In this document: one piece after another, positions 1 to 51,085 of the stretch
Numbering within the stretch: the stretch's first letter is position 1
Layout of the letters: each line of letters starts with the position of its first letter
Source of the DNA: Mesorhizobium sp.
GTDB taxonomy: Bacteria > Pseudomonadota > Alphaproteobacteria > Rhizobiales > Rhizobiaceae
Assembly (NCBI RefSeq): GCF_004962925.1
Contig: NZ_SUEO01000016.1
Span: 1 to 51,085 of the forward strand
DNA length: 51,085 bases
Direction: 5' to 3'
Notes under the pieces: generated by a model
Database searches by the model: none
What the model was told of the DNA's origin: nothing
Seen by the model: only the letters and a program-made list of their open reading frames with translations
Translations under genes and position numbers: made by a program

Positions 1-1
1 G

Positions 2-226
2 CCGACGGGCCGCCTCGGCCTCGACCACTTCGAGGGCCGCTCCTGGCAGGGCCATCGACACGCGCTCATGACCATGATCGCTCATGCTTTCCTCCAGCGC
101 CGCCGCCTGAGAGCGGGTGGGGAAAAAAGAACAGCCGAAGGACCCCTCAGCCAACACTACCCGCCGTGCGAAGAGCCCTTCACGCAGCCACGCCAGAGCG
201 ACGTCCTCACAGCCGCATTAGGCTCA
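2..226 (+). pseudogene. 3' end of an IS transposase (DDE, IS701/IS4-like), truncated by window start
   Basis: Frame containing cgc-ctc-ggc-ctc-gac-cac-ttc-gag-ggc-cgc-tcc-tgg reads RLGLDHFEGRSWQG.., typical of DDE transposase C-termini, followed by ALMTMIAHAFLQ. End is approximate. Confidence 0.45.
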
Positions 227-1423
227 CGCCATCGACGCGACCACCTCCAGCATCACCTCCGTCGCGCCGCCGCCGATGGATAGGGCGCGGGCGTCACGCG
301 CTATGCGCTCGATCGGGCTCTCGCGCATGAAGCCCATAGCGCCGTGGAACTGCACGCACGTATACGCGACCTCGTTGACGAGTTCGCCGCAGATAGCCTT
401 CACCATCGACACCTCGCGCAGGCAATCTTCGTCCGCCGCCATGCGCCAAGCGGTGGCATAGAGAAACTGGCGGCCTGCCTCCACCTTCGCAGAAAGCATG
501 GCCAGACGTTCACGGATCGCCTGCATGTCCCATAGGACGCCCCCGAATGCGCGGCGAGCTTTCACCCAGCCGAGGGTCATATCGATCGCCGCCTCGGCCG
601 CCCCTATCGCCATGCCGGCGAGGACAAGGCGCTCGTTCTGGAAGTTGCGCATGATAGAGTAGAAGCCCTGTCCCTCTGCGCCGAGTACGTTCTCGGCGGG
701 GATACGGCAACCGTCGAAGACGAGCTCCGCCGTATCGGAGGAGCGCCAGCCGTGCTTGTCCAGCTCGCGGGCGACGCTGAAGCCTGGCGTGCCTTTCTCG
801 ACGAGGAACATCGTGATCCCGTGGCTTCCTGCCGAGGGATCGGTTTTGGCGGCGACGCAGTAGAGATCCGCGTGGACGCCGTTGGTGATGTAGAGCTTCG
901 TGCCGTCGAGGACGTAAGAGTCGCCCTCTCGGCGGGCGCGCGTGCGGATGGCCTTCACGTCCGAGCCCGCATCCGGCTCCGTGATGGCGACCGCGGTGAT
1001 CACCTCGCCGCTGATAATACCCGGCATCCAGCGGGCCCGCTGGGCTTTGGTCCCGTCGTGAAAGACATGCACGGAAGCCATGTCGGTATGGACCAGCGTC
1101 GCGATGGCGACGCCGCCATAGGTCGAGCGCCCGAGCTCCTCGGCGAAGATCGTGGATGCGACCACGTCCATCTCGGCACCACCATACTCGGCCGGGTAGC
1201 GGATGCCGAAGAAGCCGAGTTCGCCCATGCGGCGCAGGATCGGACGGGGAACGAACCCGTCCTCCTCCCAGCGATCCGCACGGGGCTTGATCTCCTCCTC
1301 GACGAACCGGCGCACCTGGTCGCGTAAGAGCTCATACTCCCCCGCCGCCCAAGGCAGCCCCGATCCTCGCGCCGGTACCCAAGCTTTGTCCATCATCTTC
1401 ATCCGCTCTGCTGTGCAGTCCAA
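224..1423 (-). CDS. acyl-CoA dehydrogenase family protein
   Basis: 399 aa; ITEPDAGSDV, FHGAMGFMRESPIERIARDARALSIGGGATEVML; immediately downstream of the NRPS-like gene on the same strand. Confidence 0.92.
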   Translation of the reverse strand: MDCTAERMKMMDKAWVPARGSGLPWAAGEYELLRDQVRRFVEEEIKPRADRWEEDGFVPRPILRRMGELGFFGIRYPAEYGGAEMDVVASTIFAEELGRSTYGGVAIATLVHTDMASVHVFHDGTKAQRARWMPGIISGEVITAVAITEPDAGSDVKAIRTRARREGDSYVLDGTKLYITNGVHADLYCVAAKTDPSAGSHGITMFLVEKGTPGFSVARELDKHGWRSSDTAELVFDGCRIPAENVLGAEGQGFYSIMRNFQNERLVLAGMAIGAAEAAIDMTLGWVKARRAFGGVLWDMQAIRERLAMLSAKVEAGRQFLYATAWRMAADEDCLREVSMVKAICGELVNEVAYTCVQFHGAMGFMRESPIERIARDARALSIGGGATEVMLEVVASMA

Positions 1424-1480
1424 CGCAAAAGCTTCCGTCCGAATTGGTTCCCCAAGGCCATTCGGAGGCCTTCCGGTAAG

Positions 1481-4453
1481 CTAGAGTTCGATTTCCTCTC
1501 TCGGTCCTTCCGAGACTGAAGGGGCTCTGGAATCGGCCACCCAGAGCATTCCGTCGATCACTTCCGCCAGTCCGGCCACTGTCGGGCGCTCGAAGAGGTT
1601 GCGAAGCTGCACGTCGACGCCGAAGGTCTCCCGCATGCGCGAGACCGCCCGCATCACTAGGAGCGAGTGCCCGCCCAGGCCGAAGAAGTTGTCGTCACGG
1701 CCGATCGACTCGACCTTCAGGAGCTCGCACCACAGCGCGGCCAGCGTCTTCTCGGTCTCCGTCGAGGGGGCGGCGAAAGCTTGTGCAGGCTGGATGTTTT
1801 CCGCCGTCGGCTCGGGAAGCGCGGAGCGGTCGATCTTGCCGTTGGACGTGAGCGGCATCCGTTCGAGGCGAACATAGTGCGTCGGAATCATGGACTCCAA
1901 GAGTTCTTCGGCGAGGTGGGCGCGCAGGTCCGCCACGGTCAGGGGTTTCGACGAGACATAGTAGGCCACAAGTCGTGCGATGCCGTCTTCGGCCGCTGGC
2001 GGTTCGACATAGCCGATTTGGGCCATAATCTGCTTGATGCGGGGTACGTCCAGCTCGTCGTTGAGTTCGTCAATGGCTTCATCGCGCGTCTTCTGGCCGA
2101 GACGCACATCCCAGCTGTAGGGAAGGGCGTAATTGTGATGTCCCCGCTGCTTCTTATGAACGTAGATGCCGACATCGTTGATGAGGCAGTTCGTGGAGCG
2201 TCCTGTATCCGCAGGCCGATTCCATCCCGCCTGCGTCTTCAGGAAGTCGAGCATGTCCTCCAGAGGGACGCTCCAATAGCGGTAGAAGTCGATGAACTTC
2301 ACTTCCTCGAATACTGAGTCATTCCCGAAGGCATCCACGTCGAGATAGCGCGACACAGCATCCTCGCGGCGGTGATACTCCTTGCGCGCCTCGGCGATGA
2401 GCGCGTCCAGACGGGCCGGATCGTAGTCGTCCCGCTTGAAGACCTCCTCGGTCAGGCGCGTCTCAAAGAACTGGCCGCGGGACAACCCCGTCACGATGTA
2501 TCCGATCCCTCGTTCGCGGGCGACGTTTGTGGCCAGGGTGTAGATCGTCTTGAAGCAACCGTTGCAGACGTTCGCGAACCGTTTCAGGCTGTCGACGAAG
2601 ATCTCGTTCATATGCGGCGTGCTTCCCCAGTGGTGATCCACGCCGAGTGAGTTCACGAGCCGCCTGATATTGGCCTTGGCTCCTTCCGAAATGAAACCGT
2701 TGTCGAGGGTGAAGGTAAGCGGTTTCACCCCCATGGCGACGAGCTTGCACAGCATAAAACTGCTGTCTTTGCCGCCGCTCAACAGCACGATGCAGTCGTA
2801 AGGTCCCTTCCGGTTAGCCTGCATCTCCGCGATGAGAACCTGGAGGTCATCCGATGTCTTGAAATAGGTCTGCGCCTTGTCGACATAGGTGTCGAAGGCC
2901 CGGCATAGATTGCAGACGCCTGCCGCATCGAATGTCGTGCCGGGCAGGCCGGACTCAACACCGCACCGTTCGCAATAACGCACTTGTGTCGCTGGTTTCG
3001 CCACCGGGGTGGCGATGGCAACGACAGCGCATTCCTGAACGTGCGGGTGCTTCAGCAGCCGCGCTTCGATCTCGCCCAGCTCGACACGCGCGCCACCAAC
3101 CTTCACCTGATGATCGGCGCGGCCGAGAAAGTCCAGGCGCCCTTCCGAGTTCCAGCGGGCGAGATCGCCCGTCCTGTACAGCCGCAGCTTCGAAAACCCA
3201 TCTCGGGGATCGGTGACCGTGAGGAAACGCTCATCGGTCAAGTCAGGGCGATTGAAATAGCCTCTCACGAGACCGTCGCCGGCAATGAACATCTCACCGA
3301 TGATGCCGGGGGCGGTGGGCTGATGTGCCTTGTTGAGGACGTAGATGCCCGCATTGGCGGCCGGAACGCCGATCGGCACCGATGCGGATTGATCCCGGTC
3401 GATGTCGAAACGGTGAATCATGCAGCCCACAGTGGCTTCGGTTGGTCCGTACTCGTTGTAGATCTCGATAGGATGGGGGATGGCTTTTGTGATATCGCGA
3501 GCCAACTCGGTTTTGAGGTCCTCGCCACCCACGATGAACTTGCGCAGCCTTGTGGTCTCAAGATTGCGGTCGCGGATCATCGCGAGATGCGCCGGCGTCA
3601 GCTTCATGATATCGACGGCATTGTCGTCGATGACCTTGAGCACCACCATGCTCTGGACTCCGGGATCACCAAGATAGACCACGATGCGGCCGCCGGTGAT
3701 GAGTGGCGTGAAGAGCGTCGTGACGGTCAGGTCGAAGGCGAGGGATGAGAAAAGGGGCCATGCGAGACGTTCGCGGGAACTGTACACCCGAGCGGCCCAC
3801 CAGATGTAGTTCACCAGGTTCCGGTGCTCGATCACGACGCCCTTGGGCGTGCCGGTCGAGCCGGAGGTGAAGATGATATAGGCGGCGCCGTCCGGAGTGG
3901 CAGCGGACGGTCGGGCCGAGTCCGGCTGATTCAAAATCGACCCGAAATCGGCGTCGAGCACAAAAATGTCGGCAAGGTTCGGGGAAACGACCGATTGCAG
4001 GCGCGCCTGAGTGATCGCCACCGGCGCCCGCCCGTCGGTCCCGTTGGCAATGTCCTTCAGGATTGTTGCCAGACGCCCCTTCGGCGTTGCCGCATCCACC
4101 GGCACATAGGCTGCGCCGGACTTCAGGACGCCTAAGATCGCGACGACGACTTCAATGGAGTGCTCCATGAACACAACGGCAATCCGACCCGGCCCCACGG
4201 TCGAACTTAGATGCGTGGCCATCTGGTTGGAGCGTTCGTTGAGCTGCTGGTACGTCAGCGTTGCGTCGCCGAAGCGGATCGCTTCAGCGTCAGGACTACG
4301 CGTCGCCTGGTCGCGGAAGAGATCGATGATCGTCCTGTCCGACGGGTAGGGCGCTGCCGTGCCGTTGTACTCGACAACCAGCGCCTGATGATCGGCATCT
4401 TTCAGCAGGGGAAGCGCTACGCCCTCCGCCGCGATAGGTAGGACTTCATTCAT
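1481..4453 (-). CDS. NRPS-like protein: adenylation domain interrupted by PP-loop ATP-pyrophosphatase (N-acetyl sugar amidotransferase/WbpG-like) domain, then PCP
   Basis: 990 aa; A3 FTSGSTGTPKG, A5 NEYGPTE, A7/A8 YRTGD..GRADHQVKVGGARVELGEIE; PP-loop SGGKDSS with CERC/CNLC/CNGC motifs; A9/A10 LLESMIPTHY..SNGKIDR; PCP FFGLGGHSLL; no condensation domain. Confidence 0.93.
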   Translation of the reverse strand: MNEVLPIAAEGVALPLLKDADHQALVVEYNGTAAPYPSDRTIIDLFRDQATRSPDAEAIRFGDATLTYQQLNERSNQMATHLSSTVGPGRIAVVFMEHSIEVVVAILGVLKSGAAYVPVDAATPKGRLATILKDIANGTDGRAPVAITQARLQSVVSPNLADIFVLDADFGSILNQPDSARPSAATPDGAAYIIFTSGSTGTPKGVVIEHRNLVNYIWWAARVYSSRERLAWPLFSSLAFDLTVTTLFTPLITGGRIVVYLGDPGVQSMVVLKVIDDNAVDIMKLTPAHLAMIRDRNLETTRLRKFIVGGEDLKTELARDITKAIPHPIEIYNEYGPTEATVGCMIHRFDIDRDQSASVPIGVPAANAGIYVLNKAHQPTAPGIIGEMFIAGDGLVRGYFNRPDLTDERFLTVTDPRDGFSKLRLYRTGDLARWNSEGRLDFLGRADHQVKVGGARVELGEIEARLLKHPHVQECAVVAIATPVAKPATQVRYCERCGVESGLPGTTFDAAGVCNLCRAFDTYVDKAQTYFKTSDDLQVLIAEMQANRKGPYDCIVLLSGGKDSSFMLCKLVAMGVKPLTFTLDNGFISEGAKANIRRLVNSLGVDHHWGSTPHMNEIFVDSLKRFANVCNGCFKTIYTLATNVARERGIGYIVTGLSRGQFFETRLTEEVFKRDDYDPARLDALIAEARKEYHRREDAVSRYLDVDAFGNDSVFEEVKFIDFYRYWSVPLEDMLDFLKTQAGWNRPADTGRSTNCLINDVGIYVHKKQRGHHNYALPYSWDVRLGQKTRDEAIDELNDELDVPRIKQIMAQIGYVEPPAAEDGIARLVAYYVSSKPLTVADLRAHLAEELLESMIPTHYVRLERMPLTSNGKIDRSALPEPTAENIQPAQAFAAPSTETEKTLAALWCELLKVESIGRDDNFFGLGGHSLLVMRAVSRMRETFGVDVQLRNLFERPTVAGLAEVIDGMLWVADSRAPSVSEGPREEIEL

Positions 4454-4504
4454 GAGATACGCTCCCCATCGCGGAAATCAAAAAATCAAATCACGTCAAT
4501 CATT

Positions 4505-5521
4505 TCAGCTTTTTTGGATTGCCTGGCGATAAAGTTCTGCGATGGCAGGTGCGTCCGGTTCCTCCAGCATAAGGGGATCGTTGCAGTCCTCGGGCCCGAA
4601 ATAAAATTCGGCATGGGGCACCACTCGAAGCCATCGGTGCGGTGCGGCACCCGATCGCCGCCAGGCCTTGTTCGGAAGGAATATGCATACTCGACCCGAA
4701 TACGGAGTGGGAATGTACCGCCGCAAAGCCGTGATCGCCGTGGATTTGAGTCGAGCTCTGCTCGCCAGCACCGGATCTGTCGTGACAGGCTCGTTGCTTT
4801 TGCGAACGAGGGTCACGAGAGCGCGGACGCGCTCGCCAAGGTTCCGGAGGCGACTGCCGAAATATCGGAGACGGGCGCCGAATGTCGGCAGCTTCGCCAT
4901 CTCTCGCAAGCACGAATCGGCGCTGCGCTTGGCAAAGAAATACAGCAGACGCGGCAATTCCTTATAGGTGGTGGGGTGAAGAGGGGCAAAAAGCGCTATG
5001 CATGGGACCTCCGCTCCGCGTTGACCCAGGATTTTTGCCAGTTCGAAAGCGGTTGCAGCGCCGGAGCAGTAACCGGCGATGATGTACGGACCGGCGGGCT
5101 GATATTCGACAATCTGGCGGGCGAAGTACTCGGCGATATCTTCGACGCGGTTCATCGGCTCGCTCTGCCCATCGAAGCCAGACGGTTGGAGTGCGTAAAA
5201 CGGTTGATCGCCGCCCAGGTGTTTCGACAGGTCCGAGAATGAGAAGGGCGCCCCGATATGCCCGGGTACGGCGTAAATGGGCGTGCGTGTTCCGCGAGAC
5301 TGCAGGGGAATGATTGCAGGCTGTTGCAGGGCCGCCGCCTTGGCCATATTCAGAAACGCGATGATCTCGCCCTTCCGGTCCCGCAACTGGTCGCGAAACT
5401 CTGCCGTCAGTGCGCCAACTGGGGCGTTGCACCGCAGCCGGTCGCCCTCTACCCAGACTTTGATGTCCCTGACCGCGAGGTCTGCGAGAAGCTCCGGGAA
5501 TTGCATCACGTCCGCCGACAT
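4505..5521 (-). CDS. thioesterase with N-terminal TubC-type docking domain
   Basis: 338 aa; N-term FPELLADLAVRDIKVWVEGDRLRCNAPVGALTAEFRDQLRDRKGEIIAFL (TubC_N-like); TE fold with AGYCSGAATAFELA nucleophile elbow. Confidence 0.88.
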   Translation of the reverse strand: MSADVMQFPELLADLAVRDIKVWVEGDRLRCNAPVGALTAEFRDQLRDRKGEIIAFLNMAKAAALQQPAIIPLQSRGTRTPIYAVPGHIGAPFSFSDLSKHLGGDQPFYALQPSGFDGQSEPMNRVEDIAEYFARQIVEYQPAGPYIIAGYCSGAATAFELAKILGQRGAEVPCIALFAPLHPTTYKELPRLLYFFAKRSADSCLREMAKLPTFGARLRYFGSRLRNLGERVRALVTLVRKSNEPVTTDPVLASRARLKSTAITALRRYIPTPYSGRVCIFLPNKAWRRSGAAPHRWLRVVPHAEFYFGPEDCNDPLMLEEPDAPAIAELYRQAIQKS

Positions 5522-5826
5522 AGGGCCTTCCGATCACTTTCTTCATCATTTACGGCGGAGCCGAAGTGGTTCCCGCGTCCCAGTTGCTCCAGCACGACGG
5601 TTTCATCGATGAAACTGCCGCCTCTTTCTCCGTACGCCCGGGACATGTCAGTGAGCGCTGTCCCGTGTTCTCGACCGCGAAGTGTGGGAAACAAGTGCGG
5701 TTCGAATGAACTTGCGTGCAGTCCAATGGAATTGGTTGAGCTTCTCGTTTATCCAGCTTCTCGTTTATCCCCAGTGCATCGTAAGTGAATGATGGCATCG
5801 CGGACACTTCAATTCCGGACTACCAC

Positions 5827-6711
5827 TCAATTCCGGACTACCACGGTCCCGATGTACTCAGATTTCGGTACGAACCTACGGACAGCCCAATCCCTTTCAT
5901 CCCAAGAGAGGGGCTGTCCTAAGCCGCACCCCAAGGCCTTAGAAATAGCTTCCAGCCGGGTCCAGCGCCGGAGGAAGCCTTCCAGCCGGTCTTCCGGACC
6001 AAGGGCGGTGTAGGACCCATACTCGGAGGAGGAAAAGCAGAGCGCTGCGATCTCGTCCGCTTCGGGCACAGGGAGAACTGCCTCGATGTCCACCCCGACT
6101 TCCTGCCCGGTCGAAAGGGCGACGACTGCGACATCTCCGGATCGTGAGACGCTGAAGCGCAAATCGCGAGAAGGCATGCGGTGCGAGAGGTGGGGTTTGC
6201 CTAGGCGTCCATATTCTAGTTCGACGTCGGACGGCGAGATTCCCAGTTTGGAAGCGAGGACCCGGCGAAGCTGCCCACGGGTAGCGACAAAGCGGCGGCG
6301 GTCCCGCTCCAGTCTCAGCCCCTCGGCGCGCCGACGTTCCTCTTCGTTGAGGCAAACGCCTATCTCGCGGATGACGTTCTGCTCCGCATCGAGCATGAAT
6401 GCCAGGATCTCCAAACCACCATTCTCGAGAACCGGCATTATGATCCCGGGTCTCAGCTCGACTTCATCCAAAAAGTTTGGCGAGGGCGGTGCCGGCTCCA
6501 CAAGAGGCTGACTGACGCCGAATCTGACGGGTCGAATTAATCGATGTCCCGGCCGAGCCGAGAGAGCATGAAAATTCCAGCTCGCGCCCAATACGCCATG
6601 GCGATCGTCCCCGCCCGCGCCAGAAAATTGGATAAAGTCGAACTCGGGGCAGCAGTCAGAAGTCATACGTGGTTTCCGATCGCTGGGAGCGCTCATCCCG
6701 CACAAGCGCAA
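5827..6711 (-). CDS. 4'-phosphopantetheinyl transferase (Sfp type)
   Basis: GVDIEAV ... FSSSEYGSY ... FLRRWTRLEAISKALGCGL motifs; start codon uncertain. Confidence 0.88.
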   Translation of the reverse strand: MRLCGMSAPSDRKPRMTSDCCPEFDFIQFSGAGGDDRHGVLGASWNFHALSARPGHRLIRPVRFGVSQPLVEPAPPSPNFLDEVELRPGIIMPVLENGGLEILAFMLDAEQNVIREIGVCLNEEERRRAEGLRLERDRRRFVATRGQLRRVLASKLGISPSDVELEYGRLGKPHLSHRMPSRDLRFSVSRSGDVAVVALSTGQEVGVDIEAVLPVPEADEIAALCFSSSEYGSYTALGPEDRLEGFLRRWTRLEAISKALGCGLGQPLSWDERDWAVRRFVPKSEYIGTVVVRN

Positions 6712-7149
6712 TTCGTTCTAATGAACGCCAGCGCCATTCATGCTGACTTCCTGATGAAACAATCACGTAAGGGCGAAAGCAAGGAGCGCCTGGTGGATAT
6801 TTTGATGTATGGATGGCTACTTCAAAAGACCCAGACATACTGCTGCCCGCAAGGGGTCTGCCGGAGGCGAAACTGCCAAATAATCTTGCCGGATTGACAA
6901 TGAACTGGCGCTCCAATGATCCCCTGCTCTGACGAGCAAGGCTGCTGCGCCGGCTCTGGCCAAAGAGCAGTTACTTGAATGCGGAATTACGTCAGATCAA
7001 AGCAATCTCCGCGCTTCGCTTGCGCGGCCGAGTGACCGCCTGGGCGATGGGCTTTTGCTGCTGGACGACCGAAGCCTCCCGGCCTGCCCGCGAGGCTTTC
7101 ATGCCTTACGGAAGAATTGGGATCGTGTCCCTGGGAGTAGCTGACGGCT

Positions 7150-7560
7150 TGGTTTCCACAGCAGGCCCGGCTGGCGTCCTACTCGGCGGTGGAGGCACGC
7201 AGATAGAGGCGGGCGGCGATCTCGACCGTCTTTCCGACGAGCGACGCGCGCCAGTCCCGCATTGTGGGCGTTGCGCAGCCGCTCGGACGATCATATCGTT
7301 CGGGTGCCCGATCATCTCCGCAAGGTCCCAGCCAAACAGCGCGTCGGCCGCATGGTTGGCGAACCGGATGACGCCGTGGACGTCGATGGTGAGGATCGCA
7401 AGCTCATGGCGTCGGCAAAGCCCATCATCGCCGCGCGCGATCTCGCTGTGGCGAAGCTCCAACTGCTGCATCACGAGCGCCGCGAGCTCCTGCAGCGCCC
7501 GGCGCCGACGATCTGCCGCGCCGATGGCTTGGTCCAAACGATGGCAGCCCTTCGTTGAGC
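7150..7560 (-). pseudogene. GAF/PAS sensor protein remnant
   Basis: LQELAALVMQQLELRHSEIA (GAF end) then IDVHGVIRFANHAADALFGWDLAEMIGHPNDMIV (PAS); continues as RLRNAHNAGLARV in another frame, i.e. frameshifted. Confidence 0.5.
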
Positions 7561-7763
7561 AGGATGGCGCCGTCATCACCGGCCGGCACACTGATGTTGG
7601 CGAGCGTCCGCCGATAAACGGTCCTGTCGGCCGCTGCGGAGAACCTCGCCCTGCTGGCGGCGGATCAGGTGGACCGAGGGGGTACCCCCCGCACGGACAG
7701 AAAGGGGCCGAAAGGTCCTTATTCAACGACTTAATATGGTCGCTACGGGCTACTTGTAATCTA

Positions 7764-7848
7764 TGGCTCCAGCGGTAGGAGTCGAACCTACAAGCCTTTC
7801 GGCGTCGCATTAACAGTGCGGTGCGTCTACCAATTTCGCCACGCTGAA
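7764..7848 (-). tRNA. class-II tRNA with anticodon GUU (Asn-like), CCA encoded
   Basis: TTCAGCG TG GCG AAATTGGTAGA CGC A CCGCA CTGTTAA TGCGA CGCCGAAAGGCTT GTAGG TTCGACT CCTAC CGCTGGA G CCA; 7-bp acceptor, 3-bp D stem, 13-nt variable arm with GCC/GGC hairpin, 5-bp T stem. Confidence 0.85.
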
Positions 7849-7964
7849 ACATAGATTAGACAAATCCAATCTCTCCTTGGTCCTCGCCTGCCGAAGAGCC
7901 GAACCCGCCGATCGATTGTCGGCGATGCAGAGCGCACTCCGTGGCAGAGATGACGCTGAGACAA

Positions 7965-9263
7965 TCAGCACCTCAACTCTGGTTGATCTTTCCGGTACGT
8001 TGAAACCGGTTCAGTTTTGACGGGGCGCCAGATCACACGGCGCAGCGTTTCTTTCGCGCCTTTTGCTGTCTCCAGCAGGGCCGGACCTGGATCGCCCCAG
8101 CGCCAGTAGGCGTTGTGAATCCGGTGACCTGGTGGATAGTAGCAGCCGGCGCCAAGGAACCGGGCCGAGATGAAATCCCTGAATTCATCGCGCCAGACGT
8201 GAGTCGGATCAAGTTCCAAGGGTGGGTATGACTGCCCGGCGGCATCGCAATAGCCGACATGACAGAGATTGATGCCACACAGGGCCGAGATCTCCACCTG
8301 CCCATCGACCCGGCCAACGGTTGGCTCGACAAACCAAAAGCCGCCGTCACGCTGGTCGCGTTTGTACTCCATGCTGGCGAAGCCGTTTGTCAAACCGATT
8401 GATCGGAAGAAGCGGATTGTCAGATCTTCCAATTCCTCGGCGACTTCTGGCGCCGCCCAGCAACTAGCGGTCACGCCGATCTGAGGCGGCCAGGAACGGC
8501 CTTTGCGGCCCGTAAAGGCGACCGAAGAACCCGGGCGCAGGTAGCACAGGCAAAAGTAGATGGAGTCATTCGACCCCTCGATCCACTCCTGAACAATCAC
8601 CTCCCCCACCGCGTCCAGCACTTGCTCGCAGAGCAACCGAGCGTCGGCTTGGGTCTCAATGCGATAGGCCTTCTTAAAAGAGCCGTCATACGCCGGGGAA
8701 CGGCTGTTTGGCTTCACGCACAATGGAGGCCGAAGCTCACGCAGGCCGTTCAAGTCACCATGGTTATGCGCCAAGAGGGTTTTTGGCACCGGAAAGCCAC
8801 CGCGCTGGGCCAGACGAAAAAACGGCTCCTTCAGAGTCAAGTCGACCAGCAGTCCGTGGAGTGGGAGTTGGAAGCCGAACCAGGGAGCTACACGGTCACG
8901 GTGCCGCGACACTGCCAATAGCGGACGGTCGTCGGCAAATATTATTACGCCTCCATGAGGCATTCCCTCTCGCAGTAGAACTAATTCCTCTACAAATTCT
9001 TCGCCGTTAAACGTGGAAACGATAACTCGTCGGGCATATCGCGATACAGCTGCCACATCATATTTTGTCTCAACGACTACAATCGGCCGAAGCCCCGCTT
9101 GAGCCAAGCTGCGCACAGCGGACAGGCCGTTTATTCCTCCTCCCAAGACCAGGGGTGTCGGTGCGCCACCGGCTGCTAGGCTGTGTTGCGATGGATTTGT
9201 CACCTGACTAGGCATGGTAGCCCTAATCCTAGCGAGAAGACTGACTTCTCTTGATTCGTTCAA
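7965..9263 (-). CDS. ATP-grasp family ligase (carboxylate-amine ligase-like)
   Basis: 432 aa; N-terminal VLGGGINGLSAVRSLAQAGL, CVKPNSRSPAYDGSFKKAY, VIVQEWIEGSNDSIYFCLCYL, NGFASMEYKRDQRDGGFWFVEPTVGR. Confidence 0.82.
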   Translation of the reverse strand: MNESREVSLLARIRATMPSQVTNPSQHSLAAGGAPTPLVLGGGINGLSAVRSLAQAGLRPIVVVETKYDVAAVSRYARRVIVSTFNGEEFVEELVLLREGMPHGGVIIFADDRPLLAVSRHRDRVAPWFGFQLPLHGLLVDLTLKEPFFRLAQRGGFPVPKTLLAHNHGDLNGLRELRPPLCVKPNSRSPAYDGSFKKAYRIETQADARLLCEQVLDAVGEVIVQEWIEGSNDSIYFCLCYLRPGSSVAFTGRKGRSWPPQIGVTASCWAAPEVAEELEDLTIRFFRSIGLTNGFASMEYKRDQRDGGFWFVEPTVGRVDGQVEISALCGINLCHVGYCDAAGQSYPPLELDPTHVWRDEFRDFISARFLGAGCYYPPGHRIHNAYWRWGDPGPALLETAKGAKETLRRVIWRPVKTEPVSTYRKDQPELRC

Positions 9264-10611
9264 GGTGAGTGTTCACAGGCATTTTCGGGCTGAAGATGTC
9301 GACAGCGGAGCGGTGCTGCCCCGCACTCGTGCGAGGGGATTCTCGCCACAGCCTAGGGCGCAGACTCGCCAGGTGCCTTGATATCGTGCGAGAGGTGAAG
9401 TCGGTGCCAAACACGAAACGCATGACCGGTCCAAACGTCGTAGTCGATATATGCCCGACGAAGTACAACCCCGGGATGGACGACTCGAAGTTCGCGGACA
9501 GCCTCGGAGTTTTTCCGAAAAGACGCAGCTGTTCGATAATCGAAGAGCTTAAGAAAGGAAAACGACGCACGTCCGCCTTATAGCCTGTCGCCGCGATTAC
9601 ATGATCTGCCTCTACGACTTGAGTGTTGCCGTCCATGGAAAGCAATTTTAATTGTATTTCGTGCTCTGATAATCTCACTTCCTGCGGCGAGCGTCCTACA
9701 AGCAAAGGAATGGTTGCTGCCCGATCCTTCATTGGCTCCCCTCCAGACGGCGAGGGAAACTTTTCTGCCATTTGAAGTCGATAGTACTCGGGGAAATAGC
9801 GAAAGAGCCAAGGCCAGTCCGCGAACAGTCGATGTTTCCAACCCGGGCCGATTCCAGAAACGGGACATGCCAGGCGGCGTAGCATCGGGTGCGAGCCTGA
9901 GCCTCCCCACCGGCCACTGTAAATGATCGTCGGCTTGCGCGAGATAAGCTGAACCTCGACCCGCGCTTCGTTCAAGAGCACCGCTATATCAATTGCGGAT
10001 GCTCCGCTTCCGAGTACCGCGACCCGCTGCCCCCGGAATCTTTGGAGGTCGTGAACGTCAGCGGCATGCGAAAGCTTATCGCTGGGCAGTCGGGACAACA
10101 ACTCGGGGATATGGCGGAAATAGGTCAGGCCCGTTGCAATCACCACCTTGCGCGTCCTGAAGGATAGCCCGCTCTTCATGCGAAGATCGAATCCTTCTGG
10201 AGCCGGAACCAAGGAAACGAGTTCCTCGTCTTCCACGCCCGGCACGCAGCGTTTTTGGAACGCCAACCCGTAGGCGGAGAATGTTCTCAGCGGAATTGGA
10301 AGATCCAGATGGTCATAAGGATTGCCGTGCTCGATGCAGAATTGCCGAAGAGTAAAAGCATGCTCGGGATCAGAAAGGTTTGATGCGAACCCAGCTGACT
10401 TGAGCAGCATGCCTTTCGGCATCTTGCTTTTCCAGCTCTCCATCGGGCTGCCGATTATCCGGCAGTCAATGTCCAGTCCGCGCAAGTGTGCAGCTACCGA
10501 CAGTCCATAGGGGCCAGCACCGACAATGGTCACGTCGCACAACTTATACAAAGCGTACCTCCCATGGATCCTCGCCTGCCGAAGGGCAGCACCCGCCGAC
10601 CGCATATCCAA
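9229..10611 (-). CDS. FAD-dependent monooxygenase / pyridine nucleotide-disulfide oxidoreductase-like
   Basis: VTIVGAGPYGLSVAAHL (FAD GxGxxG) and VAVLGSGASAIDIAVLL (second Rossmann); start may be internal. Confidence 0.85.
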   Translation of the reverse strand: MDMRSAGAALRQARIHGRYALYKLCDVTIVGAGPYGLSVAAHLRGLDIDCRIIGSPMESWKSKMPKGMLLKSAGFASNLSDPEHAFTLRQFCIEHGNPYDHLDLPIPLRTFSAYGLAFQKRCVPGVEDEELVSLVPAPEGFDLRMKSGLSFRTRKVVIATGLTYFRHIPELLSRLPSDKLSHAADVHDLQRFRGQRVAVLGSGASAIDIAVLLNEARVEVQLISRKPTIIYSGRWGGSGSHPMLRRLACPVSGIGPGWKHRLFADWPWLFRYFPEYYRLQMAEKFPSPSGGEPMKDRAATIPLLVGRSPQEVRLSEHEIQLKLLSMDGNTQVVEADHVIAATGYKADVRRFPFLSSSIIEQLRLFGKTPRLSANFESSIPGLYFVGHISTTTFGPVMRFVFGTDFTSRTISRHLASLRPRLWRESPRTSAGQHRSAVDIFSPKMPVNTHLERIKRSQSSR

Positions 10612-10663
10612 GAACCTGCTACCTACTTGACACTGAGTGGCGGGTCCTTTTCTGGCCGACGCT

Positions 10664-12022
10664 TCAAGCCGCGGCCTGTGTCATGTGAGCAACAATGCTC
10701 CCTAGCACCCGCTTGGCATCACGCAGGTTTGCCTCGATGCGGCGCTCTGGAGTGTCTCTGCCTATTGCGATCCACTTCATGGGATGCTCCGCATTGGCCA
10801 GGTGGGACTTGTGCCCGGAGAAGCCTGCCAGAAAATCGTAGCCGCACTCCCCGCGTCCGATGCTGTCCTCAATAGCCAGAACATGGCTGATAAGCCCGGG
10901 CTTGAGCCGACCGTCGCGCTCATAAAGAAAGCCGCTTTGGTAGTTGTAAACACGGCCGTCATGCACGAAATTGTACAGGACCCCAATTGTCTGGTCCCCA
11001 GCCAACGTCCGTGAGATGCGGACGGCCCCGGTGGGAACTCCGTGTGCAATGAGCTCCTCGTGAAATCGACGGAAGCTCGGATTGGCAAAGGCTCCCCTGC
11101 GTCCCCATCGCGACTGATGAAGCTCGGCGAGCAAATCAAACGCGGCGAGCGCCTCCGATGTCACTTCGACGGTCCGGAACGCAATGGGGCCGCGTTCCGC
11201 ATATAGCCGCATGGCACGGCTTACCGCTTGGCGAGTATTGCGGCCCAATGTGGCGCGGTAATTTCCGCCTTTCTGGCGGACTTTGGCGAAATCGATCCAC
11301 CGTGCCGTATCTTCTGCTTTCACCTCAGTAAGGAGCCCGGCCCGGCCCGCTATGCGACAAGCGGCCAACTCGAAGTCCGGATCAATTCCGGAGAGCACCA
11401 GTTGGTCAGAGTGGCGCAAGTGATGCGCCAAGGCCTCGACGCATGCCACTCGAGTGGCATCGGCCAGGGATCGCTCCGCAAGAATATCGTTGTACTCGAT
11501 GAACAATCGATCGAAGCGAACATCTCCGGTTTCATTGAGCAGCCAACGCGCCCGCGCATGCCGCCCGAAACTCCACGCCCTCCGCCGGCAAATAATCGCC
11601 AACCCAACGATCCTGCTTGACGTCCGAGCGACTAGAAGATGTGGTTGCGCGCCCCCCGGCAGATGCCGCAGCCAAGTTCCGATCCAGAGCCAGGACAGAT
11701 AGAATGAGTGAGTTGCTCGCGTTTCGAGCTCCTTCCAAACGGTCTCGAGTCTCACGATGTCCGGCAAGGCCTCCACGGCAACGTCGATGACCGTATCCTG
11801 GCGCATGGCTTGTTCTACTGAAGCCACGCGATCGGGTTCCGCACCTATGGCTGAGACATCAAGAGGTCCTGATATACAGCCATCTTCCTGATACTTTGCG
11901 CATTGCGGCGGGAATGCCAGGAGTATCCTCGCTGCGCGCTGCTGTTCGTCCATGGAGCACTCGGGGTTTTCCTGTTTAGAGAAGACTTCAAGTCGCGAGG
12001 CGCTGGAAGTGAAGACTTGCAA
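10664..12022 (-). CDS. GNAT family protein, BioF2/CelD-like (Fem-related acyltransferase fold)
   Basis: LETVWKELETRATHSFYLSWLWIGTWLRHL ... AAFDLLAELHQSRWGRRG ... NYQSGFLYERDGRLKPGLISHVLAIEDSIGRGECGYDFLAG. Confidence 0.8.
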   Translation of the reverse strand: MQVFTSSASRLEVFSKQENPECSMDEQQRAARILLAFPPQCAKYQEDGCISGPLDVSAIGAEPDRVASVEQAMRQDTVIDVAVEALPDIVRLETVWKELETRATHSFYLSWLWIGTWLRHLPGGAQPHLLVARTSSRIVGLAIICRRRAWSFGRHARARWLLNETGDVRFDRLFIEYNDILAERSLADATRVACVEALAHHLRHSDQLVLSGIDPDFELAACRIAGRAGLLTEVKAEDTARWIDFAKVRQKGGNYRATLGRNTRQAVSRAMRLYAERGPIAFRTVEVTSEALAAFDLLAELHQSRWGRRGAFANPSFRRFHEELIAHGVPTGAVRISRTLAGDQTIGVLYNFVHDGRVYNYQSGFLYERDGRLKPGLISHVLAIEDSIGRGECGYDFLAGFSGHKSHLANAEHPMKWIAIGRDTPERRIEANLRDAKRVLGSIVAHMTQAAA

Positions 12023-12181
12023 GCGCGGGAAGTGAAGACCCTATTCTTGGCTACTCACGGAGAGCTAGTCTGTGCCTGCTGGAGGAGTACGAGCGACCGC
12101 TTCACACGGCCCCCTTTAGAGCGGCCAGGACCCGCGAAGGCGGTTCCGAGGTATTGTCTCGAACCGCGGCGGCTCACGCTC

Positions 12182-13168
12182 TCATTTATAGCCGAGCAGG
12201 CGAATCCCCATCAGATGCCGAAGAACCGAATTCGTAGGGGGTCTCGATCGCCCCCGCCAAACTCCTTGCATGACCATTTCGAGCATGATCCCAATTTTGG
12301 CAGGAACGAGCACATTAACGGCCCCATGGCCGAACAGCACAGCCTGCTTTCGAAGGCCAATCCCCGTAAACGCGCGTGACAGCTCACGATAGCTATATTC
12401 CTTCAGGTGGAATCCACATGCAACTTTGTCAAAGTATACCGAAATGTCGTGAGGACCCGTGACCGCGTTTGGAGTGATGCAATAGTAAGCACCGCCAGGT
12501 GCAAGAACGCGATATACCTCCGAAAGCTGCCTTACTGCGTCGTCGGGGTGGAGGTGCTCCATCAACTGATCGCTGAACATAAAATCGAGACTATTATCGG
12601 CGAAGGGTAGATGGATACCATCGATCTTGGCGAATTGAAAATTGGCGGGTTTCTCCCCAGGTGGCAGTAACGCGTCAGTTACGTCGATTGCATTTACTGA
12701 TGAGCAATGATTGCACATGCTGAGGCTAAGCTTACAATCGCCGGCCCCCAATTCGCCGAAACGCGCGCCTTTCCGGACAAGCGTTCTTAAAAGGCGGGTC
12801 TGAAGATTGACGATACGATCGTCTCTGTATTCATTCCTATTTTGGGGATGATCTTCAAGCGAAGTGAAAAGCTTGCTGTACACTTCAGCATAGAGGCTGA
12901 GCCGATCGTCTTGATCTGAGTTCAGCAGCTGAGCAGCCAGAGCTTTCTCGATTTGATAGTGCGCAAATATTCGCTCTGGCGTACGCGCGTCGTGACAAAA
13001 TTCCGAAATCTTTGACCAATCCCGCTTGATAGGCACCTGTGTCCCGTTCGATGTCATCCCACTGCAACCTTTGTCAGTGATCCGAACTCCTGAGCGGAGG
13101 CGGACATGCTCGTTCATGAAGCGGTTCAAGTTGTCGGCGACGGCGAGTGGTCGTTTCGCGCTTCCCAC
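12182..13168 (-). CDS. class I SAM-dependent methyltransferase
   Basis: GARFGELGAGDCKLSLSM ... IHLPFADNSLDFMFSDQLMEHLHPDDAVRQLSEVYRVLAPGGAYYCITPN. Confidence 0.88.
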   Translation of the reverse strand: MGSAKRPLAVADNLNRFMNEHVRLRSGVRITDKGCSGMTSNGTQVPIKRDWSKISEFCHDARTPERIFAHYQIEKALAAQLLNSDQDDRLSLYAEVYSKLFTSLEDHPQNRNEYRDDRIVNLQTRLLRTLVRKGARFGELGAGDCKLSLSMCNHCSSVNAIDVTDALLPPGEKPANFQFAKIDGIHLPFADNSLDFMFSDQLMEHLHPDDAVRQLSEVYRVLAPGGAYYCITPNAVTGPHDISVYFDKVACGFHLKEYSYRELSRAFTGIGLRKQAVLFGHGAVNVLVPAKIGIMLEMVMQGVWRGRSRPPTNSVLRHLMGIRLLGYK

Positions 13169-13226
13169 TTCGTGCCGACGCGTTCATCCACGCGACCAGC
13201 CATGCAGCCAATGTCCTTGCCGGGCA

Positions 13227-14975
13227 TCAATTCGGAACGATCCTCTCCTCCCTCACCACGCGGGCAGGGTCGACATCGCTTGGGTTGCACGCGGCTGGCA
13301 AGCTCTCGCAGGTCGGCGACAAGGTCGGGACCGACGAACCGGCAGGCTCTCTTGGCTCGCTTTCGCCCACGATGATGTTGACGAGGTCGCCTGGCTGCAA
13401 CAGGGTCATCCCAACGGTCTCGATGCTGACCGGCCCGGCTGCCGATTGCCGCACGATTTGATAAGTTGCGCTGTTTTCGTCCTTCGCAAACTGGGCGCGG
13501 GTCACCGGCAACGTGTACAGGACGCCTTCGCTGGCGTTCAACTCGCGAACATTGGCCGCGATCTGGCTCTCCGTGGTCTCGATCTCGACCTCCAGATCGT
13601 TCCTGAGGTCGGCCCGGGTCCGCAACACCTCAAACTCCAGCGACGCGAGGCGCTGCTTGGCGCTCGCGTATTGGTTGAGGGCGTCCTGCCGACGCTGTTC
13701 CGCGTCGGACAACTCACTCTGGATCTGAGCCATCACCGTCATGCTAAGAACTTTGCGGTCCACGAGCGTGCGCATGCTATTGACCCGTTCCTGGCGCAGC
13801 TTGACGAGTTCGTCGAGCGACTCCATGCGCCCATAAGCGACAACATCCTGCCTGGACGCCTCCAGCGCACGCATGGTCGCGCGCTCGCGATCTTTGCGGG
13901 CCGTGGCGACGGCCTTGCGCCGGTCGCTCTGCTCGTTGACGAGGTTGGCAGCTTCGGTGGCGCCGGCCAGTTCCAGCAACTGGCGCGGGATAGTGGGTGC
14001 CGTACCGTCGCGCTCGGCCTTCAGCACCGCCGCGCGCGCGAGCAACTTCAACATGGCATCGATCGCCCCGCTCCGCTTCTGGGTCTCACGCACGGTTTCG
14101 ATCTTCTGCCACGGCTCGCTCTCGGCCCGGTCGAGTCCGCCGGCCAGCGCGATCGCGTGCAGGATCGTCATGCCGGCCGCGTACTTGAACGAGCCAGGAT
14201 TCTTGACCGGCCCCAGCACGTAAATGGGTGGGCGCTCCAGCGCCAGGATGTTGACCAGTCCCTCGCGGCCCAGCAGTTGATTGAAGGTTTCCACCAGGTC
14301 GGCCTGTACCTGTTGCGTCGACCGGTTGGCGACCGGAATGAAGCCAAGCAAAGGCACGGAAATCGTGCCGTCCTCTTGGACAATATATTCGCCGCTCAGT
14401 TCCGGACGCTGCTGGATGCCGTGCAAGGCCGAGGACGCGCGCCCCCACTTGTCTTCCTCGACGTCGACGCGCTCGTAGAACGCGACCTTGAGGCGGTCGC
14501 CGACGACAAACAGGGCTCCGGTTGGCACGCCTGGCGCATTGCTGAGGGTTTTGGGGCGCTCGGCACTGGTGGGGACGGCAGGGACGACGCTCCGATCGAC
14601 CAACGCCGCGGCCGATGCATCAGAAACGATCGCGCGGGAGGGTTCGGCCGTGGCTTGAACCGGTTGCTCTAGCCAGCTATCGATAGCAGCAGACACCTTC
14701 TGCACCACGGCTCCGGAGACATCCGCGGCGTTCTGCACCACGGCGCCGGAAACAACCTCGACCTTGTGCAATACGGCTCCGGAGATATCCTCGACCTTCT
14801 GTATCACGGGTCCGGAAACAACCTCGACGCCCCGCCAGTTTCTGATCGCGGCCCCTCCCAAGGCGGCGACCCCGCAGAGCCCAAAGGCAAGCAGGGCGGC
14901 CTTCTTTCCCCCGCGGCGAGCCGCCCGTGACGAAGGGGCGACGGGGTCGGAATTGTATTTTGTATCCATCGCCAT
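13227..14975 (-). CDS. polysaccharide export protein (Wza/ExoF-like, SLBB) with N-terminal TM
   Basis: 582 aa; LKVAFYERVDVEEDKWG..GEYIVQEDGTISVPLLGFIPVANRSTQQVQADLVE; PPIYVLGPVKNPGSFKYAAGMTILHAIALAGGL; coiled coil; second export domain near the C-terminus. Confidence 0.88.
   Translation of the reverse strand: MAMDTKYNSDPVAPSSRAARRGGKKAALLAFGLCGVAALGGAAIRNWRGVEVVSGPVIQKVEDISGAVLHKVEVVSGAVVQNAADVSGAVVQKVSAAIDSWLEQPVQATAEPSRAIVSDASAAALVDRSVVPAVPTSAERPKTLSNAPGVPTGALFVVGDRLKVAFYERVDVEEDKWGRASSALHGIQQRPELSGEYIVQEDGTISVPLLGFIPVANRSTQQVQADLVETFNQLLGREGLVNILALERPPIYVLGPVKNPGSFKYAAGMTILHAIALAGGLDRAESEPWQKIETVRETQKRSGAIDAMLKLLARAAVLKAERDGTAPTIPRQLLELAGATEAANLVNEQSDRRKAVATARKDRERATMRALEASRQDVVAYGRMESLDELVKLRQERVNSMRTLVDRKVLSMTVMAQIQSELSDAEQRRQDALNQYASAKQRLASLEFEVLRTRADLRNDLEVEIETTESQIAANVRELNASEGVLYTLPVTRAQFAKDENSATYQIVRQSAAGPVSIETVGMTLLQPGDLVNIIVGESEPREPAGSSVPTLSPTCESLPAACNPSDVDPARVVREERIVPN
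14698..14829 (-). repeat. four in-frame 33-bp repeats (11 aa) in the export protein gene
   Basis: VVSGPVIQKVE / DISGAVLHKVE / VVSGAVVQNAA / DVSGAVVQKVS encoded by consecutive 33-bp units. Confidence 0.85.
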
Positions 14976-16199
14976 GGCGCGTGGCTTTCAATGGTTGCCA
15001 TCCCGTCCCGAACTGGTCGAGCACGGGTCGACAGGCAAGGCTCTGCCTTATCGTGACCCTTCGCCGCCAGCGGCACAACTATCCCTTTGTGGGCACTCCT
15101 TCCGGATAAAGCGCGGCCTTGGGAGAACTCGTCCAATAGCCAGGTTGCTGCGCTGCAGGAGAACTTGTTTGATAGCAAACGGGACAAAAACGATCGAACG
15201 CAACGAAGAGGCGGAAATCTTGGTTACCGACGCAGCGTCTCGAACCGCTCTGCGGCTCCGACATGCGTGCGCAGGATGGCGGGGCCGTTTCCAGCTTCAT
15301 CATCCAGGCTCTGGAGAACGAGCCGATCACCATCTACGGCTCCTAGTTGCAAACGCGATCATTCTGCTACGTGGATGACCTGATGCACGGCTTGACGTGC
15401 CAGATGAATTAAGAGGCGACATCGATGAAGAGGTCAATCTTGGCAACCGTATCGAGGTAACCATAAGCGGAGCCGGCCGCCGCCTCATGGTGGTTCTTTC
15501 ATCGGCTCTCACGTCACGCTCGAATTCCGGCTCCTGCCATAGGACGATCATAGCAGCGCTGCCCGATATCGGCTGCGCCAGGCAACTCCACCATTGCCCG
15601 CCGAAGGTGAAATGCAAGGAGCGACTCGGCAGACTTCGCCTCCTTCGATGCCCACGAGGCAGCTGTGCTGTTGTGCGCGCTGCGCTCCAGCACCCTGGCC
15701 CACACACCCACTTCGCCACTGGCAGCCGCGGCACGTCTCGCCTCAAGCTGCTGAAGCTCGGGGCATTGGTCAGGATCAGTGTGTGCCGCCTCAAGATCGC
15801 CTTCGCCCTGGCCCTGCACCGTCATCCCCGAATGGCGGCTGCCCGGGGGCGGCTCGCCTGGGCCCGCGGCTCTCCGCCTGACATGCGCCGCCGCCCCGCG
15901 CCAGATCGGCGGCACCATCCACGGCCGACGGGAAACCAAGCCCCGGTAACCCAGACGGCTGCGCAATCCGGCGCCACGATGGCCGCCGGCCGGAGCGGCT
16001 GAAAACCAGGGCTCGTTCCCTTCCACAAGTCCTCAGGTTTGAGAAATCCGGATAGGCCTCGACGATGCTGCCCTACGCCTATTGAGGGTATTTCGATGTA
16101 GGGATTTCCTGGCGTAAGCTTAAGAAAAGAAACTTTGGGGTTGGCGCGTGGAGTGCCCTACTCGACGCGTGTACCTCAATAGCGTCGGAGCGAGAGGCA

Positions 16200-17030
16200 A
16201 TGACGACAAGACAATCTTTCATAACAGTACTTGTCGGGCCGAGCGAGTTACTCCGAGAGGGCCTTAGTCGAATCCTGGATGCGGCAAAGTTTCGTGTTCT
16301 TTTCTCTGCAGCTTGTGTTCACGATATTCTGCAGAAGCCGCTACCCCAGCACCGGCCCATCTTGCTCATCATAGATGTCGGCGGTACTGATGCGGATGCT
16401 GAATTCGCACAAATTGCAGAATTTAAAGCGATTTATCCGACCAGCCATGTCGTCGCGCTTGCCGATCACTGTCGATCGACAGATATAGTTTCAGCTTTTC
16501 ATGCAGGCGCTGACGGGTATTTGACAAAAGTCGCTGCTCACGACACCTTCATCAAAGCGCTCGAATTGGTTATGCTAGGGCAGACGGTGTTACCTGCCGA
16601 AACTTCGACGTCTATTCAAGATATAAGGCATGGTCTGAAACATGACGCGGTAGCTGATGAGTTAACAAAGGTAGCTGTTAAAGTTGAGTACGAGGATCAA
16701 GAACTATCAATTTTGTCAAGTCGGGAAAACTGTATTCTACGTCGCTTGATCGAAGGGGAGTCTAACAAAGCCATCGCGCGCGAGATTAACATTGCCGAAG
16801 CTACGGTGAAGGTACACGTCAAGGCCATCCTTCGAAAGATTCGGGTCCGCAACCGTACACAGGCTGCAGTTTGGGCGATGAACCATGGCATGCTTACTTC
16901 GGCGTCTGGCAATGCCCCCTCGGGGAACGAAAAGATGCCAACTCAGCCGTCTCACCATCCGCACGATCTACTTGAAGCAAAAAAGGGGTACCTCTTTGTC
17001 GACAATCATCATCCTGCTAACTCGTCTTAA
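16200..17030 (+). CDS. NarL/LuxR-family response regulator with atypical receiver
   Basis: Receiver-like N-term; LSSRENCILRRLIEGESNKAIAREINIAEATVKVHVKAILRKIRVRNRTQAAVWA HTH. Confidence 0.9.
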   Translation: MTTRQSFITVLVGPSELLREGLSRILDAAKFRVLFSAACVHDILQKPLPQHRPILLIIDVGGTDADAEFAQIAEFKAIYPTSHVVALADHCRSTDIVSAFHAGADGYLTKVAAHDTFIKALELVMLGQTVLPAETSTSIQDIRHGLKHDAVADELTKVAVKVEYEDQELSILSSRENCILRRLIEGESNKAIAREINIAEATVKVHVKAILRKIRVRNRTQAAVWAMNHGMLTSASGNAPSGNEKMPTQPSHHPHDLLEAKKGYLFVDNHHPANSS

Positions 17031-17172
17031 TATATCGTCATTCAGGCTGGTGCATTCGCTTTGCCAAAGCTTCGCCCTGATACGAGGCTCCGCGATCAAG
17101 AACGCATAGGCTCAAATCCATCCCCCGGCGATGGGTAGCGGGCGGTGGAGACGGCATCGCAGGGGCGCATGA

Positions 17173-17196
17173 GTGGACCCCCCAGTGGGGGACCAC
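17173..17196. other. GC-rich hairpin (possible terminator)
   Basis: GTGG-A-CCCCC-CAGT-GGGGG-A-CCAC, downstream of the regulator gene; only a short T-run follows. Confidence 0.35.
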
Positions 17197-17397
17197 GACC
17201 CGGCCTTTTGTATTGGAAGCAGGCCGTCTCAGATCGGTTTTCCTTAAGCGTTGTCGTCCGCTCCGAATAGCGGTGGATCAACGAATTAGATCGAGGAAAC
17301 GGCTTGAACTCAGCGCGTGATCTAATAACAAAAATGAAACATATATACAAAGCTGACGGAGTTTTACTACCATTTTGAAGTTGAGGGATTTATCAAA

Positions 17398-17676
17398 ATG
17401 GGCAAAGCAAAAATTACTTCTGGATTTTCGTTCAGCAAAGTCCGGATCGGAACGGTCGAGGGCGGAGAATCGGGGGTTCTGGTGTGGAAACGCGACCAAC
17501 TGGTGGCGGTCCTCACCCAGATCGACGAGGAAGCCTACTCGACGAAAGGCAAATGGTTTCTCGAGACGGGCTTCGGGCTGCTGAGCGGGCAGCACAAGAA
17601 TTTCGATACGATCGAGGAGGCCATAAGATGGGTGGGCAGATACACCTTCCCCGAGCCTGCTTACACTGCAGATTGA
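17398..17676 (+). CDS. hypothetical protein (92 aa)
   Basis: ORF MGKAKITSGFSFSKVRIGTVEGGESGVLVWKRDQ.. with plausible codon usage; no family recognised. Confidence 0.55.
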   Translation: MGKAKITSGFSFSKVRIGTVEGGESGVLVWKRDQLVAVLTQIDEEAYSTKGKWFLETGFGLLSGQHKNFDTIEEAIRWVGRYTFPEPAYTAD

Positions 17677-17852
17677 GCGACCGATTCCGAGGCAGCAATT
17701 TACCCGAGTCCAAGGTCAGCTTGGCAATGCTGCCGATCGTGCCAAGACCCACAACGGAGATCCTCCGACTTTCACGATCTAAATGATTGGCAGCAACAAG
17801 TCGAACACGGCCCACCGGGATTCACCCAAGGCGGGCCGCGCTTTGCTTGGGT

Positions 17853-18632
17853 TCACTCTTCAGCCAGAGTTCCTTCCGCGAGAAGATCGTTGACCTTGTA
17901 GGCGACTTCCGTGCGGTTGGTCGCCTTCAGCTTCTTCATGATATTTCGGATGTGGACCTTCACGGTGCTTTCGCGCAGATTCAGTTCGTAGGCGATGATC
18001 TTATTCGCCTTGCCGCGCCGGAGCGCTTGCGCAACCTCGGCCTGCCTGAGCGTGAATATGCCTGTCAAAGGCTGCGTGTCGCGGCTGCCCGAATCTATCA
18101 GGTGCCGCATGGAAAGGACACTGCTTGCCGGCACGAAGATGCCTCCCGCTGCCGCAAGGTTGATCGCCTCGACACAGACATCGATGCCGACCGAGGTCGG
18201 AATGTAGCCACGTGCGCCGCATTCGAGAGCGGTCAGTATCTGCGCGAGGTCTTCGGTGTCGGCCAGGATGACCAAAGGGACTGATTTGAACTCGGACGAA
18301 ATATGACTGATCTCGTCTGCGATGCCATGATCGGTGACGTTCCGGCCGCCAAGGTTGAAGAGTATGGCTGCAAGGGGAGGGGCCGAGCCCTTCTTCATGC
18401 GCCATTCATCGATTGAACCCATGGCGGCGACCTCCATGCGGAGTTCGTGGTCCACGAGAGCCGAGGCGAGACACTCGCGGTCTAGGGCCCTTCCGTCCAG
18501 GATGAGGAGGCATTCCTTGCCTGGTTGTCCGCGGACGCTTTCCGTTCCGCTGCACGGAACTCCTGACCGATCGGCCGAAGCGGAATTATGCAGTCCTGCT
18601 GTGGAACCCATACCGATACCACTCCTTCCCAT
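17853..18632 (-). CDS. LuxR-family regulator with degenerate receiver
   Basis: FTLRQAEVAQALRRGKANKIIAYELNLRESTVKVHIRNIMKKLKATNRTEVAYKVN HTH. Confidence 0.88.
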   Translation of the reverse strand: MGRSGIGMGSTAGLHNSASADRSGVPCSGTESVRGQPGKECLLILDGRALDRECLASALVDHELRMEVAAMGSIDEWRMKKGSAPPLAAILFNLGGRNVTDHGIADEISHISSEFKSVPLVILADTEDLAQILTALECGARGYIPTSVGIDVCVEAINLAAAGGIFVPASSVLSMRHLIDSGSRDTQPLTGIFTLRQAEVAQALRRGKANKIIAYELNLRESTVKVHIRNIMKKLKATNRTEVAYKVNDLLAEGTLAEE

Positions 18633-19376
18633 ACAGCCGCCTCGCGGCGACTGATTAGTCTCCTCGTTTCCAGCATTTGAAAGTTTGATTCCCAGCCCTT
18701 ATGAGAGCTTAAGGCTCGATGCCCCGCTTTGAGTCTCTAGCAGTTCTTCGCTCCCCCTCTCAGCGAGAACAGCTTGGGCAGTGTAAGGTCTATTTATAAG
18801 CAGTCTCTAACATAGGTTGTTTTTTCGGTAATTTCGCCGCAAACGGACGCCAAGCTAGAACCCCAGGGCGCGGGAATCTGCCTGAAGACGCAGGGATGGG
18901 ATGGCTTAGTCATCTCAAGCCGCTGGCAGTCGAACGACCATCGGGTAGTGCCTGCGGCGATTGCAGCGATAGACGAGGATTCCTTAAGGTGGTGGTTGGC
19001 ATGGTCAGGTCGCAGCGCTTTGATATCGGTTGCCCAACGCTTAGGTGCTAGAACACCCGGTGGATCTGCCGCGGTATGTGAAGCACCTGTACTTATTCGG
19101 CAGCACGCTCTCGTCGCGCGATAGGCCTGTCGCCGTCGGTCATGATGATCGGGCCTTTTTGCCTATTGCTCAACACGAACGAGGTTGAGTTCCGCTCGGC
19201 CCGTCCTTCGCCGCAAGCCGGATGCGAATACCGTGTGGTCGAGATATACCATGGCCCCGCCAGGCCGCGCACGACCAGTCGTCCGGAAGAATTGGCTGGA
19301 ACTGTTCCGGCGACGGCGAAGGTTCCAGCGGAAAATTTGCTGATGGCTCATGCGCTGCCGCTCTAGGAGATGGCCG

Positions 19377-20093
19377 CTACCTGAGATACTCGTTGTCAAA
19401 TCCGGCTATTTCGACCAGCTTCTTGCGGTTGATCACCTGTACATGGCCCGCCTTGAAAGAGACGAGATCGGCCTTGCGGAGTTCGCTCAACGTTCGGTTG
19501 ACGTGAACGGTGGTCATTCCAAGAATGTCGGCCAGTTCATATTGCGTAAGGGGACACTCATATCTCCCATGGGCCGACAAGCCAACCACGGAGAGCCTCT
19601 CCTCCAACTCGAGCAGGAAATGGGCGGTGCGGCTCATCGCGTTCCGCCGCCCGGTATTCATGAGATGTTCGGCAAGGATGGCGTTCAGGCGGGCCAGGGA
19701 GCAAGCGATCTTCTTCCCAAGGCTGCCTTCCGACAAGATGGCCTCGATCAGTTCCTTACTGGAAATTTCATAAACAGTTAGTTCGGTTATGGACGCCAGC
19801 GATGCTAAACGTGGTCCGTTCACAGAACGGAAACCGACAATGTCCCCCGTGAGGGGAGTGTCAATGATCTGCCGTTCTCCGTCCGGTAGCCCGTGGTAAA
19901 GGATGGCCCAACCCGATTTTACGATGAATATCTCATCGTTATCGTCATCCTGGCGGCCTATCACCGAATGGGGTTTGTAGATTTTTGCGGTAACACCGAG
20001 AAAATCGTTGTTCCCCCAATCCTTCGTCGACAATGTCCCCCCTATGGGATGCGAGCGCATGAACTGCCATAGTGTCCGCATGAAGAATCGCAA
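19377..20093 (-). CDS. Crp/Fnr family transcriptional regulator
   Basis: cNMP-binding-like fold; CPLTQYELADILGMTTVHVNRTLSELRKADLV HTH. Confidence 0.9.
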   Translation of the reverse strand: MRFFMRTLWQFMRSHPIGGTLSTKDWGNNDFLGVTAKIYKPHSVIGRQDDDNDEIFIVKSGWAILYHGLPDGERQIIDTPLTGDIVGFRSVNGPRLASLASITELTVYEISSKELIEAILSEGSLGKKIACSLARLNAILAEHLMNTGRRNAMSRTAHFLLELEERLSVVGLSAHGRYECPLTQYELADILGMTTVHVNRTLSELRKADLVSFKAGHVQVINRKKLVEIAGFDNEYLR

Positions 20094-20467
20094 GCTTGCT
20101 TCTATTTCCGCACAACTACAATAATTGTCCCCGGACGAGTTCGACAGAACGACCTCCTACCGTAGGGGCAGGCTGGCCTACTGTCCTCGTCTGTTTGAAT
20201 GAGGCAAATTGCGCTTAAATCAAGGTGTTGCAGGCATCAGGCGGTTAAGTATCCCGGCTTGTCTCGGGACACTCGCTCTTTGCTCGCTCGGCGGCGTGGC
20301 GGTTGCCGGCGCACTAGATGCGGCCAATAATATGCCGTTCTATACCGATGTCATCATGAAACGCTGAAGCCGATGCCTGAGTTCAAGACAGTGTTCATGG
20401 CAATGCTGCAAGAAAAGGGCCGGCTGACACAACCCCTCGACGGGCCGCGAAGTAGCAGGATCTATCA

Positions 20468-21157
20468 CTACTCAGTCAGCCTGCCGCTGCGGTGCCCGAG
20501 CGCCTGCTTCGCAGCATACATGGTCGGCGAGCGCTTGCCGGGAAGGTTAGCCTCAAGAACAAGTTGTTCGACAAAACCCTGGTTCATTTCGAACTCGACG
20601 CATTGGTCAAGCTTATCGACAATCCAGACCCTGTAATAGTCTTTCTTAAGATCATATCCGGAATCATCGCTGGGTATCTTTAGCGGAGGCGCCGGTATCA
20701 ACATAATCTTTGGTTTTGGCAGATCGTATGTGTGTCCCTCATACGCGTATCCAAAAATTATTCCAGAGCTAAATTTCTTCGCATTTATCTTTTTTTTTGG
20801 ATCTATGTCGATTGCGCTTAACATCAGCATATAATTATCAAATATAGATTTAATAAAAACGTAAGAGCTGTCTGGCTTATTGTCTCCTTGATTGTCAAAC
20901 ATGGTTCTTATCAATTTTAGCAACTCGTCATCATTATTGTCAGGAGCGCTTTCTGCCAATTTTGAAAAAGTTATGGCGTACTGGCCCTCTTTTACAATAG
21001 TGTTTATATCGCCAAATTCATTTTTGTCTTCTGGCTTTGGTAGTCCAGGAACCCCGTAGAGCCGCACCTGCGTTGCATTGAATGCTCCGTGCACATCGGT
21101 CGTCGCAGTCGTATATGTGGGACGGTGATAGTCGTCGCTCATGTTGGTCCTCCTCAC
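20468..21157 (-). CDS. hypothetical protein (229 aa), AT-rich gene, last gene of the YcaO-TfuA set
   Basis: Ends 14 bp before the metallopeptidase stop, same strand; sequence MSDDYHRPTYTTATTDVHGAFNATQVRLYGVPGLPK..; no family recognised. Confidence 0.7.
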   Translation of the reverse strand: MRRTNMSDDYHRPTYTTATTDVHGAFNATQVRLYGVPGLPKPEDKNEFGDINTIVKEGQYAITFSKLAESAPDNNDDELLKLIRTMFDNQGDNKPDSSYVFIKSIFDNYMLMLSAIDIDPKKKINAKKFSSGIIFGYAYEGHTYDLPKPKIMLIPAPPLKIPSDDSGYDLKKDYYRVWIVDKLDQCVEFEMNQGFVEQLVLEANLPGKRSPTMYAAKQALGHRSGRLTE

Positions 21158-21170
21158 TTTGACATTCAGT

Positions 21171-22370
21171 TCATGAGATTTCTCGCCACCTGAAATTTTC
21201 CTCGAACTTAGCGCCCAGCGCCGGCGCGATGCGACCGCCAGCTTCGGTTACGGCAATCGCGGCATTCTCAAATGTCAGATCGTCAGCTTCGAGGCTGGAC
21301 CAGGTCCGGGCGAGGGCCAGCGCCACATCGTCACGCGCCCGGGTAAGCGCGCTCTTGAACAGGAACGGCCTGGCACGGAAGGCCAGCGCCGTGAAATCCG
21401 AGATGCGGTGCATGGCGGCCTCGTCGATATCCCTGATGTCGATATCGAGAAGCCGTTCGTCGGCTAGTCCATCACCCACGAGATTCGCGTGGTAGGTGTC
21501 TACGATCGTATCGAATACCGCCCCAGTGAAGGGCCGCGACCTGTCATGGATTTCGTCGGAGACTTCAGACATGCGGCGCGAATTGCTGGCGAGGCGAATC
21601 TGCCGGTCGCCGATCAGTTCGGCAATGCGGTTGAGCTCGTTCATGACGAGGAGGTTGCCGTTGCAGTGGCGCAGCAGCCGGTCGAGACCGCTGTCGAAAT
21701 GCAGGAAGGACAGAAGCGACGTTATGTCGGCGCTCGCCTCATGGAACGACGCGAAGTCGCCGGTCTTCAATCCATTTGCCGGCACCCCAAAAAGGGAAAA
21801 CAGAATCGCATGGCCGACCTCGTGCGCAATCGTATCGAAGTTGAGGGCATAGGGATAATTTCGACCGTCGGGCGCCCTGTCCGCGCCGAGTTCCAGATAA
21901 CCGTAGCCAGACTGGGCGTTGTTCCAGTCGACCCACGGAATGATCTCCAGCCGCTCATAGGTTTCGGCGAAGTACCAGGTAATCGGCCGCCCAAGGTAGC
22001 TTTCCCAGATGTCCAGGACCCGGCTGACTGCCCCGAAGGCGTGTGCCGCCAGGAACTGACGTGAATTCAATGAAATCTGGTCGAAGTGACCGTCGTAGGC
22101 GGGTTCCGCCGGCGGGAAGACCTCGCCAACGAAGGGCGGCAGATAGGGATACTCGTAAGGTTCCTTGTCGAGGAGCGGATCGCGGACATAGATGCGATGG
22201 TCCTCCGGACCGGGGCGTAACCGGCCCGGCGGGGTCGATATCCAGACGGTCTCGGGCGTGCCGTAATCGGCAAGGTGGGGCACCTGCGGAAATAGCAGGA
22301 AGCGCGTGCCGACGGAGCGACTTTCGTCGTTGGATCGATCGAGCGTTCCTAGTAGCTCAGCCCCTCTCAT
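21171..22370 (-). CDS. gluzincin-type (M4-like) zinc metallopeptidase
   Basis: FDTIAHEVGHAILFSLFGVPANGLKTGDFASFHEASADITSLL (HExxH plus downstream Glu). Confidence 0.8.
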   Translation of the reverse strand: MRGAELLGTLDRSNDESRSVGTRFLLFPQVPHLADYGTPETVWISTPPGRLRPGPEDHRIYVRDPLLDKEPYEYPYLPPFVGEVFPPAEPAYDGHFDQISLNSRQFLAAHAFGAVSRVLDIWESYLGRPITWYFAETYERLEIIPWVDWNNAQSGYGYLELGADRAPDGRNYPYALNFDTIAHEVGHAILFSLFGVPANGLKTGDFASFHEASADITSLLSFLHFDSGLDRLLRHCNGNLLVMNELNRIAELIGDRQIRLASNSRRMSEVSDEIHDRSRPFTGAVFDTIVDTYHANLVGDGLADERLLDIDIRDIDEAAMHRISDFTALAFRARPFLFKSALTRARDDVALALARTWSSLEADDLTFENAAIAVTEAGGRIAPALGAKFEENFRWREIS

Positions 22371-22434
22371 TTTAATACATTAGCAAAATCTTACGTATTG
22401 TAAATTGAGATTGAGAATTCTCGCCCTGATGCTT

Positions 22435-23175
22435 TCAAATCTCTAACCCGGCTTCGTCGAGATCCTTAAAGAAAGCCGCCGTCAATTGGAAATCTGGCAG
22501 GGGTGCGGGCTCCTTGAATAAACCGTGATGCAATAGCCGAAGTGCATCACGCGCATCCTGCTTCTTTTGCTGAACGAAAGTTGCGGCGAGGATCTCCTGA
22601 TATTTCTCGACAACGAGATCACCTTCGCATGACAAGGCGTCAACGACGATGCGGGCGAGCGTGCGCTCGCGAAAATTGAGAGCTTGCGCGGCGCGCTCCA
22701 GGCTGGTTCGGTATTCAGCCGAAATGATGCCTCGACGGCAGGCCCCGCGAACCGTCATGCGAAGATCGATCAGCGCGTGGGTTATGGACGCGGAGTTTAC
22801 CTCCCATGGTCCGTGCAGCACGGCCACTGCATCGTCAGGCGCAAACGCAAAACGACGATACCACCGGTAGATGAGCCCCACTCCCTGCATGTATGGAAAA
22901 AGTTCCGCAGCGCGAAGAGCCCCCATGCTCGCTGCGCCTATTACCGGAACACCTTTCGCTATTGCCCAAAGGATTTCCTTGTGCCTGACCGCCGGCTCCG
23001 ACTGAAAGCCGCCGTCAATGATGACTATCGCACTCGGATCAAAATGCTGCACAGCCGCAATGATCGAACCCTGCACAGCCGGCGGAAGGCAGATCGCCTC
23101 CACCACTTCCAGCACTTCGCCCTGTGACAGGGTGGGACCGGCGAAGACCAGCTTGGGACGCATATGCCTAGCCAT
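22435..23175 (-). CDS. TfuA-like protein
   Basis: VFAGPTLSQGEV..; IVIIDGGFQSEPAVRHKEILWAIAKGVPVIGAASMGALRAAELFPYMQGVG; typical TfuA core; overlaps the ycaO stop. Confidence 0.9.
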   Translation of the reverse strand: MARHMRPKLVFAGPTLSQGEVLEVVEAICLPPAVQGSIIAAVQHFDPSAIVIIDGGFQSEPAVRHKEILWAIAKGVPVIGAASMGALRAAELFPYMQGVGLIYRWYRRFAFAPDDAVAVLHGPWEVNSASITHALIDLRMTVRGACRRGIISAEYRTSLERAAQALNFRERTLARIVVDALSCEGDLVVEKYQEILAATFVQQKKQDARDALRLLHHGLFKEPAPLPDFQLTAAFFKDLDEAGLEI

Positions 23176-24325
23176 GCAACAGCGGCGTTAAGGCTGGTAT
23201 GACGATCCTGACGACCGACAGGTCGCCGAGCGGTCTCGTATCGAGCTGAATCATGTACACTGTATCGATTCCTGCGCCCTCGATCTGTGCGAGAAGAGCG
23301 GACATCCTATTTCCCGCGCTGGTGTAATTCTGCCCGGCAATCGCATGGAAATGTACGTCACGAGGGCCGTCGGACAGGAGACGTCGGTGCGCCGCAATTT
23401 TTTGCCAGTCGGGATATTTTGGATAGGACGCACGCGTCAGGTCATCACGGGCGCCGGAGATCGCCGTCAGTCGCGACTGCGCCGCCTCGTAGATTGCGTG
23501 AACGATCGCGGACGCGGCATCGAAACCTGCAGCCGAGCCCTCTGCCGGATGGTGAAGAATTGCAGTTTCCGGCGGCCGATCCTCCATGAGATGGCACCAG
23601 ATCACCGGTAGTCCCAGCGGTGAGGGGGCGTGCCAAAGCCCCACCAGCAGGCCTTTGGCTTCCAGGCTTTCGAGAAGGCTCGCAACTGTCGGATGGTCGA
23701 TCGTTCTCGGGTCAATTCGACGGCGCTGGAAAAAGCCATGGATTCGCTCCGCCCGCGTGAGTGCGTCGCGCTCGATGCATTCCATTATCCCGTGCAGGAT
23801 AGAGTCCGTTTCCTCGAAGGAGGCCGCCAGGCCGGACGTCGATGAAGCGAAGATTTCCTCATGGGGCCGCGGCGGGAACACGTAGGCAGTGTGTACAAGC
23901 TCGAATGGGACCCAATCCTGCAGACCACCCTTGAGGATATTCTCGGCATGAATCCAAGCAATCTTCCTGCTGCGCCAGCCCGGGTCGACACCAGGCTGGA
24001 GATGGGCTTCGAATCTTTCAGGAGGAATATTCAGGGAGTCTGCGGAGGCCGCGATGGGGTCGTAGTGCGCCAAGCGCTCGGCAAAGTAGGACTCTGCGGC
24101 CTCGAGAATGGCCGATACCGCAGCTTCGGTTCTGGTCGGCCCCTTGCCTTGCGAAACGGAATTTAAAAGGGAGAAAGGCCTGACCGCCTGAACCACGGGT
24201 ATGTCGAGCACGTCGAGACCTGTGATGTCTGCAATCCGTGTGATGCCCAAGAGCTCGCGCATCGTCATTAGCCGCATGAGTGCTTCGCGCGGCTGCGGAC
24301 CCGAGCGCTCGTATCGTTCCAGCAT
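23168..24325 (-). CDS. YcaO-domain protein
   Basis: QGKGPTRTEAAVSAILEAAESYFAE; SILHGIMECIERDALTR; ASAIVHAIYEAAQSRLTAISGARDDL. Confidence 0.93.
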   Translation of the reverse strand: MLERYERSGPQPREALMRLMTMRELLGITRIADITGLDVLDIPVVQAVRPFSLLNSVSQGKGPTRTEAAVSAILEAAESYFAERLAHYDPIAASADSLNIPPERFEAHLQPGVDPGWRSRKIAWIHAENILKGGLQDWVPFELVHTAYVFPPRPHEEIFASSTSGLAASFEETDSILHGIMECIERDALTRAERIHGFFQRRRIDPRTIDHPTVASLLESLEAKGLLVGLWHAPSPLGLPVIWCHLMEDRPPETAILHHPAEGSAAGFDAASAIVHAIYEAAQSRLTAISGARDDLTRASYPKYPDWQKIAAHRRLLSDGPRDVHFHAIAGQNYTSAGNRMSALLAQIEGAGIDTVYMIQLDTRPLGDLSVVRIVIPALTPLLHG

Positions 24326-24355
24326 GGAGGCTCCCTGATGTCCCAGCCGCGCGGG

Positions 24356-27300
24356 CTAGTGGCGCAGGCTCGGTTCTCGATTGACGAACAGCGCCGCGCC
24401 TTGCTCGATGGCGGATTTCGCCAGGTCGACGCGACTGCTGTACTGCCGGGATAGTTCCTCTGATACGCCCCATGTCCTGAGCATCTCGTATGCATTGACC
24501 AGGATTGGCACCGCGTTTTGCTCATCAGCGGTAGCCAGGCTTTTGGAGAGCGCGGCAACAACATCCGTGCCTGAGGAACCTGTAAGTAGGAGGAGATGGG
24601 CCTTTCGCCGATAGAGTTCGGCGAGCCAAGAAAGACTGCCACCTGCTTCGGCTTCCGCAACAGCGGAAGAGACAAGCGCAAGGGCCTCTTCAGTCTCGCC
24701 TGTCCGGGCCAGAAGCTCCGCCAGCATGCCGTAGTAGACAGGATAGTCTTCCGGCGTCTGGAGTTCGCCGTGGATCGCGAGACCCTCCTTGATCTGGTCC
24801 CTGCCTTGCTCTACCCGAGCAGCATTTCCTTCGCACCAGCCTTCGAGAATTTGTGCCAAGGCGGCAAGGGAGGGCAGATGGTGGCGCTTCGTCAATTCGC
24901 GGATATCGGCGATGACCCCCCGGAGCGCCGAGAAATCGCGGCGATAGCAATCAAGCATCGCTTCGTTGATATAGACATGGGCGATACTCCCAACATGCGC
25001 CGTTTGCATTGCCCAGCGCCTGGCTTCAGCCAACGACCGAACCGCGCTTGCGGCCCGGCCGGTAAACCATTGAGAGAGACCCCTGTGCGACAGGCCGCAG
25101 ACCCTGGCGTCATGGCCGCCGAACAGAGTGGCATTCCCTGGCCTTTGGCCCGTCCCATAGAGCGCAAGTCCTTCGTCGACCGCCGCGATGCAGTTCTTGT
25201 GATGTCCAAGATTGAATTCGATTGCCCAAACGCAGTGTCTGGCCTGAAACTGCACTTCGGGGTCGTCGACATCCCTCAGGTCGGTGAGGACGGTCCGTGC
25301 GCGTTCCCCGTCGATGGTGGAGTCGGTGAACCACCAACCCCAGTAGATCGGAAACCACTTCGCACGCTCGGCGAGTGGCCGGCGCCTGGCGATCTCTACC
25401 CCGTCCTCGTAAAGTTTGCGGGCCGGCAGCGAGTTTGGACCTTCCGTGGCTGTAAGTATCGGCCCGAGCGGCATCATCGCGGCGAGGCGCAAAACATCCT
25501 GCTTGTCCGGCCTTCTCACTCGCTGGCAAAGGGTCATGGCATGGTCGAGAATCTGTCTCGCCTCAGCCATTGCAGAGCGGACGTAACTTTCCCGGCCGGC
25601 TGCGATGAACTGATCGATCGCTTCCTCGATAAGGCCAGCGCGTTCAGCATGTTCTGCCAGTTCAGCCGTACCCAGCCACGGGGCCAGATTTCGGTCGCAG
25701 CCGACAGCGGAGAAAAGCGACTGATGGAGGGCCTGCCGTCTCCTCCGCAGCAATGCATTGTAGATTGTCTCCCGGATCAGGGCATGACGAAATCCATAGT
25801 CGGGCTCGCCGGAAGGCCTGACCCGGATCAGGAATCCCGCCTCGATGAGGGTGTCCAGTGCATTCCCGATCGTCTCGTCACTGTATTCCGGCAACAGCTT
25901 CTGGAGCAATTCCAGATTGAAACGATTGCCGGCGACGGCGGCCGCTCGTGCCACATCCTTTGCAGGGCCCAAGGCTTCCAGCCTGGCTTGAAGGATGCCT
26001 TCAAACACCGATATTCGGCTTGATGAGCCGGCTGGCGCAATGCGATCCGTTATGGAGGCTGCATTCTCGGCGATCCATTGGCAGATTTCCTCGATGAAAA
26101 GAGGCACGCCCCCGGTTACCTCCTCCACCATGCTAATGAGTTCCGAATGCGCGGCTGACCCGATTTCCGGCCGCATGGCCATGATCGCCTGTCGCGTTTC
26201 CTCGCGATCGAGCGGCTTCAGAGTAATATGCGGCAAGTCCCGGAACCCTGAATAAGTCCCAGGTCGCGCAGTCATTATGAGAAGCACGGGCACCCTATGG
26301 ATGAAGAGTGCAAGTTCCGCCAGCAATTGCCTCGACGTGAGGTCGATCCAATGTATGTCTTCGACAACCAGGATGAGTGGTCCGCGTTCGCATATGGCTT
26401 CTATGCTTTTGCGAACTGCCCAGGCGGCTTTCTCCCGGATGACCTTGAGATCAGCCTCCTTCAGAGCGGGATTCGACCCTTCAGCCCCAAGTAGAAACGA
26501 GAAGATGTCGACCACTTCGTCATCGTGAACGCTTTGATTTGCGAAGACCTCCGCTACGTCTGAAGTCTCCAGCCGACCCTCTTTGCCAGCCAGGTCACTC
26601 CGAACATTTTGCAGCAGAGGATAAAGGGCCGAGTGGGAGCCGCCGGGCTGACATTGGAAAAGCAGCAATTTTGCCCGCTGAAAGCGTGTCCTCTTGCGGA
26701 CTTCATAAAGCAGGCGAGACTTGCCGATACCGGCCTCACCCTGAACTAAAATGACGCCGCCCTTGCCGGCGACGGCATCATGCCAACATGCGGCGATGGT
26801 GGCCAGTTCGTCCCCACGGCCTATAAACGTATTGTTCAAGCGCCCGAAGGCGAAGAAGCGGTCAACGTCCCGCTTGTGGCTGATGGCACGCCAAGTCCGC
26901 TCCGGCTCCGCGAAACCCTTAATAACGTGAATGCCACGAAAACTGAAAACGTGGGACCGCCGCGCCAGATTTCGGGTCTCATCGGACACTAATATTGCAT
27001 CCGGCTGAGCCATAGCCTGGAGCCGCGTCGCCATGGCCAAAGCAGGGCCCGTGACACTGGCATGCGCCGGGTCACCGCCGTCCCCGTGAACGAGGGTCAT
27101 GGATGTGGCAATCCCGACCCGAACATGTAGGTCCGTATGGTCCTTCTCCAGCCCGACCCGCTTGCACGCTTCAATGATTTCGAGTCCTGCCCGGATCGCT
27201 TGCGAAGCCGCGTCCTTTGCCTCCATCTCTGCCGGAAAAAGTGCGACACCGCCGTCGCCGGCCTCGCTGTCGACAACGCCCGAGCACGATGAGATTGCCT

Positions 27301-27553
27301 GTCTTGCCGCACGCCGAAAGGCCGACATCAGTTCTTCATAGTCCTCGATATCCAGAACTGCGAGCAGGTCGGTTGATCCGACCAGATCATAACAGAGAGC
27401 TGTCATAACGCGCCGCTCGCTGCGAACGTCGGACACACTACTGTCGACCTTGCTCAGAACGCCCTTGGCAAGGGCCACGATTGGAGGCTCTACTCGACCC
27501 TTTTCCGACATGCTACGGTGCCTTGGCTGGCGGAGTGGGAGCGATACTATCAA
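24356..27553 (-). CDS. class III adenylate/guanylate cyclase domain + AAA ATPase + TPR-like regulator
   Basis: 1065 aa; MTALCYDLVGSTDLLAVLD.., GIATSMTLVHGDGG; Walker A VQGEAGIGKSRLL; Walker B LILVVEDIHWID; helical C-terminal repeats. Confidence 0.9.
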   Translation of the reverse strand: MIVSLPLRQPRHRSMSEKGRVEPPIVALAKGVLSKVDSSVSDVRSERRVMTALCYDLVGSTDLLAVLDIEDYEELMSAFRRAARQAISSCSGVVDSEAGDGGVALFPAEMEAKDAASQAIRAGLEIIEACKRVGLEKDHTDLHVRVGIATSMTLVHGDGGDPAHASVTGPALAMATRLQAMAQPDAILVSDETRNLARRSHVFSFRGIHVIKGFAEPERTWRAISHKRDVDRFFAFGRLNNTFIGRGDELATIAACWHDAVAGKGGVILVQGEAGIGKSRLLYEVRKRTRFQRAKLLLFQCQPGGSHSALYPLLQNVRSDLAGKEGRLETSDVAEVFANQSVHDDEVVDIFSFLLGAEGSNPALKEADLKVIREKAAWAVRKSIEAICERGPLILVVEDIHWIDLTSRQLLAELALFIHRVPVLLIMTARPGTYSGFRDLPHITLKPLDREETRQAIMAMRPEIGSAAHSELISMVEEVTGGVPLFIEEICQWIAENAASITDRIAPAGSSSRISVFEGILQARLEALGPAKDVARAAAVAGNRFNLELLQKLLPEYSDETIGNALDTLIEAGFLIRVRPSGEPDYGFRHALIRETIYNALLRRRRQALHQSLFSAVGCDRNLAPWLGTAELAEHAERAGLIEEAIDQFIAAGRESYVRSAMAEARQILDHAMTLCQRVRRPDKQDVLRLAAMMPLGPILTATEGPNSLPARKLYEDGVEIARRRPLAERAKWFPIYWGWWFTDSTIDGERARTVLTDLRDVDDPEVQFQARHCVWAIEFNLGHHKNCIAAVDEGLALYGTGQRPGNATLFGGHDARVCGLSHRGLSQWFTGRAASAVRSLAEARRWAMQTAHVGSIAHVYINEAMLDCYRRDFSALRGVIADIRELTKRHHLPSLAALAQILEGWCEGNAARVEQGRDQIKEGLAIHGELQTPEDYPVYYGMLAELLARTGETEEALALVSSAVAEAEAGGSLSWLAELYRRKAHLLLLTGSSGTDVVAALSKSLATADEQNAVPILVNAYEMLRTWGVSEELSRQYSSRVDLAKSAIEQGAALFVNREPSLRH

Positions 27554-27745
27554 ATGCGCTAATATTCACCAGAGCGCTCGGACGACCCTCAAGGAGAAGT
27601 TCTTCTCCGGCTCATGTCGGTGCGTGGTTACTTCTGACGCCAGACATTTCGCGCGACGGGAGGCCTCGATGGAGGTGGAAGATCATCTCGTCACTTTCCT
27701 GCAAGAGGCACACGATCGAAACGCCCCCAATGACGACCCCACCGA

Positions 27746-28228
27746 TCAGCGCTCCGAAGCGTCGTTGCGCTGCTTTCCATTCACTTCCAGATCGCGAGAC
27801 GTCAAACGCTCGCCACAAGCGCGGCAATGCACCCGCGCCACTACTTCGTGATCACACTGTCGGTGGATCAGGCGAACCGAGTCCGGTTGTCCGTCCCGAA
27901 CATGATCCTGGCCCCACTGCTTTAACGTGAGCAGTACAGGCAGAAGGGCGCGCCCTGTGGCGGTAAGCCGATATGTGTAGCGCAATGGATGATCGCTATA
28001 CGGCTCACGGTCCAGGACACCATGCTCTTCCAACTTGCGAAGCCGGACGGCGAGAATATCCCGCGCCGCTCCGGTGTTGTTGACGATCTCATTGAATTTC
28101 TGCTGCCCGTAAAGCAGCTCCCGAACGACCAGAAGACTCCAGCGATCGCCCACGACCTCAAGGGCGGCTGCGATATTGCACAGGCGTGGGGTTACATCGG
28201 TGGCCTTCGATTGCATTCCAGACCTCAT
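27746..28228 (-). CDS. HxlR-family transcriptional regulator
   Basis: CNIAAALEVVGDRWSLLVVRELLYGQQKFNEIVNNTGAARDILAVRLRKLEEHGVL; start chosen at the internal Met. Confidence 0.9.
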   Translation of the reverse strand: MRSGMQSKATDVTPRLCNIAAALEVVGDRWSLLVVRELLYGQQKFNEIVNNTGAARDILAVRLRKLEEHGVLDREPYSDHPLRYTYRLTATGRALLPVLLTLKQWGQDHVRDGQPDSVRLIHRQCDHEVVARVHCRACGERLTSRDLEVNGKQRNDASER

Positions 28229-28238
28229 ACCAAGAGAA

Positions 28239-28312
28239 AGTTGGAAAATCAAACCATAGTGAGTTGTGGTATCCAACTTAGTGTGCAATTCTAAGAGTTG
28301 GAATATCCAACT
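28239..28312. promoter_or_regulatory. candidate HxlR operator: AGTTGGA/TCCAACT inverted half-sites
   Basis: AGTTGGA at 28239-28245, TCCAACT at 28272-28278, AGTTGGA-ATA-TCCAACT at 28296-28312, between the divergent regulator and MFS genes. Confidence 0.65.
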
Positions 28313-28449
28313 GACCGGTTGCGCGATGGAAAACGCTCTAACGCTTGTCGTTGATGTCGCTTTCACCAGACGCCGCGCCCGGGCGGAAAATATCAACCGG
28401 ATGCGATCAATAGCGGGCTGTCGCCCGCGTTGAACTGCCTAAAGGGTAG

Positions 28450-29856
28450 ATGACAACAATGGACACACAAACGCACGTTGCATCCTCTAGTGACATCTCA
28501 GATCAGAGATCGCTGCTGACAACTTTCGTCCTATGTGGGGCGGCATTCATGGCGATGATTGACGTATTCATCGTCAATGTCGCTTTCCGTCGAATAGGCG
28601 CCGAATTTCCTCAAGCCAGCTTTGCCGATCTCAGCTGGATTCTGAATGGCTACACCATAGTTTATGCGGCCTTGTTGATTCCGTTCGGCGGGCTCGCCGA
28701 CAAGTGGGGACGCAAGCGTGCGTTCCTTACGGGCCTGACCATATTCACGCTGGCCAGCGTCGGCTGTGCGCTTTCGGGCGCGATGTGGTCGCTCATACTT
28801 TCCCGCGTGTTGCAAGCAGCGGGAGCCGCGATGCTCACTCCGAGCAGCCTTGGCCTTATATTGACGGTCCTTCCTGCGCAGAAGCGGGCGGGGGCGGTCA
28901 AGATCTGGGCGACGACATCCGCGCTTGCAGCGGCCGTTGGTCCGGCCCTTGGCGGGGTCCTTGCGGAATATTCATGGCGATGGGTTTTCATCATAAATCT
29001 GCCGGTCGGAGTTATTGCCGGCATCGCAGCCGCATTGCTGATACCAACAATACAGCCAGCCAGTGTCTCGACCAGAAATCTCGATCTATTCGGCGCCTTG
29101 CTCGCTGCAATCGCGGTGGGGTCACTGTCCCTCGCGGTCGTTGGGCACGAACAATCGACGACATCGCAGATCATTGCATATTACGTCTTGGCAATTCTGA
29201 CCGCAGCCTGGCTCGTAAGGCGAATCCTGTTTCACCAGGCGCCGATCGTGGATCCGGACCTCTTCAGGGTTTCGACATTTACCTGGGCGAACATCACTAT
29301 CATTCTGTTCTGCACGGCCTTCGCCGCTATGTTTCTGAGCGTCGCAATCTGGTTGCAAACAGTTGCCGGCCTTTCCTTGATCGAAACCGGATTTGCGATC
29401 GTCCCTGGCCCTGTTTGCGTGCCCATAGCCGCTTATTTCGTTCAGAAGTTTGCGTCTACCGCGTCACCGCGAGTGCTTGTGATCGTCGGGAATGCCATAT
29501 TTGCAGTTGCGGCATTGAGCCTCGCCTTCATGGCGTCAATCGCTCCCCGCTACAGCATAGATATCATGCCGGCATGGATGTTGGTCGGCATCGGCATCGG
29601 CATCGCCATGCCGACCATGATTGGGAGCGCGTCGCGCGATCTTCCAGCAAACATGACAGCTACGGGTAGCGCGGTGGTCAATACAAGCCGCCAACTTGGC
29701 TATGTGCTGGGCGTGGCGCTCCTGGTGGCGGTTACGGGCTCTCTCAGTCTCGCCCCGAACCAGGCACTGCATGCTTTTCAAACAAGTTGGCAACTCATCG
29801 CCCTTGGCGCGGCGCTCAGCGCGTTAACGGCGCTGGGCATGCGGAGGACGGCTTGA
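28450..29856 (+). CDS. MFS transporter (DHA2/EmrB-like)
   Basis: 468 aa; FMAMIDVFIVNVAFRRIG, GGLADKWGRKRAFLTGL, many TM segments. Confidence 0.93.
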   Translation: MTTMDTQTHVASSSDISDQRSLLTTFVLCGAAFMAMIDVFIVNVAFRRIGAEFPQASFADLSWILNGYTIVYAALLIPFGGLADKWGRKRAFLTGLTIFTLASVGCALSGAMWSLILSRVLQAAGAAMLTPSSLGLILTVLPAQKRAGAVKIWATTSALAAAVGPALGGVLAEYSWRWVFIINLPVGVIAGIAAALLIPTIQPASVSTRNLDLFGALLAAIAVGSLSLAVVGHEQSTTSQIIAYYVLAILTAAWLVRRILFHQAPIVDPDLFRVSTFTWANITIILFCTAFAAMFLSVAIWLQTVAGLSLIETGFAIVPGPVCVPIAAYFVQKFASTASPRVLVIVGNAIFAVAALSLAFMASIAPRYSIDIMPAWMLVGIGIGIAMPTMIGSASRDLPANMTATGSAVVNTSRQLGYVLGVALLVAVTGSLSLAPNQALHAFQTSWQLIALGAALSALTALGMRRTA

Positions 29857-29952
29857 CCCCCAGGTTCTCGAGAATCCGCTACCGCCTCGTTTGACCAGGC
29901 GAAAACGACCGCGACGCGGTTCCACATCGATCAACAGCAGGAAGGTTTTGCT

Positions 29953-30819
29953 ATGCGACAGAAAGAAGTGAGCGATGCCGAAAACCGAGCTGCGGGGTTT
30001 GCCGACAAGCTGCTCCGTGTCAAGCGACCGCCTATAGACCAGCAGTTTCAGGAACTGTCGAACACCGAATCCTTAGCGCTGCAAGTCGAGGCGCCGGGCG
30101 ACTGGCCAGACGGTCGGCAGATCGAGGTGCGAGTCCATCGCTGGGGGTCCGGACGCAATGCACTGCTTGTGCATGGATGGCAGGGACGGCGTTCCGATCT
30201 CATGGGCATCGGCCAAAAGCTCGTTGAGACCGGCTACGCGGTCTGGCTTCCAGATCTTCCCGGCCATGGAGATTCGGCCGGCGAACGATTGTCCATTCCG
30301 TTGGCCGCCGCCGTTCTTCAGGCTGTCGATAGGATCGCTGGACCATTCGCTCTGGTAGTGGGACATTCTATCGGAGGCGCCTGCGTCGTTCAGGCTCTGG
30401 AGCAAGGTCTTTCAGCGGAGCGGATCGTCCTCCTCGCTACGCCGACGCACTACGGCCACTGGGCCCGGTTCATGGCGCGCAAGGCTGGGTTTGAAGGAGA
30501 CGAAGACGCGATCTTGCTGCGGTTGGAACGCTTGATCGGGCTCCATCCGGATCGCATCGACATGCGACGACAAGCGGCGAAAATGTCCCAGCCTGCCCTG
30601 TTCATTCATTCATCCGATGACATGGTTGTTCCTTACAAGGGTGCGGAGGCTGTTGCCTCCATTTGGCCGAGCGCTGAGTGGCTGCTCGTCGACGGCTTGG
30701 GCCACCACGGAGAGTTCCTTAGCGACAAGGTTGTCCTAGAGCGTGTCTCCGCTTTCGTAGGCAGCGCCCCCACGCATCTCGAAACTTCTCCGGCAACCGC
30801 GCAACGCGCGAACCTCTGA
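29953..30819 (+). CDS. alpha/beta hydrolase
   Basis: ALLVHGWQGRRSDL, ALVVGHSIGGACVVQAL (GHSIGG). Confidence 0.92.
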   Translation: MRQKEVSDAENRAAGFADKLLRVKRPPIDQQFQELSNTESLALQVEAPGDWPDGRQIEVRVHRWGSGRNALLVHGWQGRRSDLMGIGQKLVETGYAVWLPDLPGHGDSAGERLSIPLAAAVLQAVDRIAGPFALVVGHSIGGACVVQALEQGLSAERIVLLATPTHYGHWARFMARKAGFEGDEDAILLRLERLIGLHPDRIDMRRQAAKMSQPALFIHSSDDMVVPYKGAEAVASIWPSAEWLLVDGLGHHGEFLSDKVVLERVSAFVGSAPTHLETSPATAQRANL

Positions 30820-30909
30820 GCTCGACCTCGCCATCCGGTCGAGTCGGTATGAGGATCGCACTATCGTGCCAGGAAACCGACGTCCGTCCCGATGGAGGGG
30901 CTGCTCGAT

Positions 30910-31806
30910 TCAGATGTCCGGATCATCGAGAATACGAGAGATCGTGCTGCGCCCCAGCGCACTCATGGCGGGGTTGGTGCGATGGTAATACCAGATGAGA
31001 CCCATTGCTTGCTGGAATGCCCAAGCAACACCACGCTTCCACCGAAGATCTTCAACTTGAAGGCGGCACCGAAAGGTCGCCCTTCGGTCGCGGTCTAGAA
31101 GATGCCACGCGACCACTAAATCCAGCGACGGGTCGGCTGGTCCGAAACTGCCGCCGTCAAGCACTCCGACAAGGCGCTCGCCCTGCACGAGAAGGTTTGC
31201 TGGGATAAGGTCCCTATGACTCATCACGACAGGCCCAGCGGATGGCAACTCCCGCAAGCGAGTCCATAAATCGCGCAGTCGAGCCACATCAAGAAGGCTC
31301 TCGCTGTTTTCAAAGCAAACAATCATCCAATCGTCATGATCGGAGAGATGTCCACCACGTCCTTGCCCGTCGAAGCCTCGGCCCCGTGTGTCTGCTTGGC
31401 GCAACGATGCCACGAGGTGTGCAAGGTCTAGGGCGAACGTCGTCGATCCACTTAGCCCGTGCGGCGTGGCAACCTCGCCTTCGATCCACGTTTGTAATGC
31501 CCATGGCATTGGATAGTGAGGACCTGGCTCGCCGAGCCCGATCGGTTGAGGCGTCGGAAATAAGCAATGTTCCCCAATCTCGACCATAGCAGCGGCCTCT
31601 GACCGAAGCATATTGGCGCATTCGGTCGGATTCATTGCCCGCAGTGGGAACCGCGCAGTGCTCTTCGAGCCAATGCGGAAGATGGCATTGACGGTTCCCG
31701 AAGATCTAACAGAGGTGATGTCCTCATGGCGATACTGGGGAAACTGATCGCGGATCATCTGCCGGGCGATATCGATGTCGATATCCACCTGATCGTCATG
31801 CATCAT
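30910..31806 (-). CDS. aminoglycoside/macrolide phosphotransferase-family kinase
   Basis: VMSHRDLIPANLLVQGERLVGVLDGGSFGPADPSLDLV; start moved to MMHDDQ. Confidence 0.87.
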   Translation of the reverse strand: MMHDDQVDIDIDIARQMIRDQFPQYRHEDITSVRSSGTVNAIFRIGSKSTARFPLRAMNPTECANMLRSEAAAMVEIGEHCLFPTPQPIGLGEPGPHYPMPWALQTWIEGEVATPHGLSGSTTFALDLAHLVASLRQADTRGRGFDGQGRGGHLSDHDDWMIVCFENSESLLDVARLRDLWTRLRELPSAGPVVMSHRDLIPANLLVQGERLVGVLDGGSFGPADPSLDLVVAWHLLDRDRRATFRCRLQVEDLRWKRGVAWAFQQAMGLIWYYHRTNPAMSALGRSTISRILDDPDI

Positions 31807-32067
31807 GGAGTTCTCGTCCTGCCGATCTCGGTATGAAGGATATAGTTTGTTCGTTATAGCGACGAGGCGAAACAAATGTCCGCTTCCCAGTCTTGGCAGC
31901 AGATCCCAATATGTCTGCAACGCAGGCGCGGAGCTGACATTCAAGCAGAGTCATTGTTATTATCGGGTTCGCCAGACCATACGAGATCATACGAGAGATG
32001 GTGCGATCTCAGGTCGGCGGCGGCGGGCCGTGGTCTCGGTTCCGCAATGACCCGAAAAACTGATCGC

Positions 32068-32694
32068 TCAGTTTGGCTTGGTGGCCGCGGCAGACAAGCC
32101 CGTGGTCACGAAAGTCAGGCCTGCCCCGATATTGATGCCGGCCACCACGCGCGGACGGCGAAGCAGCCAATTGCTCAGGGCCGAAGCGAAGCTGCCGATG
32201 ATGGAGAGACCGACGACCGCAATGACCGCGAGCCATGCACCGTAGGTCATCATCTGAACCTCAACCGGGCCGCGGTCGGCGCTGACGAACTGCGGAATGA
32301 ACGCCAGGACAAACAATCCGATCTTGGGGTTCAGTACGTTAGACATCAGGCCAGCCAGATAGATCGCATGCAGCGAACGCTTGGCGGTCGGCGCAAAGGT
32401 GACGAGGTTGCGGTAAAGCAGAGCCCTGGTTCCCAGCCAGATCAGATAGGCCGCGCCGACCAGCTTGATCGCCAGGAAAGCCATGGCGGAAGTCTGGATG
32501 ATCAGAGCGAGGCCGTAGGCGGCGGCGACCGTGTGGACCAGGATGCCGGTGCCGGCCCCCAATCCGGAAAGCGTTGCCGCGAGGCGGCCCTGGCTCAGAC
32601 CGCGCGCGATCGAGAGAACGATGTCGGGCCCCGGCGCCAGGACAATCAGGACGCTCGCAAGGGTGTAGGCCAACCAGATATCAATCGGAAACAT
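32068..32694 (-). CDS. LysE/RhtB-family translocator
   Basis: VLIVLAPGPDIVLSIARGLSQGRLAATLSGLGAGTGILVHT. Confidence 0.93.
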   Translation of the reverse strand: MFPIDIWLAYTLASVLIVLAPGPDIVLSIARGLSQGRLAATLSGLGAGTGILVHTVAAAYGLALIIQTSAMAFLAIKLVGAAYLIWLGTRALLYRNLVTFAPTAKRSLHAIYLAGLMSNVLNPKIGLFVLAFIPQFVSADRGPVEVQMMTYGAWLAVIAVVGLSIIGSFASALSNWLLRRPRVVAGINIGAGLTFVTTGLSAAATKPN

Positions 32695-32821
32695 GGTCTT
32701 TTCCTTTGCTTGAGTTTGGGGCGCGCACCTACGCCAACCGACGACCGCGCCCGCGGTGGAGGGCGCGTGATCCGTTTCCAGGAGCCGGAATTGCGGCGGT
32801 GCGTGTCGGCTATGACGCCGG

Positions 32822-33238
32822 TTAGCCTGATGGCATCTTCTCGAACGTCTTCAGCCCGGCTTCCATCGTGTCCCAGGGGAGGGCCCGGATACCGTACGTC
32901 ACCACGGTCGGATTGAACCGGCCCGGATCGTCAAGGCTTGCTGCATGCACCGTTATCGGGTCCGGCATGGCGGTGTAGGTCAGGTAGACCGGGGTTCCGC
33001 AGACCGGGCAGAAGGAATGGATTTTCACATTCCCGTTGTCCGCCGCGACACGCCACTCCGTGGTCGTGCCGGTGATCGTCACGTCCGCTCGCGACGAAAA
33101 CGTCAGATAGGATCCATGACCGGTGCCGCTTCTTTTCTGGCAATCACGGCAGTGGCAGTGGTTCTCGAAGATGGGGGTTGCCTCTGCCTCGTAGCGAACC
33201 GCGCCGCATGCGCATCCGCCGGTGTAGAGAGTGCTCAT
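32822..33238 (-). CDS. GFA/CENP-V domain protein
   Basis: MSTLYTGGCACGAVRYEAEATPIFENHCHCRDCQKRSGTG; FCPVCGTPVY. Confidence 0.92.
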   Translation of the reverse strand: MSTLYTGGCACGAVRYEAEATPIFENHCHCRDCQKRSGTGHGSYLTFSSRADVTITGTTTEWRVAADNGNVKIHSFCPVCGTPVYLTYTAMPDPITVHAASLDDPGRFNPTVVTYGIRALPWDTMEAGLKTFEKMPSG

Positions 33239-33260
33239 GTGCTCGGCTCCTTGTATTGGC

Positions 33261-33737
33261 TCAGGCCGCCAGTTCGGACGCGCGTGGCTTCGCGAAGACA
33301 TCGATCGCCTGGCCCGTTTCGAGGAAGGATTTCAGGCTGGAGAGGACGATCGGCCACCCCTTTTTGATGCCATTCGCCATGCCGCTGCCGGCTTCGAGTT
33401 CGTCATGGGTGACGGTCAGCCGCACCATGGCCTCGTATTCCTCGAGCTCGAAGGCTACCCGGCTGTAGCTCGCCGGATCGGACGCCTGCGAAGCGTTTGC
33501 CCAGGTGATGACGAGACGGGTCGGCTGCGAGACCTCGACGACCTCGCCGACGAGTTCGACAGTCCGCTCATCATTGGCGCGGATATGTTCCCATCTCGAA
33601 CCGGGCTTCCAGTCAGAGACGTTCTCGTGGCCCCAGTAGCGCCGTGCGAGGTCTGGTTTCGTTATGGCTTCGAACACCTTTCCCGGTGTCGAGACGATAT
33701 AGGTCGTGTAAGTAAAGCTGATCATTTCCTTGGTCAT
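33261..33737 (-). CDS. SRPBCC/AHSA1 domain protein
   Basis: YIVSTPGKVFEAITKPDLARRYWGHENVSDWKPGSRWEH. Confidence 0.92.
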   Translation of the reverse strand: MTKEMISFTYTTYIVSTPGKVFEAITKPDLARRYWGHENVSDWKPGSRWEHIRANDERTVELVGEVVEVSQPTRLVITWANASQASDPASYSRVAFELEEYEAMVRLTVTHDELEAGSGMANGIKKGWPIVLSSLKSFLETGQAIDVFAKPRASELAA

Positions 33738-33842
33738 TGCTAGGCTCCTTTTTGTTTCACGAGCTTAGGTAGATGGGGAAACCGGACTCGTGTGAGTGAC
33801 AATCCTGTCGCGATTGGCTTCTAATAGACAGAAGGTTGATGC

Positions 33843-34676
33843 ATGACGCGCTGGCACCTTGCTCATGGACGGCATCTCGATCTTGGCGCGAAATCGTTGC
33901 TGATGGGGATTTTGAACGTCACGCCGGACAGTTTTTCCGACGGAGGAGAATTCGATCGGCCGGAGCGGGCGCTCCAACAGGCGCGGCGCATGATCGGCGA
34001 GGGTGCGGCGATCATCGACGTCGGCGGCGAGTCCACCCGGCCCGGCGCCGGCGCCGTTTCGGCGCGCGAGGAACAGTCGCGCATCCTCCCGATCATCGAG
34101 GCGCTGTCGTCCGACGGCCGCAGCCTCGTTTCGGTCGACACCTATCGGGCCGAGACCGCGCGTCTGGCGGTCGCGGCGGGCGCACATATCGTCAACGATG
34201 TGCATGGCCTGCAGCGCGAACCCGACATCGCGCACGTCGCGGCGGAAACCGGCGCCGGTCTCGTCATCATGCACACCGGGCGCGGCCGTGAAAAACTGGC
34301 GGATGTGATCGCCGACCAGTTCATGTTCCTGAACAGATCGCTGGAGATCGCGCGCGACGCCGGCATCCCGGACGACCGGATCGTGCTGGACCCGGGCTTC
34401 GCCTTCGCCAAGGATGGAGAGGAAAACCTCGAGCTCATGGCTCGCTTCGGTGAATTGCGCGCTCTCGGTTTTCCATTGCTGGTCGGCACGTCGCGCAAGC
34501 GTCTTGCCCGTCACCTGGTCGGCGGAAGTGACGAGGGGCGCGACGTCGGCACAGCGGCGACCAGCGTCATCCTGCGGTTGAAGGGCGCTTCGATCTTTCG
34601 TGTGCACAATGTCGCGGTCAATCGCGACGCACTGGCTTTCGCCGACGCGGTGCGCGAGCGCGAGACCGTGGAATAG
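33843..34676 (+). CDS. folP: dihydropteroate synthase
   Basis: LMGILNVTPDSFSDGGEF; IIDVGGESTRPGA; DPGFAFAKDGEENLELMARF. Confidence 0.93.
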   Translation: MTRWHLAHGRHLDLGAKSLLMGILNVTPDSFSDGGEFDRPERALQQARRMIGEGAAIIDVGGESTRPGAGAVSAREEQSRILPIIEALSSDGRSLVSVDTYRAETARLAVAAGAHIVNDVHGLQREPDIAHVAAETGAGLVIMHTGRGREKLADVIADQFMFLNRSLEIARDAGIPDDRIVLDPGFAFAKDGEENLELMARFGELRALGFPLLVGTSRKRLARHLVGGSDEGRDVGTAATSVILRLKGASIFRVHNVAVNRDALAFADAVRERETVE

Positions 34677-34685
34677 AAGAGCGCG

Positions 34686-35834
34686 TCAGGCGGGCTCGGT
34701 CACGACGCCGATCCGGCGGTAGACGAATTGTTCGTCCTTCGAAGGAACTGCCGCAGCACGCTGGGCTTCGTCGATCAGCATTGCCATGCGCGCATGGATC
34801 GGCGATTTCGCGCATGCCGGGTCCGTGGCGGCGGCATCGCCGGCGATCGCCATCGCCTGGCAGCGGCAGCCGCCCCAGTCGATCTCACGCCGTTCGCAGC
34901 TGCGGCAGGGCTGTTGCATCCAGTCGGTGCCGCGAAAGGCATTGAATGCCGGCGAATCGGTCCATATCTCGGCCAGGCTGCGCGGTCCGAAACGCTCGAA
35001 GCTGAGCGACGGGATAGTCTGTGCGGCATGGCATGGCAGCACGGTGCCGTCCGGCGTCACCATGAAGGCGTCGCGCGCCCAGCCGCCCATGCAGGGCTTG
35101 GGATAGATGGCGAAATAATCCGGCGGGACGAAATCAATGTTCATGATGCCGGTGAGCCGTTCGCGTGCCGCCGCGACGATCTCCGCCTGCCGTTCAACTG
35201 CGTCACGCTCGGGCATCAGTTGATCGCGATTGGTCAGCGCCCAGCCGGCGTATTGCACGTTGGCGATCTCGAGCCGCTCCGCGCCCAGCGAAAGCGCCAG
35301 ATCGATGAATTCCGGCACTTCCTCGATGTTGTGGCGATGGATCGGCGCGTTGATGGTAAGCGGCAGGCCGGCCGCGCGAGCCCGGCGTGCCGTCTCCAGC
35401 TTCTTTTCGTGGCCGCCCTTGTGGTTGCCGATGCGGTCGGTGGTCGCCGGCCGTGCGCCTTGAAAGCTCAGCTGCAGATGGTCAAGCCCGGCTTCGGCAA
35501 ACGCCTCGATGCGGCCCTCGGCAATGCCGACGCCGGCGGTGATCAGGTTGGTGTAGACGCCGCGCGCCGAAAGCCCGGCGATCAATTGCTCGAGGTCGCG
35601 GCGCAGTGTCGGTTCACCGCCGGACAGATGCACCTGGAGAACGCCGAGATCGGCGGCCTGCGAGAACAGGTCGAGCCAGGTCTGTGTGTCGAGTTCGCGA
35701 TTGGCCTTCAGCAATTCGAGCGGATTGGAGCAATAGGGGCATTGCAGCGGACAGCGATGCGTCAGTTCCGCCAGCATGCCGATCGGGGGGAGAAGGGGCT
35801 CGCTCATAGCTTCACCAGCAGCTTGTCCGACCAT
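34686..35834 (-). CDS. pqqE: PQQ biosynthesis radical SAM protein PqqE
   Basis: LTHRCPLQCPYCSNPLEL; C-terminal SPASM Cys cluster QQPCRSCERREIDWGGCRCQA. Confidence 0.96.
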   Translation of the reverse strand: MVGQAAGEAMSEPLLPPIGMLAELTHRCPLQCPYCSNPLELLKANRELDTQTWLDLFSQAADLGVLQVHLSGGEPTLRRDLEQLIAGLSARGVYTNLITAGVGIAEGRIEAFAEAGLDHLQLSFQGARPATTDRIGNHKGGHEKKLETARRARAAGLPLTINAPIHRHNIEEVPEFIDLALSLGAERLEIANVQYAGWALTNRDQLMPERDAVERQAEIVAAARERLTGIMNIDFVPPDYFAIYPKPCMGGWARDAFMVTPDGTVLPCHAAQTIPSLSFERFGPRSLAEIWTDSPAFNAFRGTDWMQQPCRSCERREIDWGGCRCQAMAIAGDAAATDPACAKSPIHARMAMLIDEAQRAAAVPSKDEQFVYRRIGVVTEPA

Positions 35835-36100
35835 TCCTGCAGGAAGGCGACGACGTCGGCGGCCACGGCCTCCTGTTCGGCATCATAATCCGCGGCAAGG
35901 TCGGCAATGATGTGGCCGACCGTCGACCGTCCATCGCAGCGGCGCAATATGTCGAGGCTGATGTCGTTCGGCCAAAATATTTTTTCGGGCGAAAGCACGG
36001 CGAACGCCTGCCGCACGGGGTCGTACTGTATGCGCACGTGCTTCGGTAGCGACGGCACCGACTGCGGCGACACCAAGGCTCTTTCGCGCAGCGCCATCAT
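35804..36100 (-). CDS. pqqD: PQQ biosynthesis peptide chaperone PqqD
   Basis: 98 aa MMALRERALVSPQSVPSLPKHVRIQYDPVRQAFAVLSPEKIFWPNDISLDILRRCDGRSTVGHI..; overlaps pqqC and pqqE ends. Confidence 0.92.
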   Translation of the reverse strand: MMALRERALVSPQSVPSLPKHVRIQYDPVRQAFAVLSPEKIFWPNDISLDILRRCDGRSTVGHIIADLAADYDAEQEAVAADVVAFLQEWSDKLLVKL

Positions 36101-36855
36101 AGCGCTGCCTCCGGGCGGAAGGCGCCGGGCGGTATGTTTCCCGGCTCGCCATAGGCGTGTTGAAGCGCGTCGAGCATGGCCCAGAGTATATCGCATTTGA
36201 ACACCAATGCATCGATCGCCTGCTGCTGGCGTTCCGCCGTGTCGGCATGGCCGAGCACGTAGGCGAGGGCGAAGTCGGCGTCGCGCGAGGCCTGTTCGGG
36301 CCGTCGGCTGAAATAGGCCAGCGTATCCTCGGTGATGTAATCGTATTTGGCCAGCATCGCCGGCACCCGCTCGCCAATGATCAGCGGCGAGAACATCTCG
36401 GTCAGCGACGAGGCGACCGCCTCGAACAGCGTCCGGTTCGTGCAAAAGGAGAGGTAAGCGCCGACCGCGAAACGTGTCGCCGGCAGCGCCAGCCTTTCGC
36501 TCTTCACCGCATCGGCATCGAGACCGAGCGAGGTCGCCAGATGCAGCCAGCGCGCAATACCGCCGCTCCAGCCGTCCTCGCCGTCATGGTCCTCGATGCG
36601 TTTGCGCCAGGCGGCGCGAAACGCCGGATCCTCGGCATGTGCGAGGATCATGGCATCCTTGCGCGGGATGACAGCCTGGTAGCAATAGCGGTTCAGCGCC
36701 CAAGCCTGCATCTCGGTCCTCGACAGCGCACCGCTGGTCATCCTGTGATGGAAGGGGTGGCGGTTGTGATAGCGCTCGGCACCGACCTGACGCAGCACCG
36801 CTTCGAGCTCGCTGGAGGACAGGCCGTTCCTGGCCGCGTCGTGGAAATCACTCAA
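36097..36855 (-). CDS. pqqC: pyrroloquinoline-quinone synthase PqqC
   Basis: RYHNRHPFHHRMTSGALSRTEMQAWALNRYCYQAVIPRKDA. Confidence 0.96.
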   Translation of the reverse strand: MSDFHDAARNGLSSSELEAVLRQVGAERYHNRHPFHHRMTSGALSRTEMQAWALNRYCYQAVIPRKDAMILAHAEDPAFRAAWRKRIEDHDGEDGWSGGIARWLHLATSLGLDADAVKSERLALPATRFAVGAYLSFCTNRTLFEAVASSLTEMFSPLIIGERVPAMLAKYDYITEDTLAYFSRRPEQASRDADFALAYVLGHADTAERQQQAIDALVFKCDILWAMLDALQHAYGEPGNIPPGAFRPEAAL

Positions 36856-37790
36856 AATTCCATCTCCATCCCGTCGCGGGCGACTTCCCAGCCCGCCGCC
36901 TTGACCGCCGCGTGTTCGGCGGAATTCTCGTCCAGAACCGGGTTGGTGTTGTTGATGTGGACGAAGACACGGCGGCCGATCCTCACATCGGCCAAGCCGG
37001 CGATCGAACCCGCGTCTCCCGACATTGCCAGATGCCCCATGCGCGCACCGGTTTTTTGTCCGACGCCGGCGGCAATCATCTCGTCGTCCGTGTAGACCGT
37101 GCCGTCGAACAGAAGGCCGGCGGCATCGGCTAGGCGCGTGCGCAGGTTCGCATCGATGCGTGCGCAGCCCGGGATATAGAAGACTGAGCCGCGACTGCCG
37201 GCGCCGGCGATACGGACGCCGATCGTGTCGCCGGCGTCGGAGCTGAAATTGGCGTCCGGCTGGCCTCTTTCCTCGAGATAGAGGGCTATCTTCCCGGGCA
37301 CGGGAAAGCTCTCGACGGCCACGCCGGTGTCATGGCCGTCTGCATCGCAGATCGCCAGTTCTTCCGCCGGCGGCAAGGTGCGGCGCGGCACGAGCACCGG
37401 ATCGAGAACATTGAAAATCGAATTCGCCTCCAGCGTCGCCAGAACCTGTGTCGTTGCATAGATGGCGAAAGGCTGCCGCTCACGCAGGCTGAGCAGGCCG
37501 GCGACATGATCGACGTCGGCATTGGTCAGCACCACCGCACGGATAGGCGTCGAACGCAGCGGCGCATCGTGCGCGGGCTGCAATTCGGGCGTTTGCGCAA
37601 TCTGCTGGCGAATATCGGGCGAGGCGTTGAAGAGAACCCAGCCGGCCCCGTCCACTGATGCGGCGATGCTTGATTGGGTTCGCGATTGCACGCCAGCCAT
37701 CCCGCTGCGAGCCGCGCGGCTCAGGCGATAGTTGCAATTCCATTGCGGAAAGCCGCCGCCTGCCGCCGAGCCGATGATCTTCAACCGCAT
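36852..37790 (-). CDS. pqqB: PQQ biosynthesis protein PqqB
   Basis: IGSAAGGGFPQWNCNYRLSRAARSG..; LTNADVDHVAGLLSLRE. Confidence 0.96.
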   Translation of the reverse strand: MRLKIIGSAAGGGFPQWNCNYRLSRAARSGMAGVQSRTQSSIAASVDGAGWVLFNASPDIRQQIAQTPELQPAHDAPLRSTPIRAVVLTNADVDHVAGLLSLRERQPFAIYATTQVLATLEANSIFNVLDPVLVPRRTLPPAEELAICDADGHDTGVAVESFPVPGKIALYLEERGQPDANFSSDAGDTIGVRIAGAGSRGSVFYIPGCARIDANLRTRLADAAGLLFDGTVYTDDEMIAAGVGQKTGARMGHLAMSGDAGSIAGLADVRIGRRVFVHINNTNPVLDENSAEHAAVKAAGWEVARDGMEMEF

Positions 37791-37943
37791 TGCAATGCCC
37801 GCTCTGCGGCTTGTTCAACCAGCAGGAAATTTTCGGCCGCGAACGGCTTCGCGCCCGCATTGAACGCGTCAAAACCTTTCACGAAGATCCCACGCGGCAA
37901 GGGAGTGCGTGTCCCCGTTGCCAGGGACACGCACCACTGCGGC

Positions 37944-38039
37944 CTACTTCTTGGGAGGAATTTCAGCAGGCAGATACCGCGAAATTTCGAAGCCCGCAGC
38001 AACTTGGCACATGGTCGGTTTTGTCCAGCTCTTCTTCAT
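37944..38039 (-). CDS. pqqA: PQQ precursor peptide PqqA (31 aa)
   Basis: MKKSWTKPTMCQVAAGFEISRYLPAEIPPKK; E-x3-Y motif (EISRY); upstream of pqqB; not in the supplied ORF track. Confidence 0.92.
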   Translation of the reverse strand: MKKSWTKPTMCQVAAGFEISRYLPAEIPPKK

Positions 38040-38204
38040 GGCATTCTCCTCTTCTACCAGCCCGAAGGGGCCGATTCTTTTCTCAGTCAACCATTGCTGG
38101 GCACCATTGCAATGGCTCGTCCATCAGCTCTCAAAATGGACAAATGAAACGGTAGGTTCTGAAAAATCGAAAAACAAGACGATCGAAATAACAATGCTCA
38201 TGCT

Positions 38205-38780
38205 TCAATTGCCGATCACGTAAGGCTTCTTCTCCTCCAGCGGAAGGTTTGCACGTTCCCATCCATCGGCGCCGAGCGGATACCAGATCACCGAACTGTA
38301 GCCCCATTCGACGGCCCGTTTCGCGGCATTCCAGGACATCCAGCAATTCGTCATGCAATAGAACAGAATAGCGCGCGACTTGTCGGCACCGGCCTCGGCC
38401 GCGAGGCCTTGACGAAAATAGCTAGCGGTCTCCTCGGAGATAGCGCCGTAACCGACGTTGGCCAGCCAGATGCTGCCCGGGATGTCCTTTCTGATCGCCT
38501 CTCTCCAAATCGTTCCTGCCGGCAAATTGGCCGGCTTCGGCGTGTTCGGCATGACGTCGAAGAACACTGCCTTCTTCTCCCGCCACAGCGCCTCCGCCTC
38601 TGCCGTCGTCACCACCCTTGCGCCTCGCAGCGTCTGCGGCACCGGCGCCCGATATTCGTCCATCCGGTAGCCGCCGGGCTCGGCGATATCGCCAGCCCAC
38701 ATGGGTTCGGTCAGACTGAGAAGGCCCGCAGCGACCAGCAAAATCGTCTCCTTTCCCTTCATACCGGTATCGTCCCCCAT
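38205..38780 (-). CDS. PQQ-dependent catabolism-associated CXXCW-motif protein
   Basis: ILFYCMTNCWMSWNAAKRAVEWGYSSVIWYPLGADGWERANLPLEE; likely start MKGKETILL at ~38762. Confidence 0.87.
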   Translation of the reverse strand: MGDDTGMKGKETILLVAAGLLSLTEPMWAGDIAEPGGYRMDEYRAPVPQTLRGARVVTTAEAEALWREKKAVFFDVMPNTPKPANLPAGTIWREAIRKDIPGSIWLANVGYGAISEETASYFRQGLAAEAGADKSRAILFYCMTNCWMSWNAAKRAVEWGYSSVIWYPLGADGWERANLPLEEKKPYVIGN

Positions 38781-38790
38781 ACCGGTATCG

Positions 38791-39672
38791 TCATTGCGTG
38801 ATCGGATTATCGTGTTCGTCGATCAGCGGCACATTGTAGTCCAGCAGGATCCTGTTGATCTCCGCCTGGTTTTCCCTGATCACCCGGTTGAGCGTCCGCT
38901 TCCATTCCTGGTCGGATGGACGCACGCCCATGGTGATACGGTAGGACATACGCGAGCCGGTTTTTTCCTTCACCAGCGGAACGATCGTGAGGTCGGCGCC
39001 GAGTTCCTTGGCATAGTAGCCTGCCATCGGTCCCCAAATGACCGCCGCGTCGATCTTGCCGGCGAGCATGTCCTTGATCATGACCTCCCCCATGGAAGGG
39101 GTGAGGCGCGTATCCACCGCCAACGGATAGATTTTTGCCGTTCGCAAGAGCTTGTTGGCGGCCATGTTGGCAGTCGGAGGCGTGCTTTCGACGACACCGA
39201 TCTTCTTGCCGGTGAGTTTTGGATCCTCGATCGTCTCGACGCCTTCCATGCCGTTGCCCTTCGGATGCACCAGCACATAGGAGGAGCGATAGTAGGCGTT
39301 GGTGTTCTGCACCAGTTCATCGCCCTGGGCATAGCCCATGATGACGTCGCATCGGTTGGCCGCCAGCGTGTTGCGCACGAAGCCGGTGACAAGAGGAAAC
39401 CACGTGTAGGCGACGGACTTCCGACCGGTTTTCGCTGCAACCAGTTCGGCCAGCCTGTTTTCGAAGCCTTCGCCGCTCTTGTCGGTGAAGGGCATGTTCG
39501 AAGGATCGGCGCAGACGCGCAGAATATCGGGATCGACCAGTTCTCCCGCGGCACCAAGCCCGGCGCCCTGCGCCTGCGCGTTCGAAGGCAGCAAGGCGAG
39601 TGCGCCGAGGATCGGCAGCACAAAACGCAGCTTCAATGCATCGCAACCCATCATGGCATCGCGGCCAATCAT
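38791..39672 (-). CDS. xoxJ: quinoprotein dehydrogenase-associated periplasmic binding protein (XoxJ/MxaJ-like)
   Basis: LRVCADPSNMPFTDKSGEGFENRLAELVAAKTGRKSVAYTWFP; GVRPSDQEWKRTLNRVIRENQ; adjacent to xoxG/xoxF. Confidence 0.87.
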   Translation of the reverse strand: MIGRDAMMGCDALKLRFVLPILGALALLPSNAQAQGAGLGAAGELVDPDILRVCADPSNMPFTDKSGEGFENRLAELVAAKTGRKSVAYTWFPLVTGFVRNTLAANRCDVIMGYAQGDELVQNTNAYYRSSYVLVHPKGNGMEGVETIEDPKLTGKKIGVVESTPPTANMAANKLLRTAKIYPLAVDTRLTPSMGEVMIKDMLAGKIDAAVIWGPMAGYYAKELGADLTIVPLVKEKTGSRMSYRITMGVRPSDQEWKRTLNRVIRENQAEINRILLDYNVPLIDEHDNPITQ

Positions 39673-39673
39673 A

Positions 39674-40198
39674 TCATCCACCCATACAGGATGCTTCGGC
39701 ATCCTTCGCTGCCTGCGGCTTGTCTGCTTTCTTCGGCGGCCGGCCGCGGGGCGCCGCACCGTCGGCGCGGGCACGGAGGTAAACGTAGAGATCGTCCATG
39801 TAGCAATAGACGTTCTTGTTATCGCCAAAAGCGGGCATGACGTTCTCCTTGCCGCCGCCGACATTCTTGCGGCCTTCGGCGACGATCGAGAGGAACGTGC
39901 CGTAATCCATGGTTTTCAGGCTGTTGACCAAGGCCGGCGCATAGGTCGAACCTGTGCCGTCCGGTCCGTGACAGACATGGCAATCGGAGTGATAGCGGCG
40001 ATAACCGCTGAACGTGTACCAATCCACGGTTCCGTTTTCGATCTTGTAGGTCGGATTTCCGTCCGCATCCAAATGCTTGCCGTCTTCTTCCGTCACCGCC
40101 TTGGCTTTTTCCGCGCTGTCCTGGGCTTGTGCGAGACTTGAGCTTGCCAGAGGCAGCAGAGCCAGGGCGAGAGCGGAAATTACAATGCGAACGAACAT
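39674..40198 (-). CDS. xoxG: c-type cytochrome, methanol dehydrogenase-associated (XoxG-like)
   Basis: YHSDCHVCHGPDGTGSTYAPALVNSLKTMDYGTF (CxxCH); signal peptide. Confidence 0.85.
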   Translation of the reverse strand: MFVRIVISALALALLPLASSSLAQAQDSAEKAKAVTEEDGKHLDADGNPTYKIENGTVDWYTFSGYRRYHSDCHVCHGPDGTGSTYAPALVNSLKTMDYGTFLSIVAEGRKNVGGGKENVMPAFGDNKNVYCYMDDLYVYLRARADGAAPRGRPPKKADKPQAAKDAEASCMGG

Positions 40199-40379
40199 TC
40201 AGTGTCTTCCTTCATTTGCCACGGACACGGGTTTTTCTGTCGTGAAGCGGCATTGATCGATGTTTTGGGGCGCGGCGAAATCGAGAGCCCGGTCCTGGCT
40301 TCCCGGTGATCCGGGCTCTCGCTTTTCAAGCCTTGGTCTTTTCACAAGACCCGAGGCGTGTGCCTAAGGTTCCCGTGTG

Positions 40380-42302
40380 TCAGTCCGGGAGACCGAAGAC
40401 GGTGAGCTGGCCGCCCAGCGTCGTGTAGTCGGCAAGTGCTGCATAGCCACCGACCGCACCCAGACCAGCAGTCCCAACGACCGCGGACTCGTCGCCTTGC
40501 GCACGGCCCTGATCGACGGCACCATGCCAGGCAGCGGCGTTATCGGGCGACAGCAGTCCACCTGCCAGACCGATACCGGCCCATCCGCCGACGCCGGACA
40601 GAACGGCGATGTACTGCTTGCCGCCATGCTCGTAGGCCGTGATGTTGCCGATGATGCCGGACGGGGTCTTGAACTTGTAGAGTTCATTACCGTCATGATC
40701 GACCGCCTTGATGTAGCCCTCGAGCGTGCCGTAGAAGACGACATCGCCGTCGGTTGCCAGCGCGCCCGACCACACCGAGAACTGCTCGGGCTTCGACCAG
40801 ACGATCTCGCCCTTGGCAGCATCCCAGGCAATAAAGTTGCCCATGTTGCCGTCGCCTCCAGCGGGAGGATACATCGACACGGTGGCGCCCACATAGGGCT
40901 GGCCGGCAGTGTAGCTCACCTTGTAAGGCTCATAGTCCATGCAGACGTGGTTTGTCGGCACGTAGAACAGCCCGGTCTTCGGCGAATAGGCGGCCGGTTG
41001 CTGATCCTTGGTTCCAAGCGCCGCCGGGCAGATGCCCGTCGAGTTGGTGTCTTCGCCGTTCTGCTGGGTCGAATATTTGGCCACGACCTGCGGGCGGCCA
41101 TACTGGTCGCTGCTGGGGTCCATGTTGACTTCCGTCGCCCAGTTCACTGCCGGATCGTATTTCTTGGCGACGAGAAGTTCGCCACTGGCGCGATCCATGG
41201 TGTAGGCAAAGCCATTGCGGTCGAAATGCACCAGCACGTCATGCTTGGCACCGCCGACCTCCATCCCATCGACGAGAATCATCTCGTTGATGCCGTCATA
41301 GTCCCATTCGTCATGCGGGGTCATCTGGTAGAGCCATTTGGCAACACCAGTATCCGCATCGCGAGCCATGATTGTCATGGACCAGCGATTGTCGCCTGGG
41401 CGCTGGACCGGGTTCCATGTCGAAGGATTGCCGGTACCATAATAAACCAGGTTCAGCTTGGGATCATAGGAATACCATCCCCATGTCGTGCCGCCGCCTG
41501 TCTTCCACTGTTCGCCTTCCCAGGTGTTCGTGCCGGAATCCTTTCCGACAGGTTTGCCAAGGTGGGTGGTCTTTTCGGGATCGATCAGGGTGTCTGCGTC
41601 CGGACCTTCCGAATAGGCTTTCCAGGCGAGCTTGCCATCTGCCAGATTGTAGGCGGCCAACCAGCCGCGAACGCCGAATTCAGCGCCGGAGACGCCGACC
41701 AGCACCTTGTCCTTGATGACTACGGGTGCTGACGTACCGGATTCGCCCTTTCCGCCGTCGGTCTGCTCGCCGTTCTTGACCGACCAGACGACCTTGCCGG
41801 TCTTGGCGTCGAGCGCCACGACTGTGGTGTCGGCCTGGTTGAGAATGATCTTGCCGTCACCATAGGCGACGCCACGATTGACCGTGTCGCAGCACATGAT
41901 TCCAATGACATTCGGGTCTTGCTTGGGCTCGTATTTCCAGAGGATCTTTCCGTCATTGTTGAGATCGAGAGCGTAGACGGTATTGGGGAACGGCGCGTGG
42001 ACATACATCACATCGCCGATGATCAGCGGCCCGCCTTCATGGCCGCGCAACACGCCAGTGGAGAAGCTCCACTTGACCTGCAGGTTCTTCACATTGTCCT
42101 TGGTGATCTGGTTAAGTTTGGAAAAGCGGGTGTTGGCGTAGTCACCCGTCTGCATCACCCAGTCTTTGGGGTTTTCGGCCATTTTCATTAGTTCTTCATT
42201 GGCCGACGTCATGTGGACCGCGCCGAACGACATGAGCGCCGCGGTCGTTAGTAGGTAGGCAGTTTTCGCAAATACACGCATCAAAGTCCTCCCAGGGTTC
42301 AC
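40380..42302 (-). CDS. xoxF: lanthanide-type PQQ methanol dehydrogenase XoxF
   Basis: 640 aa; quinoprotein W-motifs; [40 protein letters not shown] (extra Asp typical of XoxF); CCDTVNRG. Confidence 0.95.
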
Positions 42303-42968
42303 AATGACGAATCGTCCGTTGAGCCCACGAGGGCTTGCCCAAGCGATTCATGTGGGGGAAGTATTTCCGGCAGCGTGTCACGACCTAAGCCGAATGAGCA
42401 GAGGGCACCGTTACTGCCCATCCCACTTGGCCTACGAAAGACTGTCGCCGCTCCCTAATGACGGTGACGCCCTTGAAGCCGGAAACAGGATGAAGCTATG
42501 TCATCCCCAGGCGGAAGGCAAGAAAAATCACTTTCGTCCATGTTGCACTGCAATATAGAGAAATAGATATGAAAAAACGCATGCAGAAAGCTATTGATCG
42601 ACTGTGTTAGAGGCTGGATTTATATAAGTTGCCAAATTTTGCGTATTTTTTTTGCGGAATGTATTGGTTTTTATTTAGGAATATTCATTGGAGCGTACGA
42701 CGTTAAGTATGCGCGCGTCGCTCCGGTTGCCGATAGTGAAGGAGACATGAAATGAAGGTCGGCACCGGGATTCGGAGGGGGTGATCGTGTCGTCGAGGAG
42801 GCCTTTTGCCGGCCGGTACGGCCCTGCTCCTTTGGTACTATACGGTGAGCATGAGAACTTGACTGGCGTGGTGGCGCGAGGCCAACTGGCGCGGGTGGTC
42901 CCGTCTCGTCCATCGGCTCGATCCCATCGGATCAATCTATCGCGTCCAGGCCAATCGGAGGATTCCCA

Positions 42969-43322
42969 GTGATCAGATATGTCGGCTTTTCGACCTTGCC
43001 GCTGTTGCTTACGTCGGCGCTGGGATTCGCAAATCCGGCTGGCGCTGCCGGAGATTATCCGACAGCGACGGTCGTCGACTATGTGCTCGGCTGCATGCAG
43101 ACGAACGGCCAGACACGTCGGGCGCTGGAGAGCTGTTCCTGCTCGATCGACGTGATCGCCTCGATCATTCCCTTCGACCATTATGAAAGGGCCGAGACCT
43201 TCAAGAGCATGTCCCTGACGACAGGGGAGCGTTCGGGACTGTTTCGCGAAAGCGCGCAGGCGAAAGCCGCGAGCACTGAATTGAAGCGCGCGCAGGCGGA
43301 AGCCGACGTGCGCTGCTTTTAA
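42969..43322 (+). CDS. hypothetical exported Cys-containing protein (117 aa)
   Basis: Signal peptide-like N-term; VDYVLGCMQTNGQTRRALESCSCSIDVIASIIPFDHYERAETFKSMSL. Confidence 0.75.
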   Translation: MIRYVGFSTLPLLLTSALGFANPAGAAGDYPTATVVDYVLGCMQTNGQTRRALESCSCSIDVIASIIPFDHYERAETFKSMSLTTGERSGLFRESAQAKAASTELKRAQAEADVRCF

Positions 43323-43349
43323 ACGCGTTACGCACGCCGCTTCGAGGCT

Positions 43350-44309
43350 TCAGAGTCCCGCAGCCTCCAGTGGCCATTGATTGCGAAATACCTTGCCATC
43401 TGTATCGATCGCTTCGACCTGGATTTCGCCGTTGCCGTGCGCCTTGAAATCGAACCGGAAATTGGGATCTTCCGAAATCGATATTCCGCCTTCCATCGAG
43501 AGGATCGGCCGGTCTGCCTGAGAGATCGATAGTTTCTGAACAAAATGCGCGGGGATGAAATACTGGGTCAGCGGATTGCGCTGCAGGCCCGAATTGTTCG
43601 GGTGCCGGATCATCAACTGCAATTCCTGTACCTTTGTCATCGTCTCTTGAGGCGGGAATTGGCGCAGCTTCATCTGCCCCATCGTCGCCATCGCCTCGTC
43701 CTGGTTCTTGACCGCCGGGGCCGAGCATCCGCCCGACGCCTTGACGAAGGTCTGGGCCATGTGGAGCTCGCCGCCCTGCGTTTCTGCTATGGCACGCAGA
43801 TAGGAGTAGTCGTTGACGCGCACGCGCGTCGACAGATGTGTCACGCCGGCGTCCTTGCCGATCTGGAACGTCGCCGCCACCGGCGCCGGGTTGACGTCGA
43901 TGATCAAGGTGACGGATTTGATGCCATCGGGCGTCTTGGCGAGGTCGATATAGATGTCGACGGGCACGATGGCGGCATCCTGCGCCCGCTTCGGCGCCTC
44001 GATCCTGACGACGCCGCTATCGACCAGAATTGCCCGATCGCCGAACACGTCGCCTTTCAAATCCTGCCAGATCCTGTCCGAAGATGCGGTTGTCTGCTGC
44101 GCGTTGGCGGCTCCCGCGAAGCCAAAGAGCGTGCCGGCAGCCAGGATGATCGCGGCAAAGACGGCTGCGAGCGGCAAAGCGAGCTGCCGGCTCCGGTAAG
44201 CGTGGTTCTGCATTTCAATGCCTCCACCAATGTCAGAGAGGTGGTGCCCAGGCTGATGGCGAGGATAAGGCCTTGACGATGCGTTGGCAAATCGATCCAC
44301 CTCGTCCAC
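43350..44309 (-). CDS. quinoprotein dehydrogenase-associated SoxYZ-like carrier
   Basis: IWQDLKGDVFGDRAIL..; THLSTRVRVNDYSYLRAIAETQGGELHMAQTFVKASGGCSAP; start may be internal. Confidence 0.87.
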   Translation of the reverse strand: MDEVDRFANASSRPYPRHQPGHHLSDIGGGIEMQNHAYRSRQLALPLAAVFAAIILAAGTLFGFAGAANAQQTTASSDRIWQDLKGDVFGDRAILVDSGVVRIEAPKRAQDAAIVPVDIYIDLAKTPDGIKSVTLIIDVNPAPVAATFQIGKDAGVTHLSTRVRVNDYSYLRAIAETQGGELHMAQTFVKASGGCSAPAVKNQDEAMATMGQMKLRQFPPQETMTKVQELQLMIRHPNNSGLQRNPLTQYFIPAHFVQKLSISQADRPILSMEGGISISEDPNFRFDFKAHGNGEIQVEAIDTDGKVFRNQWPLEAAGL

Positions 44310-44330
44310 GTCCAGCGCTTGTCGTGCGGT

Positions 44331-45302
44331 CTATTCCCATTCGAGTTCGGCAAAGGCGGCCGTTGCATTGCGCTCATTGTACTCGTCGAACAGACGCCAC
44401 TTGCCCCGTTCGCTTGCGCCGGCGGTCTTGACGGCCTCGCTGAGCGGCATCCCGTCGGCGATCGCCTTGCGAATATCGCGCGCCAGAACCTCGAAATAGC
44501 GCCGCTCCGCCGTCAGCGCCTCCGGCCAGTCGGCCGGCACCGGGCCATGACCAGGCACGACGCGCGCGGCGCCGATCGTGGCGAGCGCATCCATCTGGCG
44601 GAGCCAGCCGAGCAGCGATCCGTCGAGCGTCGGCAAGGAACCGACGAAAACGAGATCGCCGGCAAACAGCGTGCGGGTCGCGCTGTCGAAGACGGTCAGG
44701 TCGTTGTCGGTGTGAGCCGCCTTCCACGCCCGCAATTCGAGCATGCGCCCGCCGAGGTCGAGCTGCAGGCGATCATCGACCAGCAGCGTCGGCGGTATGA
44801 TCTCGACCCCTTTCATGAGCGCGTCGCCGATCTGTTGGCGAAAGCTTTGCAGGTAGAACGCGCCGCGCGCCTCGAGCGCGCGCGGCAGATTGTGGTGGCC
44901 GACGATAGTCGCGCCGATCTCCTGGAATGCCGCATTGCCGAAGATATGGTCGGGGTGCATGTGGGTGTTGATCAGGTAACGAACCGGCATGGCGGTTATT
45001 TTGCCGATCGCGGCGAGGAGGGCGTTCGCCTCGATCAGGCTGCCGCCGCTGTCGATGACGGCAACGGCGTCGGTGCCGACGACGACGCCCAGGTTCGAGA
45101 TCGCGCCCTGGTTGGCGGCACTCATCAATTCATCCACGCCCTGCAAAGCGAAGACGCCGTCGGCGACGTTCCTGACCTTGAATTCAACGCCGCCGGCAGC
45201 GGCGAGAGCAGCCCGCCCGAGGCAACAGGGCAGCATCGCGGCGCTGACCGCGGTGCAGGCGAAGCCGCTCACAAGTTTGCGTCGTACCCTATCGATTGGC
45301 AT
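44331..45302 (-). CDS. MBL-fold quinoprotein relay zinc metallohydrolase
   Basis: VRYLINTHMHPDHIFGNAAFQ; VVPGHGPVPADW. Confidence 0.9.
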   Translation of the reverse strand: MPIDRVRRKLVSGFACTAVSAAMLPCCLGRAALAAAGGVEFKVRNVADGVFALQGVDELMSAANQGAISNLGVVVGTDAVAVIDSGGSLIEANALLAAIGKITAMPVRYLINTHMHPDHIFGNAAFQEIGATIVGHHNLPRALEARGAFYLQSFRQQIGDALMKGVEIIPPTLLVDDRLQLDLGGRMLELRAWKAAHTDNDLTVFDSATRTLFAGDLVFVGSLPTLDGSLLGWLRQMDALATIGAARVVPGHGPVPADWPEALTAERRYFEVLARDIRKAIADGMPLSEAVKTAGASERGKWRLFDEYNERNATAAFAELEWE

Positions 45303-45336
45303 GGCTTCCCCCGATATGCATCGAGCTGTAAGGCGA

Positions 45337-46116
45337 TCAGGCCACGCCCGGAAATTTTTGGTGGAACGACCGCAAGAGGTCGCTCATCACCTGTGTATTG
45401 CGATAGTGCCGCGGCAGCCTTACGTCGAACATGCCGAGCACATGGGCTGGCCGCTGCGCGAGCACGATGATGCGATCCGACAGCATCAGGGCCTCGCGCA
45501 GATTGTGCGTGACCATCAGGGCGGTCGTAGGCCGCGCCGACCACACGGTCAAAAGCAGGTGCCGAAGCCGCTCGGCGGTGCGTTCGTCGAGCGAGGCAAA
45601 GGGTTCGTCCAGGAAAAGCACCGCCGGTTCGGTGGCGAAGGCCCTGGCAAGCGCTGCCCTGCGCGCAAGGCCGAGCGAAAGCTCCGCCGGATAGAGCGAG
45701 CGCATGCCGGCGAGGCCGAGCGTGTCGAACAGCCCGTCGAGATTTTTCGTTCTCAGGCTTTTCGGCAGCGCCAGCCTGACATTCTGCTCCACCGTCCGCC
45801 ACGGCAGCAAGATCGGCTCCTGGAATACGGCGGCGATCCGGTTGGAGCCGCCTTCAGGCAGTTGGAAGGAGCCGGAAAAGTCTTTGTCCAATCCAAGCAG
45901 GATGCGCAGCGTCGTGGTCTTGCCGCAGCCCGACGGCCCCAGCAGGCAGGCGAATTCGCCTTGCCGGACCTCGAAGGAAAGGTCCCTAAGCGCCGTGATC
46001 GAGACGCCTTGCGCGGACCTGAAGATCTTTTCGGCGATGTCGACCCTAAGCGGGACGGCGGCGCCAACGGGTTGCATGTCGTTCAACGGGCTGCACCACA
46101 AGAAGTTCGATGACAA
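45337..46116 (-). CDS. ABC transporter ATP-binding protein
   Basis: LLGPSGCGKTTTLRILLG; LSLGLARRAALARAFATEPAVLFLDEPFASLD. Confidence 0.95.
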   Translation of the reverse strand: MSSNFLWCSPLNDMQPVGAAVPLRVDIAEKIFRSAQGVSITALRDLSFEVRQGEFACLLGPSGCGKTTTLRILLGLDKDFSGSFQLPEGGSNRIAAVFQEPILLPWRTVEQNVRLALPKSLRTKNLDGLFDTLGLAGMRSLYPAELSLGLARRAALARAFATEPAVLFLDEPFASLDERTAERLRHLLLTVWSARPTTALMVTHNLREALMLSDRIIVLAQRPAHVLGMFDVRLPRHYRNTQVMSDLLRSFHQKFPGVA

Positions 46117-46867
46117 GCATCACCGCCACGAAAGCCAGCGTGTAGGCAAGAATGGCGGCGACGTCGAAGAGCTGGAAATAGAGATAGATCTGGAAGCCGA
46201 CGCCATTGGAGCGGCCGAGCAGTTCGACCACCAGGACGATCTTCCAGATGAGCGCGATGCCGGATCGTGAGGCGGCGGCAAGATAGGGCTGCAACTGCGG
46301 CAGCAGGACGTGGCGGATGCGGTCGAGGGGCCCGAAGCGGTAGACGGCGGCCATTTCGGCATAGTTCGGATCAAGCGCCCTGGCGCCTTCGCGCATCGTC
46401 ACCACAACATTCGGGATCTTGTTCACGGCAACCGCGCCGATCGCCGCCGCTTCGTTGAGACCGAACCAGATGTAGGCGAGCACGATGACAACCAGCGCGG
46501 GAATGTTGAGAAACAGGATCACCCAGGGATTGAAGAACCGGTCGGCGTTGCGGTAGCTGCCGAGGAGAACGCCGATGACCGAGCCAACGACCATCGCGAT
46601 GACATATGCCGCGGCAACCCGGCCGAGGGTCGCGCCGAGATGATAGAAAAGGTCGCCGCTCGCCGCCTCTGCGAGCAGCACCTGCCAGACCTGTCCCGGC
46701 CCTGGAAAGGCACGGCTCGGCCAGGCATTTGCCGCAAAACCCCACAGCAGGCACAGCCCGAGCAGAGAGACCGCGACCGTCAGCACGGGTGTCAGCGCCG
46801 TTGCAAGGCTGGACTGGCTGCCGGCCGCAGCGCCAGGCGTGCGATCGCCGGTGTCGGGTGCGCTCAT
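46046..46867 (-). CDS. ABC transporter permease
   Basis: NKIPNVVVTMREGARALDPNYAEMAAVYRFGPLDRIRHVLLPQLQPYL (EAA motif), TM segments. Confidence 0.92.
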   Translation of the reverse strand: MSAPDTGDRTPGAAAGSQSSLATALTPVLTVAVSLLGLCLLWGFAANAWPSRAFPGPGQVWQVLLAEAASGDLFYHLGATLGRVAAAYVIAMVVGSVIGVLLGSYRNADRFFNPWVILFLNIPALVVIVLAYIWFGLNEAAAIGAVAVNKIPNVVVTMREGARALDPNYAEMAAVYRFGPLDRIRHVLLPQLQPYLAAASRSGIALIWKIVLVVELLGRSNGVGFQIYLYFQLFDVAAILAYTLAFVAVMLVIELLVVQPVERHATRWRRRPA

Positions 46868-47868
46868 TTCGGGAGTTCCTGCCAGAACGTGCCGGGCGCC
46901 ATCTCCGGCGCGCGGCCGACCAGCTTTTCGCCACCGATCTCGGCCAGCACGCGGTAGAGCTTGCCCGCGTCGGCCGCATCCTCGGCGACGGGGCGTCTGG
47001 GAATGCCCTCGCGATAGCGGTCACGCAGTTTTGCCAATTCCTTGCCTTGCGCGCGGATGATCGGCGCAAGGCGCAGCCACTCATCGTCGGATCTGGCCAG
47101 CAAGTCCTTGGACTGCGCGGAAGCCTTGACGAAGCCCCGGATGGTGGCCAGATTTTCGCTCGCCCATTTGCCATGAAAGACATAGCCGAGCGCCGACACG
47201 GCGCCCGCGGCCCCGAGCGCCTTCGCCGCATCATCCGCGCCGATCAGCCGACGAAAACCGTTGGCCTCGAGCCGGGCGCAAAAATGCCAGAAATTGAGCA
47301 CCGCATCGAGTTCGCCTTGCATCGCCTTTTCCGAAATCAGCGGCGGCGCGCCAAAGACGATGTCGCTGGTTGCCGGCAGGTCGAGGCCGTGATCGCGTCT
47401 GGCCAGCGCCTGGATCAGCAGCCAGCTTTTATCGAGAGGCCCGCCGGCGACGCCGATCTTGTTTCCCCTAAGATCGGTGATCGTCCGGATCGGCGATTGC
47501 TCCTTCACCATGATTGCCCCGACGGCGGTCGAATAGGGGACCAATGTGAGGTCGACGCCTTCCGAGCGCTGGCGCGAGACCCACAGCCAGTCGGAGACGA
47601 TGATGTCGATCGCGCCGGCCAGCATCGCGACGTTGGTAGCATCTTCACCGGCGAAATCGATGATCTCCAGATCGATGCCGTTGGCTGCGTCGAACTTGTG
47701 CTGTTTCATGGTGTCAAGCGCCCAGCTCACGGTGCCGAACTTCAGCACGCCGATGCGAACCTTGCCCATGGCGAAGGAGGGGGCGGTGGCGAAGGAGGGC
47801 CTTGAGACAAGAGCCGCGGCTGTTGCAAGAGCTGCCAGACAGAGCGTTCCTCGACGCGAAATCATCAT
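46864..47868 (-). CDS. ABC transporter substrate-binding protein (NMT1/SsuA-like)
   Basis: MMISRRGTLCLAALATAAALVSRPSFA signal; VRIGVLKFGTVSWALDTMKQHKFDAANGIDLEIIDFAGEDATNVAMLAGAIDIIVSDW. Confidence 0.9.
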   Translation of the reverse strand: MMISRRGTLCLAALATAAALVSRPSFATAPSFAMGKVRIGVLKFGTVSWALDTMKQHKFDAANGIDLEIIDFAGEDATNVAMLAGAIDIIVSDWLWVSRQRSEGVDLTLVPYSTAVGAIMVKEQSPIRTITDLRGNKIGVAGGPLDKSWLLIQALARRDHGLDLPATSDIVFGAPPLISEKAMQGELDAVLNFWHFCARLEANGFRRLIGADDAAKALGAAGAVSALGYVFHGKWASENLATIRGFVKASAQSKDLLARSDDEWLRLAPIIRAQGKELAKLRDRYREGIPRRPVAEDAADAGKLYRVLAEIGGEKLVGRAPEMAPGTFWQELPK

Positions 47869-47906
47869 GATGTCTCCTCCCGGGCCAGGATAAGCCAGGG
47901 CGCCGA

Positions 47907-48116
47907 TCAGATCGCACGGTCCTTGCTCGGGGAAGCGCATTTCCAGCGCTTGACCTTGACGGTCGGGTGTTCCTGCGACCACTTCGCGATTTCGCTGGGC
48001 GCCAGCATCATACATTGGAACAGAGAGCCACGGCTCTCGAAATAGAGATGCTCGTCTCGGCAGTTGCCCGGATTGGCAATCAGGCAAACCGTCAGTATGA
48101 GGTCGACCACATCCAT
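47907..48116 (-). CDS. conserved hypothetical small protein (69 aa)
   Basis: MDVVDLILTVCLIANPGNCRDEHLYFESRGSLFQCMMLAPSEIAKWSQEHPTVKVKRWKCA; four Cys; same strand as the ABC operon. Confidence 0.7.
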   Translation of the reverse strand: MDVVDLILTVCLIANPGNCRDEHLYFESRGSLFQCMMLAPSEIAKWSQEHPTVKVKRWKCASPSKDRAI

Positions 48117-48327
48117 TCAGCACCTCTTGCGCGCTTGAAGACGCCCGCTTCGGCGAGATCCGGCCCGATCTGCGAGCCTGGACATAAATCGCCTGCCGGA
48201 GTCCCGAGGTGCCCATGGAAAACCGGAATGGTTGAGGCTACGCGTTCGCCCAATGGCCGTCAACAAAGGCGAATGGAGGGTAGTGACCGCATTGCATTCG
48301 GATCAGGCTCCTACGAAGAAAGTCCCC

Positions 48328-48879
48328 ATGACACATGCAGCCGTAGCTTTCCTTGCGATCGTGACTTCGGTGTTGGTTACGATCCTACCCGCACAATCGC
48401 AAGAGTGGATGCCCTCAGAAGACGCGGTTCGCGATGTAACGGAAACGGTTGGTCGCTATTTCCTTTCGCTCGACAACCAAGAGTATGGGCGGGCATATGA
48501 AATGATGACTGATGCCGCCAAAGCTTCGATCCCATCGAACGCCTTCATGGAGCAAAGCAAACATTTTCATTCTCAGGCTGGCGCTGTGCGCGAGCGACGG
48601 CTACTCAAATTCACGTGGCTGAAGGACCCAGCGAACGCTCCCTTTCCTGGCGTTTATGCCGCAGTCGACATAGCGACGAAGTTTGAAAACATCGATCGTC
48701 ACTGCGGGTATATTGTTCTCTATCAGCGGCCGTCAGGGGGAAATTTTCAGGTCATGCGGGCCGAAAGCAACTTCATCGACAACGCTAACGCGAAAAACAT
48801 TGAAAAGACCCGATCGGAACTCGAATTGGATCGAGCATGGGCCGAGTTGTCGACTAATTGTCCGAATTTTCCATCGTGA
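48328..48879 (+). CDS. exported DUF4019-like protein
   Basis: MTHAAVAFLAIVTSVLVTILPAQSQ signal; VGRYFLSLDNQEYGRAYEMMTDAAKASIPSNAFMEQSKHFHSQAGAVRERRLLKFTW. Confidence 0.8.
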   Translation: MTHAAVAFLAIVTSVLVTILPAQSQEWMPSEDAVRDVTETVGRYFLSLDNQEYGRAYEMMTDAAKASIPSNAFMEQSKHFHSQAGAVRERRLLKFTWLKDPANAPFPGVYAAVDIATKFENIDRHCGYIVLYQRPSGGNFQVMRAESNFIDNANAKNIEKTRSELELDRAWAELSTNCPNFPS

Positions 48880-49447
48880 AGGTTGAGACGGTCCGTTTTG
48901 CGTACGTTCCGCGCACCATCGGCTTCTCGGCTTCCCTTTCAAACTGACCCACTATCGAATGGACAGGCTGGTATTCTACCGCAGCCGATCTCCTCTGAAC
49001 CTCGGGAGGGATGGCCGCCGAAGCCTGAATCAAAAAAACCGCCTCGGTGGCGGGTCGTCGGCGCAAATCAGCACCATGAATAAATTCCTAGCATAACTGC
49101 CGTCACAAAGCAATGAAAATACGAGGGCAATCGCTTCAGGTTGCACCCCTTGCCCAGTCTTCCAGCGTTGGTGGTTGGCGAAAGCCGAAGCGGCATCCAA
49201 TTTCCCCCGCAAGGGGGGAGATCGGCAGCTTCGCCGACTGCGCCTCGATCGGCAATTGGTCTGAAGCGATGCCTTCAACTCGGGTAGCGGTTGACATCCC
49301 TCATCTGCCGGGTAGCTTCCAAGAAGCAGGCGGCAACTCCACAAGGGAGAAGTTTTCGCTCTGCCATAAAACGACGCATGCCGATGATCAAAACAACGGC
49401 CTGCGCAAAATCGTCTAGGGCACCTTGACGATCAATGAGGAAATGCC

Positions 49448-49828
49448 ATGCGTGCAATCGCGTTTTTCGCCGTCGTGTCCGTTGCGACGTTCATCACAAA
49501 CCAATCGCAGGCACAGGATGCTGCTGCAGGTGAGAAGGTCTTCACCAAATGCAAGGTCTGTCACGTCGTGGACAAGGACCAGAACAAGGTCGGTCCGTCG
49601 TTGAGCGGCGTCATCGGCCGAACGGCCGGCACGCATCCGGGGTTCAAATATTCCAAAGCCATGACCGAGGCGGGTAAATCCGGCGTCAAATGGGACGAAG
49701 CCACGCTGACCAGCTACCTTCAAGATCCCAAGGCCATGGTCAAAGGCACGAAGATGGCGTTTCCCGGCCTCAAGAAGGAGGAAGACGTCGCGAACGTCAT
49801 CGCCTATCTGAAGCAATTCTCGAAATAA
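49448..49828 (+). CDS. class I c-type cytochrome (c2-like)
   Basis: GEKVFTKCKVCHVVDKDQNKVGPSLSGVIGRTAGTHPGFKYSKAM; GTKMAFPGLKKEEDVANVIAYL. Confidence 0.95.
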   Translation: MRAIAFFAVVSVATFITNQSQAQDAAAGEKVFTKCKVCHVVDKDQNKVGPSLSGVIGRTAGTHPGFKYSKAMTEAGKSGVKWDEATLTSYLQDPKAMVKGTKMAFPGLKKEEDVANVIAYLKQFSK

Positions 49829-49894
49829 CCCGGTTTTTCCGCAGGAAATAACCCGGTTCTTCCCTAGGAAGTAACCCGGTTCTTCCGCAGGAAG
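49826..49894. repeat. three 23-bp tandem repeats plus partial fourth, starting at the cytochrome stop codon
   Basis: TAACCCGGTTTTTCCGCAGGAAA / TAACCCGGTTCTTCCCTAGGAAG / TAACCCGGTTCTTCCGCAGGAAG / TAACGCGAC.. Confidence 0.9.
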
Positions 49895-49956
49895 TAACGC
49901 GACTTCGCCGGCCGTTCGAAACTGCGTTCGGCCGGCGCCCACCCTGGCGCCGCCGG

Positions 49957-50658
49957 TCAAGCGGCGTCTTGCAGTCTCCGCATGGCGGAAGGCAGGTCGA
50001 GCAGGCCGTCGCAAACGAGGTCGGCGCCAAGCTCTTCAACGGCAATCTGGGTGTAGCCGCCATGCAGCAGAATGACGGGCATGCCGGCGGCGCGCGCGGC
50101 GGCCACGTCGGCGCTGCTGTCTCCGACCATCAGTGTGTCACGCGGCTCGACCTGAAGCTGGTCGAGCGCCAGCAGCAGAGCGTCGGGCGCCGGTTTCAGG
50201 GATGTCACCGCATCTCCGCCGACGATCGCGCCGAGATAGTCCGTCAGCCCGAAATGCAGCAGGATTTCGCGAGCCGCCAACTGCGGCTTGTTGGTCACCA
50301 CGCCCATGGCTATTCCGCTCAAATGGAAGTGCGTGAGAACCTCCCTGACGCCAGGCATCAGCCTTGTCAGGCCAGTCAGATGTCTGCGGTAGATCGGCGC
50401 CATGACGCGGTTGGCCTCATCGAGCGCACTGCCGAGGAGCGGCGTACCGGAAGCCGCGAAGGCTCGCTCGACCAGTTTCCTGATGCCGCCGCCGATCATG
50501 GCCTTGACCTGATCCAAGCGCAGCGGCGGCAGATGGCGGCCGGCCAGCAATTCGTTGACGGCGGCGGTTATATCAGGCGCCGAATCGACCAGCGTACCGT
50601 CGAGATCGAAAAGGATCGCCTTCGGCGATCGAAACGGCCTGCCCATGCCGACGTTCAT
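49957..50658 (-). CDS. gph: phosphoglycolate phosphatase-like HAD hydrolase
   Basis: AILFDLDGTLVDSAPDITAAVNELL; MVGDSSADVAAARAAGMPVI. Confidence 0.92.
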   Translation of the reverse strand: MNVGMGRPFRSPKAILFDLDGTLVDSAPDITAAVNELLAGRHLPPLRLDQVKAMIGGGIRKLVERAFAASGTPLLGSALDEANRVMAPIYRRHLTGLTRLMPGVREVLTHFHLSGIAMGVVTNKPQLAAREILLHFGLTDYLGAIVGGDAVTSLKPAPDALLLALDQLQVEPRDTLMVGDSSADVAAARAAGMPVILLHGGYTQIAVEELGADLVCDGLLDLPSAMRRLQDAA

Positions 50659-51085
50659 GCGGCGTCCTTCCACTTGATCGAGCAGCCGATCGAAGCGATC
50701 TGGTCGAGCGGTCCGTCGCCGGTTCGGGCAATTTGCTTCATCGCCTCGAACAGGTCGCGCCTCAGCCCGGGCGGTCCGGCGTCGCGCCGCGCCGCGTCCA
50801 GCCGGCCGCGGTATTGCAGGGTCAAGTCGCTGTTGAGCCCGAAGAAATCCGGAGTGCAAACGGCTCCATAGGCACGCGCCACCGTCTGGCGCTCGTCGTG
50901 GAGGTAGGGGAAAGTGAGCCCGTTCGTCCTGGCGAAAAGCTTCATGTTGTCGAAGGAATCGTCGGGGTAGGCGTCGGCATCGTTGGCGTTGATCGCGACA
51001 AAGCCGATGCCTTGCGCCTTGAGGTCGTTGGCATCGCGGACGATGCGCGAAATCACCGCCTTCACATAGGGGCAGTGGTTACAGA
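50655..51085 (-). CDS. thioredoxin-family/redoxin protein, 5' end beyond window
   Basis: Reads (V)CNHCPYVKAVISRIV..; INANDADAYPDDSFDNMKLFARTNGLTFPYLHDERQTVARAYGAVCTPDFF. Confidence 0.9.
   Translation of the reverse strand, partial: CNHCPYVKAVISRIVRDANDLKAQGIGFVAINANDADAYPDDSFDNMKLFARTNGLTFPYLHDERQTVARAYGAVCTPDFFGLNSDLTLQYRGRLDAARRDAGPPGLRRDLFEAMKQIARTGDGPLDQIASIGCSIKWKDAA

Follow-up and report, generated by a model that had tools for sequence, protein, structure and literature searches.

In the genus Mesorhizobium, we found a tRNA gene that forms a constant part of a small biosynthetic cassette: a real tRNA-Asn(GUU) with a class II body, strictly linked to the same genes, at the same position and next to the same polysaccharide exporter in each of the genomes that carry it. 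What is unusual here is the place of this tRNA in a cassette; its fold is not new. We see roughly an even chance that it is a dedicated, largely non-ribosomal tRNA which, once charged, would hand asparagine or aspartate to an enzyme of the cassette, most likely a GNAT-domain protein. An earlier note, made from the same DNA, had read the tRNA as dedicated to the surrounding block, and in this it was probably right. The DNA analysed (hereafter the window) is a stretch of 51,085 nucleotides of Mesorhizobium sp., a complete contig (NZ_SUEO01000016.1) from a draft genome assembled into 525 contigs.

The tRNA gene and its structure

On the minus strand, ARAGORN calls exactly the span 7764-7848 as an 85-nt tRNA-Asn(gtt) with an encoded CCA, which is the sole tRNA in the 51 kb and thus stands solitary, outside any array. 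The Rfam tRNA model RF00005 matches it with 47.7 bits compared to a gathering score of 29, and orthologues are present in six other genomes of the genus, by which the class-II-bodied tRNA with GUU, U1-A72, G73 and CCA of the earlier note is confirmed. Its acceptor stem (UUCAGCG/CGCUGGA) has a U1-A72 pair and a U2-G71 wobble and is followed by G73. The D arm is Leu-like, the anticodon loop reads CUGUUAA, positions 27 and 43 form a C.A mismatch, and the variable region of 14 nt folds into a GCC-GAAA-GGC hairpin with a GNRA tip, in place of the short loop of class I tRNAs. With G73 and GUU, both present in all seven copies of the cassette tRNA, it lacks the A73 and Leu anticodon of a tRNA-Leu; the nearest tRNAs in its own genome are Leu species with 64-69% identity (best Leu 69%). 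A misread tRNA-Leu(UAA) was ruled out, as shifting the loop disrupts the stem and G73 does not fit a tRNA-Leu.

Single-strand minimum free energy folding did not recover the cloverleaf of the window tRNA (z = -0.07), as often happens with unmodified tRNA sequences; that the tRNA is real is decided by comparison between genomes and by the covariance model and not by this folding. A chance origin is excluded because the same gene lies in the same place, with 94-96% identity, in six other genomes. Moreover, the check for a normal class I tRNA-Asn(GUU) elsewhere in the genome, proposed in the earlier note, was positive, so that translation has no need for the window tRNA. The same genome also has a second, odd class I tRNA-Asn(GUU) with G32 and an odd tRNA-Gln(UUG) with a Glu-like body and A73 (loci L318:3237-3311 and L319:5397-5470; C53 and C192 of this genome).

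Directly upstream of the tRNA, alignment of the seven loci reveals a leader at 7849-7858 on the minus strand (TCTAATCTATGT in the window), the only upstream stretch that is conserved and kept in most copies, of which the AATCTA could potentially pair with a TAGATT 3' of the CCA in several copies. The overlapping open reading frame 7106-7852 was rejected as a gene, since it reads through the tRNA and holds just a PAS relic. This remnant of a PAS-domain gene, at about 7106-7600, lies between the tRNA and a phosphopantetheinyl transferase gene.

Composition of the cassette

All cassette genes are encoded on the minus strand. An acyl-CoA dehydrogenase family protein (224-1423), an A-PCP protein without condensation domain (1481-4453), a thioesterase with a TubC-type N-terminal docking domain (4505-5521), the tRNA, the GNAT-domain protein (10664-12022) and an SLBB/Poly_export polysaccharide exporter (13227-14975) make up the constant set, found in 7/7 loci. 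A 4'-phosphopantetheinyl transferase (5827-6711) is lost in L565 and broken in L570. The specificity residues of the A domain, DLTKIGEV, are invariant in the seven copies; as read by alignment to a GrsA sequence, they are close to DLTKLGEV, the Asn code. In the window only, and missing in the six orthologues, the A domain carries an insert (2021-2983) related to the N-acetyl sugar amidotransferase WbuX (TIGR03573, 138.6 bits), a WbuX-like PP-loop amidotransferase domain. Relatives of this fused protein with 42% identity occur on plasmids of Roseovarius and Pseudohalocynthiibacter, near genes for HisH/HisF-like amidotransferases.

The GNAT protein is a candidate aminoacyl transferase, present in 7/7 cassettes with its reading frame interrupted in L570. 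It matches PF13480 alone (Pfam, 95.7 bits), with no match to a FemAB model or to the PDB, and its AlphaFold model, built on a shallow alignment, has a pLDDT of 37; neither sequence nor structure tools tie it to FemX. Two accessory genes, encoding an ATP-grasp-like protein (7965-9263; a weak CPS-like match, with ATP-grasp-annotated relatives in Azospirillum) and an FAD-dependent oxidoreductase (9229-10611), are found in the window and L565 only. Their segment is bounded by a 59-bp direct repeat (78%) at 7856-7914 and 10544-10602, which suggests that it was gained or lost by recombination. The ATP-grasp protein, one of the nearby partner enzymes put forward by the earlier note, was discarded as tRNA partner since it is absent from 5/7 cassettes.

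The cassette is part of an exopolysaccharide locus and has glycosyltransferases, LuxR regulators and a possible flippase around it. Its probable task is to attach an amino-acid group to a sugar polymer that the cell secretes.

Linkage of the tRNA to the cassette

Close orthologues of the GNAT gene (77-89%) are found in 6 of the 145 other genomes of the genus, and all six loci hold an 85-nt tRNA-Asn(GUU) at the same position. A BLAST search with the tRNA over 146 genus genomes returned exactly the same seven genomes, which upholds the proposed tie between the tRNA and a biosynthetic block. An exact pattern demanding TGTTAA found just 1/147 genus genomes, because this motif is lost in most orthologues. 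In all seven loci, the tRNA sits between co-directional genes. A plasmid of Mesorhizobium sp. B1-1-8 carries the syntenic polysaccharide locus on both sides (82-84% identity), including the exporter gene that is the right-hand anchor, without cassette or tRNA.

No match to the GNAT protein was found in the other sampled genera of the family, nor to the tRNA in a class-wide sample of 152. More distant GNAT relatives (31-53%) occur in Azospirillum, Indioceanicola, Photobacterium and Vibrio without an adjoining tRNA, so that, if the GNAT protein uses the tRNA, either private tRNA use would be a local invention or its relatives would use host tRNAs. Homologues of the tRNA outside the genus were not associated with NRPS, GNAT or ATP-grasp genes, a point on which the earlier note is not supported.

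Conservation of the tRNA

Between genomes, the tRNA is 92-99% identical, and the fourfold sites in four cassette genes are 68-89% identical; in 21/21 genome pairs the tRNA has the higher value. It is intact in 7/7 copies with conserved stems, and the flanks past the short leader align poorly. Only 9 of the 85 positions vary among the seven copies, all of them outside the anticodon, acceptor stem, T stem, discriminator and CCA, and the tip of the variable arm occurs as five different loops (GAAA, GCGA, GGAA, GCAA and GAGA) that are all GNRA. As only seven sequences are compared, the anticodon would be spared among two variable loop sites by chance with a probability of about 0.29.

Normal decoding of ANN codons requires U33 and A37 (as t6A37). 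In the cassette tRNAs, L567 has A33 instead of U33, and at position 37 two copies have A, four have G and one (L569) has C, so that U33 or A37 is lost in 6/7 copies, that is in all six orthologues, and the window copy keeps both. Class I tRNA-Asn genes in mobile arrays have U33 in 60/60 and A37 in 59/60. Judged by these comparisons, the tRNA is under purifying selection, with its aminoacylation elements invariant and its decoding elements drifting. The poor use by the ribosome that had been suggested earlier from the window copy is therefore backed by the orthologues and not by the window copy itself, which keeps both elements and could decode.

Probable charging of the tRNA

No protein of the genome reaches the family cut-off for AsnRS, and GatB was found; therefore GatCAB probably forms Asn-tRNA by amidating Asp-tRNA. 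Asn identity in bacteria resides in the anticodon and G73 (PMC9976931), and U1-A72 is the signal for the amidotransferase GatCAB in tRNA-Gln; GUU, G73 and U1-A72 are invariant in all seven copies. Four proteins of the genome score above the asparagine synthetase cut-off, so that the cell is not short of free Asn. A long arm and G73 are both preferred by SerRS, which makes seryl charging of the cassette tRNA a possible side reaction.

Long-armed tRNA-Asn in phages and mobile arrays

The earlier note had considered the class-II GUU tRNA as a possibly new kind, an idea that had to be given up: our sequence searches indicate that it is a common molecule of mobile elements. Not a single stretch in the collection of bacterial and archaeal genomes combines a Leu-type D arm with a GUU loop, compared to 37 viral stretches that do, and the structural pattern (long-armed GUU tRNA with A72, G73 and CCA) occurs in 75 genome stretches and at least 120 in viral contigs. 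After a stem check of the long-armed GUU candidates, 30 genome loci and 111 viral loci passed. Among the 30 loci in bacterial records, 26 sit among at least six other tRNA genes, and the remaining four comprise a lone archaeal record, a chance match within a coding sequence and two class I genes with a gap or duplication. With bases 72 and 73 unfixed, G73 is present in 188 of 189 distinct long-armed GUU sequences, U1-A72 in 166 of them and G1-C72 in 22; some of these sequences were gathered with A72 and G73 fixed, which inflates the share of U1-A72, and the loci added without constraint have G73 in all but one. A search with one fixed anticodon stem yielded 101 long-armed loci versus at least 120 class I loci.

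Annotated phages with a long-armed tRNA-Asn include the Brevundimonas phages Kikimora and Gurke and the Pseudomonas phages Milchi and phiPsa374, and in the latter two a class I tRNA-Asn adjoins the long-armed one. The nearest relative of the window tRNA is the Brevundimonas jumbo phage gene (Kikimora/Gurke), with about 88% identity. The phage and mobile tRNAs share with the window tRNA the GUU anticodon, G73, the long variable arm and, mostly, U1-A72. They lie among many tRNA genes, whereas the window tRNA is solitary and bound to a cassette, with orthologues that lack decoding elements. An open-access literature search yielded nothing on class-II tRNA-Asn, which is weak evidence; long-armed tRNA-Asn is widespread in phages and apparently unremarked in the open-access literature searched.

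Long arms also occur on other tRNAs of these arrays (loci L061-L298; ARAGORN parsing only), namely on 17/81 Lys(UUU), 12/64 Lys(CUU), 14/19 Ile(UAU) and some Thr(UGU) genes; the Ala, Asp, Phe, Val and Ile(GAU) genes have no such arm, and by the same parsing about half of the Leu tRNAs are short-armed. The long arms of Ile(UAU) have a CAGAU/UAGAU motif in common. In a 635-kb uncultured phage, a long-armed tRNA-Gln(UUG) (L103:995-1076) is much like the long-armed tRNA-Asn type.

Possible role of the cassette tRNA

The case for a dedicated tRNA draws its weight from linkage, conservation and loss of decoding elements combined. In the mechanism that we propose, a long-armed tRNA-Asn of phage or mobile type would have been captured by the small biosynthetic cassette in the exopolysaccharide locus and then retained. 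AspRS would charge it with Asp, GatCAB might amidate the Asp-tRNA to Asn-tRNA, and the charged tRNA would donate Asp or Asn to a cassette enzyme standing in for a condensation domain, most likely the GNAT protein. The acceptor would be either the amino acid (predicted Asn) that the A-PCP protein carries or, in the polymer, an amino sugar. This full picture, of a private, phage-derived tRNA freed from decoding and kept only as aminoacyl donor for an amino-acid-modified exopolysaccharide or small peptide, we put forward tentatively, its chances being a little short of even.

Known systems offer partial parallels. In Staphylococcus aureus, tRNA-Gly isoacceptors feeding FemXAB have been proposed as dedicated tRNAs for non-ribosomal peptide bonds, much as we propose here; they differ in amino acid, have a class I body and are not part of a biosynthetic cassette (PMC4052509). 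The weak EF-Tu pair A51-U63 of these non-proteinogenic tRNA-Gly (PMC4052509) is present in 7/7 cassette tRNAs (T stem GUAGG/CCUAC), but the phage relatives have it as well, which makes it weak evidence. G18G19 is lost in the S. aureus tRNAs, whereas the D-loop GG is kept in the cassette tRNA. In Streptomyces lividans, the livipeptin system has, like the cassette, an A-PCP type NRPS without C domain beside a candidate transferase, and a tRNA-utilising enzyme was proposed to form the bond for this C-minus NRPS; this enzyme is a relative of the L/F-transferases, and no cluster-encoded tRNA is mentioned in the livipeptin literature examined (PMC10548850). GNAT-fold enzymes such as VlmA, DhpH-C, PacB and Orf11 use aminoacyl-tRNA in natural product pathways and have been described with host tRNAs (PMC12945691). 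For the cassette protein, a relationship to FemABX is no more than possible. Its match to PF13480 alone, the GNAT relatives without an adjoining tRNA, the small set of seven sequences and the supply of free Asn indicated by the asparagine synthetase matches speak against the proposed mechanism.

Alternatively, the tRNA might come from a phage and serve translation as a plain additional tRNA that is carried along with the cassette and either decodes Asn codons or replaces tRNA cut by anticodon nucleases, the latter a role proposed for phage tRNAs (PMC10264068). The abundance of the same type in phage arrays, the nearest relative in Brevundimonas phages and the U33 and A37 of the window copy fit this, and the last of these speaks against a dedicated tRNA. 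If translation were selected, however, the decoding elements should persist, whereas the orthologues have A33, G37 or C37, and the cassette tRNA is solitary instead of part of an array; we therefore consider this explanation unlikely. A pure phage hitch-hiker is weakened further by the six orthologous cassettes that all hold the tRNA. Given the position between co-directional genes in all seven loci and the leader next to it that is conserved in most copies, a mid-operon tRNA fold cut by RNase P/Z could also separate or stabilise the flanking mRNAs or sense amino acid supply, but such a processing or regulatory element leaves the invariant GUU, G73 and acceptor stem next to variable positions 33 and 37 unexplained, and is quite improbable.

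It is very improbable that the tRNA serves as the platform of a tRNA-dependent route to Asn, on which GatCAB would convert Asp-tRNA to Asn-tRNA to feed the Asn-specific A domain after release: the lack of an AsnRS above cut-off, the presence of GatB and the Asn-like A-domain code agree with it, but the four asparagine synthetase matches argue against it. There is the slimmest chance for a decaying passenger or integration site without RNA function. The nearby PAS relic, the phosphopantetheinyl transferase that is lost or broken in two loci and the direct repeats around the FAD/ATP-grasp insert would fit this, but all seven tRNA copies are intact between diverging flanks and have kept their stems and GNRA loops, and no integrase was found among the scanned window proteins.

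The means by which aminoacyl-tRNA is drawn away from the ribosome into other pathways have been described as unclear in most cases (PMC4052509). If the dedicated reading is true, a biosynthetic-operon tRNA in which loading is kept and decoding drifts would be a clean natural example of the split between both functions, and solitary tRNA genes inside biosynthetic cassettes would provide a handle for genome mining.

Further along the window, a YcaO and TfuA pair (22435-24325) possibly belongs to a separate peptide-modifying cluster. The region 34686-48216 resembles an XoxF-type methanol dehydrogenase region: it has PqqE/C/B genes, an ABC transporter and a PQQ dehydrogenase accompanied by a SoxYZ-like carrier.
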